Below are positions 1 through 64,000 of a stretch of 64,000 nt of DNA, piece by piece. Position 1 is the stretch's first letter, and each line of letters begins with the position of its first letter. The translations under genes and the position numbers were made by a program. The notes beneath the pieces were generated by a model that had not been told where the DNA came from, ran no database searches, and worked only from the letters and a program-made list of their open reading frames with translations. Source of the DNA: Granulicella aggregans. Its GTDB lineage: Bacteria > Acidobacteriota > Terriglobia > Terriglobales > Acidobacteriaceae. The stretch spans positions 682,001-746,000 of the forward strand of contig NZ_JACHIP010000002.1 in NCBI RefSeq assembly GCF_014203275.1. Direction: 5' to 3'.

Positions 1-929
1 GGCGTGACGGGCGCCCTGAACGACCAGAAGTCGCGCTGCGCGGCGGAGACGGTCTTGATCGCTGGCGAAGCCGATCCCTTCGGCCAAGGCAGACCGTCGG
101 CGATCCAGCGATCGATCGCGGCGACCTCGTCGGGCTTGAGTGCCTTGCGCGGCGGCATCTGCAGCTTCGGGTCGCTGTAGTGGACGGCGGTCGATAGTGT
201 GCTCTGCTCGGGGTGGCCGGGGACGACGATATCGCCACTCTTGCCTCCGGCGAGCACGCCTTCACGCGAGTCGAGCCGCAGGCCGGCCTTCGCCGCGCTG
301 GCGTGGCAGCTATAGCAGTTGTTCACCAGCACCGGGCGAACCTTGGTCTCGAAGAACTGTTCCTGCTCGGCGGACATCAGCGGAGAGGCTGCCGCCTGGG
401 GTGCGCCTCCCAGCGCAACCGGTACTGCTTTCACAGCGGCAGCAGGAGCAGGCGCGCTTGCAACCGGCACCGGAGCGGCGGGGGTGGGGTTGTCTTTCAA
501 ATCTCCCGGCAGCGGCTCCGCGCTCTCGGCGATCCACTTGTCGATGGTTGCGATGTCCTCCGCGGAGAGCTTGCCCTTGGGCGGCATCTGCATATCGGGA
601 TCTTCGTAGTGGATGGTCTTCGTCAGCAGGCTCTTCTCGGGCTTGCCGAAGGCGACGATGGCGCCGTCCTCGCCACCCTTCATCACATCGGCGAGGGAGT
701 CGAGGCGAAGCTGTCCACTGTGGCCGCCCAGAACGTGGCAGCCGGCACAGTTGCGGTCGATGATCGGCTTTACGTTCTGCTGGAAGCTGTCTTCTGTCGA
801 AGGCTTTGTGGTCTGGGCCATTGCGTCAACAGATGCTGCCGCGAAGACGAGCGCGAGCGACGCCGCTGCCATGCCCGCGCTCTTACGCCACGGCATTTGA
901 ACTTCGCGTAGTCGTCGACCTAAATACAT
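1..929 (-). CDS. PSCyt1-type di-haem cytochrome c protein, N-terminal part (runs off window)
   Basis: This gene is open from an ATG at 929 to the left edge, giving about 309 residues and no stop. An alternative ATG at 896 begins a shorter, cleaner signal peptide ending near an A-M-A-Q sequence. Two planctomycete-type cytochrome c (PSCyt1) modules follow. The first has CAGCH at residues 61-65 and the second CYSCH at 205-209, each with the family pattern LRLDS, GG, PE.S and MPP. An Ala/Pro-rich linker separates them. Just before the edge the sequence reads QRDFWSF, which resembles the start of the DUF1549 region in this family, so the full protein probably continues into DUF1549/DUF1553 like the paralogue at 6238-9504. 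It is probably exported, with covalent haem attached in the periplasm. The substrate and electron partner are unknown. The family call is firm; the missing C-terminal domains are inferred. Confidence 0.85.
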   Translation of the reverse strand, partial: MYLGRRLREVQMPWRKSAGMAAASLALVFAAASVDAMAQTTKPSTEDSFQQNVKPIIDRNCAGCHVLGGHSGQLRLDSLADVMKGGEDGAIVAFGKPEKSLLTKTIHYEDPDMQMPPKGKLSAEDIATIDKWIAESAEPLPGDLKDNPTPAAPVPVASAPAPAAAVKAVPVALGGAPQAAASPLMSAEQEQFFETKVRPVLVNNCYSCHASAAKAGLRLDSREGVLAGGKSGDIVVPGHPEQSTLSTAVHYSDPKLQMPPRKALKPDEVAAIDRWIADGLPWPKGSASPAIKTVSAAQRDFWSFRAPVT

Positions 930-1448
930 GAACACATCCTTCTGCGACTGGTGGCTGAATGGCGCACTACGCGGTCGCCGATGTTGCACGGGGAGGATGA
1001 ACAAAGCTCCAGGGCGAGGGGCACTTCCGCCGTTAGATCATCAGAGAAATTGGTGGGAGTTGTGAAGCGTACCGACGCGCGTCGAGGCACAATCGATGGA
1101 TTCGCTCTAGTGATAATGACAACAAACTTTACCCTGTGAAGTCCAATCAATTGTCACGATGGGTCCATTCGCGGAAGTGATTACAGCTCGTACTTTTGAT
1201 CGCCTCGTACGAAGTTCGCGAGGAGTCAGATTGTTGTCGTTATCACATTGCGAAGCACCTTCGCGTTCGGTTTCAGCACTGGAACCTAATTAGGTACGCG
1301 ATATCCACTGTTTTCACCGTTACGCAACGCGAATCCCCTTGATTGACGCGGTCTTCCCATCGATACTCAGGCTTGTAGGGAAGCTGAATTGCGATTCACA
1401 GAACACATCAGACACGCGGGCGAGAGACGGGCAGGACGAGACCACAAC
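930..1448. other. Intergenic region between divergent genes
   Basis: About 520 bases separate the divergent PSCyt1 gene and the HTH/TPR gene. I see no convincing protein gene: the short open frames lack family resemblance and ribosome binding sites. The stretch is more AT-rich than its flanks and probably holds both promoters. It contains a perfect 12-base palindrome (listed separately) and a small perfect hairpin, GCGAAG-CAC-CTTCGC, near 1252. Confidence 0.5.
1284..1295. promoter_or_regulatory. Perfect 12-bp palindrome, candidate operator
   Basis: The sequence ACCTAATTAGGT is its own reverse complement and lies about 155 bases upstream of the GTG start of the HTH/TPR gene, inside an AT-richer intergenic region. 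It could be a dimer-binding site, but a role is inferred only from symmetry and position. Confidence 0.3.
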
Positions 1449-2357
1449 GTGAGCCGATATAGCCGTCAGGATGTTTTGAGAATTCTGCACCTGCACCACC
1501 ACCAGCTTGCGGCATGGGAGCGGGCGGGGCTGGTTCTTCCCACGGAAACTTACAGCTTTGCCCACCTGAGCCAGTTGCGAACCTTGCGCGACCTGCGGGC
1601 CACGCGGTTGCCCTCGCGAAACATTCGTGCCTCCGTCACCGCGATGCAGCGCATGTCCGGCGTTGTGAATCCTCTGCTTGAATCAAGCGTGGTGCGGCAT
1701 GGCTCGCGCGTGTCCTTCCGATATGCCGGAGCCCTGCTCGACCCGGTCACGCATCAACTCTCCTTCGACTTTGACCAGAGCCTCACCGAGGTGCTGCAGG
1801 TTGCAAACGGCGGCGTGATCACGCGTTCGCAGCGTGCGGTGGAGGTGCAGGAGATGTTTTTGCGGGCGGTGCAGTTTGAGGAAGACGCGTCGACGCTGGA
1901 CGCCGCAGCGCTGCTATACGGCGAGATTCTGCAGATGAACCCGGATCACGCTCCGGCGTCGATCAATCTTGGAACGATTCACTACAATCGCCGCGACTTC
2001 GTTCGCGCCGAAGAGTTGTATCGCAACGCGACTGTTGCCGATCCTGACTACGCTCTCGCCTTCTTCGACCTGGGTAATGTGCTGGACGAGACCCTGCAGC
2101 TCGATGAGGCGATCGCCGCTTATCAACGCGCCATCGCGCTGGTGCCTCACTACGCCGACGCGCATTACAACCTTGCCCTCGCCTATGAACGACAAGGCGA
2201 ACGTCGGCGTGCGCTGCGCCACTGGCTGATGTACACCCGGCTCGATCCCGTCGGCCCATGGGCCAGCCACGCCAAGATCCAGGCTCGGAAGATCCTGAGC
2301 AGCGAACGGTTGTCGATCGTGAGCCGGCGCGGCCAGCGAGTGCCCATCGCGGGATAG
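1449..2357 (+). CDS. MerR-like HTH domain fused to tetratricopeptide repeats
   Basis: The GTG at 1449 is the preferred start: it gives a protein opening MSRYSRQDVLRIL, with an AGGACGA stretch upstream. A TTG at 1389 would add 20 residues of unlikely sequence. Residues 1-60 look like a MerR-type winged helix (YSRQDVLRIL...QLAAWERAGLV...LRDLRA), which would recognise DNA. The C-terminal half (about 140-260) carries at least three TPR units with the usual pattern (A...L...L.P....A..NLG...Y....). I see no signal peptide or membrane segment, so it should be cytoplasmic. DNA-binding HTH plus TPR suggests a regulator whose TPR part mediates protein interactions. The target is unknown. It stands alone, with the MFS gene starting about 100 bases downstream on the same strand. 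Confidence 0.7.
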   Translation: MSRYSRQDVLRILHLHHHQLAAWERAGLVLPTETYSFAHLSQLRTLRDLRATRLPSRNIRASVTAMQRMSGVVNPLLESSVVRHGSRVSFRYAGALLDPVTHQLSFDFDQSLTEVLQVANGGVITRSQRAVEVQEMFLRAVQFEEDASTLDAAALLYGEILQMNPDHAPASINLGTIHYNRRDFVRAEELYRNATVADPDYALAFFDLGNVLDETLQLDEAIAAYQRAIALVPHYADAHYNLALAYERQGERRRALRHWLMYTRLDPVGPWASHAKIQARKILSSERLSIVSRRGQRVPIAG

Positions 2358-2460
2358 ACTGCGGATTCGTGGCCTGACAGCACCCACTATCTGACAGACC
2401 AATCCTTACGTTCGCCGCGAAAAGACTACACTTGAGCTAGCAGCTAAAACTGCTCTCCTG

Positions 2461-3756
2461 ATGAACCCGACCGATGTCCAATCCGAATATCCCGCACCGG
2501 CTGCGCCCACTGGCCCGGTAAATACGCCGATTCCGAAGGCTCCGCTGCCCTTTCTTGGGCTGGCGTGCGCCGTGGGCGTCTCGGGAATCTATTACAACCA
2601 GCCACTGCTGCTGGAGATGTCGCGGACCTTCCATACGACGGCTGGTCGGACCGGATTCGTCGCGGTCGCGACGCAGGTGGGATATGCCATCGGCCTTCTC
2701 TTCTTCGTGCCACTGGGCGATGTGCTGGAGCGCCGCACGCTGATCGTTCGCATGTTCGCCGCCGTGGCCGGAGCGTTGCTGCTGGTCGCTGCTGCGCCGA
2801 ACCTTACTATTTTGCTGATCGGCAGCGCATTGATGGGGATCTTCTGCTCGGTGACGCATATCGTCCTTCCGATCGCGCCCGACCTGGTCGACGACGCGCA
2901 GCGCGGACGCGCGATCGGCATCGTGATGACGGGGCTGCTGCTGGGTATACTGCTGGCGCGGACGTTCTCGGGGTGGGTCAGCAATCTTGGCGGATGGCGC
3001 AGCGTCTTTATCATCGCGGCTATCGTGAACGCTACCTTTGCGCCGCTTATCTGGCGCTACATGCCGAAGCTGCCGCCGAAGCAGACCATCGCCTATCCCG
3101 ACGCGATGCGTTCGCTATGGACGCTCTTTCGCACGCAACCGCTGCTGCGCGAATCCTGCGTGCTGGGCGCTCTGATCTTTGCGTCCTTCAGTTGCTTCTG
3201 GACGACGCTGGCCTTCGTGCTGTTCAGCCACTATGGGCTTGGGCCGGGAATAGCCGGAAGCTTCGGGCTCGTGGGCGCGGCCGGTGCGCTGGCCGCGCCC
3301 ATAGCCGGCAAGTTCGCGGACAGGCGCGGATCGCGATGGGTGATCAGTCTCGGCATCGTGGTGTTGGCGAGCTCCTACGCGCTGTTGTGGGGCGCGGAGG
3401 AGGCGCGGCTGCCTTTCGCCGTACACATTGCGGCGCTCGCGGTGGGTGTGATCATCCTCGACGTGGGCGCGCAGATGATTCAGATCGCCAACCAGACGCG
3501 CATCTTCGGCCTCGATCCTTCGGCGCGGAGCCGTCTGAATACCGTCTACATGACGATCTACTTCAGTGGAGCTGCCGCTGGCTCCGCTCTGGCGACGATA
3601 GCGTGGACACACTGGAAGTGGAATGGCGTATGTGGACTGGCGATGAGCTTTATCGCGCTGGCGACGTTGCGTCACTTGACCGGGCGGCGCACGCCGGTTG
3701 TGGGACATCCCAGCGCGGATCGGACGCGTGAAGAGCCAGTGTGTCTCGAAGGCTGA
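2461..3756 (+). CDS. MFS transporter
   Basis: A 431-residue polytopic protein with about 12 hydrophobic segments and the major facilitator layout. The first helix contains GVSGIYYNQPLL, followed by the inter-helix 2/3 signature region PLGDVLERR, with a second half beginning near residue 215. This pattern resembles the YgaY/drug-efflux branch, but the substrate cannot be read from the sequence. The ATG start has no clear Shine-Dalgarno sequence. A short hairpin (AGCAG-CTAAAA-CTGCT, 2439-2454) sits directly upstream. The stop codon is only 5 bases from the stop of the convergent cytochrome gene, with no visible terminator between them. Confidence 0.85.
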   Translation: MNPTDVQSEYPAPAAPTGPVNTPIPKAPLPFLGLACAVGVSGIYYNQPLLLEMSRTFHTTAGRTGFVAVATQVGYAIGLLFFVPLGDVLERRTLIVRMFAAVAGALLLVAAAPNLTILLIGSALMGIFCSVTHIVLPIAPDLVDDAQRGRAIGIVMTGLLLGILLARTFSGWVSNLGGWRSVFIIAAIVNATFAPLIWRYMPKLPPKQTIAYPDAMRSLWTLFRTQPLLRESCVLGALIFASFSCFWTTLAFVLFSHYGLGPGIAGSFGLVGAAGALAAPIAGKFADRRGSRWVISLGIVVLASSYALLWGAEEARLPFAVHIAALAVGVIILDVGAQMIQIANQTRIFGLDPSARSRLNTVYMTIYFSGAAAGSALATIAWTHWKWNGVCGLAMSFIALATLRHLTGRRTPVVGHPSADRTREEPVCLEG

Positions 3757-3761
3757 GCCGG

Positions 3762-4265
3762 CTACTTCGCAGCGCCGCCGTAGACCGCTGGTTCACCGAG
3801 GCTGCCGGCCTTGGGAAGATGGCGGATGTAGAGGACCATCTGCCACATTTCTTTGTCAGAGAAGTCGCCACTCGAAGGCGGCATGCCAGAAGGGTAGATG
3901 CCATTCTTGATGACCCAGTGCAACTGCCCGTCGGTGTAAGACTGAACTTCGGCGCTGGCGAGCGATGGCACCTGCGGCGAGATGGTCGTCGCGAAGGGAA
4001 CGCCGGTGTTCTGGCCGTCGAGCCCGTGGCAGACCATGCAGTATGCAGTGAAGCTCTGCTTGCCTTCGTCGATGCTCCCTTCGGATGCCTTGATCGGGTT
4101 GATGTCCTTCTTCCCGCCGACCGTGACGTGGTGCTTGGTCCAGTTGGCGATCTTCGTCTCTGCCTTTGAGGGCGGTTTCGCGGCGCAGCCAGCGAGTAGA
4201 GTCGGCAGGGCGACGAGCATGATCAGGCTACCCAGTCTCTTCATCGATATAGTACGAGGCATCAT
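3762..4265 (-). CDS. Class I cytochrome c lipoprotein
   Basis: A 167-residue protein with a hydrophobic signal ending in the lipobox LLAGC (Cys27), so it is predicted to be lipid-anchored. A single haem-binding motif CMVCH lies at residues 76-80, and a likely axial Met sits in SGMPP near residue 128, a typical mono-haem cytochrome c arrangement. An ATG seven codons in (4244) would give the classic MKRLGS lipoprotein signal and is an equally good start. The fold probably carries electrons in the periplasm. The neighbours are an MFS transporter (convergent) and a DUF3592-like gene (divergent). The nearby DUF1501/DUF1553 gene pair also involves haem proteins, but a functional link is only inferred from proximity. 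Confidence 0.85.
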   Translation of the reverse strand: MMPRTISMKRLGSLIMLVALPTLLAGCAAKPPSKAETKIANWTKHHVTVGGKKDINPIKASEGSIDEGKQSFTAYCMVCHGLDGQNTGVPFATTISPQVPSLASAEVQSYTDGQLHWVIKNGIYPSGMPPSSGDFSDKEMWQMVLYIRHLPKAGSLGEPAVYGGAAK

Positions 4266-4352
4266 CGGATTGTAAAGCTCCGTTTCTTTTGCGAGGCAAA
4301 CGTAGGCGGCGAATCGCCTACGGCATCAAATTGAACAGCGAGGGACTGCAAG

Positions 4353-4700
4353 TTGACTGAACAATCAGGATGGATTGAAACCACCGCGACGGTCGTCTCC
4401 TGCAGGTATCAGTTTGCGAGAATGAATACGTTTCGGATGGGGGTGCAGAGTGGCGAAAAATACCGCATCGCATTTGACTATGTTGCGCACGGCCAGACCT
4501 ACTCCGACGAGTTTCAATCCGCTGTGGCCATTCCGCAAAATGAGCAGTTTTCGATTTGTTATAACCCTTTGGCACCGCAGCAGAACGATCGGTCTTCAGA
4601 AGGTGCCAGCGCGGGCCGAGCGCCTGTATTCGCGCTCGGCGTTGCTGGGTCGATCGTCCTATCGCTGCTGTGGCTGGCGGTGCTTCGCGGCTGTAGCTAG
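4353..4700 (+). CDS. DUF3592-like small membrane protein
   Basis: A 115-residue protein starting at a TTG preceded by GAGGGA at good spacing. The soluble part (ATVVSCRY...YRIAFDYVAHGQTYSDEF...VCYNP-like) matches the general pattern of DUF3592, a small beta-rich domain of unknown function. It is followed by one C-terminal hydrophobic helix (about 92-111) and a short charged tail. Its stop is immediately adjacent to the stop of the convergent DUF1501 gene (4700/4701). Function unknown. Confidence 0.65.
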   Translation: MTEQSGWIETTATVVSCRYQFARMNTFRMGVQSGEKYRIAFDYVAHGQTYSDEFQSAVAIPQNEQFSICYNPLAPQQNDRSSEGASAGRAPVFALGVAGSIVLSLLWLAVLRGCS

Positions 4701-6170
4701 TTAGGCAATGATGTCGTGGATCACGTTGCCGGAGACGTCCGTCAGCCGGAAGTCGCGGCCGCTGGAACGGAAGGTCAGCTTGGTGTGATCGATGCCCATC
4801 AGGTAAAGAATGGTCGCGTGGATGTCGTGGACGTGGACTGGCTTGTCGACCACCTTCCAGCCGAAGTCATCGGTCGCGCCGTAGGTCATGCCGCCCTTGA
4901 TGCCGCCGCCTGCAAGCCACATGCTGAAGCCGTGCGGGTTGTGGTCGCGACCGGCGTGGGTTCCGCCGCCGCCTAGCTCGACGACCGGGGTACGGCCGAA
5001 CTCCGAGCCGCAGACGATGATCGTTTCGTCCAACAAGCCGCGTGCTTTGAGGTCCTTGATCAGCGCGGCGAAGGGCTGGTCGGAATCCTTTGCGTTCTTG
5101 CGGTGCGACTGGATGTCCGCGTGTGCATCCCACGGGTCGCCCAGCGAGTAATAGACCTGCACCATGCGAACACCCTTCTCGATGAGGCGGGCTGCTGTGA
5201 GGCAGCCGCGGGCGGTTGAGCCCTCACCGTACATCTTGATGGTGGCCTCGCTCTCCTTGCGCACGTCGAAGACGTCGGGGGCCTCGGTCTGCATCCGGAA
5301 GGCCGTCTCCATGGAGCCGATGGTCGCCTCGAGCTGCGGATCGGCGTCTGCGGGGCCGTAGGTCTGCTGCTCGCTCAGCGCGTCGAGCTTCTTGACGAGG
5401 TCGAGTTCCTTGCGCTGTTGGCCGATGTCGAACTTGTCGTTGTGGATGTTGGGGATCAGCTTGTAAGGGTCAAAGTCCTTCTGCCTCGTGTCGGTGGAAA
5501 CATAGGTCGCCTGGTTGACAGCGGGGAGGAAGCCGGAGCTCCAGAGCGGCGGCCCGACGGTGCTGGGAACCTGCGGGCAGAGGACCACGAAGCCGGGAAG
5601 GTTCTTGTTCTCGACACCGAGACCATAGGTGAGCCACGATCCCATCGACGGACGGCCAATGATGTTCGCGCCGGTGTTCATCATGATCAGCGCGGGCTCG
5701 TGGTTGGGGATCTCGGTGAAGACCGAGCGGACGACGCAGATGTCGTCGGCGCACTCGCCCACGTTGGGGAAGAGCTCCGAGACTTCGAGGCCGCTTTTGC
5801 CGTAACGCTTGAACTCGAACGGCGACTTCATCAGCGTGCCGGTCTTGCGCTCGTGCCCAAGATCGCCACCGGGCATGGGCTGGCCGTGGTACTTCACAAG
5901 CGCCGGCTTGTTGTCGAAGCTGTCGATGTGCGAAAGACCGCCGTTCATGAAGAGGAAGATCACATGTTTGGCTTTGGGCTTAAAGCCGGGGTCTTTCAGC
6001 ATGTACTCGGGGACGGGGGTCGATTCAGTGACAGCCGCTGCGCCACCGAGGCTTTCGGCCTGCGCCAGCGACTCGCCGATCATTCCGGCAAAGCTCATCA
6101 TGGCGAATCCGCCGCCAATGCGGCGAAGGGCGTCTCTACGATCGATCGGTTTCGGTTTGACACACGACAT
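4701..6170 (-). CDS. DUF1501 protein with Tat signal (alkaline-phosphatase/sulfatase superfamily)
   Basis: A 489-residue DUF1501 protein. The N-terminus carries a twin-arginine motif (DRRDALRRIGGGF, residues 10-22) and a hydrophobic stretch ending in a SLAQA-like cleavage region, so export in folded form is expected. Typical DUF1501 features are FLFMNGGLSHIDSFDNKP, EFGRTPVVE, and GGGTHAGRDHNPHGFS near the C-terminus. The family belongs to the alkaline phosphatase/sulfatase superfamily and is usually paired with DUF1553 proteins; biochemical function is not established. A GAGGAGA ribosome site precedes the ATG. It lies 67 bases downstream of the DUF1549/DUF1553 gene and is probably the last gene of the operon beginning with the ABC transporter at 12.4 kb. 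Confidence 0.9.
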   Translation of the reverse strand: MSCVKPKPIDRRDALRRIGGGFAMMSFAGMIGESLAQAESLGGAAAVTESTPVPEYMLKDPGFKPKAKHVIFLFMNGGLSHIDSFDNKPALVKYHGQPMPGGDLGHERKTGTLMKSPFEFKRYGKSGLEVSELFPNVGECADDICVVRSVFTEIPNHEPALIMMNTGANIIGRPSMGSWLTYGLGVENKNLPGFVVLCPQVPSTVGPPLWSSGFLPAVNQATYVSTDTRQKDFDPYKLIPNIHNDKFDIGQQRKELDLVKKLDALSEQQTYGPADADPQLEATIGSMETAFRMQTEAPDVFDVRKESEATIKMYGEGSTARGCLTAARLIEKGVRMVQVYYSLGDPWDAHADIQSHRKNAKDSDQPFAALIKDLKARGLLDETIIVCGSEFGRTPVVELGGGGTHAGRDHNPHGFSMWLAGGGIKGGMTYGATDDFGWKVVDKPVHVHDIHATILYLMGIDHTKLTFRSSGRDFRLTDVSGNVIHDIIA

Positions 6171-6237
6171 GGGGAAATCTCCTCTGTTTCGAAGTGCCTG
6201 ATGAACCTGCCATCAGTCTAGCGATTTCTTCTGCTAC

Positions 6238-9500
<3,263 letters not shown>

Positions 9501-9504
<4 letters not shown>

Positions 9505-10448
9505 ACAGCCTCTTCTTCTCCGTCTACCGCAGATTCATCGAGTGCCTGATCGTCATGACGATTGCCACGTGAGAAACGTTCCACGTAATCGACGAGATCG
9601 AGGAACTCCTGTCCATTCTTCTTCAGGCTCATTCCGGCTTCGTTACCCGGGAGCTTCATGTCGAGCGCGACCTTCGAACCGCAATGATCTTCATGGCTCG
9701 AACGAGCGAGCACGATCAAACGCGTGCCAAGATAGAGTGCCTCGGCGGTGTTGTGCGTTACGAAGACGATGGTCGGCTTCGACTCGTTCCAGACCGTCTT
9801 AAGTAATCTCTGCAGACTGGCACGCGTCGCCGGATCAAGCGCACTGAAGGCCTCGTCCATCAGCAGGACGCGGTTCTTCATCATCAGCGCCTGCGCGATG
9901 GCGACGCGCTGCTGCATGCCACCTGAAAGCTGGTGCGGGTACTTGCCCGCGTCGGTTGGGCGCAGGCCCATGTGCTCGAGCTGGCGCATCGCCTCTTTGC
10001 GAACCTGTTTGCGGAAGCTGCGGAAGCCGGGCATAAGTCGCCCGAGGATGTGGTACTTCGAGGTCTCCGGGCCCATGGTCAGGTTGTCGAGGACTGTGCG
10101 ATCGGGGAAGAGCGAGTATTTCTGCGGGACGTAGCCGGAGCGCGCATCGACGCGCTCGACAGCCTTGCCTGAGACATAGACCTTTCCAGACGTTGGCCGT
10201 TCCTGGCCTAGGATCATTCGCAGCAGCGTGCTCTTGCCGCAGCCCGTCTCGCCCAACAAAACGACGAACTCGCCGTCTTCAATCTCGAGTGAGATGTTCT
10301 CAAGCACGGTGCGCTGCTTCTTCTTAGCCAGCGGATAACACATCGAAACGCCGTCGACATGGATCGACGTAGCGGCAGGTGATGGCATCGCGACCACAGT
10401 GCCGGTCTCGTTCGCAACTTTCACAGGAGCGCTCACGCCTGAAACCAT
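9501..10448 (-). CDS. ABC transporter ATP-binding protein (urea-carboxylase-linked NitT/TauT type)
   Basis: A 315-residue ATPase. The open frame extends further upstream, but homology starts after the ATG at 10448, which overlaps the permease stop by 16 bases. Walker A is GETGCGKST (66-74), the ABC signature is LSGGM in the middle, Walker B is VLLMDEAFSALD, and the switch His is in FVTHN. About 25 residues precede the domain and an acidic tail follows it. It would power the importer formed with the adjacent permease and binding protein. By sequence and neighbours it belongs to the nitrate/sulfonate/taurine group, in the subgroup often found with urea carboxylase. Its stop codon overlaps the start of the DUF1553 gene. 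Confidence 0.9.
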
Positions 10449-11302
10449 GGATGCATCCTCCTGTTCAGAAGTCGCAGCGAAAGGTCGATCGCGAAGAGCA
10501 GGAACGCCACCCACAGAACGTACGGCAGGATCACGTCCATGCCCATGTGGCGGCGCATGATGGCGATGCGATACGCGAGGCCGTCCGAGGCCGCGATCAT
10601 CTCGCCCGCGAAGAGGAAGAGCATCATCGGCTTCAGGTTCAGTCGCAGGCTGTTGATGACCTGCGGAAGCACTTGCCGGAAGACCACGCGATAAGCGACG
10701 TCGAAGTTGTTCGCATCCAGAGTGAAGGCCTTGACGATCTGCTCCTGCGGCACTGCCTTCACCATCTGGGTCACGTCGAGGATCATGGTCGGCGCGACGC
10801 CGATGACGATGAGCGCGATCTTCGACCACTCATCGATGCCGAAGACGATGAACAATATCGGCAGCAGCGAGAGCGCCACGATCTTGTCGAAGAAGAGGAC
10901 GAAGCGCAGGAAGCCAGCGCCGAACCATGGGAAGAGACCGATGTGGAGCGCCAGCACCACTGCGGGAATCAGCAGAGCGAGGCTGATCAGGAAACGGCGG
11001 CCGCTCGAGACCGTGTCCTTCACGATCATCGAATGCTTGAAACGCTCCCACTTCGAGGCATCGTCAGCGGGGATGTAGTCGTCTTCTTCCGCTGGCTCGA
11101 AGACGGAGGCATGAATGCCATTCGCAAGCTGCGTGGCGTTGGGGGTGACGCGATCTTCGGGGTTCTCCTTATGCCGGTTGATCGAGGTCTGCATGTAGAG
11201 ACCGATGCAGATCAGGAACAACAGACACGACAAGGCCTGGGCCACCAGCCGGTTGGGCCGGGCTTGTATATCGACGATGTCGAACGGAGAGAAGGCGGCC
11301 AT
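10433..11302 (-). CDS. ABC transporter permease (urea-carboxylase-linked)
   Basis: A 289-residue membrane protein with about six hydrophobic segments. It has a long hydrophilic stretch after the first helix (about 40-95), and the EAA loop typical of BPD-type permeases (EQIVKAFTLDAN...VVFRQVLPQ) near residues 185-215. It begins 3 bases after the binding-protein stop and overlaps the ATPase start, so all three are co-translated. The family is the NitT/TauT type permease; a single permease gene suggests a homodimeric channel. The substrate is inferred from the binding protein to be guanidine, urea or a related compound. Confidence 0.88.
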   Translation of the reverse strand: MAAFSPFDIVDIQARPNRLVAQALSCLLFLICIGLYMQTSINRHKENPEDRVTPNATQLANGIHASVFEPAEEDDYIPADDASKWERFKHSMIVKDTVSSGRRFLISLALLIPAVVLALHIGLFPWFGAGFLRFVLFFDKIVALSLLPILFIVFGIDEWSKIALIVIGVAPTMILDVTQMVKAVPQEQIVKAFTLDANNFDVAYRVVFRQVLPQVINSLRLNLKPMMLFLFAGEMIAASDGLAYRIAIMRRHMGMDVILPYVLWVAFLLFAIDLSLRLLNRRMHPWFQA

Positions 11303-11305
11303 GGT

Positions 11306-12400
11306 TTAGAGCTTCCCTTGTTGAGCTGCCTGCATATAGGTCGCGTTGAAGCGCAGACGAACGCGGTCCTTCTTGCCCTGGATCGAGCCATCCGGATAAA
11401 TGATCGCCACGTCGTCTGCAGATTTGATTCCCTGCCCCAGCAGGCCGTGCGCGAAGCAGAACTGACGAACGAGGTCCATCTTCTGCTTGATCGTCGGACT
11501 GGTGGTGAAGTCTGCCGCAGACTTCGGGGTCGCAAAGAGCGAGGTCGTCTTCAACTGCTCTTTGTACGACTCGACCGAGTCGCCCGACGCTCCGGCTGAG
11601 TACTTGATCGCATTCGCCTGTCCCGCCGCGAGCTGGGCGACGGTCTCGTACCAGGCACCGCTTACGGCCTTAGCGAACTTCTGGCCTGAGCCGTCGGGGC
11701 GATTCAGGACTTCGGTGCGGACGACGAGAAGATCAAGGATCTCGCCGGGGATCTTCGAGGAATCGAAGATGGAGTGAACGCTCTTGTCAGCAAGTATCTG
11801 CGAGACCAGAGGCTTCCAGGTCACAACCACCGGGTTCGACTTGTTATTCATGAACGCCGCTACGATGTCCGAGTCTGAGGTATTGATCAACTTCAGCTTC
11901 GAGAGGTTCGCCTGCTGGCCGTTCAGCACCATGCCACGTTCGAGCAGGTACTCGGAGACGGTCTTCTGCACCAGCATGATCTTCTGTCCGGGCAGCTTGT
12001 CGAAGGTGAGGCCGTTGCGCACGATGATGGCGTCGTTGCCGTTCGAGTAGTCGCCGACGATGATGGCGGTCGAATCGACTCCGGCAGCGGCGGGAAGGTC
12101 GAAGGCCTCCATGTTGGTCATCGTGCAGGCGTCGATGTTCTTGGCCACAAAGGCGTCGAGCGAGGCGGCGTAGTCGAACCGCTGCACCTTGATCGCGATG
12201 CCGTACTTGTCCGCCCACTTCTTCAGAATTCCCGACTTCTGCATGTAGAAGTACGGGTTCCAGCCTGCGTAAACTGACCAGCCCACGGTGAACGTGGGCA
12301 CGTCAGCCTTCGCCTGCGAGGAGACGCAGGTGGCAAGGAGTAGAAAGGCTGCTGCGGCATACAGCAAACTGCGCGACTTCGACGCTTGCGTGTCTCTCAT
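11306..12400 (-). CDS. ABC substrate-binding protein, urea carboxylase-associated type
   Basis: Preferred start is the ATG at 12400, which opens a signal peptide (MRDTQASKSRSLLYAAAAF... cleaved after QAKA). A GTG at 12472 would add 24 unlikely residues. The mature protein has the SBP_bac/NMT1-like fold. It carries the pattern I remember for binding proteins encoded with urea carboxylase: VGWSVYAGW near the N-terminus, KKWADKYGI, then CTMTNM and IIVGDYSNGND. These resemblances are from memory and not searched. It should capture a small nitrogen compound (guanidine or urea is the best guess) in the periplasm. It heads the operon running to DUF1501. The carboxylase operon that would use the substrate lies at 26.3-33.2 kb. 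Confidence 0.85.
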   Translation of the reverse strand: MRDTQASKSRSLLYAAAAFLLLATCVSSQAKADVPTFTVGWSVYAGWNPYFYMQKSGILKKWADKYGIAIKVQRFDYAASLDAFVAKNIDACTMTNMEAFDLPAAAGVDSTAIIVGDYSNGNDAIIVRNGLTFDKLPGQKIMLVQKTVSEYLLERGMVLNGQQANLSKLKLINTSDSDIVAAFMNNKSNPVVVTWKPLVSQILADKSVHSIFDSSKIPGEILDLLVVRTEVLNRPDGSGQKFAKAVSGAWYETVAQLAAGQANAIKYSAGASGDSVESYKEQLKTTSLFATPKSAADFTTSPTIKQKMDLVRQFCFAHGLLGQGIKSADDVAIIYPDGSIQGKKDRVRLRFNATYMQAAQQGKL

Positions 12401-12630
12401 GGGCTCCCAAACTGCTCTGGCTGTTCTGTCTAAGTCGTTGATCCGGTTGATTCTTGAACCCGTGGTTGGCACGTGTATAGCGCTGGACGGCAGTCAGACT
12501 GGAGGCCCGTGATGAGGGCCGGTCAATGACACCTACGGATAAGAACAAGTCTAGGACTTATGTGTGTCAGGAAGATTGCGTATGGAGGGAACGAATTCTG
12601 ACTATAGAGAATCGTTATGGGACACTCTGC
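12401..12630 (-). other. Leader/intergenic region upstream of the ABC operon
   Basis: This 230-base stretch lies between ruvB and the binding-protein gene on the same strand. It holds a hairpin GGCCC-GTGATGA-GGGCC (12504-12520, plus-strand reading) and a palindrome AAGTC-TAG-GACTT (12546-12558). I looked for the conserved blocks of guanidine-I (ykkC) and guanidine-III riboswitches and did not find them. It probably carries the operon promoter. Confidence 0.4.
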
Positions 12631-13713
12631 CTACGGGAAAAGGCTGAGTTTTCTCGGCATCTCGATGCCCAGATGCTCGTAGGCGAGCCGGGTCGCGACG
12701 CGACCGCGCGGGGTGCGATCGAGGAAGCCAATCTGGATCAGGAATGGCTCATAGACCTCTTCGAGCGCGTCCTGTTCCTCCGCTAGCGCAGCTGCCAGCG
12801 TGTTCAGGCCGACCGGGCCGCCATCGTACTTTTCGATGATCGTCCGCAACAGCCGCCGGTCGAGCTCGTCGAAGCCGTGGGCGTCGACCTCCAGCATTTC
12901 AAGTGCTTTTTGCGCAGTAGCTCGGTCGATCCGGCCCTCCGCCCGCACCTGCGCGTAATCGCGAACGCGCCGCAGCAGGCGGTTGGCGATACGCGGTGTC
13001 CCCCGCGATCGCATGGCGATCTCCGCCGCTCCATCCTGGTCAATGGGAATCCCCATCACCTCGGCCGAACGTGTCACGACGAAGCGCAGCTCGTCGTCGG
13101 TGTAGAACTCCAGCCGCAGTAGAATGCCGAATCGCGAGCGCAGCGGCGAACTCAACATGCCCGGCCGCGTCGTCGCCGCGACGAACGTAAATGGCTTGAT
13201 CTCCATCACATGCGTGCGGGCGGACGGTCCCTGACCGATGATGATGTCGAGCTTGTAGTCTTCTAGCGCGGTGTAGAGTTTCTCTTCGAGGACGGCCTGG
13301 AGCCGGTGAATCTCGTCGAGAAAGAGGACCTGCCTCTCGCGGAGATTAGTCAGGATCGCGGTCAGATCGCCCTGGATCTGCAGCGCCGGCCCGGAGGTCT
13401 GCTGGTATCCGACGCTGAGCTCGTTGGCGATGATTGTCGCCAGAGTCGTCTTGCCAAGGCCGGGAGGCCCGAAGAGCAGCACGTGATCGAGGGCCTCGCC
13501 GCGCGATTTTGCGGCCTCCAGCGCGATCGCAAGTTGTTCCTTTGCCTTGGTTTGCCCGATGAATTCAGCCAGCCGCGTCGGTCGCAGCTTCAGCTCAAAA
13601 GCGACGTCGTCGTCCACCTTGCCGGCCGAGACCAGGCGCTCCGCGTCGCTGCTACCGTGGTCCAGATCAGGCCGCTTGCCGCCAGCTTTCGGGTTGAATT
13701 TGGGAATATCCAC
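12631..13713 (-). CDS. ruvB: Holliday junction branch migration DNA helicase RuvB
   Basis: The AAA+ motor that drives branch migration of Holliday junctions with RuvA. Clear RuvB features are [11 protein letters not shown], Walker [10 protein letters not shown], Walker B LFLDEIH, the sensor region [20 protein letters not shown], and the C-terminal winged helix ending [12 protein letters not shown] and AYEHLG. Length of about 360 is normal. The start is uncertain: the GTG at 13713 gives [11 protein letters not shown], while a TTG at 13749 would add 12 residues; neither has a good Shine-Dalgarno sequence. It lies downstream of the GNAT gene on the same strand. ruvA and ruvC are not in the window. 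Confidence 0.97.
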
Positions 13714-13785
13714 TGGGGCGATGGTAAGGCGAAAAAGCGGGCGATGCAATCGGGTGATCCAACCCGATATCTGACTCAGAATAAT

Positions 13786-14337
13786 CTAGACCGCCTGGAG
13801 CTCGCCCGCCTCGGATCGCATCGCGATCTCTTTTGACACTCCCAGCGGCCGCTGCATCATGGACATGTCGACCCACCTGCCAAGTTTGAAGCCGGCCTCT
13901 GGAATGGTTCCAACCCGGGCAAACCCCTGCGAAGCGTGGAGCGCCATCGACGCAGGATTATCTCCGCAGATGCACGCGACCAGGCGGTGGCAGCCGGAGG
14001 ACTCGCAGGCCGCAATCAATGCTTTGAGCAGCTTGCGGCCGACGCCATATCCGATGCAGTCGGCGCGCACGTAGATGGAGTCCTCCACCGTATAGCGGTA
14101 GCCCTCGCGAGGGCGGAACTGCGAGGCATAGCAGTACCCGACCACATAGCCCTCCAGCTCTGCGACGAGGTACGGGAGCCCGCGATCGAGGACCGACTGT
14201 CGTCGCCGCTCCATCTCAAGAACGTCGGGGGGGGTCACCTCGAGGGTATTGGTGGTGTTCAGGACAAAGTGTTCATAGATGGCGCTTACGGAGGCCATGT
14301 CGTTCGCTGTAGCACTCCGAATTTCGCAGGCAAGCAT
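13786..14337 (-). CDS. GNAT family N-acetyltransferase (phosphinothricin acetyltransferase-like)
   Basis: A 183-residue GNAT enzyme. The central blocks YCYASQFRPREGYRYTVEDSIYV and the acetyl-CoA loop (GYGVGRKLL, about residues 98-106) are typical of the Pat/Bar/YwnH group, which acetylates phosphinothricin or related amino compounds. The C-terminal region has HASQGF.RVG, also characteristic. The natural substrate is not predictable; methionine sulfoximine or sulfone is a known substrate of housekeeping relatives. The gene sits 72 bases upstream of ruvB and 48 bases downstream of the GH27 gene, all on the minus strand. Confidence 0.85.
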   Translation of the reverse strand: MLACEIRSATANDMASVSAIYEHFVLNTTNTLEVTPPDVLEMERRRQSVLDRGLPYLVAELEGYVVGYCYASQFRPREGYRYTVEDSIYVRADCIGYGVGRKLLKALIAACESSGCHRLVACICGDNPASMALHASQGFARVGTIPEAGFKLGRWVDMSMMQRPLGVSKEIAMRSEAGELQAV

Positions 14338-14385
14338 CGTTCAAGAGTAGAGGATGCGGACGAAAGAAACCGTCAATGCGGCCAT

Positions 14386-15759
14386 TTAGGGTTTGAGTTC
14401 GAACAGCACCGCTCCGTGCGGCGGAAGCGTCGCCGAAACGCTGTCGGCGGTAGGCGTCTCCACCTTCGTCCATAGCTCCGTCGACCTGTATGCCTTTCCA
14501 GTGAGGCCGTAGTGCGCGAACGGCTGCTTGACCTCTGCAGGAGCATCGCCCCGGTTGAAGATTGCGAGATACTCCGCTCCAGCCGCTCCCTTTGATGTCC
14601 ATGCGACGACATCGCCGTCCGTCGCCGCAAGATGCTGGTCGTGGCCGTGCTGATCCATCGCGATTACTTCGGGATTGGTCAGCAGCGACGCCGTCCAGTC
14701 GTCCAACTTCGTCAGATTTCCGCCGAAGAAGAGCGGCTCGCGGGCGATGCACCACAGCGAGATCAGCGTGCGCTGCTCGTCGTGGGTCAGGCGGGTTTCG
14801 CGCGGCTCTCCCCAGCCGGGGACGGGACCGAGCGTGCCCAGCGGAAGCATGTCCGCGTCGGGCCAGTTTCCCGGCTTCACGTACTTGGTCCAGCTATCGA
14901 TCACGGCGAACTGCGCCTTGATGGGTTGCGGGAACAGGTCTTTATCCTGCGGCGCGGTCCAGCGGTCCCAGACATCGTTCGAGATGCGCCATAGCTGCGC
15001 CTTCTCGCCAAACGCGACGGCATTCTCAAGCGGCGCGGGGCCGGGCGAAAGGCTCAGAATGATCGGCCTCCGCGTCTTCAGGATTGCGTTGTGGATCATG
15101 GCAATCTCGTCGGCCTTATACGGGTGCGAGGCGATGCAGTCGACCTTTACGTAGTCCACGCCCCAGGCCGCGTACTGCTTGAACATGGAGTCGTACCAGG
15201 CCTGTCCGGCAGCATTGTTCTTTACGCCGAAGTTGTCAGGGTTCCACGGACAGGTGTCGCTGGTATCAGCGAGATCGCTGATGCGATATCCGCTACCCGC
15301 CACCGACAGATTCGCCTTCACCGCGCCCTTTGGAACGCCGCGAATGATATGGATGCCGAACTTCAGCCCTTTATCGTGGACAAACTTCGCCAGCGGCGCA
15401 AAACCTTCATTACCCTTCGCAGTAGCGAAGCGGTTCAACGACGGCTGGTAGAGCCCGTTTGCATCCATGCGGTACGCGAGCGTCTCGGGATGCTTGTCCG
15501 CAGACTCGGGATTGCCGAGGTACCAGCCTTCATCGACGACGGCGTAGCTATATCCCGCAAGCTTCAGGCGCGCAGCTTCTACCTCGACGTTCGCCTTGAA
15601 CTGATCTTCAGTGATCGTCAGGCCGTAAGAGTCCCAGCTATTCCAGCCCATGGGCGGTGTCGGAGCCAGCACGCCTTTCTGCGCAGTGAGAGTGAATGCG
15701 AAGGCCAGGGACAAGGCAGCGACGGCGAGCGAACGGCAGGGCAGGGACGGCTTCGACAT
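14386..15759 (-). CDS. Alpha-galactosidase, glycoside hydrolase family 27
   Basis: The ATG at 15759 opens a signal peptide (MSKPSLPCRSLAVAALSLAF, cleaved near TAQ), so a secreted enzyme of about 457 residues. GH27 hallmarks are TPPMGWNSWDSYG near residue 35, VVDEGWY, and the nucleophile Asp207 in YVKVDC. Asp262 in RISNDVWDRW is the likely acid/base by alignment from memory. The C-terminal beta domain ends HGAVLFELKP. It should release terminal alpha-galactose from oligosaccharides or galactomannan side chains. The divergent S9 peptidase starts 76 bases away, so the two share a promoter region. Confidence 0.92.
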   Translation of the reverse strand: MSKPSLPCRSLAVAALSLAFAFTLTAQKGVLAPTPPMGWNSWDSYGLTITEDQFKANVEVEAARLKLAGYSYAVVDEGWYLGNPESADKHPETLAYRMDANGLYQPSLNRFATAKGNEGFAPLAKFVHDKGLKFGIHIIRGVPKGAVKANLSVAGSGYRISDLADTSDTCPWNPDNFGVKNNAAGQAWYDSMFKQYAAWGVDYVKVDCIASHPYKADEIAMIHNAILKTRRPIILSLSPGPAPLENAVAFGEKAQLWRISNDVWDRWTAPQDKDLFPQPIKAQFAVIDSWTKYVKPGNWPDADMLPLGTLGPVPGWGEPRETRLTHDEQRTLISLWCIAREPLFFGGNLTKLDDWTASLLTNPEVIAMDQHGHDQHLAATDGDVVAWTSKGAAGAEYLAIFNRGDAPAEVKQPFAHYGLTGKAYRSTELWTKVETPTADSVSATLPPHGAVLFELKP

Positions 15760-15835
15760 GCCGATAACCTTATCCTTCCAATCAAGTAAACGTCTACTCG
15801 GCGACATAAGCCCGCATTTCGGCTACGCTGTCTCC

Positions 15836-17947
15836 ATGTCCCTTACAAGCTGGAGCCGCCTCGCCTTCGTTCCGCTGGTCCCGTTCGTCATGCTCGCTGG
15901 AATTGCCGCAGCCGAAGAGAAGCCTGCTACCTTTCCCACCAACGAACAGCTTCGCCACTTCAAGGCGATGGGCGATCCCAGGCTCTCTCCCGATGGCAAG
16001 CAGGTGTTGATCCGTATGGTCGACGCGACCGCCGATGGCGCAAAAGGTCATTTGTGGCTGGTCCCCGTGGACGGCTCTGCCGCGCGGCAACTCACCTATT
16101 CGCCCGATGCGGATAAAGTTGGCGAGCGCTCCGGCATGTGGATGCCCGACGGCCAGAGCATCCTCTTCCTTGCCCATCGTGGCGAACATACCTCGCTCTT
16201 CCGTCTGCCGATGAATGGTGGCGAGGCGAAGGCCTTCGACCTGAAGGTCACGCCGCTTGCCGATGAGTCGAAGCTGCCCGGGGCTCTGCCGACAACGACG
16301 CCCGATGCGACAAAGAGCACGAAGGAAGAGAAGCCAGAGACGATTGCCATCGATGTTGCGGGATTCCGCGTCTCGCCGGACGGAAAGACCATCGCTCTGA
16401 TCGCGGCCGATCCGCAGACCCCAGGCGAGAAGAAGCAGAAGGATGCGAAGGCCGACGCTGCCTGGGTCGACCACGAAACCCATGGTTCGCGGCTCTATCT
16501 GCTGGACGTGGCTACCAGCAAGCTGACCGTCACCGGGCTTGCGATCGACGTTCGCGGAGCCGAGTGGAGCTCCGATTCCAGCAAGCTAATCGCAGAGCGC
16601 GAAGAGCCGAACGGGGAATCCGAGCTTGGTCCGGCAGGGAGTGGCTGGATTGTCTCAATGAGTGATCCAGCGCACCCTTCGAAGGTCGACGACCTGCCCG
16701 CGACGCTTGGGTCAGCGGCCTGGTCTGTTGACGGCGGTTCTATCGTCTATCTCGCACAGGCAAAGCACGAAGCACCTCCGGGATACTCGGACCTTTACAC
16801 CTATACGCTGGCGACGAAGTCCACCAAGAATCTGACCGACGGCTTCGATGGCTCGATTGGCAGGATGGAGCCGCTGCCGCTGAAGGACGGATCGATCCTT
16901 GAGATCGCCGAAAAGGGTGTTGTCACCGCGCCTCTCAAGGTCTCTGCCGATGGGCATTCGACGGCAATTGCATCTCCGACCGCAACCGTCTCCAGCCTGG
17001 TCACCAACTCCGCCGAGACAGGCTTCGTCTACCTCGGCAACAGCGGCGGAAGCGGGCCGCGGCTTTTCTATACCGCGTCGCTCAGTGAAACGCCGAAGGC
17101 TCTGGCCACGCCGTCGCTCGCTCCCGAGGGCTTGAAATCATTGGCTCCGAAGCGCATCTCGTGGAAGAGCGATGGCTTCACCATCGACGGCCTGCTCTAC
17201 CTTCCGCCCCAGGCGGCAACCGGTAAAGTTCCGCTTGTGGTTGAAGTGCACGGCGGGCCACTCGGCGCTTATGTCGACAGCTATTCGCTCTTTGTCGACT
17301 ACCTTCTCGGCAAGGGCTGGGCCGTATTGGAGACGAACCCACGCGGGAGCACCGGCCGTGGCGCTGCGTTCGCGGCGGCGAACAAGAACGATCTAGGCGG
17401 CGGCGACTATCGCGACATCATGGCCGGCGTCGATTCCGTGTTGAAGACTACTCCAATCGATCCCGCGAAGCTGGCCCTGACCGGCTACAGCTACGGCGGC
17501 GAGATGGCCGGATTCGTCGAGACCAAGACGGAACGCTTCAAGGCTATCGTCAGCATGGCCCCGGTGATCGACCAGAACAGCGAGTACGGCACTGAGCGCG
17601 GCTCCTTCTACGACCAGTGGTATTTTGGCAAACCGTGGGAACACGAGGCCGACGCCTGGCGGCAGAGTCCGCTATCGGGAGCCGCCCATGCGAAGACGCC
17701 GTTCCTGCTGATCCAGGGAGAGAGCGACACCACCGATCCGCTGGGCCAGTCGCAGGAAATGTACCGCGCGCTACGGCAGATGAAGGTTCCGGTGGAGCTT
17801 GTCACCTATCCGCGCGTCGATCACGGCCCGCTGGGCGGGGCAATCTATGGATCGCCTACAAATGAGCCGTGGCACGGATTCGATGCCCGACGCCGGATCG
17901 TCAACTTCATCGCCAGGGGCTTCGGTGAGGCTGAACCCGAAAAGTAG
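15836..17947 (+). CDS. S9 family peptidase (prolyl oligopeptidase/acylaminoacyl-peptidase type)
   Basis: The ATG at 15836 gives MSLTSWSRLAFVPLV, a signal peptide ending near AAAEE. The frame is open further upstream but lacks homology. The 703-residue protein has an N-terminal beta-propeller with TolB/WD40-like repeats (SPDGKQ, SPDGKTIAL), then an alpha/beta hydrolase domain. The catalytic triad is readable: Ser552 in GYSYGG, Asp631 in GESDTTDP, and His663 in YPRVDHG. It should cleave short peptides after proline or remove N-terminal acylated residues outside the cytoplasm. A hairpin terminator follows immediately. Confidence 0.93.
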   Translation: MSLTSWSRLAFVPLVPFVMLAGIAAAEEKPATFPTNEQLRHFKAMGDPRLSPDGKQVLIRMVDATADGAKGHLWLVPVDGSAARQLTYSPDADKVGERSGMWMPDGQSILFLAHRGEHTSLFRLPMNGGEAKAFDLKVTPLADESKLPGALPTTTPDATKSTKEEKPETIAIDVAGFRVSPDGKTIALIAADPQTPGEKKQKDAKADAAWVDHETHGSRLYLLDVATSKLTVTGLAIDVRGAEWSSDSSKLIAEREEPNGESELGPAGSGWIVSMSDPAHPSKVDDLPATLGSAAWSVDGGSIVYLAQAKHEAPPGYSDLYTYTLATKSTKNLTDGFDGSIGRMEPLPLKDGSILEIAEKGVVTAPLKVSADGHSTAIASPTATVSSLVTNSAETGFVYLGNSGGSGPRLFYTASLSETPKALATPSLAPEGLKSLAPKRISWKSDGFTIDGLLYLPPQAATGKVPLVVEVHGGPLGAYVDSYSLFVDYLLGKGWAVLETNPRGSTGRGAAFAAANKNDLGGGDYRDIMAGVDSVLKTTPIDPAKLALTGYSYGGEMAGFVETKTERFKAIVSMAPVIDQNSEYGTERGSFYDQWYFGKPWEHEADAWRQSPLSGAAHAKTPFLLIQGESDTTDPLGQSQEMYRALRQMKVPVELVTYPRVDHGPLGGAIYGSPTNEPWHGFDARRRIVNFIARGFGEAEPEK

Positions 17948-17973
17948 AAGGCCCGGCAGGTTTGCCGAGCCTT
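17948..17973 (+). terminator. Hairpin terminator after the S9 peptidase gene
   Basis: Directly after the stop codon, AAGGC and GCCTT arms plus inner CGGCA/TGCCG arms form a stem of 10 pairs with one C-A mismatch and a GGTT loop. No long T-run follows, so it may be a bidirectional or weak terminator serving both this gene and the convergent XRE-cupin gene. Confidence 0.6.
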
Positions 17974-18002
17974 GAATCGCTTCTATGGGGGCGGTTTCTG
18001 AT

Positions 18003-18875
18003 CTAACCCAGCTCCGAGACTGCCGTCTTCTTCCCGGTTCCATTCATCACCACGCCCTGCCTCGCTTGTGGCGTCGCGCGCAGCCGGTTCGACGAGACCC
18101 CGACCAGTTGTCCGGTGCGGCTGGCGCCATAGCCCACTGGCTGCTGCAGCGTCACAATGATGGCCGTGGCGGGAACCTCGCCCGAACACTGGTAGCTGTG
18201 CACGGTGTCCGCGTCGAAGTAGACCGCATCGCCCGCGTCAATATGGTGCGTCACCTCGCCGTGCTGAATATCCAACCTCCCGGTGAGAAGGATGAGAAAC
18301 TCGCAGCCTGTGTGCTGATGCGCCCGTGTCTCCCGGCCCTTGCGGATCGGCAGAAACTCGGCGAAGTATGGGTCGAGCTGCCGGTCCGGCACCATGTACC
18401 CAAGACTCTCGAAGAAATAGGAGGGATCAGCGGCACCGCTCTGCGGCAGGCGAACGCGGTCCTTAGCCCGGTGAACGCGAAAGAGCGTCTGCGGTTCCGG
18501 TTCGAAGAAGTAACTAAGATCCTTCGAGAACACCATTGCGATGCGCGCCAGGTTGCGCAGCGTCGGCACGACGCGCCCGGTCTCGAGTTGCGAGAGAAAA
18601 CTCGCGGAAAGGCCGGTATGCCGGCCGAGCTCCACCAGCCCCATCGACTTCTTCAAACGCAGATGCTTGATCCGCTCGCCTATGCGCTTCTCCGCGATAA
18701 AGCTCTCCGCCGCCTCGCCATCGATCTGAACGCCGTTCTCGCCGGAGCCGGAGGCGTGGCCCGCGATCTTACTTTCAGAGGAGGCGAACTCTGCCCCGGT
18801 CATCGGGGTACCCGACACTTCAGCCAAAACTGGTTGTTCGAGCATTTGCAGATCAGATGGAGGGGGCATTGGCAT
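18003..18875 (-). CDS. XRE-family regulator with C-terminal cupin sensor domain
   Basis: A 290-residue regulator with an AAGGA ribosome site before the ATG at 18875. After an unstructured N-terminal stretch of about 60 residues comes an XRE helix-turn-helix (about 67-122: IGERIKHLRLKKSMGLVELGRHTGLS...LSQLETGRVVPT). A cupin domain follows (about 185-260) with H.H and E metal-binding-like residues (RAHQHTGCEFLILLTG...DAVYFDADTVHSY). This architecture (PuuR-like) senses a small molecule and represses catabolic genes in known relatives. The ligand and targets are unknown. It is divergent from the FN3 lipoprotein gene, with 157 bases between. Confidence 0.88.
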   Translation of the reverse strand: MPMPPPSDLQMLEQPVLAEVSGTPMTGAEFASSESKIAGHASGSGENGVQIDGEAAESFIAEKRIGERIKHLRLKKSMGLVELGRHTGLSASFLSQLETGRVVPTLRNLARIAMVFSKDLSYFFEPEPQTLFRVHRAKDRVRLPQSGAADPSYFFESLGYMVPDRQLDPYFAEFLPIRKGRETRAHQHTGCEFLILLTGRLDIQHGEVTHHIDAGDAVYFDADTVHSYQCSGEVPATAIIVTLQQPVGYGASRTGQLVGVSSNRLRATPQARQGVVMNGTGKKTAVSELG

Positions 18876-19032
18876 GTGTAGTCCTTAGAGAGTGCAGTGG
18901 AGAAGATGTTTATACCATCAATAGATGTTATGGCCGCATCAAAAGTTTCCTCGAGCTGGAGCTTTCGTTCGATTAAGGGCCGGAGCTCCCGCCAAAGGCC
19001 CGGAAGAAATTGCGATGCAGTAACCTAGACGA

Positions 19033-20283
19033 ATGCAGACGCAAGCGGACGAATTGGGCTCAGGCAAGATCTCCGTCCAGTCCGGTGCCTCCGTCCTTCT
19101 CTTGTGCACGACACTTCTTGCCGGCTGCGCGAATCCCGGCCCGCCGCGGCCACCCTCGCTTCAGCTTCCATCCTTGGTCGGCGACCTCTCCGCTGAACGC
19201 GTCGGGGACCGGGTTCTTCTGCATTGGACAACGCCGTCGCAGACCACCGACAAACTAGATATAAGAGGCGCTCTAACCGCTGAGATCTGCCGCAGCGCCG
19301 GTGCGCCGGTAGCCAACACGAAGAAATCCTTTGCTGCATGCGTGATGGTCAAGCGAGTGCCCGCTGTCCCCGGTCCTTCATCCGCATGGGATGATCTGCC
19401 TGTGCCACTCCTGGCAGATCCGGTCACACTCCTGACGTACCGGGTGGAGATCTTCAACGCTGCGGGACGCTCCTCCGGGAAATCCACGGTTGCAGCCTAC
19501 TCCTCCGCGGGTGCCGCTCCGTCTCCAGCGGCGTCGCTCACCGCAACCGCCAGCGAAGCCGGAGCCGTGATCCGGTGGAAAAAGGACGCCGGTGGCGAGA
19601 ACCTCGCTGTCGACCTCCTGCGAAAGAACCTTTCAGCTCCAGCAACGCCGACTCGCAAGCCCGCCTCTTTACCCGTCCATCGCGGGAAGTCAGTCCAACC
19701 CGGTAACACCGGGCCCTCCGACTCGAATGAGGTCCATCTTCGGGCTGACGGAGCGGAAGCCTCACAAGCTGCGAAAGACGGCTTCGCCGGCACCGTCGAT
19801 ACCTCCGCCGTCATGGGCCAGACCTACAGCTACATCGCGCAGCAGGTCAGGCTTGCCACTCTCGACGGCCATGCGCTGGAGATTCGCAGCCAGCCAGCCC
19901 CTGCCGTCACGGTAGAGATGCGCGATACCTTCCCGCCGAAATCCCCTACCGGACTGGCCACGATTCCAGGCCTGGCTGATGCCGCGAACGGATCGCCGAC
20001 AGCCGCCTACATCGATCTCTCGTGGGAACCGAACTCCGAACCGGACCTCGCCGGATACCTCGTTTACCGCCAACTTGCCCGGCCAAACGGCGATCCGCAA
20101 GGCCCATTAGGGAAGATGACGCCATTACCGATAGCCGCTCCGGCGTATCGAGATGTGGCAGTCGCGCCCGGTCAGCGTTATATTTATTCGGTAACGGCTG
20201 TCGACGCTTCTGGAAACGAGAGCGCGCCGTCGGCGAAGGCCCAGGAAGTTGCCGCAGCACAAAACGTCGGTTCGCCGCACTAA
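19033..20283 (+). CDS. Lipoprotein with fibronectin type III-like domains
   Basis: A 416-residue exported protein. The N-terminal hydrophobic segment ends in the lipobox LLAGC (Cys32). FN3-like beta-sandwich segments follow; the clearest is the last (about 310-405), with [21 protein letters not shown] and [16 protein letters not shown] Pro-rich linker lies right after the anchor. Such acidobacterial lipoproteins probably act as surface binding or adhesion scaffolds, but no enzyme motif is visible. No clear Shine-Dalgarno sequence precedes the ATG, so the start is the best lipoprotein-forming choice. Transaldolase follows 97 bases downstream with its own ribosome site. Confidence 0.75.
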
Positions 20284-20380
20284 GCAGTCGCCAGACTTTC
20301 GTTGCCGCTCCGCAGATTGTGCCGCAGCGTCTACCTCAAATTCCGATCCACACACACGCGCACCACAAGGAGTAAACGCA

Positions 20381-21373
20381 ATGGCAACTCTTCTCGAACA
20401 GCTCAAGAAAGTGACCACCGTCGTCGCTGACACCGGTGACATCAACTCCATCGAAAAGTTCAAGCCGACGGACTCGACGACCAATCCTTCCCTGATCGCC
20501 GCCGCCGCCACCATGCCTGCATACTCCCAGATCGTCGACGATGTTTTGAAAGAGTCGCGCGACGCCGCTGGCGATGACGCCTCTGACGAAGTGGTAGCCA
20601 ACATGGCCTTCAAGTCGCTCGCCGTCGCCTTCGGCAAGAAGATCCTGAAGATCGTCCCCGGCCGCGTGTCTACGGAAGTGGATGCGCGCCTGAGCTTCGA
20701 CACGGAGAAGACGCTCGAGCAAGCCCGCGACATCATCGCGCAGTACGACAAGGCTGGCATCGGCCGCGAGCGCGTGCTGGTGAAGATCGCCTCCACCTGG
20801 GAGGGCATTAAGGCTGCGGAGATCCTCGAGAAGGAAGGCATCCACTGCAACCTGACGCTTCTCTTCGGTCTGCACCAGGCGATCGCCTGCGCCGAGGCCA
20901 AGGTCACCCTGATCTCGCCCTTCGTCGGACGAATTCTCGACTGGTACAAGAAGGACACGGGCAAGGACTACGTTGGAGCAGACGATCCTGGCGTGCAGTC
21001 CGTCACGACCATCTTCAACTACTACAAGAAGTTCGGCTACAAGACCCAGGTAATGGGCGCGAGCTTCCGCAACATCAGCGAGATCACCGAGCTTGCCGGA
21101 TCGGATCTGCTGACCATCGCTCCCAAGCTGCTGGAAGAGCTGGATTCGAAGGAAGGCGATCTGCCGTTGAAGCTCGATGCTTCGAAGGCTGCCGCTATGG
21201 ACATTGAAAAGCTGACCATCGACAAGGCGACCTTCGACAAGATGCACGCCGAAGACCGCATGGCCCACGACAAGCTGCAGGAAGGCATCGACGGCTTCTC
21301 GAAGGCGCTCGAGGATCTGGAGAAGCTGCTGGCGAAGCGGCTGCAGGAACTTGTACAGCCCGTCACGGCGTAA
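20381..21373 (+). CDS. tal: Transaldolase
   Basis: A 330-residue transaldolase of the TalB type. It moves a dihydroxyacetone unit from sedoheptulose 7-phosphate to glyceraldehyde 3-phosphate in the non-oxidative pentose phosphate pathway. Hallmarks are STTNPSLI near residue 32, [13 protein letters not shown] near 95, the Schiff-base Lys135 in [26 protein letters not shown], and [10 protein letters not shown]. The start is fixed by an AAGGAG ribosome site 8 bases before the ATG; the frame extends upstream without homology. A strong hairpin terminator follows 16 bases after the stop. Confidence 0.97.
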
Positions 21374-21388
21374 GGATTGCATCACGAG

Positions 21389-21422
21389 ACAACGATGGCG
21401 GCCTCCGGGCCGCCATCGTTGT
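21389..21422 (+). terminator. Strong hairpin terminator after transaldolase
   Basis: A perfect 15-pair stem (ACAACGATGGCGGCC with its complement) closes a TCCG loop and ends with GTTTG. It is the most stable hairpin I see in the window and lies just after tal. Confidence 0.9.
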
Positions 21423-21474
21423 TTGCGACCTCACCCTTGTTGTCCCTCAGCCCGATTCCCCATACGATTGCCGG

Positions 21475-22650
21475 ATGGGCTTATCCTCCGCCACTGCAAA
21501 GCCTGAGCTCTCCACCTCCGACCCCGGTGGCTTCGCCCATATCCCCCAGCTTGACGGCATCCGCGGCCTCGCCATCCTGCTGATCCTGGTTCACCACTCC
21601 CTCTCGTCGAATCCACAGACTAATTCGCGAGTGATCGCCTTCTTCATCGCCATCCGCGAGTCGATGTGGGTTGGCGTCGATCTCTTCTTCGCGCTCTCCG
21701 GCTTCCTCATCACTGGCATCCTCTTCGACTCGCTGAGCGGCTCCCATTTTTTGCGCAACTTCTACGGCCGCCGCGCGGTCCGCATCTTTCCTCTCTACTA
21801 CCTCGCGCTCTTCGCTGTCTGGGTGATTGGGCTTCCCATCGCGATGCGCTGGAGTGGCTACCAGTGGGTGCTGATCGCCTACCTCGACAACACGCGACTT
21901 TGGATCAGCCATGCGGTGCCCCATCCGTTGGTCGACCTGACCGGCCATCTCTGGTCGCTCGCGCTGGAAGAACAGTTCTACCTCGTCTGGCCGCTGCTTG
22001 TTCTTCTGTTGCGAGATCGCCGCAGGCTCATCGCTACCGCGCTTGCTCTATCAGCCGTGGCCCTGTGTCTCCGCTGCGTACTGGTGGCGCACGGTGCGCC
22101 GGAAGAGATCACCTACAAGACGCTTCCCTGCCGGTTGGACGGCTTGCTGCTGGGCGGCGCGCTCGCTTTGGCGATCCGCGGACCTCATCGCGAACTCTGG
22201 CTGCGTCGTGCGCCAGCCGTCTTCTTCACTGCTGCGGGGATCCTGCTTGTGGTGGCTATTCGCGAGCACGGCATTGACTGGCAGCACAGTCGATTCATCA
22301 ACTCCATTGGCTACACGCTCACCGCGCTTGCGTCGACCGCGCTGATCGCGATGACCCTCGGCGCAGGCTCCCGGTGTGCGCGCGCCTTCAGGCGATCGTG
22401 GTTGCGTTGGTTCGGACGCTATAGCTATGGCATCTACGTCTGGCACATGATCGTGCCGTTCCTCGTGGTGCCCCCGCTCCATGCCGCGCTAAGTCAGCAA
22501 CTGCACAGCAAGCTGCTGCTGCTGCTTGCCAGCGCCGTGGCTGGAGCGGCAGTCAGCGTTGCCGTAAGCGTACTCAGCTATCACGCGTTCGAGGTGCACT
22601 TCCTTCGCCTTAAGCGCTTCTTCGCCTATCGCGGGCTTCGTACGCAGTAA
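21475..22650 (+). CDS. Acyltransferase family 3 membrane protein (OafA/YrhL-like)
   Basis: A 391-residue polytopic protein with about ten hydrophobic helices. It has the acyltransferase-3 signature near the N-terminus: PQLDGIRGLAILLILVHH (catalytic-type His pair) and VDLFFALSGFLITGIL. These enzymes transfer acyl groups, commonly acetyl, to sugars of O-antigen, peptidoglycan or exopolysaccharide at the inner membrane. The acceptor here is unknown. The gene is convergent with hslU; the stops lie 5 bases apart. Confidence 0.9.
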   Translation: MGLSSATAKPELSTSDPGGFAHIPQLDGIRGLAILLILVHHSLSSNPQTNSRVIAFFIAIRESMWVGVDLFFALSGFLITGILFDSLSGSHFLRNFYGRRAVRIFPLYYLALFAVWVIGLPIAMRWSGYQWVLIAYLDNTRLWISHAVPHPLVDLTGHLWSLALEEQFYLVWPLLVLLLRDRRRLIATALALSAVALCLRCVLVAHGAPEEITYKTLPCRLDGLLLGGALALAIRGPHRELWLRRAPAVFFTAAGILLVVAIREHGIDWQHSRFINSIGYTLTALASTALIAMTLGAGSRCARAFRRSWLRWFGRYSYGIYVWHMIVPFLVVPPLHAALSQQLHSKLLLLLASAVAGAAVSVAVSVLSYHAFEVHFLRLKRFFAYRGLRTQ

Positions 22651-22655
22651 GCGGA

Positions 22656-24290
22656 CTAGAGAATATAGCGGCTTAGATCCTGATCCTTCACGATGTCCGC
22701 AACCTGCTGTCGCACATACTCTGGGTCAATGACGATGACCTTCTCCGTGCCAGTCGCCGTCTGGCGCTCGATGACCGGAAGCGGTGGCGAAGGCAGTTGC
22801 GGCTCGGCGGTCAGCGGAGCCGAAGCTCCAATCTCCGCGATCACACCCTCCTCCGTAGCCTCGGGCCGCGGAGTCTTGAACAGGTCGGGTGCCTGGAAGC
22901 TGATCTCGTCGAGCACGCGCTCCATGATCGTGTGCAGACGGCGGGCCCCAATGTTCTCCGTCGTCTCGTTCACGCGGAAGGCGAACTGCGCCATCTCGAG
23001 GATCGCTTCCTTGGTGAACTCGAGCTTCAGGCCTTCAGTCTCGAGCAGCGCGGTCGATTGCTTGACCAGCGAAGACTTTGGCTCGGTGAGGATGCGGACG
23101 AAGTCGTTCACCGTCAGCGAGTGCAGCTCAACGCGGATCGGGAAGCGGCCCTGCAACTCCGGAATAAGGTCACTCGGCTTCGAGACGTGGAAGGCGCCGG
23201 CGGCGATAAAGAGGATGTGGTCAGTCGAGACCATGCCATATTTCGTACTAACGGTCGTACCTTCAACGATGGGCAGGATGTCGCGCTGGACACCCTCGCG
23301 CGAGACGTCAGGACCATGGCCACCTTCACGACCGGCGATCTTGTCGATCTCATCGAGGAAGACCATGCCGGAGTCCTCTACGCGTTCGACTGCGAGCCGC
23401 GTGACCTGGTCCATGTCGATCAGCCGCGACTCTTCTTCCTGGACGAGGTATTCAAAGGCTTCCGACACCTTCATCTTGCGCTTCTTGGTGCGCTGGCCGA
23501 AGAGTCCGGGCAGCATCTCGCGCAGGTCCATACCTTCGCCGCCCTGGTCGGGTCCGGAGTTCGGGCCCATGTTGCTGATTACTTCAAAGCTGGGCGTGTT
23601 GCGGTCGCGCACGTCGATCTCGACGATGCGGTCGTCCAGCTTGCCCTCGCGGAACTGCTGGCGCAGCTTTTCGCGTGTGCGGCTGTGGCTGTCGCCCGGC
23701 TTGTCGGACTTCTCCGACGTGCTTCCATCGACAGGCGAAACAGGCAGCTCGATCACCTTCGACTCATCGACCAGCGACGGCACAACCGATATCGGCGAGA
23801 CGGGTGCGCTGGCAGAGACGGAGATCGGAGGCGGCGGCAGCAGCAGGTCGAGCAGCCGGTCCTCGGCGTTCATCTCAGCCTTCTCCTCCACCTCGTCGAG
23901 CTTCTCGTCGCGCACCATGTCGATGGCGATCTCCACCAGGTCGCGCACGATCGACTCGACATCGCGGCCGACATAGCCGACTTCGGTGAACTTGGAAGCT
24001 TCTACCTTCAGAAACGGCGAGTTGGTAAGCTTCGCCAGCCGCCGGGCAATCTCCGTCTTGCCGACACCCGTGGGCCCGATCATGATGATGTTCTTCGGCA
24101 TGATGTCTTCGGCGAGCTCAGGCGAAAGCTTCTGCCGGCGCATGCGGTTGCGGAGGGCGATGGCCACAGCGCGTTTGGCCGCCTGCTGGCCAACAACATA
24201 CTTATCAAGCTCCGCGACGATCTCGCGCGGAGTCATCTCATCCAGCGCGAGGGCTTGGTCTTCAGCGGTTCCGGGTAGAAAAATTGCCAT
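22656..24290 (-). CDS. hslU: ATP-dependent protease ATPase subunit HslU
   Basis: The AAA+ unfoldase of the HslVU protease. It has [21 protein letters not shown], Walker A GPTGVGKT (72-79), the I-domain, Walker [10 protein letters not shown], and the family's C-terminal DLSRYIL tail that activates HslV. At 544 residues it is about 100 longer than E. coli HslU (443). The extra sequence is a Ser/Pro-rich insert of about 30 residues in the I-domain (after LLLPPPP) and about 45 residues before the last helix ([10 protein letters not shown]...[11 protein letters not shown]). All catalytic motifs are kept, so it should be active. It lies 58 bases downstream of hslV, as expected for the hslVU operon. 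Confidence 0.97.
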
Positions 24291-24348
24291 GGGTACTACT
24301 CCTAGTAGGTAAAACGGTAGTGCGAGTGGATCGGTTCCCGGGCATGAG

Positions 24349-25002
24349 CTAGAGGCTGGTTGGAGGTTCGGCCTTCAACTCTTCAATCGTCATCTGGTCG
24401 TTGGTATAGATACAAATCTGCCCGGCAATAGCGAGCGACTTGGTCGCAATCTCACGGGCGGTAAGGTCTGTGTTCTCCATCAGAGCGCGTGCAGCTGCGA
24501 GTGCGTAACTCCCGCCCGATCCAATCGTCGCGATGCCCTCATCCGGGTCGATAACGTCGCCGGTTCCGCTCAGCAGGAAGGTCGACTTCGCGTCGGTCAC
24601 GATCAGCAGAGCCTCAAGCTGGCGCAGCATCTTATCTGTCCGCCAGTCTTTCGCGAGTTCGACAGCCGAGCGGCCTAGATTCCCGGCGTACTGCTCCAAC
24701 TTCGTCTCAAAGCGGCTGAAAAGCGAGAAGGCGTCTGCCGTCGATCCAGCAAATCCCGCCAAGACCTTATCGTTGTAGAGCTTGCGGATCTTCTTCGCTG
24801 AGCCCTTCATCACGGTCGCGCCCAGCGAGACCTGTCCGTCGGCGGCCATCACCACGGAGTCGCCCCGGCGAACGCAGATGACGGTGGTCGAACGGATGCG
24901 GCGGCCTTCGCCAAGATCAAGCGGATGGCCGGTTGAAATAGGTGCTGCCTGGCTCAGAGTTGTGCTGCCTGAAACTGTAGAAACGGTCTGTTTATCGCGC
25001 AT
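24349..25002 (-). CDS. hslV: ATP-dependent protease peptidase subunit HslV
   Basis: The N-terminal-nucleophile peptidase of HslVU. The core begins [10 protein letters not shown] and continues [20 protein letters not shown], and a C-terminal [14 protein letters not shown] block. The expected catalytic Thr aligns with Thr39, so an unusual 38-residue extension precedes it; I see no in-frame start codon just upstream of the Thr. The ATG at 25002 is preferred, with GAAGAG upstream; a GTG at 25011 would add three residues. Length without the extension (about 179) is normal. Removal of the extension, by autoprocessing or another protease, would be needed for activity. Confidence 0.95.
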
Positions 25003-25219
25003 TATGGTCACTCTTCAGTATAACGCGCACTGCAAAGGGACGGTTACAGCCTCGCCGTCCCACTCAGCCAGCGGGCGGACTGCACGAACCTATCAGCGAT
25101 ATAGAAAATTCCCATACTCCGGCCCGCATTCGCCGCCATTTGTTCTAGTTGAAGATGCTCGTCCCCACAAGCGACAATTCTATGTTCAAACAGCTTCGTT
25201 GCAGGAGCAACTTGTATCT

Positions 25220-26206
25220 ATGGCTTCGATCAGTATGAAATGGCAGGGTGTAACCCTGTTGGCCTCTGGAATCTTCGCTACAACCTCGCTCTTAGCACAG
25301 CAGCCGCCACCGCCTCCGGGGATCAAGACGCCCGGTGTCGTGCGTCCGCTCAGCGACATCAAGCCGAGCACCGTCTACCAGGTCGCCGGTTCGCCGGACT
25401 GGAAGGTGATGGCGAAGGATTCGGTATGGGTGACAAGCGCCCGGGCCAACCACGTCGTGCAGCTTCTGCCCGGCGAAGGCAAGACCGGCATCGTCGTCGA
25501 CGTCCCCAAGCCCTGCTCAAGCCTCGCCTACGGCTGGAACTCGATCTGGATTCCAAGCTGTGGCGCGAAGAAGTTGCTCCGCGTCGATGAGACCACCGGC
25601 AAGACCGTCGCCGAGATTGACGCTGACGCGGCTAACTCCGAGGGCGGCATCACCACCGGACTGGGGGCAGTCTACCTGGTGGTCAAACCAAGCACGCTGC
25701 TCAAGGTCGATCCGGAGACGAACACCGTAGTCGCGAAGCTCGATCTGCCCTCGGAGTCCGAAAACCCATTCTTCGGCAACGGCTTCGTCTGGGTCACATC
25801 GTTTGGCCACAACGCGTTGCTGAAGGTCGATCCGCAGTCGATGCAGCTCGTCGCCACCATCCCCATCGGCCCCAAACCGCGCTTCCTCACCGTGGGCGCT
25901 GGCTCCGTGTGGACGGTGAACCAGGGTGACGGCTCGGTCTCTCGAGTGGACATGGCAAGCGGTACGCTCGTCGCTACGATCGAGTGCGGCCTAAGTGGCC
26001 CTGGCGGCGAGATCACCTTTGGCGCGGGCTCCGCTTGGGCAACGCTCTTCAACATCCCGCTGACTCAGATCGACGCCAGCACTAACAAGGCAGTAAAGCA
26101 GTGGGCGGGCAAGGGCGGCGACGGCTTGCAGTTCGGCTTTGGTTCACTCTGGCTCTCGAACCTGGCTCAGCAAACGGTCTGGAGAATTTCGCCCGATCAG
26201 AAGTAG
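25220..26206 (+). CDS. Secreted beta-propeller protein (Vgb/YncE-like)
   Basis: A 328-residue exported protein with a signal peptide (about 1-29, cleaved after LLAQ) and a seven-bladed-type beta-propeller. Repeated blade motifs are visible (SVWVTSARANHVVQL, AVYLVVKPSTLLKVDPETN, FVWVTSFGHNALLKVDP, SVWTVNQGDGSVSRVD, SAWATLFNIPLTQID). The family includes streptogramin lyase Vgb and YVTN/NHL propellers; I see no assignable catalytic residues. The start at 25220 has CAGGAG about 12 bases upstream; an ATG at 25235 is possible. It sits upstream of the carboxylase operon on the same strand, separated by a small repeat region, so membership in that operon is uncertain. Confidence 0.75.
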   Translation: MASISMKWQGVTLLASGIFATTSLLAQQPPPPPGIKTPGVVRPLSDIKPSTVYQVAGSPDWKVMAKDSVWVTSARANHVVQLLPGEGKTGIVVDVPKPCSSLAYGWNSIWIPSCGAKKLLRVDETTGKTVAEIDADAANSEGGITTGLGAVYLVVKPSTLLKVDPETNTVVAKLDLPSESENPFFGNGFVWVTSFGHNALLKVDPQSMQLVATIPIGPKPRFLTVGAGSVWTVNQGDGSVSRVDMASGTLVATIECGLSGPGGEITFGAGSAWATLFNIPLTQIDASTNKAVKQWAGKGGDGLQFGFGSLWLSNLAQQTVWRISPDQK

Positions 26207-26222
26207 ACTGGACGGGCCGAGC

Positions 26223-26282
26223 AATCTCGTCATTCCCAATCTCGTCATTCCCAAGCCGTCATTCTGAGCGCCGCGAAGAATC
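26223..26282. repeat. 15-bp tandem repeat plus GTCATTCTGAGCG dispersed-repeat motif
   Basis: AATCTCGTCATTCCC occurs twice in perfect tandem (26223-26252). A degenerate third copy then runs into GTCATTCTGAGCGCCGCGAAGAATC (26258-26282), with attct/agaat-like ends. The latter resembles a short element I recall from many acidobacterial genomes. It lies between the propeller gene and the UAAP gene and could form small hairpins in the transcript. Confidence 0.55.
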
Positions 26283-26331
26283 AGCGCATTTCGTCTTTGA
26301 TTCCGCTTGTCTCATCAGAAAGGTTGTTTCC

Positions 26332-27057
26332 TTGTCGTTCGAAGTGTCCTCCAAAACTCTCTGGCAGGAGATGCTGCTAGGCTCCTCGACCTGGTCGCAT
26401 GTCCTGAAGCGCGGCACGGCGCTGCGTATCACCGCAGGCGGCGACCACGCCAATGTGGGCGCGCTACTGTTGAACGCGGACAACTTCTCTGAGCGGTTGA
26501 ACCTGCCCGACACGCTGAAGGCGCAGCATATCGCACGACTCACCACGGGCGCGGTTCTCTACTCCGACATGGCGCGCATCCTCTGCTCCATCACCGACGA
26601 CACGCTGGGCTGGCACGATCCTTTGGGCGGCTGCTCGGATGCAGCGACGGTCGCGGCGAAGTATGGCGCGCTCGATTACCAGGCGGCGCGCAACGACTGG
26701 CACCAGAATGCTCTCGACGGCTTCCTGATCGAGCTTGCCAAGTACGGTTTGGGCCCGCGCGACCTGATGATGAACATCAACTTCTTTAGCAAGGTCGAAG
26801 TAAAGGACGATGGCAGCATGGCCTTCATCGAAGGCCATGCGAAGGCCGGCACATCGGTCGAGCTTCGCGCGGAGATGAACACGCTCGTCATCCTGAACAC
26901 CTGCCAGCATCCGATGGATCCCGATCCGGCCTATCGCCAGGTTCCCGTTGAACTCGCGATCAAACGCGTGCCCGCCCCCGCAGCTGACGACATCTGCCGC
27001 AACTTCCGCGCGGAGAACGCCCGAGGATTCACCCTGACGGAGCGCTACTTCCTCTAG
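26332..27057 (+). CDS. Urea/guanidine carboxylase-associated protein, DUF1989 (UAAP1; carboxyguanidine deiminase subunit)
   Basis: The TTG at 26332, with AGAAAGG upstream at good spacing, gives a 241-residue protein of usual length; the frame is open further upstream without homology. Family blocks are WSHVLKRGTALRITAGG, NVGALLLNADNFSERLNLPDTLKAQH, and DMARILCSITDDTLGWHDPLGG. These are characteristic of the UAAP1/DUF1989 group. Published work shows that the two UAAP proteins form a carboxyguanidine deiminase converting carboxyguanidine to allophanate plus ammonia. The Cys/His-rich motif (ILCSITDDTLGWHD) probably binds a metal. It is the first gene of the pathway operon, and the next UAAP gene begins 42 bases later. 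Confidence 0.85.
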   Translation: MSFEVSSKTLWQEMLLGSSTWSHVLKRGTALRITAGGDHANVGALLLNADNFSERLNLPDTLKAQHIARLTTGAVLYSDMARILCSITDDTLGWHDPLGGCSDAATVAAKYGALDYQAARNDWHQNALDGFLIELAKYGLGPRDLMMNINFFSKVEVKDDGSMAFIEGHAKAGTSVELRAEMNTLVILNTCQHPMDPDPAYRQVPVELAIKRVPAPAADDICRNFRAENARGFTLTERYFL

Positions 27058-27099
27058 CACTTGCGCCTTTCCGAGTCACTTTTTTTTGGAGTTCCAGAT

Positions 27100-27774
27100 A
27101 TGTCAGAAGCAGTTCTAGTGACGAGTCCGCGAACGCCCGAGGATGCCATCTTCTCGGAAGACATCAAAGCGGGCGACTCCTTCGTACATGAGATTCGCGC
27201 CGGGCAGTACGTCCGCATCGTCGACCTCGAAGGCAACCAGGCCGTCGACACGCTCTTCTACAACGCGCATGACTACGCCGACCGCTACAGCACGCAGGAC
27301 ACCATCCGCGCCCAGGGGAACGTCTATCTCACCACCGGAACAAAGCTCCTCTCGACAGAGCGCAATGTGCTGCTGACCATCGTCGCGGATACCTGTGGCC
27401 GCCACGATACGCTCGGTGGAGCCTGCTCCTGTGAGAGCAACATGGTCCGCTACGCAATCGAGAAGCGCAGTATGCACGCCTGCCGCCAGAGCTTTCTCAA
27501 GGGTGCAATCGCATGGTCGGAGAAGACGGGCCGCGAACTCGGCAAGCGCGATCTGGCGGCAAATATCAACTTCTTCATGAATGTCCCAGTCACGCCCGAA
27601 GGCAAGCTGACCTTCGAGGACGGAGTCTCGGACGCAGGCAAGTATGTCGAACTGCGCGCCGAGATGGACACGCTCATCGTCATCTCCAACTGTCCGCAGT
27701 TGAACAACCCATGCAACGCTTACAACCCCACTCCGGTGCGCATCCTCATCTGGGATGCCGGGGCGAATAGCTAG
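27100..27774 (+). CDS. Urea/guanidine carboxylase-associated protein, DUF1989 (UAAP2; carboxyguanidine deiminase subunit)
   Basis: A 224-residue DUF1989 protein starting at the ATG 27100 with GGAG upstream; a TTG at 27061 is less likely. It has [34 protein letters not shown], the motif [19 protein letters not shown] (Cys/His cluster, probable metal site), and the C-terminal VRILIWDAG. Sequence and partner identify it as the second UAAP subunit, homologous to UAAP1. The pair acts between the carboxylase and allophanate hydrolase if the carboxylase uses guanidine. It ends 18 bases before the carboxylase gene. Confidence 0.85.
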
Positions 27775-27792
27775 ACAGGATTCAGGAGCACG

Positions 27793-30700
27793 ATGTTCAA
27801 GAAAGTCCTTATCGCAAATCGCGGCGCAATTGCCTGCCGCATCGAGCGCACACTGCGCAAGATGGGCATCGCGTCTGTCGCTGTCTACTCCGAAGCCGAC
27901 GCCCACTCGCTGCATGTATTTGAAGCCGACGAAGCCGTGGCGATCGGGGCGCCGCCCGCCGCGCAGAGCTATCTCGTCCTCGACAAGATCTTCGCTGCTG
28001 CCGCCGAGACGGGCGCGGAAGCGATCCACCCCGGCTATGGCTTCCTCAGCGAGAACGTCCACTTCGCGAGAGAATGTGCCGCTCGCGGTATCAAATTCAT
28101 CGGCCCCGAGCCAGCGCACGTCGAAGCCTTCGCGCTGAAGCATACGGCTCGCGAGACGGCTAAGAGCTGCGGCGTTCCGCTGCTTCCCGGCACTGGTCTG
28201 TTGACCGATCTTGACGACGCGCTCGCACAAGCGGAGACGTTGAAGTATCCCGTGATGCTCAAGAGCTCGGGCGGCGGCGGAGGCATCGGCATGAAGGTCT
28301 GCTACTCCGCTGAACAGCTTGCCGAGACTTATGACTCCGTGTTGCGACTGAGCAAGGCAAACTTTGGCGACAGTGGAGTCTTTCTCGAGAAGTACGTCGC
28401 GCGCGCACGACACATCGAGGTGCAGATCTTCGGCGACGGTAAGGGCGGCGTCATCGCACTTGGCGAACGTGACTGCTCCACGCAGCGACGGCACCAGAAG
28501 GTGCTCGAAGAGACACCCGCGCCGGGCCTTACAGATGCCACGCGGCAGGAGCTTTACAAGTCCGCGATCGTGCTCGGGAAGGCGGTGAACTACGCATCGG
28601 CGGGCACTGTTGAGTTCATCTATGACGACGACACCAGCGAGTTTTACTTCCTAGAAGTGAACACACGGCTGCAGGTAGAACACGGCGTGACCGAGCAGGT
28701 CACCGGCGTCGACCTCGTCGAATGGATGGTGTTACAGGCATCGGGCGACCTCGCTCCGCTCGACTCGTTCGAGATCAAGCCTACGGGCGCTTCCATCGAA
28801 GCCCGCGTCTACGCGGAAGACCCGGCACAGAACTTCCAACCTTCACCCGGCAAGCTAACGCTGGTGCGTTTCCCTCCTCCGGAGCTTGCTCGCGTAGAAA
28901 CGTGGATCGAGTCAGGATCGACGATCACACCGTTCTACGATCCCATGATCGCGAAGATCATCGTCACCGGCAAAGACCGCACCGAGGCGCTGGTGAAGCT
29001 CGACGCCGCACTGGCCGCGAGTTTTATCGATGGCACCGAGACGAATCTGCGCTATCTGCGCAAGGTTGCGGCGACTCCGGAGTTTGTATCTGGAAGAGTT
29101 ACAACTGCATTTCTGGGCACGTTCGCCTTCGAGCGCAACGCGATTGAAATTCTGGAAGGCGGAACGCAGACCACCATTCAGGACTACCCCGGCCGTACGG
29201 GCTACTGGAACATCGGCGTGCCTCCGTCGGGCCCGATGGATCATCTCTCGTTTCGCATCGCCAACCGCCTGGTCGGCAACGATGCGGGAGCGGCGGCGAT
29301 CGAGTTTGCCACCATGGGCGGCCGCATCCGCTTTACCTCCGAAACGACAATCGCGCTGACCGGCGCGGACATGGGAGCGAAGCTCAACGGCAAGCCGGTT
29401 GCGCGCTGGGTCGCCATCGACGTGAAGGCGGGCAGCACGTTGTCGCTCGGTGCAGCTTCGAAGGAAGGTATCCGTGCCTACCTCGCTCTGCGTGGCGGCA
29501 TCGATACGCAGCCGTATTTGAATAGCCGCAGCACGTTTATGCTTGGCGGCTTCGGCGGGCACGCTGGCCGAGCATTGCGTGCGGGCGACGTGTTGCATCT
29601 TGGAGCTCCGGACGCAAAGCTCGGCGCGCCTGCAATGCTGCCCGCAGAGTCCGCGCCAGCACTGACGAGAACGTGGGAGATCGGAGTTCTCTTTGGGCCG
29701 CACACTGCGCCTGACTTCTTCACTGCCCCGGACATCGAGATGCTCTTTGCGACGCACTGGAAGGTCCACTACCAGAGCGATCGCACTGGGGTGCGACTCG
29801 TCGGCCCGAAGCCGACATGGGCGCGGCCCGATGGTGGCGATGCCGGCCTGCACCCCTCGAACATTCACGACAACGCCTACGCGATCGGCACCATCGACTT
29901 CACCGGCGATATGCCCATTTTGCTTGGGCCCGATGGCCCGAGCCTTGGCGGCTTCGTCTGCCCCGCGACCATCGTTCAGGCGGAGCTATGGAAACTCGGC
30001 CAACTCAAGGCTGGCGACACCGTCCACTTCAATCGCATCACACTTGCTGAAGCCCAAGCGCTTGAGCTCGCGCAGGACAAGTTCCTCGAAGACTTCACAT
30101 CCGCTCCGCTCGCTCTGCCAACAAGCTCGACGCCAGAACCGGCCATCATCGCGGCCTACACCGATCGGCCGCAGAAGATGGTCTTCCGCGCGGATGGCGA
30201 CAAGTATCTCCTCGTCGAATATGGCGAGCTTGAGCTCGATCTCTACCTGCGCTTCCGCGTTCACATCCTCGAGCAGAAGTTGCGAGAGACTGCACTCAAC
30301 GCCATCATTGACATCACGCCGGGCATCCGCTCGCTTCACATTCATTACGACAGCCGCATGCTCGCGCGCGCCAAGCTGATCGAACTGCTGAACGATCTCG
30401 ACCGCACGATGCCCGAGCTTACCGATATCACCGTGCCCTCGCGCATCGTCTACCTGCCGCTTTCGTGGGACGACCCACAGGCGAAGATCGCGCAGGAAAA
30501 GTACATGCAGGCCGTGCGCCCCGACGCTCCGTGGTGCCCGTCGAACATCGAGTTCATCCGCCGCATCAACGGCCTCGATTCCATCGAGGATGTCTACCGC
30601 ATCGTGCATGAGGCAAGCTATCTTGTACTCGGTCTGGGCGATGTCTATCTCGGCGCTCCGGTTGCGACGCCTGTCGATCCGCGGCATCGTCTCGTCACCA

Positions 30701-31392
30701 CGAAGTACAACCCTGCCCGCACGTGGACGCCGGAGAACGCAGTCGGAATCGGCGGAGCGTACATGTGCGTCTACGGCATGGAAGGCCCAGGCGGCTATCA
30801 ACTCGTCGGCCGCACGGTTCAGGTGTGGAACACATGGAAGTCCACGCCTACATTCGCTGAAGGTACGCCATGGTCGCTGCGCTTTTTCGACCAGATCCGG
30901 TTCTATCCCATCAGTGCAGAAGATCTACTGAAAGCGCGCGAAGACTTCCCGCATGGCCGCTTTGAACTACGCGTCGAAGAGACGACCTTCAACCTTAAGG
31001 AGTATCAAGCCTTTCTCGACTCCATCGCCGTCGAAGCTGCAGCCTTCAAGAAGCACCAGAAGGCATCGTTCAACGCCGAACGCGAGCGTTGGGTCGCGGC
31101 AGGATTGATGACCGTCGCCGAGCCCGAGGCAGCGCTTGAAGCGACGACCGCCGCTGTCGTCGCTGAAGGATGCGAGGGAGTCTCGTCGCCGGTTACGGCG
31201 AGCATCTTCCAGATCGTCGTCAAGCCGGGAGATGCCGTCGGTGATGGCCAGAAGCTAATCGTGCTCGACGCCATGAAGACGGAGATCGTCGTCGCCTCAC
31301 ACGTAGACGGCATCGTCGAAGAGATTTACTGCGCACAGGGAGCGCTGGTGCAGGGCGGCCAACTGCTGCTCTCCGTTCGGCCAACAGAATAG
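27793..31392 (+). CDS. Urea/guanidine carboxylase, biotin-dependent
   Basis: A 1199-residue protein with the full urea carboxylase layout. The biotin carboxylase part (about 1-450) has MFKKVLIANRGAIACR, the ATP-grasp loop SSGGGGGIGMK, and HVDG-type later elements. The middle carries KipA- and KipI-like carboxyltransferase domains (EGGTQTTIQDYPGRTGYWNIGVP near 460; FGGHAGRALR near 590; WDDPQAKIAQEKYMQAVRPDAPW near 900). The biotinyl domain is at the C-terminus with AMKTE, biotin lysine Lys1162. It carboxylates urea to allophanate or guanidine to carboxyguanidine, using ATP and bicarbonate. Presence of the two UAAP genes favours guanidine, but a specificity residue could not be verified. The allophanate hydrolase gene starts 13 bases later. 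Confidence 0.93.
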   Translation: MFKKVLIANRGAIACRIERTLRKMGIASVAVYSEADAHSLHVFEADEAVAIGAPPAAQSYLVLDKIFAAAAETGAEAIHPGYGFLSENVHFARECAARGIKFIGPEPAHVEAFALKHTARETAKSCGVPLLPGTGLLTDLDDALAQAETLKYPVMLKSSGGGGGIGMKVCYSAEQLAETYDSVLRLSKANFGDSGVFLEKYVARARHIEVQIFGDGKGGVIALGERDCSTQRRHQKVLEETPAPGLTDATRQELYKSAIVLGKAVNYASAGTVEFIYDDDTSEFYFLEVNTRLQVEHGVTEQVTGVDLVEWMVLQASGDLAPLDSFEIKPTGASIEARVYAEDPAQNFQPSPGKLTLVRFPPPELARVETWIESGSTITPFYDPMIAKIIVTGKDRTEALVKLDAALAASFIDGTETNLRYLRKVAATPEFVSGRVTTAFLGTFAFERNAIEILEGGTQTTIQDYPGRTGYWNIGVPPSGPMDHLSFRIANRLVGNDAGAAAIEFATMGGRIRFTSETTIALTGADMGAKLNGKPVARWVAIDVKAGSTLSLGAASKEGIRAYLALRGGIDTQPYLNSRSTFMLGGFGGHAGRALRAGDVLHLGAPDAKLGAPAMLPAESAPALTRTWEIGVLFGPHTAPDFFTAPDIEMLFATHWKVHYQSDRTGVRLVGPKPTWARPDGGDAGLHPSNIHDNAYAIGTIDFTGDMPILLGPDGPSLGGFVCPATIVQAELWKLGQLKAGDTVHFNRITLAEAQALELAQDKFLEDFTSAPLALPTSSTPEPAIIAAYTDRPQKMVFRADGDKYLLVEYGELELDLYLRFRVHILEQKLRETALNAIIDITPGIRSLHIHYDSRMLARAKLIELLNDLDRTMPELTDITVPSRIVYLPLSWDDPQAKIAQEKYMQAVRPDAPWCPSNIEFIRRINGLDSIEDVYRIVHEASYLVLGLGDVYLGAPVATPVDPRHRLVTTKYNPARTWTPENAVGIGGAYMCVYGMEGPGGYQLVGRTVQVWNTWKSTPTFAEGTPWSLRFFDQIRFYPISAEDLLKAREDFPHGRFELRVEETTFNLKEYQAFLDSIAVEAAAFKKHQKASFNAERERWVAAGLMTVAEPEAALEATTAAVVAEGCEGVSSPVTASIFQIVVKPGDAVGDGQKLIVLDAMKTEIVVASHVDGIVEEIYCAQGALVQGGQLLLSVRPTE

Positions 31393-31405
31393 ACATAGGA
31401 GAACG

Positions 31406-33205
31406 ATGGACATCGCAGCGCTTCACGCAGCCTACGCAGCCGGTGATCAGAACCCCAGATGCGTCGTCGAGGGTATCTACGACCGCATCGAGAAGGAAGG
31501 TCTGCGGCCGGTCTGGATCTCCATCGTGCCGCGCGAGCAAGCTATTGCGCGCGCGCATGCGCTTGAATCGCAGGACCGCAGCAAGCTGCCTCTTTACGGC
31601 ATTCCTTTTGCCGTGAAGGACAACATCGATGTAACGGAGATGCCGACCACTGCGGCCTGCCCGGCTTACGCATACACGCCGACGGAGTCCGCGACCGTGG
31701 TAACGAAGCTTGAAGCGGCTGGAGCGATCCTGATCGGCAAGACGAACATGGACCAGTTCGCGACTGGCCTCGTGGGTACGCGGACGCCCTACGGCATCTG
31801 CTCCAGCGTCTTCAATGCGAAGTACATCTCTGGCGGGTCTAGCGCTGGCTCGGCAGTCGCGGTCGCAGGCGGCCTAGTCACGTTCTCACTTGGTACGGAC
31901 ACAGCAGGCTCAGGTCGCGTGCCTGCGATGTTCAACAACCTCATTGGCTTGAAGCCCACGCGCGGAGCCATCAGCACACATGGCGTTGTTCCCGCCTGCC
32001 GCACGCTCGACTGTGTCTCGATCTTCGCCGAGACCTCTTATGATGCAAGCCTTGTGCTGGCCAATGCTGCTGGCTTCGACGCGGCTGATCTTTACTCGCG
32101 CCAGCCCGCAGTCGGAGCTGGAGCTTCGCCATGGGCGGGTGCTCCCACGTTCCGCTTCGGCGTTCCGTCAGAGGCACTGCTGAATTTCTTCGGCGACGAT
32201 CATAATCCCGCACTATTCAAGAGTGCGGCCGAACAGCTCACCACGCTTGGCGGAGTTGCCGTTGAGTTCGATCTGCAGCCATTCCTCGATGCCGCACAGC
32301 TTCTCTACAAAGGCCCGTGGGTGGCAGAGCGTTATGCCGCGATCGCGAAGTTCATCGGCGATCACAAGGCCGAGATGGACCCGACAGTGGCGACCATCAT
32401 CTCTGGTGCCGCCAACTACTCCGCAGTGGATTCCTTCGATGCGGCCTACAAGCTAGAAGCACTGCGCCGTACGACATCAACCGCATGGCACAACTTCGAT
32501 GTGATGCTGCTACCGACCGCGCCGCGTGCCTTCACTATCGAAGAGATCGCGGAGAATCCGATCGAGCGCAACAGCATCCTGGGAACCTACACAAACTTCG
32601 TGAACCTGCTCGACCTTGCCGCAGTCGCTCTGCCAGCAGGTATGCGCCCCGATGGCTTGCCCTTCGGCGTCACGCTCATCGGCCAGGCATTCACGGAAGC
32701 CGCACTGCTCTCGCTGGCAGACAAGCTGCATCGCAAACTTTCAACAGCACTGGGCGGATCAAGGCGCGAGCTTGCCACGACGCCATCACTCAAAGCAGCA
32801 AACCCGCCGCACGGCTGCCTATTGATGGCCGTCGTGGGGGCCCACCTCTCCGGGCAGCCGCTCAACTGGCAGCTTACGCAACGCGGCGGCCAACTCGTCA
32901 AGACATCGAAGACAAGTCCGCACTACCGCTTCTACGCGTTGGCGAACACGACCCCGCCGAAGCCCGGCCTGGTCCGTGAGCCTGCATTCAACGGCCCTGG
33001 TATCGAAGTGGAAGTATGGGCGCTCCCCGCGAATACGGTTGGCACGTTCGTGGAAGGCGTGCCACAGCCGCTCTCCATCGGCACTTTGGAGCTTGAAGAC
33101 GGTAGCCTGGTGAAGGGATTCCTGGTCGAGCCAGTCGGCACCGAAGGCGGCCTTGAGATCACGCACCTCGGCGGCTGGCGCAGCTATCTTGCATCGCTCA
33201 AGTAG
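31406..33205 (+). CDS. atzF: Allophanate hydrolase
   Basis: A 599-residue amidase-signature enzyme that hydrolyses allophanate to two ammonia and two CO2, ending the carboxylase pathway. The Ser-cisSer-Lys triad is visible: Lys in FAVKDNID, Ser in GGSSAGSAVA, and Ser in TDTAGSGRVP. The C-terminal domain (about 470-599) has the AtzF-type PHGCLLMAVVGAHLSGQPLN and YRFYAL segments. Length fits stand-alone allophanate hydrolases. It overlaps nothing but sits 13 bases after the carboxylase. Its stop lies 6 bases from the stop of the convergent peroxidase-like gene. Confidence 0.93.
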   Translation: MDIAALHAAYAAGDQNPRCVVEGIYDRIEKEGLRPVWISIVPREQAIARAHALESQDRSKLPLYGIPFAVKDNIDVTEMPTTAACPAYAYTPTESATVVTKLEAAGAILIGKTNMDQFATGLVGTRTPYGICSSVFNAKYISGGSSAGSAVAVAGGLVTFSLGTDTAGSGRVPAMFNNLIGLKPTRGAISTHGVVPACRTLDCVSIFAETSYDASLVLANAAGFDAADLYSRQPAVGAGASPWAGAPTFRFGVPSEALLNFFGDDHNPALFKSAAEQLTTLGGVAVEFDLQPFLDAAQLLYKGPWVAERYAAIAKFIGDHKAEMDPTVATIISGAANYSAVDSFDAAYKLEALRRTTSTAWHNFDVMLLPTAPRAFTIEEIAENPIERNSILGTYTNFVNLLDLAAVALPAGMRPDGLPFGVTLIGQAFTEAALLSLADKLHRKLSTALGGSRRELATTPSLKAANPPHGCLLMAVVGAHLSGQPLNWQLTQRGGQLVKTSKTSPHYRFYALANTTPPKPGLVREPAFNGPGIEVEVWALPANTVGTFVEGVPQPLSIGTLELEDGSLVKGFLVEPVGTEGGLEITHLGGWRSYLASLK

Positions 33206-33211
33206 CCTTGA

Positions 33212-33895
33212 CTATTCGTCATCATCATCGCCACCGGGGCCGGGCGGTCCATCTTTGCCACCCTTCTTCGGCTTGTACCGGCCATCGAGTATCTGGTCGA
33301 TGGTCGAGATCATCTCGGGCGAGTCCGGCGTCACGTCCGGACCTAGCCGGGCAATGACCTTGCCTTCTTTGTTCACGATGAACTTGGTGTAGTTCCAGTG
33401 CACTGGACCACCGGCGGGAGCGTCCTTGCTCTTCGTCAGGTAGAGATAGAACGGGATCACATCGTCACCCGCGAGCTTCGAGACAGCCATCACGGGAAAC
33501 GTCACCTTCGCATCGGTGTAGGCCTTTTGAATCTCAGCGTCTTTCCCGGGCTCGGCCGCACCGAAGTCGTTCGAGGGCACACCGATCACAACGACGCCCT
33601 TGTCCCTGTAGGTCTCGTAGTCCTTCTCGAGCGCCGCAAGCTGCGCGTTGTAGCTCGATTTCCGTGCAAGGTTCACGACCAGAATGTACTTCCCTTTGAA
33701 GGTCGTCAGCGGAACATCCTTGCCATCCGCACCGGGCAGCACATAGTCGTAGGCGGTCTTCTCTGGCTTGGACTTCTTCGCAGCGTCCTTCGCGTCTGCG
33801 CTGGCTGCGGGCTTCTGCTTCGCTTTAGCCTGGAACGCAGACGCAGATGAAGTAAAGAGAACTCCCGTCAGCACCACCGCGCCGACGCCGCGCAT
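33212..33895 (-). CDS. Glutathione peroxidase-like secreted protein with Ser in place of catalytic Cys
   Basis: The ATG at 33895 opens a signal peptide (MRGVGAVVLTGVLFTSSASA); a GTG at 33994 would add 33 residues. The domain is glutathione-peroxidase-like: YILVVNLARKSSYNAQ aligns with the usual VNVASKCGLT, YRDKGVVVIGVPSNDFGAAEPG with the GFPCNQF block, and WNYTKFIV plus GKVIARLGP with the C-terminal signature. The catalytic Cys or Sec position is Ser80, and the second cysteine is also absent, so peroxidase activity is not expected. A charged tail (GPPGPGGDDDDE) ends the protein. It is probably a non-catalytic thioredoxin-fold protein in the periplasm. The LysR gene is divergent from it. Confidence 0.8.
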   Translation of the reverse strand: MRGVGAVVLTGVLFTSSASAFQAKAKQKPAASADAKDAAKKSKPEKTAYDYVLPGADGKDVPLTTFKGKYILVVNLARKSSYNAQLAALEKDYETYRDKGVVVIGVPSNDFGAAEPGKDAEIQKAYTDAKVTFPVMAVSKLAGDDVIPFYLYLTKSKDAPAGGPVHWNYTKFIVNKEGKVIARLGPDVTPDSPEMISTIDQILDGRYKPKKGGKDGPPGPGGDDDDE

Positions 33896-34009
33896 CCACC
33901 AGCCGGCAGGAGGCACTGGCTGGCGATCGGAAGACGAGGCAGGATCTGCCAAACGATAACGCAAGGGGGCAAAAGCAGCGGAGGGATATCGCACGGGTAT
34001 GCCTGAGGG

Positions 34010-34119
34010 TATAGCGCGGTGGGAGAAATCGCCAAACTGCTATATGCTTTTGCTATTCAGGCTATAAAGAAACGAAGGTGTTGCGACTAATCGTATAGCT
34101 CGCATCGTCTTTCGCTATA
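34010..34119. promoter_or_regulatory. Array of TATAGC/GCTATA half-sites, candidate LysR operator region
   Basis: Five exact copies of TATAGC or its complement GCTATA occur at 34010, 34039, 34061, 34094 and 34114, plus GCTATT at 34052. They lie in the 316-base region between the LysR gene and the divergent peroxidase-like gene. Such clustered, inverted half-sites fit LysR-type regulator binding, but binding is inferred. Confidence 0.45.
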
Positions 34120-34211
34120 ACCAGACAACGTCCCGAGCGATTCCCGTTGGCAAACTGCGAACACCTGCACGCCGCGATGCGTGCTACCTCAGTCACGGAA
34201 CTTAGCCACAG

Positions 34212-35111
34212 ATGGACTTTGACCACCTCAAGACGTTCCTCGAAGTAACGCGACAGAAGAGCTTTTCTCGCGCCGCGGAGAAGCTGCATGTCACCCAGCC
34301 ATCGATCTCAGCGCAGATTCGCTCGCTCGAAACTTCGCTGGGCCATCGGCTGCTGGAACGCGGCGGCGGCAAGGTCACGCTTACCGCCGCCGGCCGAGTC
34401 TTCGAGCCCTTCGCCGAAAGCTGCCTGACCCGCTTGAACCATATGTCCCTGACGCTTGCCGATCTCGAGCGCATGCCGCGCGGATCGTTGACCGTCAGCG
34501 CGAATGAGTCGACCGCGCTCTATGTCCTTCCCGTTTTCTTCAGCAAGTTTGGCAAGCAGTATCCGCGCGTCTCGCTCAACATCATCCGCGCAGAACGCAG
34601 CCGGACGCTGGAACTCGTACTAGACCGCGAAGTGGAGTTCGGAGTCGTCTCGCTTCCGCTCAAAGACAAGCGACTGCACATCGAGATCATCCACAGCGAC
34701 GACTTCGTTCTCGTCGTCCCCGCAGGCCACCCGTTTGCCAAACTAGAATCTGTGACGCTTCGCCAGGTATCGCAGCAGCGCCTGCTCCTGCTCAACCAGG
34801 GTCGCAAGCGGGAACAGATCGACGAACTCTTCGAACAGGAGAAGCTCTGTCCACGCATCGCCATGGAACTCGACTCGAACGAGTTACTTAAGCGGCTTGT
34901 GCTGAAAGAGATGGGGATCGGCTTCCTGCCGCGTATCAACGTGCTCGACGAAGTCCGCGGCGAGACTCTCGCTATCGTGCCGATCGACGGCGTCTCCATC
35001 TCACGCGAGCTTGCGCTGATCAGCCGCAAAGACCGCGCGCTGACCCGTGCCGGCAACGCCTTCTTCACCTTCGCCACGGGAACCGTGCGTTCGATCCCCG
35101 AAGACCTGTAG
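34212..35111 (+). CDS. LysR family transcriptional regulator
   Basis: A 299-residue LysR-type regulator of normal length. The N-terminal winged HTH (1-60: FDHLKTFLEVTRQKSFSRAAEKLHVTQPSISAQIRSLE) binds DNA. The effector domain (about 90-290) shows the two-lobed periplasmic-binding-like pattern (LTVSANESTALYVLPVFFSKF, LDREVEFGVVSLP, LVLKEMGIGFLPR). The ligand is unknown. It is divergent from the peroxidase-like gene across a region with repeated half-sites, the usual arrangement for LysR autoregulation and control of the neighbour. The guanidine pathway operon ends about 1 kb upstream; control of it is possible but not suggested by position. Confidence 0.93.
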   Translation: MDFDHLKTFLEVTRQKSFSRAAEKLHVTQPSISAQIRSLETSLGHRLLERGGGKVTLTAAGRVFEPFAESCLTRLNHMSLTLADLERMPRGSLTVSANESTALYVLPVFFSKFGKQYPRVSLNIIRAERSRTLELVLDREVEFGVVSLPLKDKRLHIEIIHSDDFVLVVPAGHPFAKLESVTLRQVSQQRLLLLNQGRKREQIDELFEQEKLCPRIAMELDSNELLKRLVLKEMGIGFLPRINVLDEVRGETLAIVPIDGVSISRELALISRKDRALTRAGNAFFTFATGTVRSIPEDL

Positions 35112-35528
35112 GCGATCTGTAGGCAATCGTTGGGAAGCTGCCGAGCGACGCGATGAGGCGCTCTAATGCGACCATCATCACGATCTTCTATAGCCGCGAT
35201 AACGGGATGGCCGATCACGTTGATCTCCCGCGCGAGCGAGCCGCATAATCGATTTCATCGACCCAGTAACATAGCACCCTTGCCAATCGGCCCGGATTCC
35301 TTTATCCCGGACCGCATTGAAGCAGACGAGTACGATCTCGGCCCAACGCCTGTTCGGACCGCCGAGGTCCTCCGCATTCTTCAGAGACTTCTGAAGCGGA
35401 GTCTCTGTCTGGAAAGAAACTGCGACAGCACGCCGCAGGCCCTTCAAAGGCGCCTGGAGGCCTAAGCTCAGCAGCGTCGCCCCCAAGAATCATTACGATC
35501 CCGCACGCCTATTTTCAGGAGGTTTCTT
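35112..35528. other. Intergenic region upstream of the TonB-dependent receptor
   Basis: About 417 bases between the LysR gene and the receptor. I see no recognisable gene. A 31-codon frame at 35153-35248 and a 99-codon frame at 35166-35465 have no ribosome site or family resemblance. Near the end, AGGAGG (35518-35523) is the ribosome site of the receptor gene. The receptor promoter probably lies here. Confidence 0.5.
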
Positions 35529-38500
35529 TTGAAACGTATCGTTCTGGCCATGCTGGCTATCCTGCTCTCTTCCGTCGCGCTGTTCGCGCAGACGAACACC
35601 ACGACAATCAGCGGCAGCGTGACGGACACCTCCGGAGCCATCATGCCTGGCGTCGAAGTGACTATCACAAACAAGGCAAACGCCGCGGCACAGACGGCTA
35701 CTACCTCCGGCAACGGCAACTTTGCCTTCGAGCAGGTACAGCCAGGCAGCTATGTGGTCAGGGTCTCGTATTCCGGCTTCAACGACGTGCAACAGACGGT
35801 CGACGCCCTCGTTGCCACGCCGCTCAAGCTGTCCTTCAAGCTTGCTGTCGGCACCATGCAAAGCGTGACGGTTGAGACGAGCTTGGCGGAGGTGAACACC
35901 TCCGATGCCACGCTGGGTAAGGCCTTCAACAGCGAACAGGTACAGAACCTGCCTTACCTCGCGAATAACGTGACCTATCTTCTCTCGCTGCAGCCCGGCG
36001 TGTTGGCGCTCGACAGCGGCGCCGCGACTGGTGGACTGAACACCGACACCCGGACCGGCATTGTCAATGGTGCCCGCCAGGACCAGAGCAACATCACGCT
36101 CGACGGCGTCGACAATAACGACCAAGTGTTCGGCTACGCCTTCAATGGAGCTCTGCGCTCCACCCGCGACTCCGTGGAAGAGTTCCGCGTCACCACTACC
36201 AACTCCAATGCTGATGCCGGCCGCTCGTCAGGAGCCCAGGTTTCACTTGTAACTCGCAGCGGCACAAACGCCTGGCACGGCAGCGCGTATGAGTACTATC
36301 GCGATCCCGCCGCCGCTGGCAACAATTGGTTCATTAAGCAGGCAGAGTTGAGCCAGGGCTCACCCAACATTCCTGCCAAGGTCCTTCAGCACACCTTTGG
36401 CGCATCCCTTGGTCTGCCACTCTCGAAAGACAAGCTCTTCTTCTTCGGAGCGTACGAAGGATTCAAACAGTCAAGCGACGTCTCCGTAGGCCAGACGGTG
36501 CCCTCGGCGTTCACGACGAATGGCGCCGCGGCCGGACTCGTCACAGGCAATGTCACCTACCAAGCGACGGATAAGAGCTATAAAACGCTTACCCCCACTG
36601 ACATCGCGCAGATGGACGGCACCGCCAGTGACCCGGCGTGCGCCAAGGTGACCTGTTACTCACCCGTCACGAACGACGCGGCCATCGCTTACTTCAAGCA
36701 GTTCCCTCTCGCTAACGCGCCCGGCAACTCAGATTCACTGAACGTGGGCAACTATAACTTTGCATCGCCCGCGCCCATCAGCCAGATCACCAACATCGTT
36801 CGCCTCGACTACAACATCACGCCGAAGATGAGCGTCTTCGCCCGTGGCAACCTGCAAAGCGACAACCAGCTAACTCCCGAGCAGTTTCTGGGAGGTGCGG
36901 CATCCTCCAGCGTCTACGGGAACAGCAAAGGCATAGCCGTCGGCCACATTTGGTCGATCAACGACAAGATGACCAACAATGCCCGCTACGGCCTGAGCCG
37001 TGTCGGAAGCGCATCCCGCGGCACCGGCAGCCAACCTTTTATCAACTTCGGTGCCTTCAGTACGCTTACGGCAGCTACCACGTCGTATCTTTACAGAGTC
37101 ACGACAAACAACTTCGCCGACGACTTCACCTACGTCAAGGGCCGCCACACCATCCAGGCAGGCACTAACCTCTACTTCATCTCCAATGGTCAATACTTCG
37201 ACCAGCCGCTGCTCTCAACGGGATACGTGAGCCCGAACCTGCTCTCGACTGCCGCGATCGCAAACCAGGGTGGCAGCCTTGATCCAGCCGCGTTCAACTG
37301 TGCGAACTGCGCACCCGTCGACAACACCTTTCAAAGCTTCTATAACAGCGACATCATCTCCAATGTCGGCGCGATTGAAACGGCAAGCTCCGGAACTGAG
37401 TTCCAGGTGAAGGGCAATACGCTCGTGCCACTCAACACCGGTAACGTCCCCACCCACACGTTCAAGAACATCGAGCAGGAGTACTACATCCAAGACCAAT
37501 GGAAGGCGACCTCACAGCTCACCCTTACCGCCGGCTTGCGTTACGTCTATCTAGGCGTTCCATATGAAAAGGACGGTCAGCAGATCGCTCCTGACATTTC
37601 GCTGAATACCTTCTTCGCCAACCGGGTATCGGCAGCGGCACAGGGCCAGGCATACGACACGGATGTATCCTTCCGCGCTTCCGGCTCACCCAATGGCCAG
37701 CCGAATTTCTGGAGCGCGCAGAAAGCGAACTTCGCTCCCCGCGTCGCGTTCGCCTATGCCACGCGCGACAATAAAACTTCTGTTCGCGGCGGCTTCGCGC
37801 TAAGCTTCGACCACTTCGGTACCGGCGTGATCGATTCCTACCAGTCCAACTCGAGCTCCTTGTTCTCTCTGTCAAAGACGAACCTGGCTACCTTTACGAA
37901 CATTGACTCCAATCCTCGCTTCACCGGCTACCACGACGTTCCCGCGCCAGCCGGAGCAACGGACGTGCTACAGCTGCCTTTCACTCCCGAGGAGAATTCT
38001 TTCACCTTCGATCACAGCATCAACGACAAGCAGAAGACTCCGTACGCGGAGACCTTCAACCTCACCCTGCAACACGAGTTCCCGAAGAGCATCTCGGTTA
38101 CGGCCTCATACGTTGGACGCCTCGGGCGGCATCTACTACAGAATCTTGACGTCGCCATGCCCACCAATTTCTATGATTCGGGCAGCGGCCAGACCTACTT
38201 CCAGGCCGCGACCGTATTCGACAAGATGGTCGACGCGGGGGTCGATCCCTCCACCGTTCCCGATAGCGGCTACTTCCACAATGTCTTCCCAAACCTGCAG
38301 TTCAACGGGTACAAGGGAGCACAGGCTTACTACTCTCTCTTCGCCGTCAATCGGGGCAACGAGACGAACGCGCTCTATATCGCGGACACAGACTCTACAA
38401 CCTCAGCGTCAGGCCAGTCCTTCCGCTACTTCTACCCCCAGACATCTTCGATTTACGTACAGTCCACTACCGGTGTCAGCAACTATCACGCGATGCAGCT

Positions 38501-39281
38501 TTCGGTCCGCCAGGCTTTGCGCTCGGGCCTGGAGTATGACGTAAACTACACCTTCTCAAAGTCCATCGACGAAGGCTCGGACCCGGAGCGGAACGGCTCG
38601 GGCGGAAGCTCGATCCTCAACTCCTTTATGCCCCACCAGTGGTATGCGAACTCAGACTTCGATGTTCGCCACAACATCACTGCCAACTACACAGCACCGT
38701 TTCCGCTCGGTCTCGGGAAGATGTTCCTGAATCGGGGCGGCTTGATGGATCGCATCGTGGGTGGATTCCAGCTCAATGGTGTCGTCCACTACAGCACCGG
38801 TCTTCCCTTCAGCGCAGTTGGATACAACGGCTGGGCGACGAACTTCGCGAACAACAGCAACATGGTCCAGGTTGGTCCTATCTCCACAGGCGGCCACCGC
38901 TACGATGCGGCGTCACAAACTGAGACAGCCCTGAAGGGGATGACAGGCGAACAGGCCAAGGCCAATCTGAGATTCGCTTATGTCGGAGAAGCAGGCCAGC
39001 GTAACAACTTCCGCTCCGATGGTTATCTTGCGATCGACGACGGCCTCGCGAAGAGCTTCCACACCTGGCGCGAGCAGCAGTTCCGCATCTCGGTCGAAGT
39101 CTTCAACGTCATCAACACTAACCGCTTTGCGACGCCGAACATGGATGGAACCACATCAGCCTTCGGGACCTATGAGAACTCGGCGGGCCAGTCGGCCAAC
39201 ACCACCACGAACCAGCCGGGCACCAGTTCTCTTCTGCTGCAGCCCCGGCAGATGCAGTTCTCCGGCAAGTACACCTTCTAA
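35529..39281 (+). CDS. TonB-dependent receptor, Oar-like, with carboxypeptidase regulatory-like domain
   Basis: A 1250-residue outer-membrane transporter. The TTG start is set by an AGGAGG ribosome site a few bases upstream and gives a clean signal peptide (MKRIVLAMLAILLSSVALFAQ). Residues about 24-115 form a carboxypeptidase-regulatory-like domain (ISGSVTDTSGAIMPGVEVTI...GNFAFEQVQPGSYVV). A plug region (VQNLPYLANNVTYLLSLQPGV...NGARQDQSNITLDGVDNND) and a long beta-barrel follow, ending with terminal Phe (QFSGKYTF) as expected for barrel assembly. It probably imports oligosaccharides or peptides in a TonB-dependent manner; the ligand is not predictable. Two secreted MBL-fold genes follow after a terminator. 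Confidence 0.95.
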   Translation: MKRIVLAMLAILLSSVALFAQTNTTTISGSVTDTSGAIMPGVEVTITNKANAAAQTATTSGNGNFAFEQVQPGSYVVRVSYSGFNDVQQTVDALVATPLKLSFKLAVGTMQSVTVETSLAEVNTSDATLGKAFNSEQVQNLPYLANNVTYLLSLQPGVLALDSGAATGGLNTDTRTGIVNGARQDQSNITLDGVDNNDQVFGYAFNGALRSTRDSVEEFRVTTTNSNADAGRSSGAQVSLVTRSGTNAWHGSAYEYYRDPAAAGNNWFIKQAELSQGSPNIPAKVLQHTFGASLGLPLSKDKLFFFGAYEGFKQSSDVSVGQTVPSAFTTNGAAAGLVTGNVTYQATDKSYKTLTPTDIAQMDGTASDPACAKVTCYSPVTNDAAIAYFKQFPLANAPGNSDSLNVGNYNFASPAPISQITNIVRLDYNITPKMSVFARGNLQSDNQLTPEQFLGGAASSSVYGNSKGIAVGHIWSINDKMTNNARYGLSRVGSASRGTGSQPFINFGAFSTLTAATTSYLYRVTTNNFADDFTYVKGRHTIQAGTNLYFISNGQYFDQPLLSTGYVSPNLLSTAAIANQGGSLDPAAFNCANCAPVDNTFQSFYNSDIISNVGAIETASSGTEFQVKGNTLVPLNTGNVPTHTFKNIEQEYYIQDQWKATSQLTLTAGLRYVYLGVPYEKDGQQIAPDISLNTFFANRVSAAAQGQAYDTDVSFRASGSPNGQPNFWSAQKANFAPRVAFAYATRDNKTSVRGGFALSFDHFGTGVIDSYQSNSSSLFSLSKTNLATFTNIDSNPRFTGYHDVPAPAGATDVLQLPFTPEENSFTFDHSINDKQKTPYAETFNLTLQHEFPKSISVTASYVGRLGRHLLQNLDVAMPTNFYDSGSGQTYFQAATVFDKMVDAGVDPSTVPDSGYFHNVFPNLQFNGYKGAQAYYSLFAVNRGNETNALYIADTDSTTSASGQSFRYFYPQTSSIYVQSTTGVSNYHAMQLSVRQALRSGLEYDVNYTFSKSIDEGSDPERNGSGGSSILNSFMPHQWYANSDFDVRHNITANYTAPFPLGLGKMFLNRGGLMDRIVGGFQLNGVVHYSTGLPFSAVGYNGWATNFANNSNMVQVGPISTGGHRYDAASQTETALKGMTGEQAKANLRFAYVGEAGQRNNFRSDGYLAIDDGLAKSFHTWREQQFRISVEVFNVINTNRFATPNMDGTTSAFGTYENSAGQSANTTTNQPGTSSLLLQPRQMQFSGKYTF

Positions 39282-39293
39282 ACCTCAACCTGT

Positions 39294-39338
39294 AAAAGGC
39301 CCGGACTGCAAAGCTCACACCTGCGGTCCGGGCCTTTT
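39294..39338 (+). terminator. Rho-independent terminator after the TonB-dependent receptor
   Basis: Arms AAAAGGCCCGGAC and GTCCGGGCCTTTT form a perfect 13-pair stem around a 19-base loop. It ends in T-rich TTTTCTTTCT, a classic intrinsic terminator 12 bases after the receptor stop. Confidence 0.9.
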
Positions 39339-39375
39339 CTTTCTCTAAGCTCAGCGTTCATCACGAGAGGAAAGC

Positions 39376-40389
39376 ATGCCGAACAGCCTTTGCCGTAACG
39401 CCATTTTCGCTGCCGCTCTCTGCCTTACTTCGAGCTTCGCTCGCGCGCAGTTTCCACAACCCGACGGTGGCGGTCTTGAACGCGGTGTTCTGCCCGCGCG
39501 CTGGCTCTCGCAGGGGAACAAGTGCATGGAGATGCCCGACTGGCAGATCCATGAGTACAACAAGGACTTCTACATCCTGCGGCAGTCCCCGTATACAGAC
39601 TTTGAGAAGCCGTTGATCTTCCTCTTCTTCGGCAAGGACAAAGCGCTGTTGGCCGATACCGGCTCCGCCAACGGCAATCTCGCGCCGTCGCTGAAGATCG
39701 TCATGGATCGCTGGCTCGCGCGCAATCACCGTACCAGTATCCCGCTGATCGTCACCCACACGCACTCGCACGAAGACCACACCTGGGGCGATAAGGCGGT
39801 GCAGGCGATGAACGATCCCGCGTTCCCCGTTACCTTCGTCGCCTCCGATATCGAAGCGCAGAAGAAGTTCTATGGCATCAAGAACTGGCCGACGGATGTG
39901 GTTCAGTACGACCTAGGCGGCCGCATTCTCGACATCGTTCCCATCCCCGGCCACACCCACGAGGATCTGGCCTTCTACGATCGCAATACCGGCGTTCTGC
40001 TCACCGGCGACACGCTGTACCCCGGACGCATCTTTGTAGAGCACTTCGCCGAATTCCAGGAGAGCGTTGTCCGGCTGGTCAAGTTCACCGAAGGCAAGCC
40101 GATCGCACACACTCTTGGCGATCACATCGAGCAAACAACAACGCCGTTCCTCGATTATCCAGAGGGCACGCTCTTCCAGCCGGACGAGCACGAATTGGCG
40201 ATGCCCGTGGGTTCGCTCGTCGAGCTTAGGGACGCCCTTCTCTCGATGAATGGCAAACCGCGTCGTCTGGCCATGCGCGACTTCTCCATCTACCCCATGG
40301 AATTCGGGCTTATCACTCGCGAAGAACGGAAACACGTTGAGGCTTACATGAAAGTGCAGAAGGATCACATGTGGGATCCGCAGAAATAA
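39376..40389 (+). CDS. Secreted metallo-beta-lactamase-fold hydrolase (copy 1)
   Basis: A 337-residue protein with a signal peptide (cleaved after ARAQ). The metallo-beta-lactamase core has HTHSHEDHTWGD (metal ligands around His130, His132, Asp134, His135), the later GHTHEDLAFYD histidine, and a GDTLYPG aspartate, typical of two-zinc enzymes. The N-terminal section (CMEMPDWQIHEYNKDFYILRQSP) is shared with the next gene. The substrate is unknown; homologues in this group are annotated only as MBL-fold hydrolases. An in-frame ATG with GAGAGGAAAGC upstream supports the start. The two copies may have arisen by duplication. Confidence 0.88.
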   Translation: MPNSLCRNAIFAAALCLTSSFARAQFPQPDGGGLERGVLPARWLSQGNKCMEMPDWQIHEYNKDFYILRQSPYTDFEKPLIFLFFGKDKALLADTGSANGNLAPSLKIVMDRWLARNHRTSIPLIVTHTHSHEDHTWGDKAVQAMNDPAFPVTFVASDIEAQKKFYGIKNWPTDVVQYDLGGRILDIVPIPGHTHEDLAFYDRNTGVLLTGDTLYPGRIFVEHFAEFQESVVRLVKFTEGKPIAHTLGDHIEQTTTPFLDYPEGTLFQPDEHELAMPVGSLVELRDALLSMNGKPRRLAMRDFSIYPMEFGLITREERKHVEAYMKVQKDHMWDPQK

Positions 40390-40492
40390 GCCACGCACGA
40401 CCGCGCTCATGTTGCGATCCTTCGCCGTTGTGATCGACGACGAAAGATTTACCGTTTTTTAGGTTCACCGACTTAATCCTCAGGAGACCATC

Positions 40493-41494
40493 TTGAAGCT
40501 GCCACTCTTCGCCGCCACCCTGTGCCTCGTCTCCTCCCTCGCCGTCGCGCAACTCCCACAGCCGGACGGCGGCAACATCGAACGCGGCACATTGCCCGAT
40601 CACTGGTACTCGCAGTTGCCGAAGTGCATGGAGATTCCTGAATGGCAGGTGCATGAGTACAACAAGGACTTCTACATCCTTCGCCAATCGCCCTGCACCG
40701 ACTACGAGAAGCCGTTCATCTTTCTGATCTTCGGCAAAGACAAAGCTCTCTTAATGGACACTGGCTCACGCAACGGCAACCTCGCACCCGCGTTGCAGCA
40801 CACGGTGAAAAACTGGCTGGCACGCAATGGGCGCACCAGCATCCCGGTGATCGTCGCTCACACCCATGAACACGAAGACCATACGTGGGGCGACAAAGAG
40901 CTTCAGGCGTTGAGCGATCCTGCCATGCCCATTACCTTCACGCCCTCAGAGGTAGAAGCGACGAAGAAACTTTTCGGGATCGCAAACTGGCCGACCGACA
41001 TTGGCCACCTCGATCTTGGTGACCGCATCGTCGACCTCATCCCCATCCCGGGCCACAGCAAGGTCAGCGTGGCGCTCTACGACCGGCGCACAGCCGTGCT
41101 GCTGGGCGGCGACACGGTCTATCCCGGACGCATCTATGTCAACGACTTCGCCGCATTCACCGCCAGCCTTGCACGGCTGGTCGCCTTCACCGAGGGCAAG
41201 CCCATCGCAAACATCCTGGGCAACCACATTGAGCAGACGGCCACGCCGTTCGTCGACTACCCTGTCGGCACCATGTATCAGCCGAACGAGCATGAACTCG
41301 CGCTCTCCCGCGGAACGCTGCTGGAGTTGAACGACGCAGTGATCTCCATGCACGGCACGCCGCATCGCTACTGTATGCGCGATATCTCCGTCTGGCCGGT
41401 CGGGCCGTCTTTCATGACGGCTGAAGACGAAGCGAAGTTCAAGAAGCATCGCCAGGAGGAGAAGGATCGCATATGGGATCACACGAAGCCGTAG
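40493..41494 (+). CDS. Secreted metallo-beta-lactamase-fold hydrolase (copy 2)
   Basis: A 333-residue paralogue of the preceding gene, clearly homologous along its length (HEYNKDFYILRQSP, FGKDKALL, DTGS, HTHEHEDHTWGD, GDTVYPGRI, HIEQ.ATPF). The TTG start has AGGAG upstream (CAGGAGACCATC) and gives a signal peptide ending at AVAQ. All metal ligands of copy 1 are kept, including GHSKVS in the place of GHTHED, where the second His of the first copy is lost. Both appear to be co-transcribed, with a 103-base gap containing a weak hairpin and T-run. The substrate is unknown. Confidence 0.87.
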   Translation: MKLPLFAATLCLVSSLAVAQLPQPDGGNIERGTLPDHWYSQLPKCMEIPEWQVHEYNKDFYILRQSPCTDYEKPFIFLIFGKDKALLMDTGSRNGNLAPALQHTVKNWLARNGRTSIPVIVAHTHEHEDHTWGDKELQALSDPAMPITFTPSEVEATKKLFGIANWPTDIGHLDLGDRIVDLIPIPGHSKVSVALYDRRTAVLLGGDTVYPGRIYVNDFAAFTASLARLVAFTEGKPIANILGNHIEQTATPFVDYPVGTMYQPNEHELALSRGTLLELNDAVISMHGTPHRYCMRDISVWPVGPSFMTAEDEAKFKKHRQEEKDRIWDHTKP

Positions 41495-41509
41495 CCTGAG
41501 CAATTCGGA

Positions 41510-43036
41510 TCAGGCTTCGCAGGCCTCGGGTACGTGGGACGACGCACTCACCCCCCGGTTGCGTCCGCCCTGCTTGGCAGCGTACAGCGCCTCATCCGCT
41601 GCGGCGATGAGGCGCTGCGAAGGACGAACGGTGCCGGGAACTACGGCACTGAAGCCGACCGAGATGGTTACAACTCCGGTGGCGTTGCCCTTGTGCTCCA
41701 GGCCAAGTGCTTCTACGCCTTTCCGAATCGACTCCGCAATGACGCTGGCGTCTTCCAGCGTAGCGCCGGGGAGAAGCACCACGAACTCCTCGCCGCCGTA
41801 GCGCGCCGCCAAGTCGCCCGCCCGCTTCAGATGTGTGCCAAAGCTGCTGGCGATCGCGCAGAGGCAATGATCGCCGGCAAGGTGACCATACATGTCGTTG
41901 TAGGACTTGAAGTAGTCGACATCGAGCAGCAGCAGGCCAATGGACATTCCCTGCCGCCGCGCCCTTCCCCATTCGGCGTCGAGCGTCTGGTCGAAGAGCC
42001 TGCGATTGCCAAGCCCAGTCAGACCATCGCGCGTCGCGAGGACCTCCATCTGCTGCAGCGCCAGCTTCAACTGCTCCTGGAAGTCGTCACGATCCCGCGC
42101 GGTCAGCGTGATGGCGAAGCTCATGACCATGGCAATGGTGAGGTAGGCCTGGAGAGTCATGATCCGGTACGGCTCATGATGCCCCTGGACGAACATGAAC
42201 GGCCCCATACCGCCGATCGTGCCGTGAGCCGCGATGATGGTCACTAGGTTGACAGCCAGAACCGCGCCGGGAAAGCCAACACGATCGACCATCAGGACGA
42301 GGATCGGGAAGATTAGGAACGCAACCGGATACGCGGTCTGATGAAATATAAACCAACTCGTACCCAGCAGCAGGCCAAACATGACCAGGGTCTTGAGACG
42401 CTGTCCGGGACGCAGGAGGAGGTAGGTCTCCCGACTGGCGAGGACAAGAACCAGCGGGGTGAAAAGTGCGATTCCGAGGGCGTCTCCGCTGACCCAGTGT
42501 TGGACCGTTGACCAAAACTCCTCGCCAAGATGAACGTGGGTATAAGCCGACCATGGAACAGCGGGTATCAACGGCGCGCCGATCAGCACCACGACGCTGA
42601 ATCGAAGGATCAGTCCGGGCCGCCGCAGCCAATCCGACAGGTTCGTAAAGCCGGGGAGCATAGCTGCAGCAAAGACCATCTCGAAGACGTTGCAGCCTAC
42701 GTCCCCTGCAACCTGCGAAAGGGGTTGGCCCAGGAGCCTTAACTGCGTCCCGGTTGTGATCATGTAGCCGGCCATGATCCAGGGCCAATTGCGGCGGGAA
42801 CACAAGAGCAAAATGCCGATAAGGAGACCGTCGATCGGCCAGCAGATGGCATGCAGCGATGTGTAAAAAACGAGTGGATTGATCAGCTTGGAGTTGAGAT
42901 AGACGCCAAAGGCGCTAATGAGCATGATCGTTATGCCGTACGCCAGCGGAGACTGATCACGGAGCCGGGATGCCGAAGCATGGATCCGTCCGCCCCATGC
43001 AGTAACTTCATCTATGAGTTCGCCGGAGTTCAACAC
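41510..43036 (-). CDS. MASE1-GGDEF diguanylate cyclase
   Basis: A 508-residue membrane protein. The N-terminal half (about 25-320) has 8 to 9 hydrophobic helices in the MASE1 pattern (LISAFGVYLNSKLINPLVFYTS...WPIDGLLIGILLL...GDALGIALFTPLVLV). The C-terminal GGDEF domain has GLTGLGNRRLFDQTL, the active site GGEEF, and an upstream RAGD, five residues before it, which fits the allosteric I-site RxxD. It should make cyclic di-GMP under control of an unknown periplasmic or membrane signal and be inhibited by product. The start is a GTG at 43036 or TTG at 43033; neither has a strong ribosome site. The stop is 15 bases from the convergent MBL stop. Confidence 0.9.
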   Translation of the reverse strand: MLNSGELIDEVTAWGGRIHASASRLRDQSPLAYGITIMLISAFGVYLNSKLINPLVFYTSLHAICWPIDGLLIGILLLCSRRNWPWIMAGYMITTGTQLRLLGQPLSQVAGDVGCNVFEMVFAAAMLPGFTNLSDWLRRPGLILRFSVVVLIGAPLIPAVPWSAYTHVHLGEEFWSTVQHWVSGDALGIALFTPLVLVLASRETYLLLRPGQRLKTLVMFGLLLGTSWFIFHQTAYPVAFLIFPILVLMVDRVGFPGAVLAVNLVTIIAAHGTIGGMGPFMFVQGHHEPYRIMTLQAYLTIAMVMSFAITLTARDRDDFQEQLKLALQQMEVLATRDGLTGLGNRRLFDQTLDAEWGRARRQGMSIGLLLLDVDYFKSYNDMYGHLAGDHCLCAIASSFGTHLKRAGDLAARYGGEEFVVLLPGATLEDASVIAESIRKGVEALGLEHKGNATGVVTISVGFSAVVPGTVRPSQRLIAAADEALYAAKQGGRNRGVSASSHVPEACEA

Positions 43037-43325
43037 CCGTCAACCCCACAACATAGCGCACTCCGGCTGCGACCGCCTGGACGGGTCAGCTCGTGTGAAT
43101 TCCGGCGTCCACCTGGAGTTTGTGGATCCAAGGGCTCTCCGGAGAACTTTCCTTCGCGGTCGGCCATTTTCATACTATCGGCATATTCCAACGTTTTGTA
43201 CGAACTTGCCATACGCAAAGGGCGTACCCCCGCTAGACCAATGGGGCATAGGCTACACAAGATTGTCTCCCAGCCGCCCGATGCTTTTACAAAACATCGA
43301 GAAGCGCTGTACGGTTTGACTTATC
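43037..43325. other. Intergenic region upstream of the diguanylate cyclase
   Basis: About 290 bases between the cyclase start and the stop of the giant protein gene. It contains a near-palindrome (GATGCTTTTACAAAACATC, about 43279-43297) that could be a weak terminator for the giant gene but lacks a T-tract. An ACGCAAAG string on the plus strand resembles a piece of the c-di-GMP-I riboswitch but the rest does not match and the strand is wrong. No gene is visible. Confidence 0.4.
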
Positions 43326-46300
43326 CTACTGCGCCGCGGTTGTAACTACGGAGTTTCCTACTGCATTTACCAGAGTTACAGTCACACCCTGAATCGTAGT
43401 GGCATCCTCGCTCAGGTTGAACGGCTGCGTGTAGGTAAATATCGATCCGTAAGTGGTCGACATCGGATTGCTGTACCAAGTGGCGAAGATCGAGGTCACG
43501 TCGATCGTTACGTCAGGGTTGGAGATCGTATTTCCCGGAGTAGGCGTGAAGTGGAAGATCGCTGACTTCACCTCGCGGGTATTGGAGAAGCCGGTGACAG
43601 TAACGGTAAGCGCGCTCGTCGTGCTCGCGGACTTCGCCGCCGCGATCTGCGGCACCACCGTTGGAAGCGTGACTACCACTGGAGTGACGCTGGCAGGGGT
43701 CACATTCACGTCGTCAGCCGTGATCGTGAGCGCCACCGTGACCGTTCCAGCAACGGTTCCCGCCTGGAACTGCACGTCGGGCGTCGTAGTCGAGCTCGCC
43801 GGGAGCGTCACGTTGATCGTTCTGCCACCCGATGAGAACTGCACCGCAGGATCGTCGATCCCCGTCGACGTGGCAGGGACGAAGGTGAGTGTGAGCAGGC
43901 AGTTGATGGGCACCGCATACGGCTGCTTCAACTGAAAGGTCACCACCGGCTGATCTCCCGAGGCCGCCATTGATGGGCCGGTAAAGACCACCACCGGCGC
44001 TACCTCCACCGCGAAACTCGACGCCGCACTCGTCTTTCCGGAGGCGGTATCGGTCACAGTAAGAGACAACGCACCGGCTGATGTCAGCAGGTTCGCTGGG
44101 ATCACGGCCGTCAGGGTCGTCGTACTAGTGTAGGTCGTGGTTAGCATGGTCGAGTTCACGAAGACCGCATCGGTCGTCGTAAAGTTCGCGCCCGTCAAGG
44201 CCACCGTCGTCGCCGCGCTTCCCGCAACCGCGCCGACAGGCGAGATTCCCGACAGCGTGGGTACGGCCGCAGTTGCCACCGTGAAGCTTTGCGAGACCGG
44301 TGTCGCAGCCGCGTAAGTCGTATCACCGGTCTGGGTCGCCTGGATCGTCACCGTTCCCGCACCCGTCAACGTCACCACGCTTCCGGTGATGGTGGCTGGG
44401 CCAGAGGTCACAGCGTAGCTCACAGCCAATCCTGACGAGGCAGTCGCCGATAGCGTAAATGGCGCATCGCCCACGATGTGGTTCAGAATCGTCGGGAAGG
44501 TGATCGTCTGCGCCGCTCCACCGTGTACCGTCAGCGTTCCGGGAACGTAGGTGAAGCTATAGTTCGTCGCGGTCAACGCCTGGGTGGCGAACGTGATCGG
44601 ATAGGTTCCTGCCGGCGACGTGGTCGTCGCGGTCGTCGCCAACGTGGCAGTACCGCTAATCACCGCCGCCGTGTCGCCATTTACGAAGCCCGCCGTCGCG
44701 TAAGTCAGTGTAGGATTTGCCGCTCCGAATGCACGCGACAGATTGGCCGCCGTCGCCGTCAGCACTGCCTTCGTCACTGTGAAGCTCTGCGAGACGGAGG
44801 TCGCAGCCGCATAGGTCGCATTGCCCGCCTGCGCCGCCGTCACCACGACCTGACCCACTCCAGTAATCGTCACGGTCGATCCGGTCACGGTCGCTGGACC
44901 TGTCACGGTGAAGGTCACGGCCAGCGAGGAACTTGCTGTTGCGGTCAGTGTAAACGGAGCGGCTCCATAAGTCTTGTTCCCCAGCGCACCAAACGTGATC
45001 GTCTGCGCTGTCTTCGCGATCGTAAGCGTCTGCGCCGCGCTCGCGCTGGCCTGGTAGTTTGCATCCCCACCGTAACTCGCAATGACGCTGTAGGTTCCAG
45101 CCGCGAGCGACGTCGTACTGAAGCTCCCCGCGCCGTTCCCATCAAGGGTGATCGTCGCAAGCACCGACGCTGGAGTAACCGCCGTGTTCATCAACATCAC
45201 GGTTCCGGAAGGTGCCGGGGATAGACCTGTCACCTGCACCGCAAACGCTACATTCTGCCCGACTCTCGCCGCTGTTGGAGTGATGACCAAAGTGGTGGTG
45301 CTCTGCGCTCCGGTCGTCGTACCACCGCCGGCCAGGTTCGTCGTCTCAGATACGCTGGCCGATACGTTCGTGTCTCCCGCGTAGCTGGCTTCCACTGCGT
45401 GCTGCGTGTCGCTGCTTCCGCCGATCGTCAAGTTCCGCATTCCCATTGCAGTCTCGGTCACCTGGCTGAGCAGAACTGTAGCGGTTCCGTCGCTGAAGTT
45501 CGAGATGCCAATGTCTGGATATCCATCTCCATTGAAGTCCGCAGCAGACTCTCCATACGGGAAGTTTCCTGTCGGATAGGTAAGTTGCGTCTGGAATGTG
45601 CCATCGCCGTTGCCTAGAAGGATGCTCTCCGTCAGGCTCGATTGCGTCGTGTTTCCGACGGAGATATCTTCCTTACCGTCGCCGTTGAAGTCTGCGATCA
45701 CCAGGCCAACCGGTTGTCCGCCGACTACGTACGTCACCTGCGTCTGGAATGTCCCGTCTCCGTTGCCGAGCAATACGCTTATCGTCCCGTCTTCGTGGTT
45801 CGTCACGGCAAGATCCAGCTTGCCATCCCCGTTGAAGTCTCCCGTCTGCACTCCCTGCGGGCCGGTTCCTACCGCGTAAGTCACCATCTGTTGGAACGTC
45901 CCGTCGCCGTTGCCGAGGAAGATCCCAACCGTGTTGTCTCCGTTATTTCCCACGGCGACATCCAGCAAACCGTCTCCGTTGAAGTCTCCCTCAGCGAGCG
46001 TCTGCGGAGTATTACCCGTCGGATAGGAGACCGCCTGCTGCAGCGTGCCGTCTTTGTTACCGAGCAGAACACTCATCGTGTTGCTGTAGTAGTCGCCAGC
46101 AACGACATCCGGATACCCATCCCCGTTTATATCCAATACACCCAGGCCCACCGGCGAAGCGCACTCATAGTTCACCTGTGCCTGGAAGGTCCCATCTCCG
46201 TTCCCCAGCAGCACGCCGATCGACCCGCCGCCCGTATTCGCAACGATGAGGTCGAGGAATCCGTCGCCATTCAGGTCCGCGACCAGTACTCGCTCCGGCT

Positions 46301-49277
46301 CGCTGCCGACGCTGTATTTCACCTCCGGCTGGAACGTCCCATCGCCCTTGCCCAGAAGGATGCTGATGGTGTTCTCCTCGTAGTTCCCGACTGCAAGGTC
46401 CTGGAAGCCGTCGCCATTGAAGTCTCCGGCAGCCTGCGCATAGGAGCCTGAGCCTGTAGTATTCGGGCTACCCGCCGGAGAAACAGCCGAGAACTCTACC
46501 GCTCCCGCACCGAGCCCGACTGATCCCAGCACCGCGTTCGAGTTATTTGTATCCAGGAATGAGACCATTCCCGTCGGGGCAACCGTGTTCGACCCTATGC
46601 TCACGACGGTTCCGGTCGCGCTGTAGTTTCCGCCACTGCCCGTTGTGGTGAAGCTAGTGGTGGACGGATACTTCCCGGTCACCGTCACCGTCTGCGGTGA
46701 CGACTGGCTCGCCAGCATCCCTGGCAGCGGTACAAAATTCGCTGTGAAGTTATGTGTCCCAATCGTTCCCGGAGCGAGCTTGAGCGTCGCGGGAGTGTCG
46801 ATGCCGATCTGCGCGATCCCAAGATTCGCGGTCAGGCCGCACTGGGTCGCCGCTGCATCGCAGAAGTAAACCTGACCGTACCCCAGGTTCGAGTCGCCCG
46901 ATTTCACCGTGGCGCTCAACAACACCGGCGTCTGGTACGTGACCGTCGTCGGCGACACCGTTAGTGTCGTCACAGGCTGTAGAGCCGCTGCGACACCGAA
47001 GCTGTCCACCGCGCTCTCGCTTGTCCCATAGTTTGCGTCGCCGTTGTAGGTTGCGACCACCGAAGCATTGCCCACCGGCAGCGTCGAATACCTAAGCGTC
47101 CCCGTCCCATCGCCGGCGAGCGTCGCCGTTCCCAGCACCGTCGCCGGAGTGGTGGCCGTGTTCGTCAGCGTGACCGTGCCGGTCGGCGTGGGAGGAGTGC
47201 TTGTCGTTGTCCCCGCAGCCACGACCACTTGGAACTTCACTGCTTGCCCTTGCCGCGGTGTGTTTGGCGTCGAAGTCAGCGTCGTTGTCGAAGTCGCGCC
47301 CGCTGTGACCAACAGAGTCTGCGCCGGACTCGTGCTCGAAGCATTAATCGAGTCGCCGCTGTACTTCGCCGTGATGCTGTGCGTTCCTGCTGCCAACGTC
47401 GACGTAAAGTACATCGCATACGATGGGCCGTTTGCCTGGCTCACCGTTCCGAGCAACGTAGTGCCGTCATAGAAGTTGGTCGACCCGTTCGTCGTCCCGG
47501 ATACGCCTGTGCCCGTCCGCGACACCGTGCCGATAAACTCAACCGACTGCCCCGTGATCACCGGGTTCGGATAGATAGTGAGTGACTCAGCCGTCGGCAC
47601 TCCCGTGCCATATCCAGCCAGAACATCGCCGTTCGTCGACGTCGTCACATTCAGGCTGTTCGATGTCGCCGTATACGTCTCCTGGTAGCTCTGCGCCGCC
47701 GGGGGCGCAAAGTCCACCGAGAAGTCGCACTTCTGCCCCGGCTGAATGACACTCCCGTTCACACATCCGCTCGCGGAGTCCTTCGTAAACACCGTCCCGC
47801 TGATCGAGAGGTTGCTCAACGTCAGCGGCATGTTTCCCGTATTTGAGATCGTGTCTCCGCCCGTCGTCGTCGTACCGACCTGCGTCGTCAGAATGAAGTT
47901 CGAGGCCGCGCGGTTCGTAATCGCAAGACCACCGCTACTGCCCGGCTGAGTTGTAATCACATTGCCCGCCAGGTCCACCGCCATCCCGTAGTTCGATCCG
48001 CCGCCGTAGTTGATGATTGCCCCGTCCGGGCTGATCAGCGTGTCGCCATTCGAAGTCGAGATATAAAGTCGCTCTCCCGCATCAACCGCAATGTCGTACA
48101 ACGTCCCCAGGCCGGTTGCAATCGAGACCCCAGTGCCGCCCCCCATCGGCAGCTTTGTCACTTCGCCGCCGTTCTGATCGTCTACATAAAAAACGTTTCC
48201 GAGGGCGTCCACCGCGAGACTCGTCGGTGAACCAATCCCGCTGGCAAGCGTCGTCTCCGTTCCCTGATTGTCGATCTTGATGATCCGGTTGTTGCCGGTA
48301 TCGGCGACGTACACCGCTCCCATTCCATCCACACCGACCCCATTTGGAATCGACAAAATGCTTGTTGTGACCGTCGTTGGTGTCCCGAATGCCTCGTTGT
48401 ACGCGACGATCGTATTGTGCGTCCGGTCGGCGATGTAAAGAGTACCGGCACCATCGATCGCCATGCCGCCCGGCGTCCCTAAACCTGAGATATCCAGTTG
48501 CGCCGACGAACCAGAACTCGTTGTGTACTTGTACACCGCATTCTGAGACGCGTCGGTGATGTAGTAGTTCCCGTCTGGCCCCACGGCAACATGGTCCGGC
48601 TGGTTCGTAATGCCCGTAGTAACGGACAGGTCGCCAAGGTCGAACCCGAGCTGCGAAGCGGTGCCCGTCGCGTAGAGCAAAGTCTCATAGATGACGTTAC
48701 CGTTCTGGTCCTTCGAGATCACTGCGTTCGTCGTCAATCCCGGATAAACCGGCGTAAACGCAAGCGGAGCAGTGCACGCTGAAGGATAGTTGCAGGTCGC
48801 CTGCCCAGCAAAGCCATTCAAGCCCGCTGCGAAGGTAAGGGTTTGGCTGGTGACTCCCGTCGGATACGGATACGACAACGTGATCGTCGACGAAGTTCCA
48901 CCGACTACCGTGCTGCCGAAGCTCTGCGAGTTGATCACCGCACCGGGATATCCCGGCACGAGATTCGGCTTCAACCGCCCGTTACCGCTCACAATGCGGG
49001 CCGCCGGTGCGGCCTTCTTGGCCTTCGAAGAAGTTGAGGCAGGAACCGCCTTGGGGGTCTCCCGAGTGGAGACCTTGATCTGCCGCGTGAACTCGCGCCG
49101 CGAGCCATCGCGGCTGATCATGGTTACGCTCTGGCCTGCCGTAGAGATCGTTGTGGGAGCCCCGGTTACCGCGGGCGTTGCCGCTTCGGCAACGCCGCTT
49201 AAGACAGCCAGTAAAACCGCTCCGCAAAACAACATAGCTCCCGGGGTCTCGATCTTCGAACAGCTCAGATTGCGCAA
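43326..49277 (-). CDS. Giant secreted mosaic protein: NHL, Ig-like and FG-GAP repeats, MBG and IPT domains
   Basis: About 1983 residues. The TTG at 49277 with GGGAG upstream gives MRNLSCSKIETPGAMLFCGAVLL, a signal peptide; a TTG at 49298 is alternative. In order: NHL-type propeller (about 190-470, LYIADRTHN, VYVADTGNNRIIKID), a choice-of-anchor-like beta region with SGC...CDFSVDFAPP, four Ig-like-3 style repeats (about 570-950), seven FG-GAP repeats (D-N-G-D-G calcium motifs, about 950-1290), more Ig-like repeats, two MBG-like modules with AQTITFGALGNKTYG and AAQTITFPTILNHIVG, and a C-terminal IPT-like domain. No enzyme or anchor motif is seen. It is probably a secreted or surface adhesin-like protein. 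The gene lies alone on the minus strand. Confidence 0.85.
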   Translation of the reverse strand: MRNLSCSKIETPGAMLFCGAVLLAVLSGVAEAATPAVTGAPTTISTAGQSVTMISRDGSRREFTRQIKVSTRETPKAVPASTSSKAKKAAPAARIVSGNGRLKPNLVPGYPGAVINSQSFGSTVVGGTSSTITLSYPYPTGVTSQTLTFAAGLNGFAGQATCNYPSACTAPLAFTPVYPGLTTNAVISKDQNGNVIYETLLYATGTASQLGFDLGDLSVTTGITNQPDHVAVGPDGNYYITDASQNAVYKYTTSSGSSAQLDISGLGTPGGMAIDGAGTLYIADRTHNTIVAYNEAFGTPTTVTTSILSIPNGVGVDGMGAVYVADTGNNRIIKIDNQGTETTLASGIGSPTSLAVDALGNVFYVDDQNGGEVTKLPMGGGTGVSIATGLGTLYDIAVDAGERLYISTSNGDTLISPDGAIINYGGGSNYGMAVDLAGNVITTQPGSSGGLAITNRAASNFILTTQVGTTTTGGDTISNTGNMPLTLSNLSISGTVFTKDSASGCVNGSVIQPGQKCDFSVDFAPPAAQSYQETYTATSNSLNVTTSTNGDVLAGYGTGVPTAESLTIYPNPVITGQSVEFIGTVSRTGTGVSGTTNGSTNFYDGTTLLGTVSQANGPSYAMYFTSTLAAGTHSITAKYSGDSINASSTSPAQTLLVTAGATSTTTLTSTPNTPRQGQAVKFQVVVAAGTTTSTPPTPTGTVTLTNTATTPATVLGTATLAGDGTGTLRYSTLPVGNASVVATYNGDANYGTSESAVDSFGVAAALQPVTTLTVSPTTVTYQTPVLLSATVKSGDSNLGYGQVYFCDAAATQCGLTANLGIAQIGIDTPATLKLAPGTIGTHNFTANFVPLPGMLASQSSPQTVTVTGKYPSTTSFTTTGSGGNYSATGTVVSIGSNTVAPTGMVSFLDTNNSNAVLGSVGLGAGAVEFSAVSPAGSPNTTGSGSYAQAAGDFNGDGFQDLAVGNYEENTISILLGKGDGTFQPEVKYSVGSEPERVLVADLNGDGFLDLIVANTGGGSIGVLLGNGDGTFQAQVNYECASPVGLGVLDINGDGYPDVVAGDYYSNTMSVLLGNKDGTLQQAVSYPTGNTPQTLAEGDFNGDGLLDVAVGNNGDNTVGIFLGNGDGTFQQMVTYAVGTGPQGVQTGDFNGDGKLDLAVTNHEDGTISVLLGNGDGTFQTQVTYVVGGQPVGLVIADFNGDGKEDISVGNTTQSSLTESILLGNGDGTFQTQLTYPTGNFPYGESAADFNGDGYPDIGISNFSDGTATVLLSQVTETAMGMRNLTIGGSSDTQHAVEASYAGDTNVSASVSETTNLAGGGTTTGAQSTTTLVITPTAARVGQNVAFAVQVTGLSPAPSGTVMLMNTAVTPASVLATITLDGNGAGSFSTTSLAAGTYSVIASYGGDANYQASASAAQTLTIAKTAQTITFGALGNKTYGAAPFTLTATASSSLAVTFTVTGPATVTGSTVTITGVGQVVVTAAQAGNATYAAATSVSQSFTVTKAVLTATAANLSRAFGAANPTLTYATAGFVNGDTAAVISGTATLATTATTTSPAGTYPITFATQALTATNYSFTYVPGTLTVHGGAAQTITFPTILNHIVGDAPFTLSATASSGLAVSYAVTSGPATITGSVVTLTGAGTVTIQATQTGDTTYAAATPVSQSFTVATAAVPTLSGISPVGAVAGSAATTVALTGANFTTTDAVFVNSTMLTTTYTSTTTLTAVIPANLLTSAGALSLTVTDTASGKTSAASSFAVEVAPVVVFTGPSMAASGDQPVVTFQLKQPYAVPINCLLTLTFVPATSTGIDDPAVQFSSGGRTINVTLPASSTTTPDVQFQAGTVAGTVTVALTITADDVNVTPASVTPVVVTLPTVVPQIAAAKSASTTSALTVTVTGFSNTREVKSAIFHFTPTPGNTISNPDVTIDVTSIFATWYSNPMSTTYGSIFTYTQPFNLSEDATTIQGVTVTLVNAVGNSVVTTAAQ
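45465..46446 (-). repeat. Seven FG-GAP (VCBS-type) repeats inside the giant gene
   Basis: About seven units of 46-50 codons each contain the pattern DFNGDG..D.AV or DINGDG.PDV followed by LLGNGDGTFQ. Each unit offers an Asp-rich DxNGDG loop, the calcium-binding loop of FG-GAP repeats. The encoded units form one beta-propeller of seven blades, the usual number for this fold. Confidence 0.85.
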
Positions 49278-49547
49278 TTGGATCTCCCGACAGCCCAACT
49301 GTTCGCCTGTCCTTGGTGAAGATCAGTGCGGCAGAGCTACGATCCGGCGAACACAATGCGCCTCCTTCAAAGCCGGAGCGCCCGCGAATTCAGGCCAGAT
49401 CGATAGTCCATAGAGGTGTCGAGAGAAAGTGAACCACAGCATCCATCGCTTGTCACCAGAAAAGGCGGGGGATGGGCGGAGCGACGGCCAGAATTGCGTG
49501 CCCGCAATCTAGTCGAGCCGTCTATTCAAGTTTGGAGGAAAAGGAGA

Positions 49548-49624
49548 TGGTGGGCGAGGCGGGGATCGAACCCACAACCGTCGGCTTAGAAGGCCGGTGC
49601 TCTATCCAATTGAGCTACTCGCCC
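49548..49624 (-). tRNA. tRNA-Arg(TCT)
   Basis: The reverse complement reads GGGCGAG...CTCGCCC with CCA encoded. The anticodon loop CTTCTAA gives anticodon TCT (reads AGA), and the T-loop is GGTTCGATCC. D-arm (GCTCAATTGGATAGAGC) and T-arm pair normally. It is located just downstream of the hypothetical gene on the same strand. Confidence 0.95.
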
Positions 49625-49672
49625 GGTGCTATTTCAATTGTAGTGGCAGGTGCAGCCACCAGCGGAGACGTT

Positions 49673-50290
49673 TTATGCCAGCGCGATATCTCTGCTGCGC
49701 AGCAGCGCAACAATCGCTTCGAGTGCCAATCCCCATGCCTGCTTCGCAGCCGCAAGATTTGGTCCAAGCGCCTTCACATACAGCGATACCGCAAAGCCCT
49801 CCTGCGGCCCGGTGAGATCGACCAATGCAGGACGCAGCACGCAATCCATCATCACCAGTGGTTCGTCGATGGGCGCGGCGAGCCGCTCCAGCCGATGCAG
49901 CAACTGCTCGCTCTGATGAAACGAGGCGAAGATCGTGCGGTCGCGCCAGACGAGGTCAACATAGCTTGCGAAGCCCGTCTTCGCGTCAGGGCTGTCGGCA
50001 CTGATGTCGAGCTGCAACTGTAGTTGCTCCAGCTCTTCGCTATCGAGCGCCCAAGCGTCGCACTTTGCTGTGAACACCGGCGAACGTCCAGCGTTCAGAG
50101 CTCGCAGCGCCTGCATCAACGGAGGATTCTGCTCCGCCTCCGGGATCTGATCCATGTCGTAGGGATTCTCGCGCAGGTCGACAAAGTCAGCTGTCGTTTC
50201 GACCGTCGCCGCTCCCGCCTCCGCCCTCGACCATGGGACGACCAGCACTGGATCGTCCGCAGAGCACTCAACCGACCACTCAACAACCAT
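49673..50290 (-). CDS. Hypothetical protein
   Basis: A 205-residue soluble protein with no family I recognise. It has acidic N-terminal (MVVEWSVECSADDPVLVVPW), an internal Arg/Asp-containing segment (FVDLRENPYDMDQIPEAEQNPPLMQALRALNA) and an alternating hydrophobic C-terminus (FAVSLYVKALGPNLAAAKQAWGLALEAIVALL). Composition and codon use resemble the neighbours, which argues for a real gene. No signal or membrane segment is seen. It lies 48 bases upstream of tRNA-Arg and could be co-transcribed with it. Function unknown. Confidence 0.6.
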   Translation of the reverse strand: MVVEWSVECSADDPVLVVPWSRAEAGAATVETTADFVDLRENPYDMDQIPEAEQNPPLMQALRALNAGRSPVFTAKCDAWALDSEELEQLQLQLDISADSPDAKTGFASYVDLVWRDRTIFASFHQSEQLLHRLERLAAPIDEPLVMMDCVLRPALVDLTGPQEGFAVSLYVKALGPNLAAAKQAWGLALEAIVALLRSRDIALA

Positions 50291-50369
50291 AACTTCTTAT
50301 TCTAGCTTCGCCCGGGCAGGCAGCGGTCCGACCTTCGGGCGATTGCAGTCGTGAGTGCTGCCGGCTCTG

Positions 50370-51407
50370 TCAGGCGTTTGCTAGCAGGAAGCGAAGCAGC
50401 GTCTGTTCGGCCCAATAGCCATCGTCACCACGGACGGGATCGGCGTCGGCGAGGAAGGCGCAGTGGCCGCCGTGCATGGTCTCCAGCAGAGTGACGCAGG
50501 GGTTCGCCTCCAGCTTGGCGCGGCTCTCCTGCGTGAGCCGAACGAAGGGATCGTCGAGCGCATGCAGAACCAGCGCCGGGATCGCGATGCGATCGATTAC
50601 CCGAGCAGCGGCTGCGCGGAAGTAGTAATCGTCGGCACCTGTGAAGCCCGCATAGAAAGCGGTGACGCGCTCGTCAAAATCGCGCAAGGAACGCAGTCCC
50701 TCCGCCCGCACTGGATCATAGATCGCCGGAAACAGTTCAGCCTTGCGGCGGAATCGCGCTACGAGCGAGCGCAGAAACTTCATCTCGTAGACGCGATTCA
50801 ACGGTTCGTGCAAGGCATCCGCCGAAGAGCCAAGATCGATCGCAGGAGAAACCCCGATGACCGACTTCAGGGCGGGAGGAGCAAAGGCGCCAAGATCGCC
50901 GGCAAGCTTCAGGACGAGATTGCCGCCCATCGAGTAGCCGATCAGTGACATGCTTGTGAATCCCTCGCGCGCGTTGAAGAATCGCAGGACTGCGTCAACA
51001 TCGGACGAAAGTCCAGAGTGATAGAGCGTTGGCGAGAGGCGCTCCGTGCCGCCACAGGTCCGCATGTTCATGCGGATGATGTTGCAGCCCGCGCACCACA
51101 GCTTGTTCGCGTTGCCGATGACGTACTGCGAGTTCGATGACCCTTCAAGCCCATGCACGATGATCGCGGTCGGACGTTGTGCTCTTACCTCAACTGGCTG
51201 GAAGTGGTAGTGGCAGAGCACCTGGCTCGCGGGCTGGTCGCCCTGGGATTGAGCGACTTCGACCAGGCATGCCTCCGCCGGCGGCAGAGCGTCCACGCGT
51301 CGCAAAAAGTTGCCCACGATCGTCTGCAGATGGCCATTGCGAAGGAAACGCCGGGGACGGAATGTGGCCTCGAGCGCTGTGACCACGGGTGTCGACGACG
51401 CTATCAA
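50370..51407 (-). CDS. Alpha/beta hydrolase, YheT family
   Basis: A 345-residue hydrolase of the YheT/abhydrolase_1 type. It has FRPRRFLRNGHLQTI near the N-terminus, the oxyanion-region HGLEGSSNSQYV, the nucleophile elbow GYSMGG, an Asp in ALDDPFV, and a late His in HGGHCAF, forming the Ser-Asp-His triad. These proteins probably act as esterases or lipases; the substrate is unknown. The start is a TTG at 51407 whose last two bases overlap the TGA of the upstream DUF72 gene, indicating co-translation. A GTG at 51386 is an alternative start. Confidence 0.88.
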   Translation of the reverse strand: MIASSTPVVTALEATFRPRRFLRNGHLQTIVGNFLRRVDALPPAEACLVEVAQSQGDQPASQVLCHYHFQPVEVRAQRPTAIIVHGLEGSSNSQYVIGNANKLWCAGCNIIRMNMRTCGGTERLSPTLYHSGLSSDVDAVLRFFNAREGFTSMSLIGYSMGGNLVLKLAGDLGAFAPPALKSVIGVSPAIDLGSSADALHEPLNRVYEMKFLRSLVARFRRKAELFPAIYDPVRAEGLRSLRDFDERVTAFYAGFTGADDYYFRAAAARVIDRIAIPALVLHALDDPFVRLTQESRAKLEANPCVTLLETMHGGHCAFLADADPVRGDDGYWAEQTLLRFLLANA

Positions 51408-52201
51408 GACCCGGCACCCAGAGTCTTGATGAGAGCCGCCGCGTTGAGCGCCCCCGTCGGTTCATCCTCATGTTTGAAGTAGACGTAGACGTCGCGAGAG
51501 GCGGCTAGTCCAGCAAACTTCTCCGCGAATGTTGCAATCTCCGCGGCGCTGTAGCCGCCGTTCCGCCGCAGCCGAAAGCTGGTGTGCGTGGCGGAAGGAT
51601 GAATCTCCGGCGAGACTAAGTCGTCACTCTCCGCTATGCAGAGTGCAGCATTGTGGTCGTGTAGAACCGCCTCCACCTCAGGCGTGAACCAGCTTTCGTG
51701 GCGGAACTCGAAGGCAGTCGGGATGGCTGCGTCGGTGAGCGCGGTTACCGCCAGGAAGCCGCGAAGGCGTTCTGGATCAGCCTTGAAGTTCGGTGGAAGC
51801 TGGAAGAGCAGCAGTCCAAGTTTTCCGGCAGCCCCGACTGGTTCCAAAGCGGTGATGAACTGGCTGAGATCAGCCTCGCACTCGCGCAGGCGCTTGAAGT
51901 GCGTGATGCGCTGCGGAGCTTTGAAGCTGAAGCGAAATCCTTCCGGAGTCGCCGCCAGCCAGTCCGAAAGCATCTTCGCTGTAGGCAGGGCGCGGAAGGT
52001 GTAGTTCACCTCCACCGAGTTCACTTGACACGCGTAGTAGCTCAGGAACTTCTTCGCAGCCAGACCCTCCGGATAGAAGCCGGGCTTCCAGGTCGGGTAT
52101 GCCCATCCCGATGTTCCCACGAACAGCCCAGCAGGCGCGACGATCGTCACGACCGGCTTCTCATTGATCTTCGTTTCGGGAGTCTTGGAGGCGCGGGGCA
52201 A
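51404..52201 (-). CDS. DUF72 domain protein
   Basis: A 265-residue protein of the DUF72 (YecE-like) family with a TIM-barrel-type core. Characteristic segments are VGTSGWAYPTWKPGFYPEGL, FLSYYACQVNSVEVNYTFRALP, FRFSFKAPQRITH, and DVYVYFKHEDEP, a close match to the family pattern from memory. A role in metabolism is not established. It is the first gene of a pair with the overlapping hydrolase and lies 72 bases downstream of tRNA-His on the same strand. Confidence 0.92.
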   Translation of the reverse strand: MPRASKTPETKINEKPVVTIVAPAGLFVGTSGWAYPTWKPGFYPEGLAAKKFLSYYACQVNSVEVNYTFRALPTAKMLSDWLAATPEGFRFSFKAPQRITHFKRLRECEADLSQFITALEPVGAAGKLGLLLFQLPPNFKADPERLRGFLAVTALTDAAIPTAFEFRHESWFTPEVEAVLHDHNAALCIAESDDLVSPEIHPSATHTSFRLRRNGGYSAAEIATFAEKFAGLAASRDVYVYFKHEDEPTGALNAAALIKTLGAGS

Positions 52202-52273
52202 AGGAAGTCCGTTAGATACGCGGCTTCAACTTGGAGCCCCGCATCGCTGCTTCGTTAGCAGGGAGGGGAGTTT

Positions 52274-52349
52274 TGGGGCGGCTAGTGGGTTTCGAACCCA
52301 CGACATCCGCTGCCACAGAGCGGCGTTCTGCCACTGAACTATAGCCGCC
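52274..52349 (-). tRNA. tRNA-His(GTG)
   Basis: The reverse complement begins GGCGGCTATAG and ends CTAGCCGCC followed by encoded CCA. The anticodon loop CTGTGGC gives anticodon GTG. The extra 5' G at position -1 opposite discriminator C73 is encoded, as is usual for bacterial tRNA-His. T-loop GGTTCGAAACC is normal. Confidence 0.96.
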
Positions 52350-52662
52350 GTATTACCTCCAATTGTAGCATCGGCACCCTCTGCAGAGAAGCAGTAGATC
52401 GCCAAGAAGACATCCAGGCGTAGCCGGACACCGAATCATGGCATCAGTCCGTGTACAACTCCCGCAGCAGAACTCGCGCCGCAACCTTGGAGAAGCTGTA
52501 ACATCTAAAGTAGCGATGCAAGGTGCGACGGCAAATTCGGTGTCTTCTCCCCGCGTGACAATCCGCCACGACTTCCTCTAGCTGCGCCTAACCGCAGCGT
52601 CGTCGTGTGTCTTGCTATTCCCCTGTACTTACCCCCAAACACCCTAGCTTTAGGAGCACCCC
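52350..52662. other. Intergenic region upstream of prfA
   Basis: About 313 bases between tRNA-His and prfA. No gene is evident. A perfect 10-base inverted repeat, GACACCGAAT (52427-52436) and ATTCGGTGTC (52535-52544), flanks a 98-base loop and could fold in a leader transcript or be a structured element. TTAGGAG upstream of the ATG is the prfA ribosome site. Confidence 0.45.
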
Positions 52663-53739
52663 ATGTTTGACCGTCTCGACCAGATGGAAGCCCGCTACGA
52701 AGATCTCGGCAAGCAGCTCTCCGACCCCAATATCGTTAGCGACCAGGAGAACTATCGCAAGGTCTCCAAGCAGCACCGCGACATGGAGCCGATGGTAGAA
52801 AAGTTCCGCGAGTACCGCGCAGTGAAGAATGCAATCGCCGACGCGAAGGCGATGCTGGCCGAGAGCGATCCTGAGATCCGCGCGATGGCCCAAGAGGAAC
52901 TTGCTGCGCTTGAACCCCGTGTCGAGCCGATTGAAGAAGCTCTCAAGATTCTCCTGCTTCCCAAGGATCCCAACGACGAGAAGAACGTCATCCTGGAACT
53001 GCGCGCGGGAACCGGCGGCGACGAAGCCGCTCTGTTTGTGGCCGAGGTCTTTCGCATGTATCTCCGCTTCGCAGAGCAGCACCGCTGGAAGGTCGAGATC
53101 CTGTCACAGACTGAGACCGGTATCGGGCATGGCCTGAAGGACGTGACGGCGATCATCGAAGGCGAGCACGTGTACTCGCAGATGAAGTACGAGTCCGGCG
53201 TTCACCGCGTCCAGCGCGTTCCGGCGACTGAGACTCAAGGCCGCGTACATACCTCGGCGATCACGGTTGCAGTGCTGCCGGAGGCCGAAGAGGTCGATAT
53301 CAAGATTGAGGCGAAGGATCTTCGCATCGACACGTTCTGCTCCTCAGGACCCGGTGGGCAGTCGGTGAATACGACGTATTCCGCCGTGCGCATCACCCAC
53401 CTGCCGACGAATACCGTCGTAAGCTGCCAGGACGAGAAGTCGCAGATCAAGAATCGCGAAAAAGGAATGCGCGTTCTTCGGGCTCGCTTGTATGAGGTCG
53501 AGGCAGAACGCATCCACCAGATTCAGGCGAAGGATCGCAAGCAGCAGATTGGATCTGGCGACCGCTCCGAGAAGATCCGCACCTATAACTTCCCCCAGAA
53601 CCGGCTGACCGATCACCGCATCGGACTGACGAACCATCAGCTTGCGATGGTCATGGAAGGCCAGTTGCAGCCGACGATTGACGCGCTAATCGCGCACTAC
53701 ACCGCAGAGAAGCTGAAGGCCGAGGCGGTCGCGGCCTAA
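52663..53739 (+). CDS. prfA: Peptide chain release factor 1
   Basis: A 358-residue class I release factor that recognises UAA and UAG. The catalytic GGQ is in [12 protein letters not shown]. The codon-recognition region includes [21 protein letters not shown], with the PxT-type motif. The C-terminal TDHRIGLT is also typical. Length matches RF1 (360). The start has TTAGGAG upstream. Downstream, on the same strand, lie a secreted hypothetical gene, a VOC protein and prmC, whose product methylates this factor's Gln in GGQ. The two inserted genes interrupt the usual prfA-prmC pair. Confidence 0.98.
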
Positions 53740-53805
53740 ATCTCTTGAAGGGTGGCCGGGGCGGGAGTAAAGTGTGGGTGAAAGCTACCTTCCGCTTGAG
53801 GTGCC

Positions 53806-54375
53806 ATGATGAGATCCATTTCTTCGGTGGTGAAGTTAGTTCCGACAGGCCTTGGCATCGCCGCTATGCTTGCCGCTTCCTATGGTATGGCCCAGGCTCC
53901 CGGACAGGCACCTGGACTCGACGGTCCACAGGTGTTCCTGCAGAGGCCGCAGCTTGGCTTGGCGGTAACGGGATGTCCGGTCTTCCTGTCGGCAAACCAG
54001 CGATCATTACCCCAGCAGGTTGAAACCGGAGGCCTCATCCCGCCAAGACCGACCCAGGGGCTGAGGATCACATTGTCCGGGCGGCGAGCGCTCCGGATCA
54101 CGAGCGTCGAGGTCGTGGCGCACGCTTTTTCGCCGAGGAATCGAGCCGTTCTCACTTCAAACGTAGACGACGCGGACGTGACACGGTCGTTTCACCTGGA
54201 AGCGAAGGAAGGTAGCGGCTTCAGCAGCGATCTCTGGATGGACGGTGTGACTTCGATCCGCTGGATCGAGGTGGAGTCGATCACCTACTCTAACGGAACC
54301 AACTGGCACGAATCGGAGACGCAAAAGTGCAGCGTCCGGCCAGACCCATTCGTCCTGATCTCATCCGCTCGCTGA
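53806..54375 (+). CDS. Secreted hypothetical protein
   Basis: A 189-residue protein starting ATGATG after TTGAGGTG. A hydrophobic N-terminus (MMRSISSVVKLVPTGLGIAAMLAASYGMAQ) is a probable signal peptide cleaved after MAQ. The rest (PQVFLQRPQLGLAVTGCPV...RALRITSVEVVAHAFSPRN...HESETQKCSV) has beta-strand-like alternation but no family I recognise. Two or three Cys residues could form a disulfide. It lies between prfA and VOC genes in the same operon direction. Function unknown. Confidence 0.6.
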   Translation: MMRSISSVVKLVPTGLGIAAMLAASYGMAQAPGQAPGLDGPQVFLQRPQLGLAVTGCPVFLSANQRSLPQQVETGGLIPPRPTQGLRITLSGRRALRITSVEVVAHAFSPRNRAVLTSNVDDADVTRSFHLEAKEGSGFSSDLWMDGVTSIRWIEVESITYSNGTNWHESETQKCSVRPDPFVLISSAR

Positions 54376-54385
54376 AAGGTTACGT

Positions 54386-54772
54386 ATGTCCGGAGTTGCT
54401 CCCGGCAGGATCATGCAGATCGCGGTCACAGTGAGTGACCTGGATCGGTCGGTCGCCTTCTACCGCGACCAGCTCGGGATGGCGTTTCTTTTCAACGCAG
54501 GAACGATGGCGTTCCTGCAATGCCGCGAAGTCCGCTTGCTGCTGGGAACGCCGGAGCCGGGCAAGCCGATTTCGAACGGCGGAACAATTCTGTATCTGAA
54601 GTCCGACGACCTCAAGGGAGACTATGCGCGTCTCACAGACGCGGGATCGCCGAGCGTACAGGCTCCCCAGATGATCGCGAAGATGCCGGACCACGATCTC
54701 TGGCTGGCGATCGTGAGCGATCCCGATGGAAACCCGGTCGGGCTGATGAGCGAGATCGCTCGGACAGCCTGA
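54386..54772 (+). CDS. VOC family protein (glyoxalase/dioxygenase-like)
   Basis: A 128-residue VOC protein with AAAGG ribosome site before the ATG. The beta-alpha-beta-beta-beta pattern starts IMQIAVTVSDLDRSVAFYRDQLGM, and the C-terminal half contains LAIVSDPDGNPVGLM. The usual first metal ligand His is replaced by Gln (IMQIAV), so the metal site may be altered. Substrate unknown. It is 20 bases upstream of prmC. Confidence 0.85.
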   Translation: MSGVAPGRIMQIAVTVSDLDRSVAFYRDQLGMAFLFNAGTMAFLQCREVRLLLGTPEPGKPISNGGTILYLKSDDLKGDYARLTDAGSPSVQAPQMIAKMPDHDLWLAIVSDPDGNPVGLMSEIARTA

Positions 54773-54792
54773 AGCGTGAGAGACAATAAGGT

Positions 54793-55656
54793 GTGACTCT
54801 TCGCGAAGCGATTGCTGAAGGTGCAGGCCGGTTGTCTTCCGAAGAAGACCTTCGCGAAAATGCGCAGCGCGACGCGGAGTTGCTGCTGCTCCATGTGCTC
54901 AGGGCAACGCGGACGCTGCTGTTCACCGATAGTGACCGGACGGTGAGCGACCGCGAATTCTCAGAGTACAACTCTCTGTTGGAACGGCGGCTTCTCGGCG
55001 AACCGATCCAGTACATCCTCGGGGAACAGGAGTTTTACGGGTTGCCGCTGAAGGTGACATCGGCGGTGCTGATTCCTCGACCGGAGACAGAGTTGCTCGT
55101 TGAAGCGGTGCTCGCCCGGCTGCCAAAGGATAAGCCTCTTCGGATCATCGATGTCGGTACAGGATCGGGAGCCATCGCCCTTGCGGTGGCGAAGCATCTT
55201 CCGCTGGCACAGGTGATTGCAGTCGACCTCTCGGAGGCTGCACTGGCTGTGGCTCGGGAGAACGCAGTGAGGCTTGGGTTGCAGGAGCAGGTGCGCTTCA
55301 TGCGGTCAGATCTTTTGGCCGAGGTAGACGGCGAAACGCGGTTCGACGCGGTGCTCTCGAACCCGCCGTATATTCCAGAGACGGACCGGACTTCCCTGCA
55401 CCGGCAGGTCCGTGAGTTTGAGCCGGGGATGGCTCTTTTTGCCGGAGCCGAAGGTCTGGATGTCTACCGTAGGCTGATCCCGGAGGCCGCAAAAGCGCTT
55501 AAGCCCGGAGGCCTGCTCGCAGTGGAGATTGGCTACGGACAGCGGCCCGAGATTGAGGCACTTTTGCACGTCTGGAGCGAGGTGGAGGACCTAGACGATC
55601 TACAGGGGGTATCGCGCGTGATGCTAGCGCGGACGCGAGAGAGCAATTTCGATTAG
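54793..55656 (+). CDS. prmC: Release factor glutamine methyltransferase PrmC
   Basis: A 287-residue class I SAM-dependent methyltransferase that modifies the GGQ glutamine of release factors. It has an N-terminal helical part (LREAIAEGAGRLSSEED), the SAM loop DVGTGSGAIALAVAKHLP, VIAVDLSEAALAVARENA, and the catalytic NPPY in LSNPPYIPE. The start is GTG at 54793, with AAGG nearby. Its stop overlaps the stop of the convergent FecR gene by 4 bases. It forms an operon-like run with prfA. Confidence 0.95.
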   Translation: MTLREAIAEGAGRLSSEEDLRENAQRDAELLLLHVLRATRTLLFTDSDRTVSDREFSEYNSLLERRLLGEPIQYILGEQEFYGLPLKVTSAVLIPRPETELLVEAVLARLPKDKPLRIIDVGTGSGAIALAVAKHLPLAQVIAVDLSEAALAVARENAVRLGLQEQVRFMRSDLLAEVDGETRFDAVLSNPPYIPETDRTSLHRQVREFEPGMALFAGAEGLDVYRRLIPEAAKALKPGGLLAVEIGYGQRPEIEALLHVWSEVEDLDDLQGVSRVMLARTRESNFD

Positions 55657-57206
55657 TGAGGCCCGCCCTTACCGGCAGAGGCGCCCGCCGATCCCGATGC
55701 CGATGACGCTGCAGGCGCTGCCGAAGAGAAGGAAGCTGAGCTATGGACCGCTCCCATGGAGGTACTGCCAGCAGAGGCTCGGCCCAGGCTCGTGACTCCT
55801 GAGCCGCCGGAAGTGCGCCCAAGGCTGGCAGATGAGCCTTGCCGGATACCTGCGTTGTTCATCGAAGTGGGGGCGGTAGTGGTAGCGGTTGCGGCATAGC
55901 TGCGTTCGACCTGGGTCTCTGAGAGAGAACGTGTCACCGATCCGCGTTCGACGGCATGCTGGGAGATCTTATTCAGATTATTGAAGACTCCCCGCGGCAC
56001 TCCAAGACCTGCGGACTCGCCGCGGAAGACGAAGGAGCCGTCGGAACCGGGCTTCGAAACCTGCAGCTTCGAGAGATTGACGCCAATGATCGTCGGCTGT
56101 CCGCCCACCGGCCTGGCCGGCGGACGCGGCCGTAACCCTCCGGGAGCCTTGATCTTCGAGGGTGCGGGTTGATTCTGCAGGCCGTTCCAGCCGCCTTGGG
56201 GCTGCCATCCCCATCCTCCGCCGCCCGCGCAGTAGTTCCAGCTTCCTGAGTGATACGGCGTCCAGCCCCAGGGATAAGGCGACACCCACGAATATCCGCT
56301 GGCGGGATAATAGCTCCAGATGCCGCTCGCGTAGGGATCAAACGATGCAGTGGCGAGGTAAGGACGCCACATCGTGCCGCAGCCTCCAACGTCCGAAAAC
56401 GAGCCGTAGTAGGCGAGATCGTTTACGCCGTAACTGTACGGCGAGTTGGCATAGCCGGCGGTGACGGCCAGGGCCTTGTGATAATCTACAGCGTTTTTAT
56501 CCCAGGCGTCGAAGGGCGAGGGTTCCTCCATGCGGGCCAACGTGGGGACCGTCCCAGCGGTCAGATCAAACGAAGCAGCCTTATGCTTGGTTACGATCAG
56601 CGAGCCGGAGTCGCTTGCTGCGGTAACACTGCCCTGAAAGACGGTCAGCTTGGCAGTGTTGTCGGTGAGATCAATCCGAAAGTGGCTGGAGGGTGAAAGC
56701 GTCAGAGTTTCGCCACCGACACGGACGGTGAAGTCCGCAGGGGTCTTGCTGCTGGCCAGACTGACATACATACTGCCGCGCACCAGACGAACGGTCGTCG
56801 TGGTCGCTCCGGAATCGCTGCGACCGAGCTGGGGGAAGTCTATCTGGGAGTCCGGAACGATCCGAAGCGAGCTGTTGTCTTCGAACTCCACCTCGGCGGC
56901 GCCCAGTTGCGTGCGGAGCTGCTCCCCCGCGACGATGGGGAGGTTGGTGAAGGCCGCTTCGAACTTCTGGCCGGTCTTGCGATCGAGTTGAACCTCGCCA
57001 CGAACCTGGCTGAGTCGGACGATGCGAATCTGCGAAACGGAGCGCGTGGTGGCCTGGTCTTCGTTGCGGTCGGGCACGTCGGTTGAAATAACCGTTGCGG
57101 TACGAGCAGCTGGCTGGACCACGGGCGCGGCAGACTGCGCGGCGCAGTCGGAGACGAAGAGTCCAATGGCTAACGATGCGGGAAGATAACGGGAGGCGAT
57201 TCTCAT
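55653..57206 (-). CDS. FecR-domain protein with Trp-rich DUF6600-like region
   Basis: A 517-residue exported protein (signal peptide about 1-22, cleaved after DCAAQ). Residues about 60-220 form a FecR-like domain (RGEVQLDRKTGQKFEAAF...VVAGEQLRT-type, LRIVPDSQIDFP, FRIDLTDNTAKLTVFQGSV). Then a Trp/Tyr/Pro/Gly-rich stretch follows (WRPYLATASFDPYASGIWSYYP...PWGWTPYHSGSWNYC), resembling DUF6600 regions, and a long Ser/Ala/Gly-rich tail. FecR-like proteins usually relay signals or scaffold the periplasm, but no sigma factor gene is near. The C-terminal stop overlaps prmC by 4 bases. Confidence 0.82.
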   Translation of the reverse strand: MRIASRYLPASLAIGLFVSDCAAQSAAPVVQPAARTATVISTDVPDRNEDQATTRSVSQIRIVRLSQVRGEVQLDRKTGQKFEAAFTNLPIVAGEQLRTQLGAAEVEFEDNSSLRIVPDSQIDFPQLGRSDSGATTTTVRLVRGSMYVSLASSKTPADFTVRVGGETLTLSPSSHFRIDLTDNTAKLTVFQGSVTAASDSGSLIVTKHKAASFDLTAGTVPTLARMEEPSPFDAWDKNAVDYHKALAVTAGYANSPYSYGVNDLAYYGSFSDVGGCGTMWRPYLATASFDPYASGIWSYYPASGYSWVSPYPWGWTPYHSGSWNYCAGGGGWGWQPQGGWNGLQNQPAPSKIKAPGGLRPRPPARPVGGQPTIIGVNLSKLQVSKPGSDGSFVFRGESAGLGVPRGVFNNLNKISQHAVERGSVTRSLSETQVERSYAATATTTAPTSMNNAGIRQGSSASLGRTSGGSGVTSLGRASAGSTSMGAVHSSASFSSAAPAASSASGSAGASAGKGGPH

Positions 57207-57317
57207 GGGGTTGCTCTCCTCGGCGAAGCGACGATTCGCCGCGAGCCGTATCGTTCTTATCGGCTCGCGGTAAGTATATGCCTGAAACGCAAGGACTGAT
57301 CTCTTTTTGTACGGAAC

Positions 57318-58106
57318 TTAGCGGACCGCTCGTACCATCTCGACCAGTATGGTTCGCGTTTCGGCGGCGGTGGCGACCTCGCGGGTGAAGTTGATTCGCG
57401 CGCCTTTCATCCCCTCGGCGGTCTTCAGGCGCAGCCAGAAGCCGAGCCGGTCGACCGAGGTCATGGTCCCTTCAGTCGCTTCTAGGCTCGAATGGACGCG
57501 CGCGAGCAGGATCATCGAGTCGACATGGTCGGCGTTCATGTGGGCAATAATCCCGGGCGCGGCATCCGCTAGCGGGTCGGGCGCAGCCGTGGCGTACTCT
57601 TCAGCGGCGACCCAGCCCATGACGCCAAATCCGCCGACGTAGTAAAGGTCTACAACTTCGAGCCGGAAGAAGTGAAAGTCGGCAAAATCGACCCAGTAGC
57701 TGCTGTTGGGATGACGGGCAAGATAGAGCTCGCGAACCGCGGGAAGCTCTTCGACAGCAACTGGCTCCGCGTTGCCAACCAGCGTGGCGCGGGCTGCGCC
57801 GAGGGGATCGCCATCGGCCGCAGCCTGCAGGATGAAGAGGCTGCAGCGAGGGTCCGAACGCAGGTTCTGCGTGTGCATCGCCATGTTGCTGATCAGGAAG
57901 ATAGGCCGACCGGCGTCGTCGGACGCAAACGGCATCAGTGAACCAAAGGGAAAGCCCTCATGCTTGCGCGACTGCGTCGAGAGCGTCGCGACCGACGCAA
58001 GAGAGAGTAGCGTGCGCACGCGCTCGGCGTGCGAAGGTTCCGGCGGCGTGGGAATGCTGGGGCCTGTGGAGGCGTGCTGGCGGGATGGAACGGCTACGGT
58101 CGACAT
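57318..58106 (-). CDS. HugZ-like pyridoxamine-phosphate-oxidase-fold protein with DUF2470 domain
   Basis: The ATG at 58106 with GAGG upstream is preferred; an ATG at 58115 is alternative. The 262-residue protein has a PNPOx-like flavin or haem-binding split barrel (about 30-170: LSTQSRKHEGFPFGSLMPFA, SDPRCSLFILQ, AARATLVGNAEPV). A C-terminal DUF2470 domain (about 180-262) follows with IIAHMNADHVDSM. This arrangement is found in HugZ/HutZ-type haem-degrading or haem-utilisation proteins and in general pyridoxamine oxidase relatives. The catalytic role is not proven here. It is divergent from the DUF3365 sensor, with 110 bases between, suggesting shared haem-related control. Confidence 0.85.
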   Translation of the reverse strand: MSTVAVPSRQHASTGPSIPTPPEPSHAERVRTLLSLASVATLSTQSRKHEGFPFGSLMPFASDDAGRPIFLISNMAMHTQNLRSDPRCSLFILQAAADGDPLGAARATLVGNAEPVAVEELPAVRELYLARHPNSSYWVDFADFHFFRLEVVDLYYVGGFGVMGWVAAEEYATAAPDPLADAAPGIIAHMNADHVDSMILLARVHSSLEATEGTMTSVDRLGFWLRLKTAEGMKGARINFTREVATAAETRTILVEMVRAVR

Positions 58107-58216
58107 GGGAAGCATCCTCTACGCTGATACTATCGCTCCAGTATCGTGAACCCGAATTGCGGACGTATCGCGTCGCGCGGGCGCTGCGTTTACTGACGAC
58201 ACAAGGGGAGCGGACG

Positions 58217-59092
58217 TTGAAGCTACTGGTGAAGTTCAATCTGCTGCTGGTGGGCGTCTTCGCCCTTGGCTTGATCTCGACCTGGTTCGAGGCGCGGGAC
58301 TTCCTGCAAGGCCAGGCCCAGGAAGAGGTTCTGCGCGAGGCCGGACTGCTGGCTGCCAGCGCCTCCGCGACCCGGGTCTACACGGAGGAGGCGATCACTC
58401 CGTACCTGGCGAAGGCAGGCGAGCATGACGGCGTCTTCCTTCCGCAGACCATCCCCTTCTACGCCGCGACCACGACCTTCCAGAAGATCCAGCACGACTA
58501 CCCTGACTACACCTATAAGGAAGCGGCACTGAACCCAACCAACCTCCGCGACCGGGCGACGGACTGGGAGGCCGACCTGATCCAGCACTTCCGCGACTCT
58601 CCCGGCGACAACGAACTGACTCGCACGCGAGAGACCGCGAACGGGCCAAGCCTGTACCTCGCCCACCCCATCCGCGTGACCGAGGGATGCCTGAGCTGCC
58701 ACAGCCAGCCGTCAGTCGCGCCAAAGACCCTGGTGGCAAAGTATGGTGACCGGAACGGCTTCGGATGGAACATGGGTGAGGTGGTCGGGGCGCAGATCGT
58801 CTCAGTTCCCACCTCGCTACCGCTGAAGATCGCGCACCAGGGGTTAATCCGATTGACGATCGACCTGTTTGTCATCTTCGCTTTCGTCATCGTGCTGATC
58901 GACATTGGTCTGTACGTGATCGTCATTCGACCGCTGCGCACAATCTCGGAGTCGGCCAATCGAATCAGCCGGGGCGAGATGGATCTCGAACACCTGACAG
59001 CACGCGGGAACGACGAGGTCACCGAGGTGACGCGGTCCTTCAACCGGATGCATACGAGCTTGCAGAAGGCGATGAATCTGCTCGAGGAGTAA
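58217..59092 (+). CDS. c-haem DUF3365 (Tll0287-like) sensor with HAMP domain, no output domain
   Basis: The TTG at 58217 is preferred because GGGGAG lies 9 bases upstream; the frame is open far upstream without homology. The 291-residue protein has a membrane helix (about 7-24), a DUF3365 sensor (about 35-200) with CLSCH at 158-162 (c-type haem site) and FGWNMGEVVGAQIVSVP. A second helix (about 214-238) and a HAMP domain (VIRPLRTISESANRISRGEMD...DEVTEVTRSFNRM) complete it. It ends soon after the HAMP, with no kinase or methyl-accepting domain. It may signal by partner. HugZ is divergent, and the Ser/Thr kinase gene converges, 7 bases apart. Confidence 0.82.
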   Translation: MKLLVKFNLLLVGVFALGLISTWFEARDFLQGQAQEEVLREAGLLAASASATRVYTEEAITPYLAKAGEHDGVFLPQTIPFYAATTTFQKIQHDYPDYTYKEAALNPTNLRDRATDWEADLIQHFRDSPGDNELTRTRETANGPSLYLAHPIRVTEGCLSCHSQPSVAPKTLVAKYGDRNGFGWNMGEVVGAQIVSVPTSLPLKIAHQGLIRLTIDLFVIFAFVIVLIDIGLYVIVIRPLRTISESANRISRGEMDLEHLTARGNDEVTEVTRSFNRMHTSLQKAMNLLEE

Positions 59093-59099
59093 CAGTGCG

Positions 59100-60188
59100 T
59101 CAGCGTGGGCGGGTGCGGAGGAACTTCTGCCGCTCCGCCGGATCGTCGATCTCCTTCGCCGCAGCCTGATAGAGCTGGTCGATATCCGAAGTTTTCCTCG
59201 CAAGCCTCAGAACGGTGATCTTCGCGATGGGCCCGATGAAGGACGCAAGGTGCTTCACCAGCGGTTCAAGCGGCTGCGGGACGGCACCGGTTGGGGTCTT
59301 GTTCTGGTCGTCGGAGCCTGGACGGTGCGAGCTGTTGACGGGTGGCAACGTGGCCGTAAGGTCATCAGCAGCATGGACCCGGGCGTTCAGCGCGTCGAGG
59401 AACTCCGCGGCGCTGGCGAACCGACGCACTGGCTCCTTCTCGAGCGCCCGCGCCACAGCGTCAGAGACATGTGCGGGAATCTCAGGTCGGACCACCCGGA
59501 GCGGCTTAGGGACGTGGTTCAGGTGTCCCATCATCAGCTCATAGGCGTTCTTGCCTTGAATGGGGGAGTCTCCGGCGATCAGTTCATAGAGTGTGACGCC
59601 GAAGGAGTACAGGTCGGACTGCGACGTAGCCTTCTCGCCGCGCACCTGCTCCGGCGACATATAGATGGGCGAACCTACGACCGAGCCGGCTAGCGTGAGC
59701 TCCGTGGACGTGCCGTTCTGGGCTAGACCGAAGTCCAGCACCTTCATCTGTCCGGCGGGCGAGACCATCATGTTGGCGGGCTTGATGTCGCGATGGACGA
59801 CGCCTCGGGCATGGGCATATTCGAGCGCTCGCAGCGCCTGTGAGGAGTAGTCCAGCAGCAGCGGAATGGCGATGCTGGTTCGACGGCTCAACGCCCGGAG
59901 GTCTTCACCTTCCACCAGCTCCATCATCATAATCAACTGCTCTTCAAAGTAGAAGGCGGTATGAAGCCGGGCAATATTCGGATGATTCAAGGAGGCCAAC
60001 ATCTGGATCTCGCGGCGGAAGCGCTCGGCGGATTCGGCCGTGCCCGTGCGCTCCGGCAGCAGGACCTTCATGGCCTCTTGCCGTTGCGAGATACGATGCT
60101 GCACCCGGTAGACCGTGCCCAGCCCACCATGGCCGAGGGCAGCCTCGATTGTGTACTCGCCGATGATGCCGCCAGGTTCGAAGGCCAT
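59100..60188 (-). CDS. Soluble serine/threonine protein kinase (PknB-type)
   Basis: A 362-residue Hanks-type kinase. The glycine loop is GHGGLGTVYRV (19-29), ATP-binding Lys41 in AMKVLLPE, catalytic loop HRDIKPAN (132-139), DFG at 152-154, and the activation segment ends GSPIYMSPEQ. The C-terminal 80 residues, after an acidic linker, contain LASFIGPIAKITVLRLARK and PAERQKFL, a small helical module seen in other bacterial kinases and cyclases. No membrane helix is present, so it is cytoplasmic, unlike PknB with extracellular PASTA domains. Substrates are unknown. Its stop lies 7 bases from the DUF3365 gene. Confidence 0.93.
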   Translation of the reverse strand: MAFEPGGIIGEYTIEAALGHGGLGTVYRVQHRISQRQEAMKVLLPERTGTAESAERFRREIQMLASLNHPNIARLHTAFYFEEQLIMMMELVEGEDLRALSRRTSIAIPLLLDYSSQALRALEYAHARGVVHRDIKPANMMVSPAGQMKVLDFGLAQNGTSTELTLAGSVVGSPIYMSPEQVRGEKATSQSDLYSFGVTLYELIAGDSPIQGKNAYELMMGHLNHVPKPLRVVRPEIPAHVSDAVARALEKEPVRRFASAAEFLDALNARVHAADDLTATLPPVNSSHRPGSDDQNKTPTGAVPQPLEPLVKHLASFIGPIAKITVLRLARKTSDIDQLYQAAAKEIDDPAERQKFLRTRPR

Positions 60189-60382
60189 GCGGGGATTGTA
60201 AATGAGGAGGTTGGGCGCGCTTACACGTCACGCCCCCTGCGCAACCGCCGATTCTGTCGGCACTGGGCTACGACTTGCCTCAACAGCCCGACTGGTGCAA
60301 AGCTGGTGCAGCCCAGCATAATGACTCAACAGCCAATCTGCTATCGCATTGTGCCGGGAAGAGCTCCAGACGAGGAAACTGA

Positions 60383-61312
60383 ATGGACCGCCGCACGTTT
60401 TTGACCACAGCATCGGCTGCGATGGCTGCGACAGCACTTCATACAATCCCACTGGCCGCGCAGGCGACCAGGCTGAAGCCGATGGCTCTCGGTCTGCTTG
60501 TGAGCCCGTTTGGGGCGCCCGAGGCGACGATCCGCCGCGTCCACGACCTTGGCTTCACCAATTGCTTCCTCTCCCTCGACGGATATATCGGCGGCTTCAC
60601 CCCGGCGCTCGCGGCGGAGATGAAAAGTCTGCTCGCGAAGTATGAGGTGACAGCGACAACGGTCGAAGTCGTTGGCCCGAAGCCGCTGATCTGGGATTTC
60701 CTCAATGGACCTTCCACAATTGGGCTTGTTCCCCCAACCACGCGATCCGCCCGTATCGACGCACTCCGGCAGGTCTCGGACTTCGCCAAGATGCTGGGCG
60801 TCGAGCAGGTGCAGACGCACTGCGGCTTCATCCCCGAAGACCCCGCCGACAGGCTGTATCCAGGCGCAGTGGAAGCAATCCGCGCGGTAGCGCAGCACTG
60901 CGACGCGAACGGACAAAGCTTCCTGATGGAGACCGGGCAGGAGACGCCGACGACCATGTCGCGCATGATCCGCGATGTAGATGTGCCGAGCCTCGGCGTC
61001 GGCCTGGACACGGCGAACCTGATCCTCTACGGCAAGGCAAACCCCGTCGATGCGGTCGACATCCTCGGCCCCCATGTTCGCAGCATCCACGCCAAAGATG
61101 GCCGCTGGCCCACCAACCCCAGCAACCTCGGCGAAGAGGTACAGATCGGCAAGGGACTCGTCGACTTCCGCACCGTCTTCGCGAAGCTGCATAAGGTCGG
61201 ATACACCGGCGCGGTGACGATTGAACGCGAGACCTCCGGCCCGCAGCAGATTGAAGATGTGCGCCAGGAGAAGCTGTATCTCGAAAACATACTGAAAGAA
61301 GTCGTGGGCTGA
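60383..61312 (+). CDS. Sugar phosphate isomerase/epimerase-like TIM-barrel protein with Tat signal
   Basis: A 309-residue xylose isomerase-like TIM barrel. The N-terminus has a twin-arginine motif (MDRRTFLTTASAAM), indicating Tat export. Characteristic elements are TQ/HCGFIPED (metal His), MET.G near 180, GVGLDTANL, RSIHAKDG and VTIERE, as in the family. GAGGAAA precedes the ATG. Gfo/Idh gene follows by 22 bases and MscS by 20 more, a probable operon. Substrate is likely a sugar or inositol-type compound; this is inferred from the pairing with a Gfo/Idh dehydrogenase. Confidence 0.88.
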   Translation: MDRRTFLTTASAAMAATALHTIPLAAQATRLKPMALGLLVSPFGAPEATIRRVHDLGFTNCFLSLDGYIGGFTPALAAEMKSLLAKYEVTATTVEVVGPKPLIWDFLNGPSTIGLVPPTTRSARIDALRQVSDFAKMLGVEQVQTHCGFIPEDPADRLYPGAVEAIRAVAQHCDANGQSFLMETGQETPTTMSRMIRDVDVPSLGVGLDTANLILYGKANPVDAVDILGPHVRSIHAKDGRWPTNPSNLGEEVQIGKGLVDFRTVFAKLHKVGYTGAVTIERETSGPQQIEDVRQEKLYLENILKEVVG

Positions 61313-61334
61313 ATCAGGATTAAGTTGAGGTGCT

Positions 61335-62606
61335 ATGAATCGTAGGGAACTTATCGTCAAGGGATCGCAGGCACTATCGGGCATCATGATTTTGAAGTCG
61401 AGCACCGCCTTCGGTTACCAGGCAAACTCCGCTGTCCGCATCGGGCTGCTGGGTTGCGGGAACCGCGGAACCTCCGTGGCTACGTCGTTTTCGGAGAACA
61501 CCGCAGGACAGGTTGTCGCCCTGGCCGACCTCTTCCCGGATCAACTAGCCGCCGGCAAGGCACACTTCGACAAGGTGAACGCCGGCTTGCACCGCGCTGC
61601 CATCGACAGCAAGCTGCTCTTCCACGGACCGCACGCATTCGAAGAGCTGGCCGCCTCGCACGACGTCGATTCGATTCAGATCTCGACGCCGCCGTTCTTT
61701 CATGTCCAGCACCTCGCCGCAGCGGTCGACGCGGGTAAGCATGTCTACTGCGAGAAGCCGGTAGGCATTGATGTCCGCCAGGCGAAGCAGGCACTTGAGA
61801 TCGCAAAGCGCGTGAAGCCGAACCAGAGCGTGGATGTGGGTTTCCAATGCCGCATGGCACCGCCCATCGCGGCGATCGAAGCCCAGATCAAGGCGGGCGC
61901 ACTCGGCAAGATTGCAACAGTTGCTGGCAACTACAACGCCCCGGCATCGACCGAGAAGACGCATCCCGGCATCAAGCCCGACGAGTACCGTCTGCGCAAC
62001 TGGCTATGGGACAAGGCGCTCTCCGGCGACATCCTCGTCGAGCAGAACATCCACATCATCGATCTCTGCAACTGGATGCTCGGCACGCATCCGCTGAAGG
62101 CCACGGCCACCGGGGGCCGCAACGTCCTAAAGCACTATGGCGACTGCTGGGACAACTACGAGGTCGACTACACCTATCCCGGCGATGTCCACTTCTCCTT
62201 CGCATCGACGCAGTTTGGCAGCGACGGCAAGTTCGACGCAGGCCTGAAGCTGTTCGGCTCAGCGGGATCGGCGACCGTTCCCTACTCCGGGCCGATCCAG
62301 ATCACCGGCGCACAGGCGTGGGAGTGGAAAGACTCTCGCAGCAGCGCTTCGAGCGGAGGCCAGTTCGCCGCCAACGGCAGCTTCCTCGACAACCTTGAGT
62401 TCGCTGACCGCGACAAAGACCGCAGTTTCATCGAGAGCATCATGTCCGGCCCAACGCACAACCAGATCGCAGCCGGAGTAGAGACGGCGCTCAGCTGCAT
62501 GCTGGGCCGGATGGCCGGCTACACCGGTCGCGAAGTGACGTGGGAAGAGCTGATGACACACGGAGAGTCGTACCAACTCGGAATGAGCCTCGACCAGTTT
62601 GCCTAA
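61335..62606 (+). CDS. Gfo/Idh/MocA family oxidoreductase
   Basis: A 423-residue NAD(P)-dependent oxidoreductase. The N-terminus (MNRRELIVKGSQALSGIMIL) looks like a Tat or export signal, then the Rossmann loop RIGLLGCGNRGTSV, the conserved CEKPVGID (EKP catalytic-type Lys), and GFQCRMAP. GAGGTG is the ribosome site. Such exported, Tat-signal oxidoreductases are common in Acidobacteria beside sugar isomerases and act on glycosides or sugars; the substrate is not known. The upstream isomerase-like gene and downstream channel gene are probably co-transcribed. Confidence 0.9.
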   Translation: MNRRELIVKGSQALSGIMILKSSTAFGYQANSAVRIGLLGCGNRGTSVATSFSENTAGQVVALADLFPDQLAAGKAHFDKVNAGLHRAAIDSKLLFHGPHAFEELAASHDVDSIQISTPPFFHVQHLAAAVDAGKHVYCEKPVGIDVRQAKQALEIAKRVKPNQSVDVGFQCRMAPPIAAIEAQIKAGALGKIATVAGNYNAPASTEKTHPGIKPDEYRLRNWLWDKALSGDILVEQNIHIIDLCNWMLGTHPLKATATGGRNVLKHYGDCWDNYEVDYTYPGDVHFSFASTQFGSDGKFDAGLKLFGSAGSATVPYSGPIQITGAQAWEWKDSRSSASSGGQFAANGSFLDNLEFADRDKDRSFIESIMSGPTHNQIAAGVETALSCMLGRMAGYTGREVTWEELMTHGESYQLGMSLDQFA

Positions 62607-62625
62607 GCCGGACCGGGGGTATCTT

Positions 62626-64000
62626 ATGCGTGTTCGACGAATAGCGGCACGGATGCTGGTGCTTCTTCTTTTTGTCGCGTCCTTCTGCGCGGGACGAGCC
62701 GAGAACAGCGGCAAGGGCGCGGCTTCGGCGGCGGCGCAGCCACCTCCCAGTCAGGTCGCCACAGCCCCCGTCGTGCTACAGGGAAAGACTCTCTTCCAGG
62801 TTCCCGGCGTACTTTCGTTTTCCGCCACAACCCGGGCGGAGGCCATCGCGAAAAGAATCACCTCCGTATACCAAGACGTGAACGCGGCGCATGCGAAGAT
62901 CACTGTCTCCGACGCCGAGAGAACCAGCGACGTGGCGGCCGGGGACCTCGTCCTGCTCTCGGTCACCGAGCAGGACGCTGAACTCGCGGGCAAGTCCCGG
63001 CATGACTTGGCGGAGGCGTACGCCCGAACGATCAGCGTGTCCCTGGAACAACTACGGAAGGCCTACTCGGTAAAGACCCTCACCCTTGGAGGCATCTACG
63101 CTCTGCTGGCAACGATTCTCCTTATCGTGATCTTCAGGGCAATCGGCTTTCTCTTCGGCAAGCTCTTCAGCCAGATGGAGATATGGCGCGGGACACGCAT
63201 CCCTTCGCTGCGCATCCAGAAGTTCGAGCTGCTGCCGGCGGAACGGATCGCAGACTTTGCGATCGGGCTAGCGAAGCTCATCCGCCTCGCGCTGGTGCTC
63301 GTCGTTCTTTACTTCTACATATCGCTGGTGCTGGGCTTCTTCCCCTGGACGAGAGGCTACGGGCAGGTTCTGATCAGCTATGTTGTCGCTCCGCTCAAGG
63401 GGCTGGGCCAGACGATCGTGGCGTATCTGCCTGACATGTTTTCCATTGCGGTGATCGTGCTGGTGGCGGTCTACTTCATCAAGTTCACACGCATCATCTT
63501 CCAGGAGATCGGGAAGGGCTCCATAGCCTTCTCGGGCTTTCATCCGGAGTGGGCTGAGCCGACCTACAAGATCGCCCGCTTCCTGATCCTAGCGGTAACC
63601 GGGGTCGCGGTCTTCCCCTATCTGCCAGGCGCGAAGTCGCCGGCGTTTCAGGGCATCTCGATCTTCCTCGGCCTGTTGCTCTCGCTAGGATCGACCTCCG
63701 CGGTCGCGAACATCGTCGCCGGAGTGATCCTCACTTACATGCGCGCGTTCAAGTTGGGAGATCGCGTACAGATCGCGGACACCGTCGGCGATGTAGTGGA
63801 AGTTTCGCTGCTGGTTACGCGAGTGCGGACGATCAAGAACGTTGAGGTCACGATTGCGAACTCTATGGTGCTCAGCAGCCACATCATCAACTTCAGCGGA
63901 TCGGTGCAGGAGGAGGGTCTGGTGCTGCATACCACCGTGACCATCGGCTACGACGCTCCCTGGAGACAGATCCACGAGCTGCTGATCGCCGCAGCCGAGG
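62626..64000 (+). CDS. MscS-family mechanosensitive channel (truncated at window end)
   Basis: The ATG at 62626 has GGGGGT upstream. The visible 458 residues lack a stop in the window. A signal-like N-terminus (MRVRRIAARMLVLLLFVASFCAGR), a soluble periplasmic stretch, and four or five membrane helices (about 150-390) precede the MscS core: GLLLSLGSTSAVANIVAGVILTYMRAFKLGDRV, then VTRVRTIKNVEVTIANSMVLSSHIINFS. This is the pore helix and beta domain of a MscS channel, opening under membrane tension to release osmolytes. The C-terminal domain lies outside the window. It follows the Gfo/Idh gene by 19 bases. Confidence 0.9.
   Translation, partial: MRVRRIAARMLVLLLFVASFCAGRAENSGKGAASAAAQPPPSQVATAPVVLQGKTLFQVPGVLSFSATTRAEAIAKRITSVYQDVNAAHAKITVSDAERTSDVAAGDLVLLSVTEQDAELAGKSRHDLAEAYARTISVSLEQLRKAYSVKTLTLGGIYALLATILLIVIFRAIGFLFGKLFSQMEIWRGTRIPSLRIQKFELLPAERIADFAIGLAKLIRLALVLVVLYFYISLVLGFFPWTRGYGQVLISYVVAPLKGLGQTIVAYLPDMFSIAVIVLVAVYFIKFTRIIFQEIGKGSIAFSGFHPEWAEPTYKIARFLILAVTGVAVFPYLPGAKSPAFQGISIFLGLLLSLGSTSAVANIVAGVILTYMRAFKLGDRVQIADTVGDVVEVSLLVTRVRTIKNVEVTIANSMVLSSHIINFSGSVQEEGLVLHTTVTIGYDAPWRQIHELLIAAAE

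What the first reader, a model, noticed from the sequence alone, without database searches (positions are those of the whole stretch)
4701..12400. ABC importer translationally coupled to a multi-haem PSCyt1/DUF1553 protein and a DUF1501 protein
Binding protein, permease and ATPase are packed with a 3-base gap and a 16-base overlap. The ATPase stop then overlaps the start of the 1088-residue tri-haem PSCyt1-DUF1549-DUF1553 gene (ATGA), followed by a Tat-exported DUF1501 gene. DUF1553/DUF1501 pairs are known as a recurring, uncharacterised unit, but their tie to a guanidine/urea-type importer suggests that an extracytoplasmic redox or hydrolytic step precedes uptake. This is the best candidate for an undescribed system in the window. 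Overlap is seen; the joint function is inference.
Basis: partly seen in the sequence, partly recalled or inferred. Interest (0 to 1): 0.75.

Follow-up and report, generated by a model that had tools for sequence, protein, structure and literature searches.

The report
Haem module tied to guanidine uptake
In soil Acidobacteria, the genes for two uncharacterised exported proteins, one of them with three haem-binding motifs, sit with the genes of a guanidine-type importer and of guanidine-degrading enzymes, and the two proteins likely free guanidine from larger compounds outside the cell so that its nitrogen can be used.

Summary
The overlap recurs in 14 of 15 Acidobacteriaceae loci. About 14 kb away in the same window lie deiminase, guanidine (not urea) carboxylase and allophanate hydrolase genes, so the operon is half of a split guanidine island. 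In 399 genomes of the class, one DUF1553 subfamily follows guanidine degradation: of 57 genomes with a close match, 43 have the carboxylase, 3 a guanidinase, 11 neither. Between islands the degrading enzyme (carboxylase or guanidinase) and the importer (ABC or sodium symporter) change while DUF1553 and DUF1501 remain. A same-genus genome with urea carboxylase has no close DUF1553 match. Against: four guanidine-carboxylase genomes and 67 distant importer loci lack the module. DUF1501 has an alkaline-phosphatase-superfamily fold; DUF1553 matched no solved fold beyond its cytochrome domains. Best reading (inferred): an extracytoplasmic haem-linked module releases guanidine from a larger guanidino compound. 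Substrate and reaction are untested. My literature searches listed no paper with guanidine carboxylase and these domains together.

The parts
11306..12400 (-). Periplasmic binding protein of a guanidine-type ABC importer (TIGR03427)
   Evidence: 443 bits vs cut-off 333.9; alignment with 7 orthologues
10433..11302 (-). ABC permease
   Evidence: PF00528
9501..10448 (-). ABC ATPase; its stop overlaps the next start (ATGA)
   Evidence: PF00005; -4 overlap in 14 of 15 loci
6238..9504 (-). Exported tri-haem PSCyt1-DUF1549-DUF1553 protein, island subfamily
   Evidence: Pfam; clade of 41 rows, SH-aLRT 98; subfamily residues 394-404
4701..6170 (-). Tat-type DUF1501 protein, alkaline-phosphatase-superfamily fold
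3762..4265 (-). Mono-haem cytochrome c lipoprotein (CMVCH); electron acceptor role inferred
   Evidence: PF13442/PF00034; found in 6 of 6 genus relatives with room
25091..26206 (+). Exported beta-propeller-like (DUF6923-type) protein; start uncertain
   Evidence: similar to proteins beside the importer or DUF1553 in relatives; own Pfam score just below cut-off
26353..27057 (+). DUF1989 protein UAAP1 (carboxyguanidine deiminase subunit by homology); start uncertain
   Evidence: PF09347; 64% identical to a TIGR03425 protein
27061..27774 (+). DUF1989 protein UAAP2 (carboxyguanidine deiminase subunit by homology); start uncertain
   Evidence: 69% identical to a TIGR03424 protein
27793..31392 (+). 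Guanidine carboxylase
   Evidence: TIGR02712, 1787 bits; Asp702 and Asp950 = K. lactis 1330 and 1584
31406..33205 (+). Allophanate hydrolase
   Evidence: 55% identical to a TIGR02713 protein
33212..33994 (-). Glutathione-peroxidase/thioredoxin-fold protein
   Evidence: PF00255
34212..35111 (+). LysR-type regulator
   Evidence: PF00126/PF03466
35529..39281 (+). TonB-dependent-type outer-membrane barrel
   Evidence: PF25183, PF13620
39376..40389 (+). Exported metallo-beta-lactamase-fold protein 1
   Evidence: PF00753; relatives in other islands
40493..41494 (+). Exported metallo-beta-lactamase-fold protein 2
   Evidence: PF00753; relatives in other islands

Best explanation
The window carries a split guanidine-nitrogen island in which a guanidine-type ABC importer operon runs, through a 4-base gene overlap, into a tri-haem DUF1553 protein and a DUF1501 protein, and this exported pair likely releases free guanidine from a larger guanidino compound before the importer takes it up. 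Shown by sequence: gene order, overlaps, family assignments, the carboxylase signature residues, and co-occurrence and co-location across the class. Inferred chain: (1) the TonB-type receptor would bring in the compound; (2) the DUF1549/DUF1553 protein would oxidise the carbon next to the guanidino nitrogen and pass electrons through its c-haems to the cytochrome c lipoprotein and the respiratory chain; (3) DUF1501 and/or the metallo-beta-lactamase-fold proteins would finish the cleavage hydrolytically; (4) the binding protein would catch the released guanidine for import; (5) cytosolic guanidine carboxylase, carboxyguanidine deiminase and allophanate hydrolase turn it into ammonia and CO2. 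Steps 1-4 are untested predictions. Step 5 is the known pathway (PMC11410670, PMC12186494, passages read), assigned here by homology.
For: Five-gene order in 15 of 15 Acidobacteriaceae loci, the -4 overlap in 14; the order without the overlap in one other-family genome, G419. In the 399-genome class sample: importer in 32, carboxylase in 51, DUF1553 close match (>=900 bits) in 57, carboxylase and DUF1553 both in 43. Outside the window's family, the best DUF1553 match lies within 20 kb of the carboxylase in 16 of 33 genomes; where a second-best match is listed, best 13 of 26, second-best 0 of 26. Guanidinase replaces carboxylase in G359 and G159 with DUF1553/DUF1501 kept. A sodium:solute symporter, 64-95% identical, sits in 9 fetched loci from 9 genomes without the ABC importer match; in three (G382, G249, G092) DUF1553 and DUF1501 lie in the same stretch. 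Urea-carboxylase genome G050 (Asn at the signature site) has no deiminase hit in the fetched 20 kb and no close DUF1553 match. Tree: one clade of 41 rows holds the island-type DUF1553. Precedent for guanidine-releasing enzymes inside a guanidine operon: MgdH/MgdL (PMC12508155, abstract and passages).
Against: No substrate or reaction is shown. 11 of 57 genomes with a close DUF1553 match have no carboxylase, guanidinase or importer match, among them G411 (1 contig, 99% complete). Four guanidine-carboxylase genomes (G075, G130, G185, G416) lack a close match, and 0 of 67 more distant importer loci have DUF1553 nearby, so the module is not needed to use guanidine. In 6 of the 9 symporter loci DUF1553 is not in the same fetched stretch. 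Paralogues outside the clade also lie near the island: about 10 kb from the importer in the window's genome, and about 17 kb away in G337; a partial hit also lies near it in G003. In one search only two candidates per genome were scored, the 900-bit line is post hoc, and Fisher values ignore shared ancestry. The cytochrome lipoprotein gene was found in 12 of 15 loci of the family and 0 of 17 elsewhere. TonB-type matches in other families are mostly only 26-36% identical. The DUF1501 model has mean pLDDT 65.9 and its metal ligands look altered.
Confidence: 0.42

Rival explanations
1. The exported genes form a TonB-linked surface capture and delivery complex that concentrates guanidine or a guanidino ligand without chemical change; the haems serve structure or sensing.
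For: TonB-type barrel hits recur in 3 of 8, 6 of 7 and 11 of 17 loci and propeller hits in 7 of 8, 6 of 7 and 10 of 17 (genus, rest of family, other families; several flanks are short); DUF1553, DUF1501 and TonB-type genes also sit together where no guanidine gene was seen in the fetched stretch.
Against: C184/C187/H188 and C494/C497/H498/H500 are invariant in all 67 aligned proteins and DUF1501 has a hydrolase-superfamily fold, which suggests chemistry.
Confidence: 0.22
2. The module detoxifies or respires something made during guanidine use, or balances redox under nitrogen limitation, and is co-regulated rather than part of the catabolic chain.
For: A glutathione-peroxidase-fold gene (3 of 8 and 7 of 7 loci) and a cytochrome c gene (12 of 15) lie in the islands of the window's family; the older suggestion for these domains is a redox role (PMC2754498, one passage).
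Against: The subfamily tracks guanidine enzymes; the urea-carboxylase genome G050 has no close match; second-best DUF1553 matches are not near the carboxylase (0 of 26).
Confidence: 0.2
3. The association is inherited linkage in Acidobacteria with no functional tie.
For: Fisher tests are not corrected for phylogeny; some genomes hold one half without the other; paralogues outside the clade lie near the island in the window's genome and in G337.
Against: Several different arrangements, swaps of enzyme and importer, patchy presence in the genus (8 of 60 genomes above the importer cut-off), and the best-versus-second-match control.
Confidence: 0.08

Closest known systems
Guanidine carboxylase pathway operon with ABC importer (PMC11410670, PMC12186494, passages read)
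   Same: TIGR03427-type importer, guanidine carboxylase with both signature Asp, DUF1989 deiminase pair, allophanate hydrolase
   Different: No guanidine riboswitch at Rfam gathering thresholds in the window or 15 relatives' loci; extra exported haem/DUF1501/propeller/MBL/TonB-type genes
MgdH/MgdL methylguanidine demethylase in Vreelandella (PMC12508155, abstract and passages)
   Same: Extra genes inside a guanidine operon that free guanidine from an N-substituted guanidine by an oxidative step followed by cleavage (there shown, here inferred)
   Different: There a 2-oxoglutarate dioxygenase plus a lyase; here an exported c-haem protein plus hydrolase-fold proteins of other families
PSCyt/PSD1 (DUF1549/DUF1553) and DUF1501 genes of Planctomycetes and Verrucomicrobia (PMC5615132, PMC2754498, passages read)
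   Same: Same planctomycete-specific domains; there too PSCyt genes have conserved neighbours
   Different: There function unknown, carbohydrate or redox role guessed; here one subfamily tied to guanidine genes
Alkaline phosphatase superfamily (NPP phosphodiesterases, sulfatases)
   Same: Fold of DUF1501
   Different: Where the superfamily usually has Asp-His after a core strand (recalled), DUF1501 reads SEFGR; active-site equivalence unproven

Membership tests
Guanidine carboxylase pathway | TIGR02712 carboxylase with Asp at K. lactis 1330 (distinguishes it from urea carboxylase) and Asp at 1584 | tested here: met
   Window D702/D950; 33 of 33 island sequences have Asp at the first site and 32 of 33 at the second, one cut off; some loci fetched twice. 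14 of 15 more; G050 has Asn
Guanidine carboxylase pathway | DUF1989 pair (CgdA/B) and allophanate hydrolase adjacent | tested here: met
   the CgdA/B tree of the paper was not repeated
Guanidine carboxylase pathway | Guanidine riboswitch control (frequent, not universal) | tested here: not met
   No guanidine riboswitch at gathering thresholds in the window or 15 loci; 3 loci not scanned
TIGR03427 guanidine/urea-type importer | Binding protein above the curated cut-off, with permease and ATPase | tested here: met
   443 vs 333.9 bits
TIGR03427 guanidine/urea-type importer | Binds guanidine | not testable with these tools
   No solved relative found by sequence
PSCyt1-DUF1549-DUF1553 proteins | Three Pfam domains and CXXCH motifs | tested here: met
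   three CXXCH in the sequence
Alkaline phosphatase superfamily (DUF1501) | Superfamily fold | tested here: met
Alkaline phosphatase superfamily (DUF1501) | Canonical metal ligands and nucleophile | tested here: inconclusive
   S175, D348, H350, E390, H410 invariant in 44 rows; roles inferred by eye
Nickel guanidinase (in relatives; L039 = G327, also G159, G345, G359) | Closest to solved guanidinases, with T, H and W of the published signature | tested here: met
   L039: 7esr 7e-149, 9fek 2e-147, next 2e-49; residues read by eye from the L039 alignment, numbering offset by about one; that these two entries are guanidinases is recalled; the other genomes by 87-89% identity
MgdH/MgdL methylguanidine demethylase | 2-oxoglutarate dioxygenase plus lyase | not tested
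   No search made for these families

The most novel reading that the evidence does not exclude
The island subfamily of PSCyt1-DUF1549-DUF1553 proteins with DUF1501 is a new kind of exported, haem-dependent enzyme complex that cleaves N-substituted guanidines outside the cytoplasm, making it the first member of this very large uncharacterised family with a known substrate class and a model for the many paralogues as substrate-specific extracytoplasmic degraders.
Probability: 0.33. Interest if true: 0.87.

Novelty: new variant of a known kind. Interest (0 to 1): 0.68.

Why it matters
DUF1549/DUF1553 and DUF1501 are highly copied uncharacterised genes (41 copies of each of DUF1549 and DUF1553 in one planctomycete genome, PMC2754498; over 100 first-look candidates in some genomes). 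A subfamily that follows guanidine genes in several arrangements gives a concrete substrate class to assay. It would also bear on the open question of where free guanidine in nature comes from (raised in PMC12186494).

Full report
OBSERVATION. The binding protein is TIGR03427 well above its cut-off; the others match PF00528, PF00005, PF07635/PF07583/PF07587 and PF07394. A sixth gene, a mono-haem cytochrome c with a lipobox (3762-4265), follows after 435 bases.

CONSERVATION OF THE OPERON. In 100 genomes (own counted, 60 of them of the window's genus) the binding protein is over its cut-off in 8, all of that genus. In the genus seven of seven loci with room, window included, have the six genes in the same order; an eighth contig (G046) ends inside DUF1553. 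Over 15 loci of the family, 8 in the genus (one, G234, from the class sample) and 7 in other genera, the ATPase/DUF1553 overlap is -4 in 14 and -1 in one, although the DUF1553 proteins share as little as about 53% identity with the window's. The start nearest the stop was chosen, which leans towards short spacings. The cytochrome gene is in 12 of these 15 and in 0 of 17 loci from other families.

WHAT THE IMPORTER SERVES. The window's own carboxylase (27793-31392) scores 1787 bits for TIGR02712. By the rule in PMC11410670 (passage read) guanidine carboxylase has Asp at K. lactis 1330 and 1584 and differs from urea carboxylase by the first; the window has both. Before it lie two DUF1989 genes, after it an allophanate hydrolase. 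The importer operon and the propeller/carboxylase operon point away from each other. In 7 of 8 genus relatives they are divergent neighbours; in G003 and in the window about 12-13 kb lie between, filled here with genes that look unrelated (a RuvB-like and an acetyltransferase-like gene by recall, and others). The island is therefore read as one guanidine unit that was split. No guanidine riboswitch was found in the window or 15 other loci at gathering thresholds; three loci were not scanned.

SPREAD. DUF1553 lies in the fetched flanks of 7 of the first 13, all acidobacterial by title or content, and 0 of the other 67, mostly Proteobacteria by title; some flanks are short. In an even sample of 399 genomes of the class: importer in 32, carboxylase at E <= 1e-250 in 51, guanidinase in 5, DUF1553 at 900 bits or more in 57 (only two candidates per genome scored). 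43 genomes have both carboxylase and DUF1553 (Fisher 3e-37, not phylogeny-corrected). Three more DUF1553 genomes (G159, G345, G359) have guanidinase; the other 11 of 57 have neither enzyme nor importer match. Two guanidinase genomes (G299, G327) have no 900-bit match. Of the 51 carboxylase genomes 8 lack a 900-bit match: G236, G324 and G365 have only partial or fragmentary lower-scoring matches (G236 and G324 at contig ends beside the island), G050 is a urea carboxylase, and G075, G130, G185 and G416 are true exceptions in these data.

LOCATION. Among the 32 importer genomes DUF1553 lies within the fetched flanks (up to about 19.5 kb) in 24: 13 of 13 of the window's family, 10 of 17 fetched others, and G419; G166 was not fetched. 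Because some genomes hold very many DUF1553 genes, I used the second-best match as control. Outside the family 33 genomes have carboxylase and a DUF1553 match: the best match is within 20 kb of the carboxylase in 16 of 33; of the 26 with a listed second match, best 13, second 0. A tree of 67 DUF1553 proteins puts the island-type proteins into one clade of 41 (SH-aLRT 98, quick method, midpoint root), apart from the 20 paralogues added from the class, three other copies of the window's genome, and G088, G219 and G223; G426, G411, G275 and G417, whose genomes gave no guanidine-enzyme match, are also inside. Against a clean picture: one of the outside copies of the window's genome lies only about 10 kb from the importer (L033), and one of G337's about 17 kb. 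The clade shares residues D394, R396, L398, P400 and G404 that are rare in the outsiders; that they bind a guanidinium group is a guess.

SWAPS. In G359 and G159 an arginase-family guanidinase replaces the carboxylase, with a urease gene near, and DUF1553, DUF1501, propeller and TonB-type hits remain. The L039 member of that guanidinase family is far closer to 7esr and 9fek than to any other solved protein. A sodium:solute symporter (PF00474 in G400) is found in 9 fetched loci, 64-100% identical: G400, G253, G424, G302, G249, G092, G382, G379 and G398, each without the ABC importer match. In G382, G249 and G092 it shares the stretch with deiminase or propeller hits and with DUF1553 and DUF1501; in the other six DUF1553 is on another contig or, in G400, 178 kb away. 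In G258, also without importer match, DUF1553 lies beside the carboxylase. G050, of the window's genus, has urea carboxylase (Asn at the signature site), what look like genes of a branched-chain-type ABC transporter (read from the translations, not scanned), no DUF1989 hit in the fetched stretch, and no close DUF1553 match. So the exported genes follow guanidine use rather than one enzyme or importer.

MECHANISM. Guanidine itself can be used without this module (67 loci without it nearby, four carboxylase genomes without it), so it more likely widens the diet than serves guanidine directly. A receptor, an exported haem protein, a hydrolase-fold protein and a binding protein in one island fit extracytoplasmic release of guanidine from a larger compound, as MgdH and MgdL do for methylguanidine by other chemistry (PMC12508155). 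This is inference; the substrate is unknown. Rivals are a non-catalytic capture complex and a redox-support role.

LITERATURE. Searches for DUF1553, DUF1501, DUF1549, PSCyt1/PSD1 (528 papers, 15 listed), guanidine with Granulicella or with Acidobacteria, carboxyguanidine deiminase (18 papers, 15 listed), and a combined search (13 of 13 listed) showed no paper holding both a guanidine-carboxylase term and one of these domain names; only open-licence PMC papers are held. I read passages of PMC11410670, PMC12186494, PMC5615132 and PMC2754498, and the abstract and passages of PMC12508155.

Noticed in passing
L033:8703-13004 (own genome, overlapping the window's left end): A second DUF1553/DUF1501 pair lies at and beyond the window's left end (44% identity in DUF1501), about 10 kb from the importer; the genome has four DUF1553 genes in all and the three others fall outside the island clade.
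   Followed up: partly
L039:7409-9085: A 558-residue protein with no Pfam or NCBIfam hit follows the guanidinase gene, with relatives at the same place in the 4 of 5 guanidinase genomes whose locus I saw; a candidate accessory factor.
   Followed up: no
L229:5383-6819 and 8 further loci: A sodium:solute symporter gene, found only in loci from genomes without the ABC importer match; a candidate guanidine symporter.
   Followed up: partly
L030:14531-15058: The cytochrome c gene of G014 loses its usual reading frame in its second half: a sequencing error or a decaying gene.
   Followed up: no
window 4353-4700 (+): A 115-residue ORF opposite to and between DUF1501 and the cytochrome gene, with a counterpart in G003; it may separate the cytochrome gene from the transcript.
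   Followed up: no
window 18003-18875 (-): XRE-cupin regulator in the stretch that splits the island; link to nitrogen control unknown.
   Followed up: no
L191:1513-14177 (G359): One genome carries two DUF1553/DUF1501 pairs, one from each branch of the clade, within about 13 kb.
   Followed up: no
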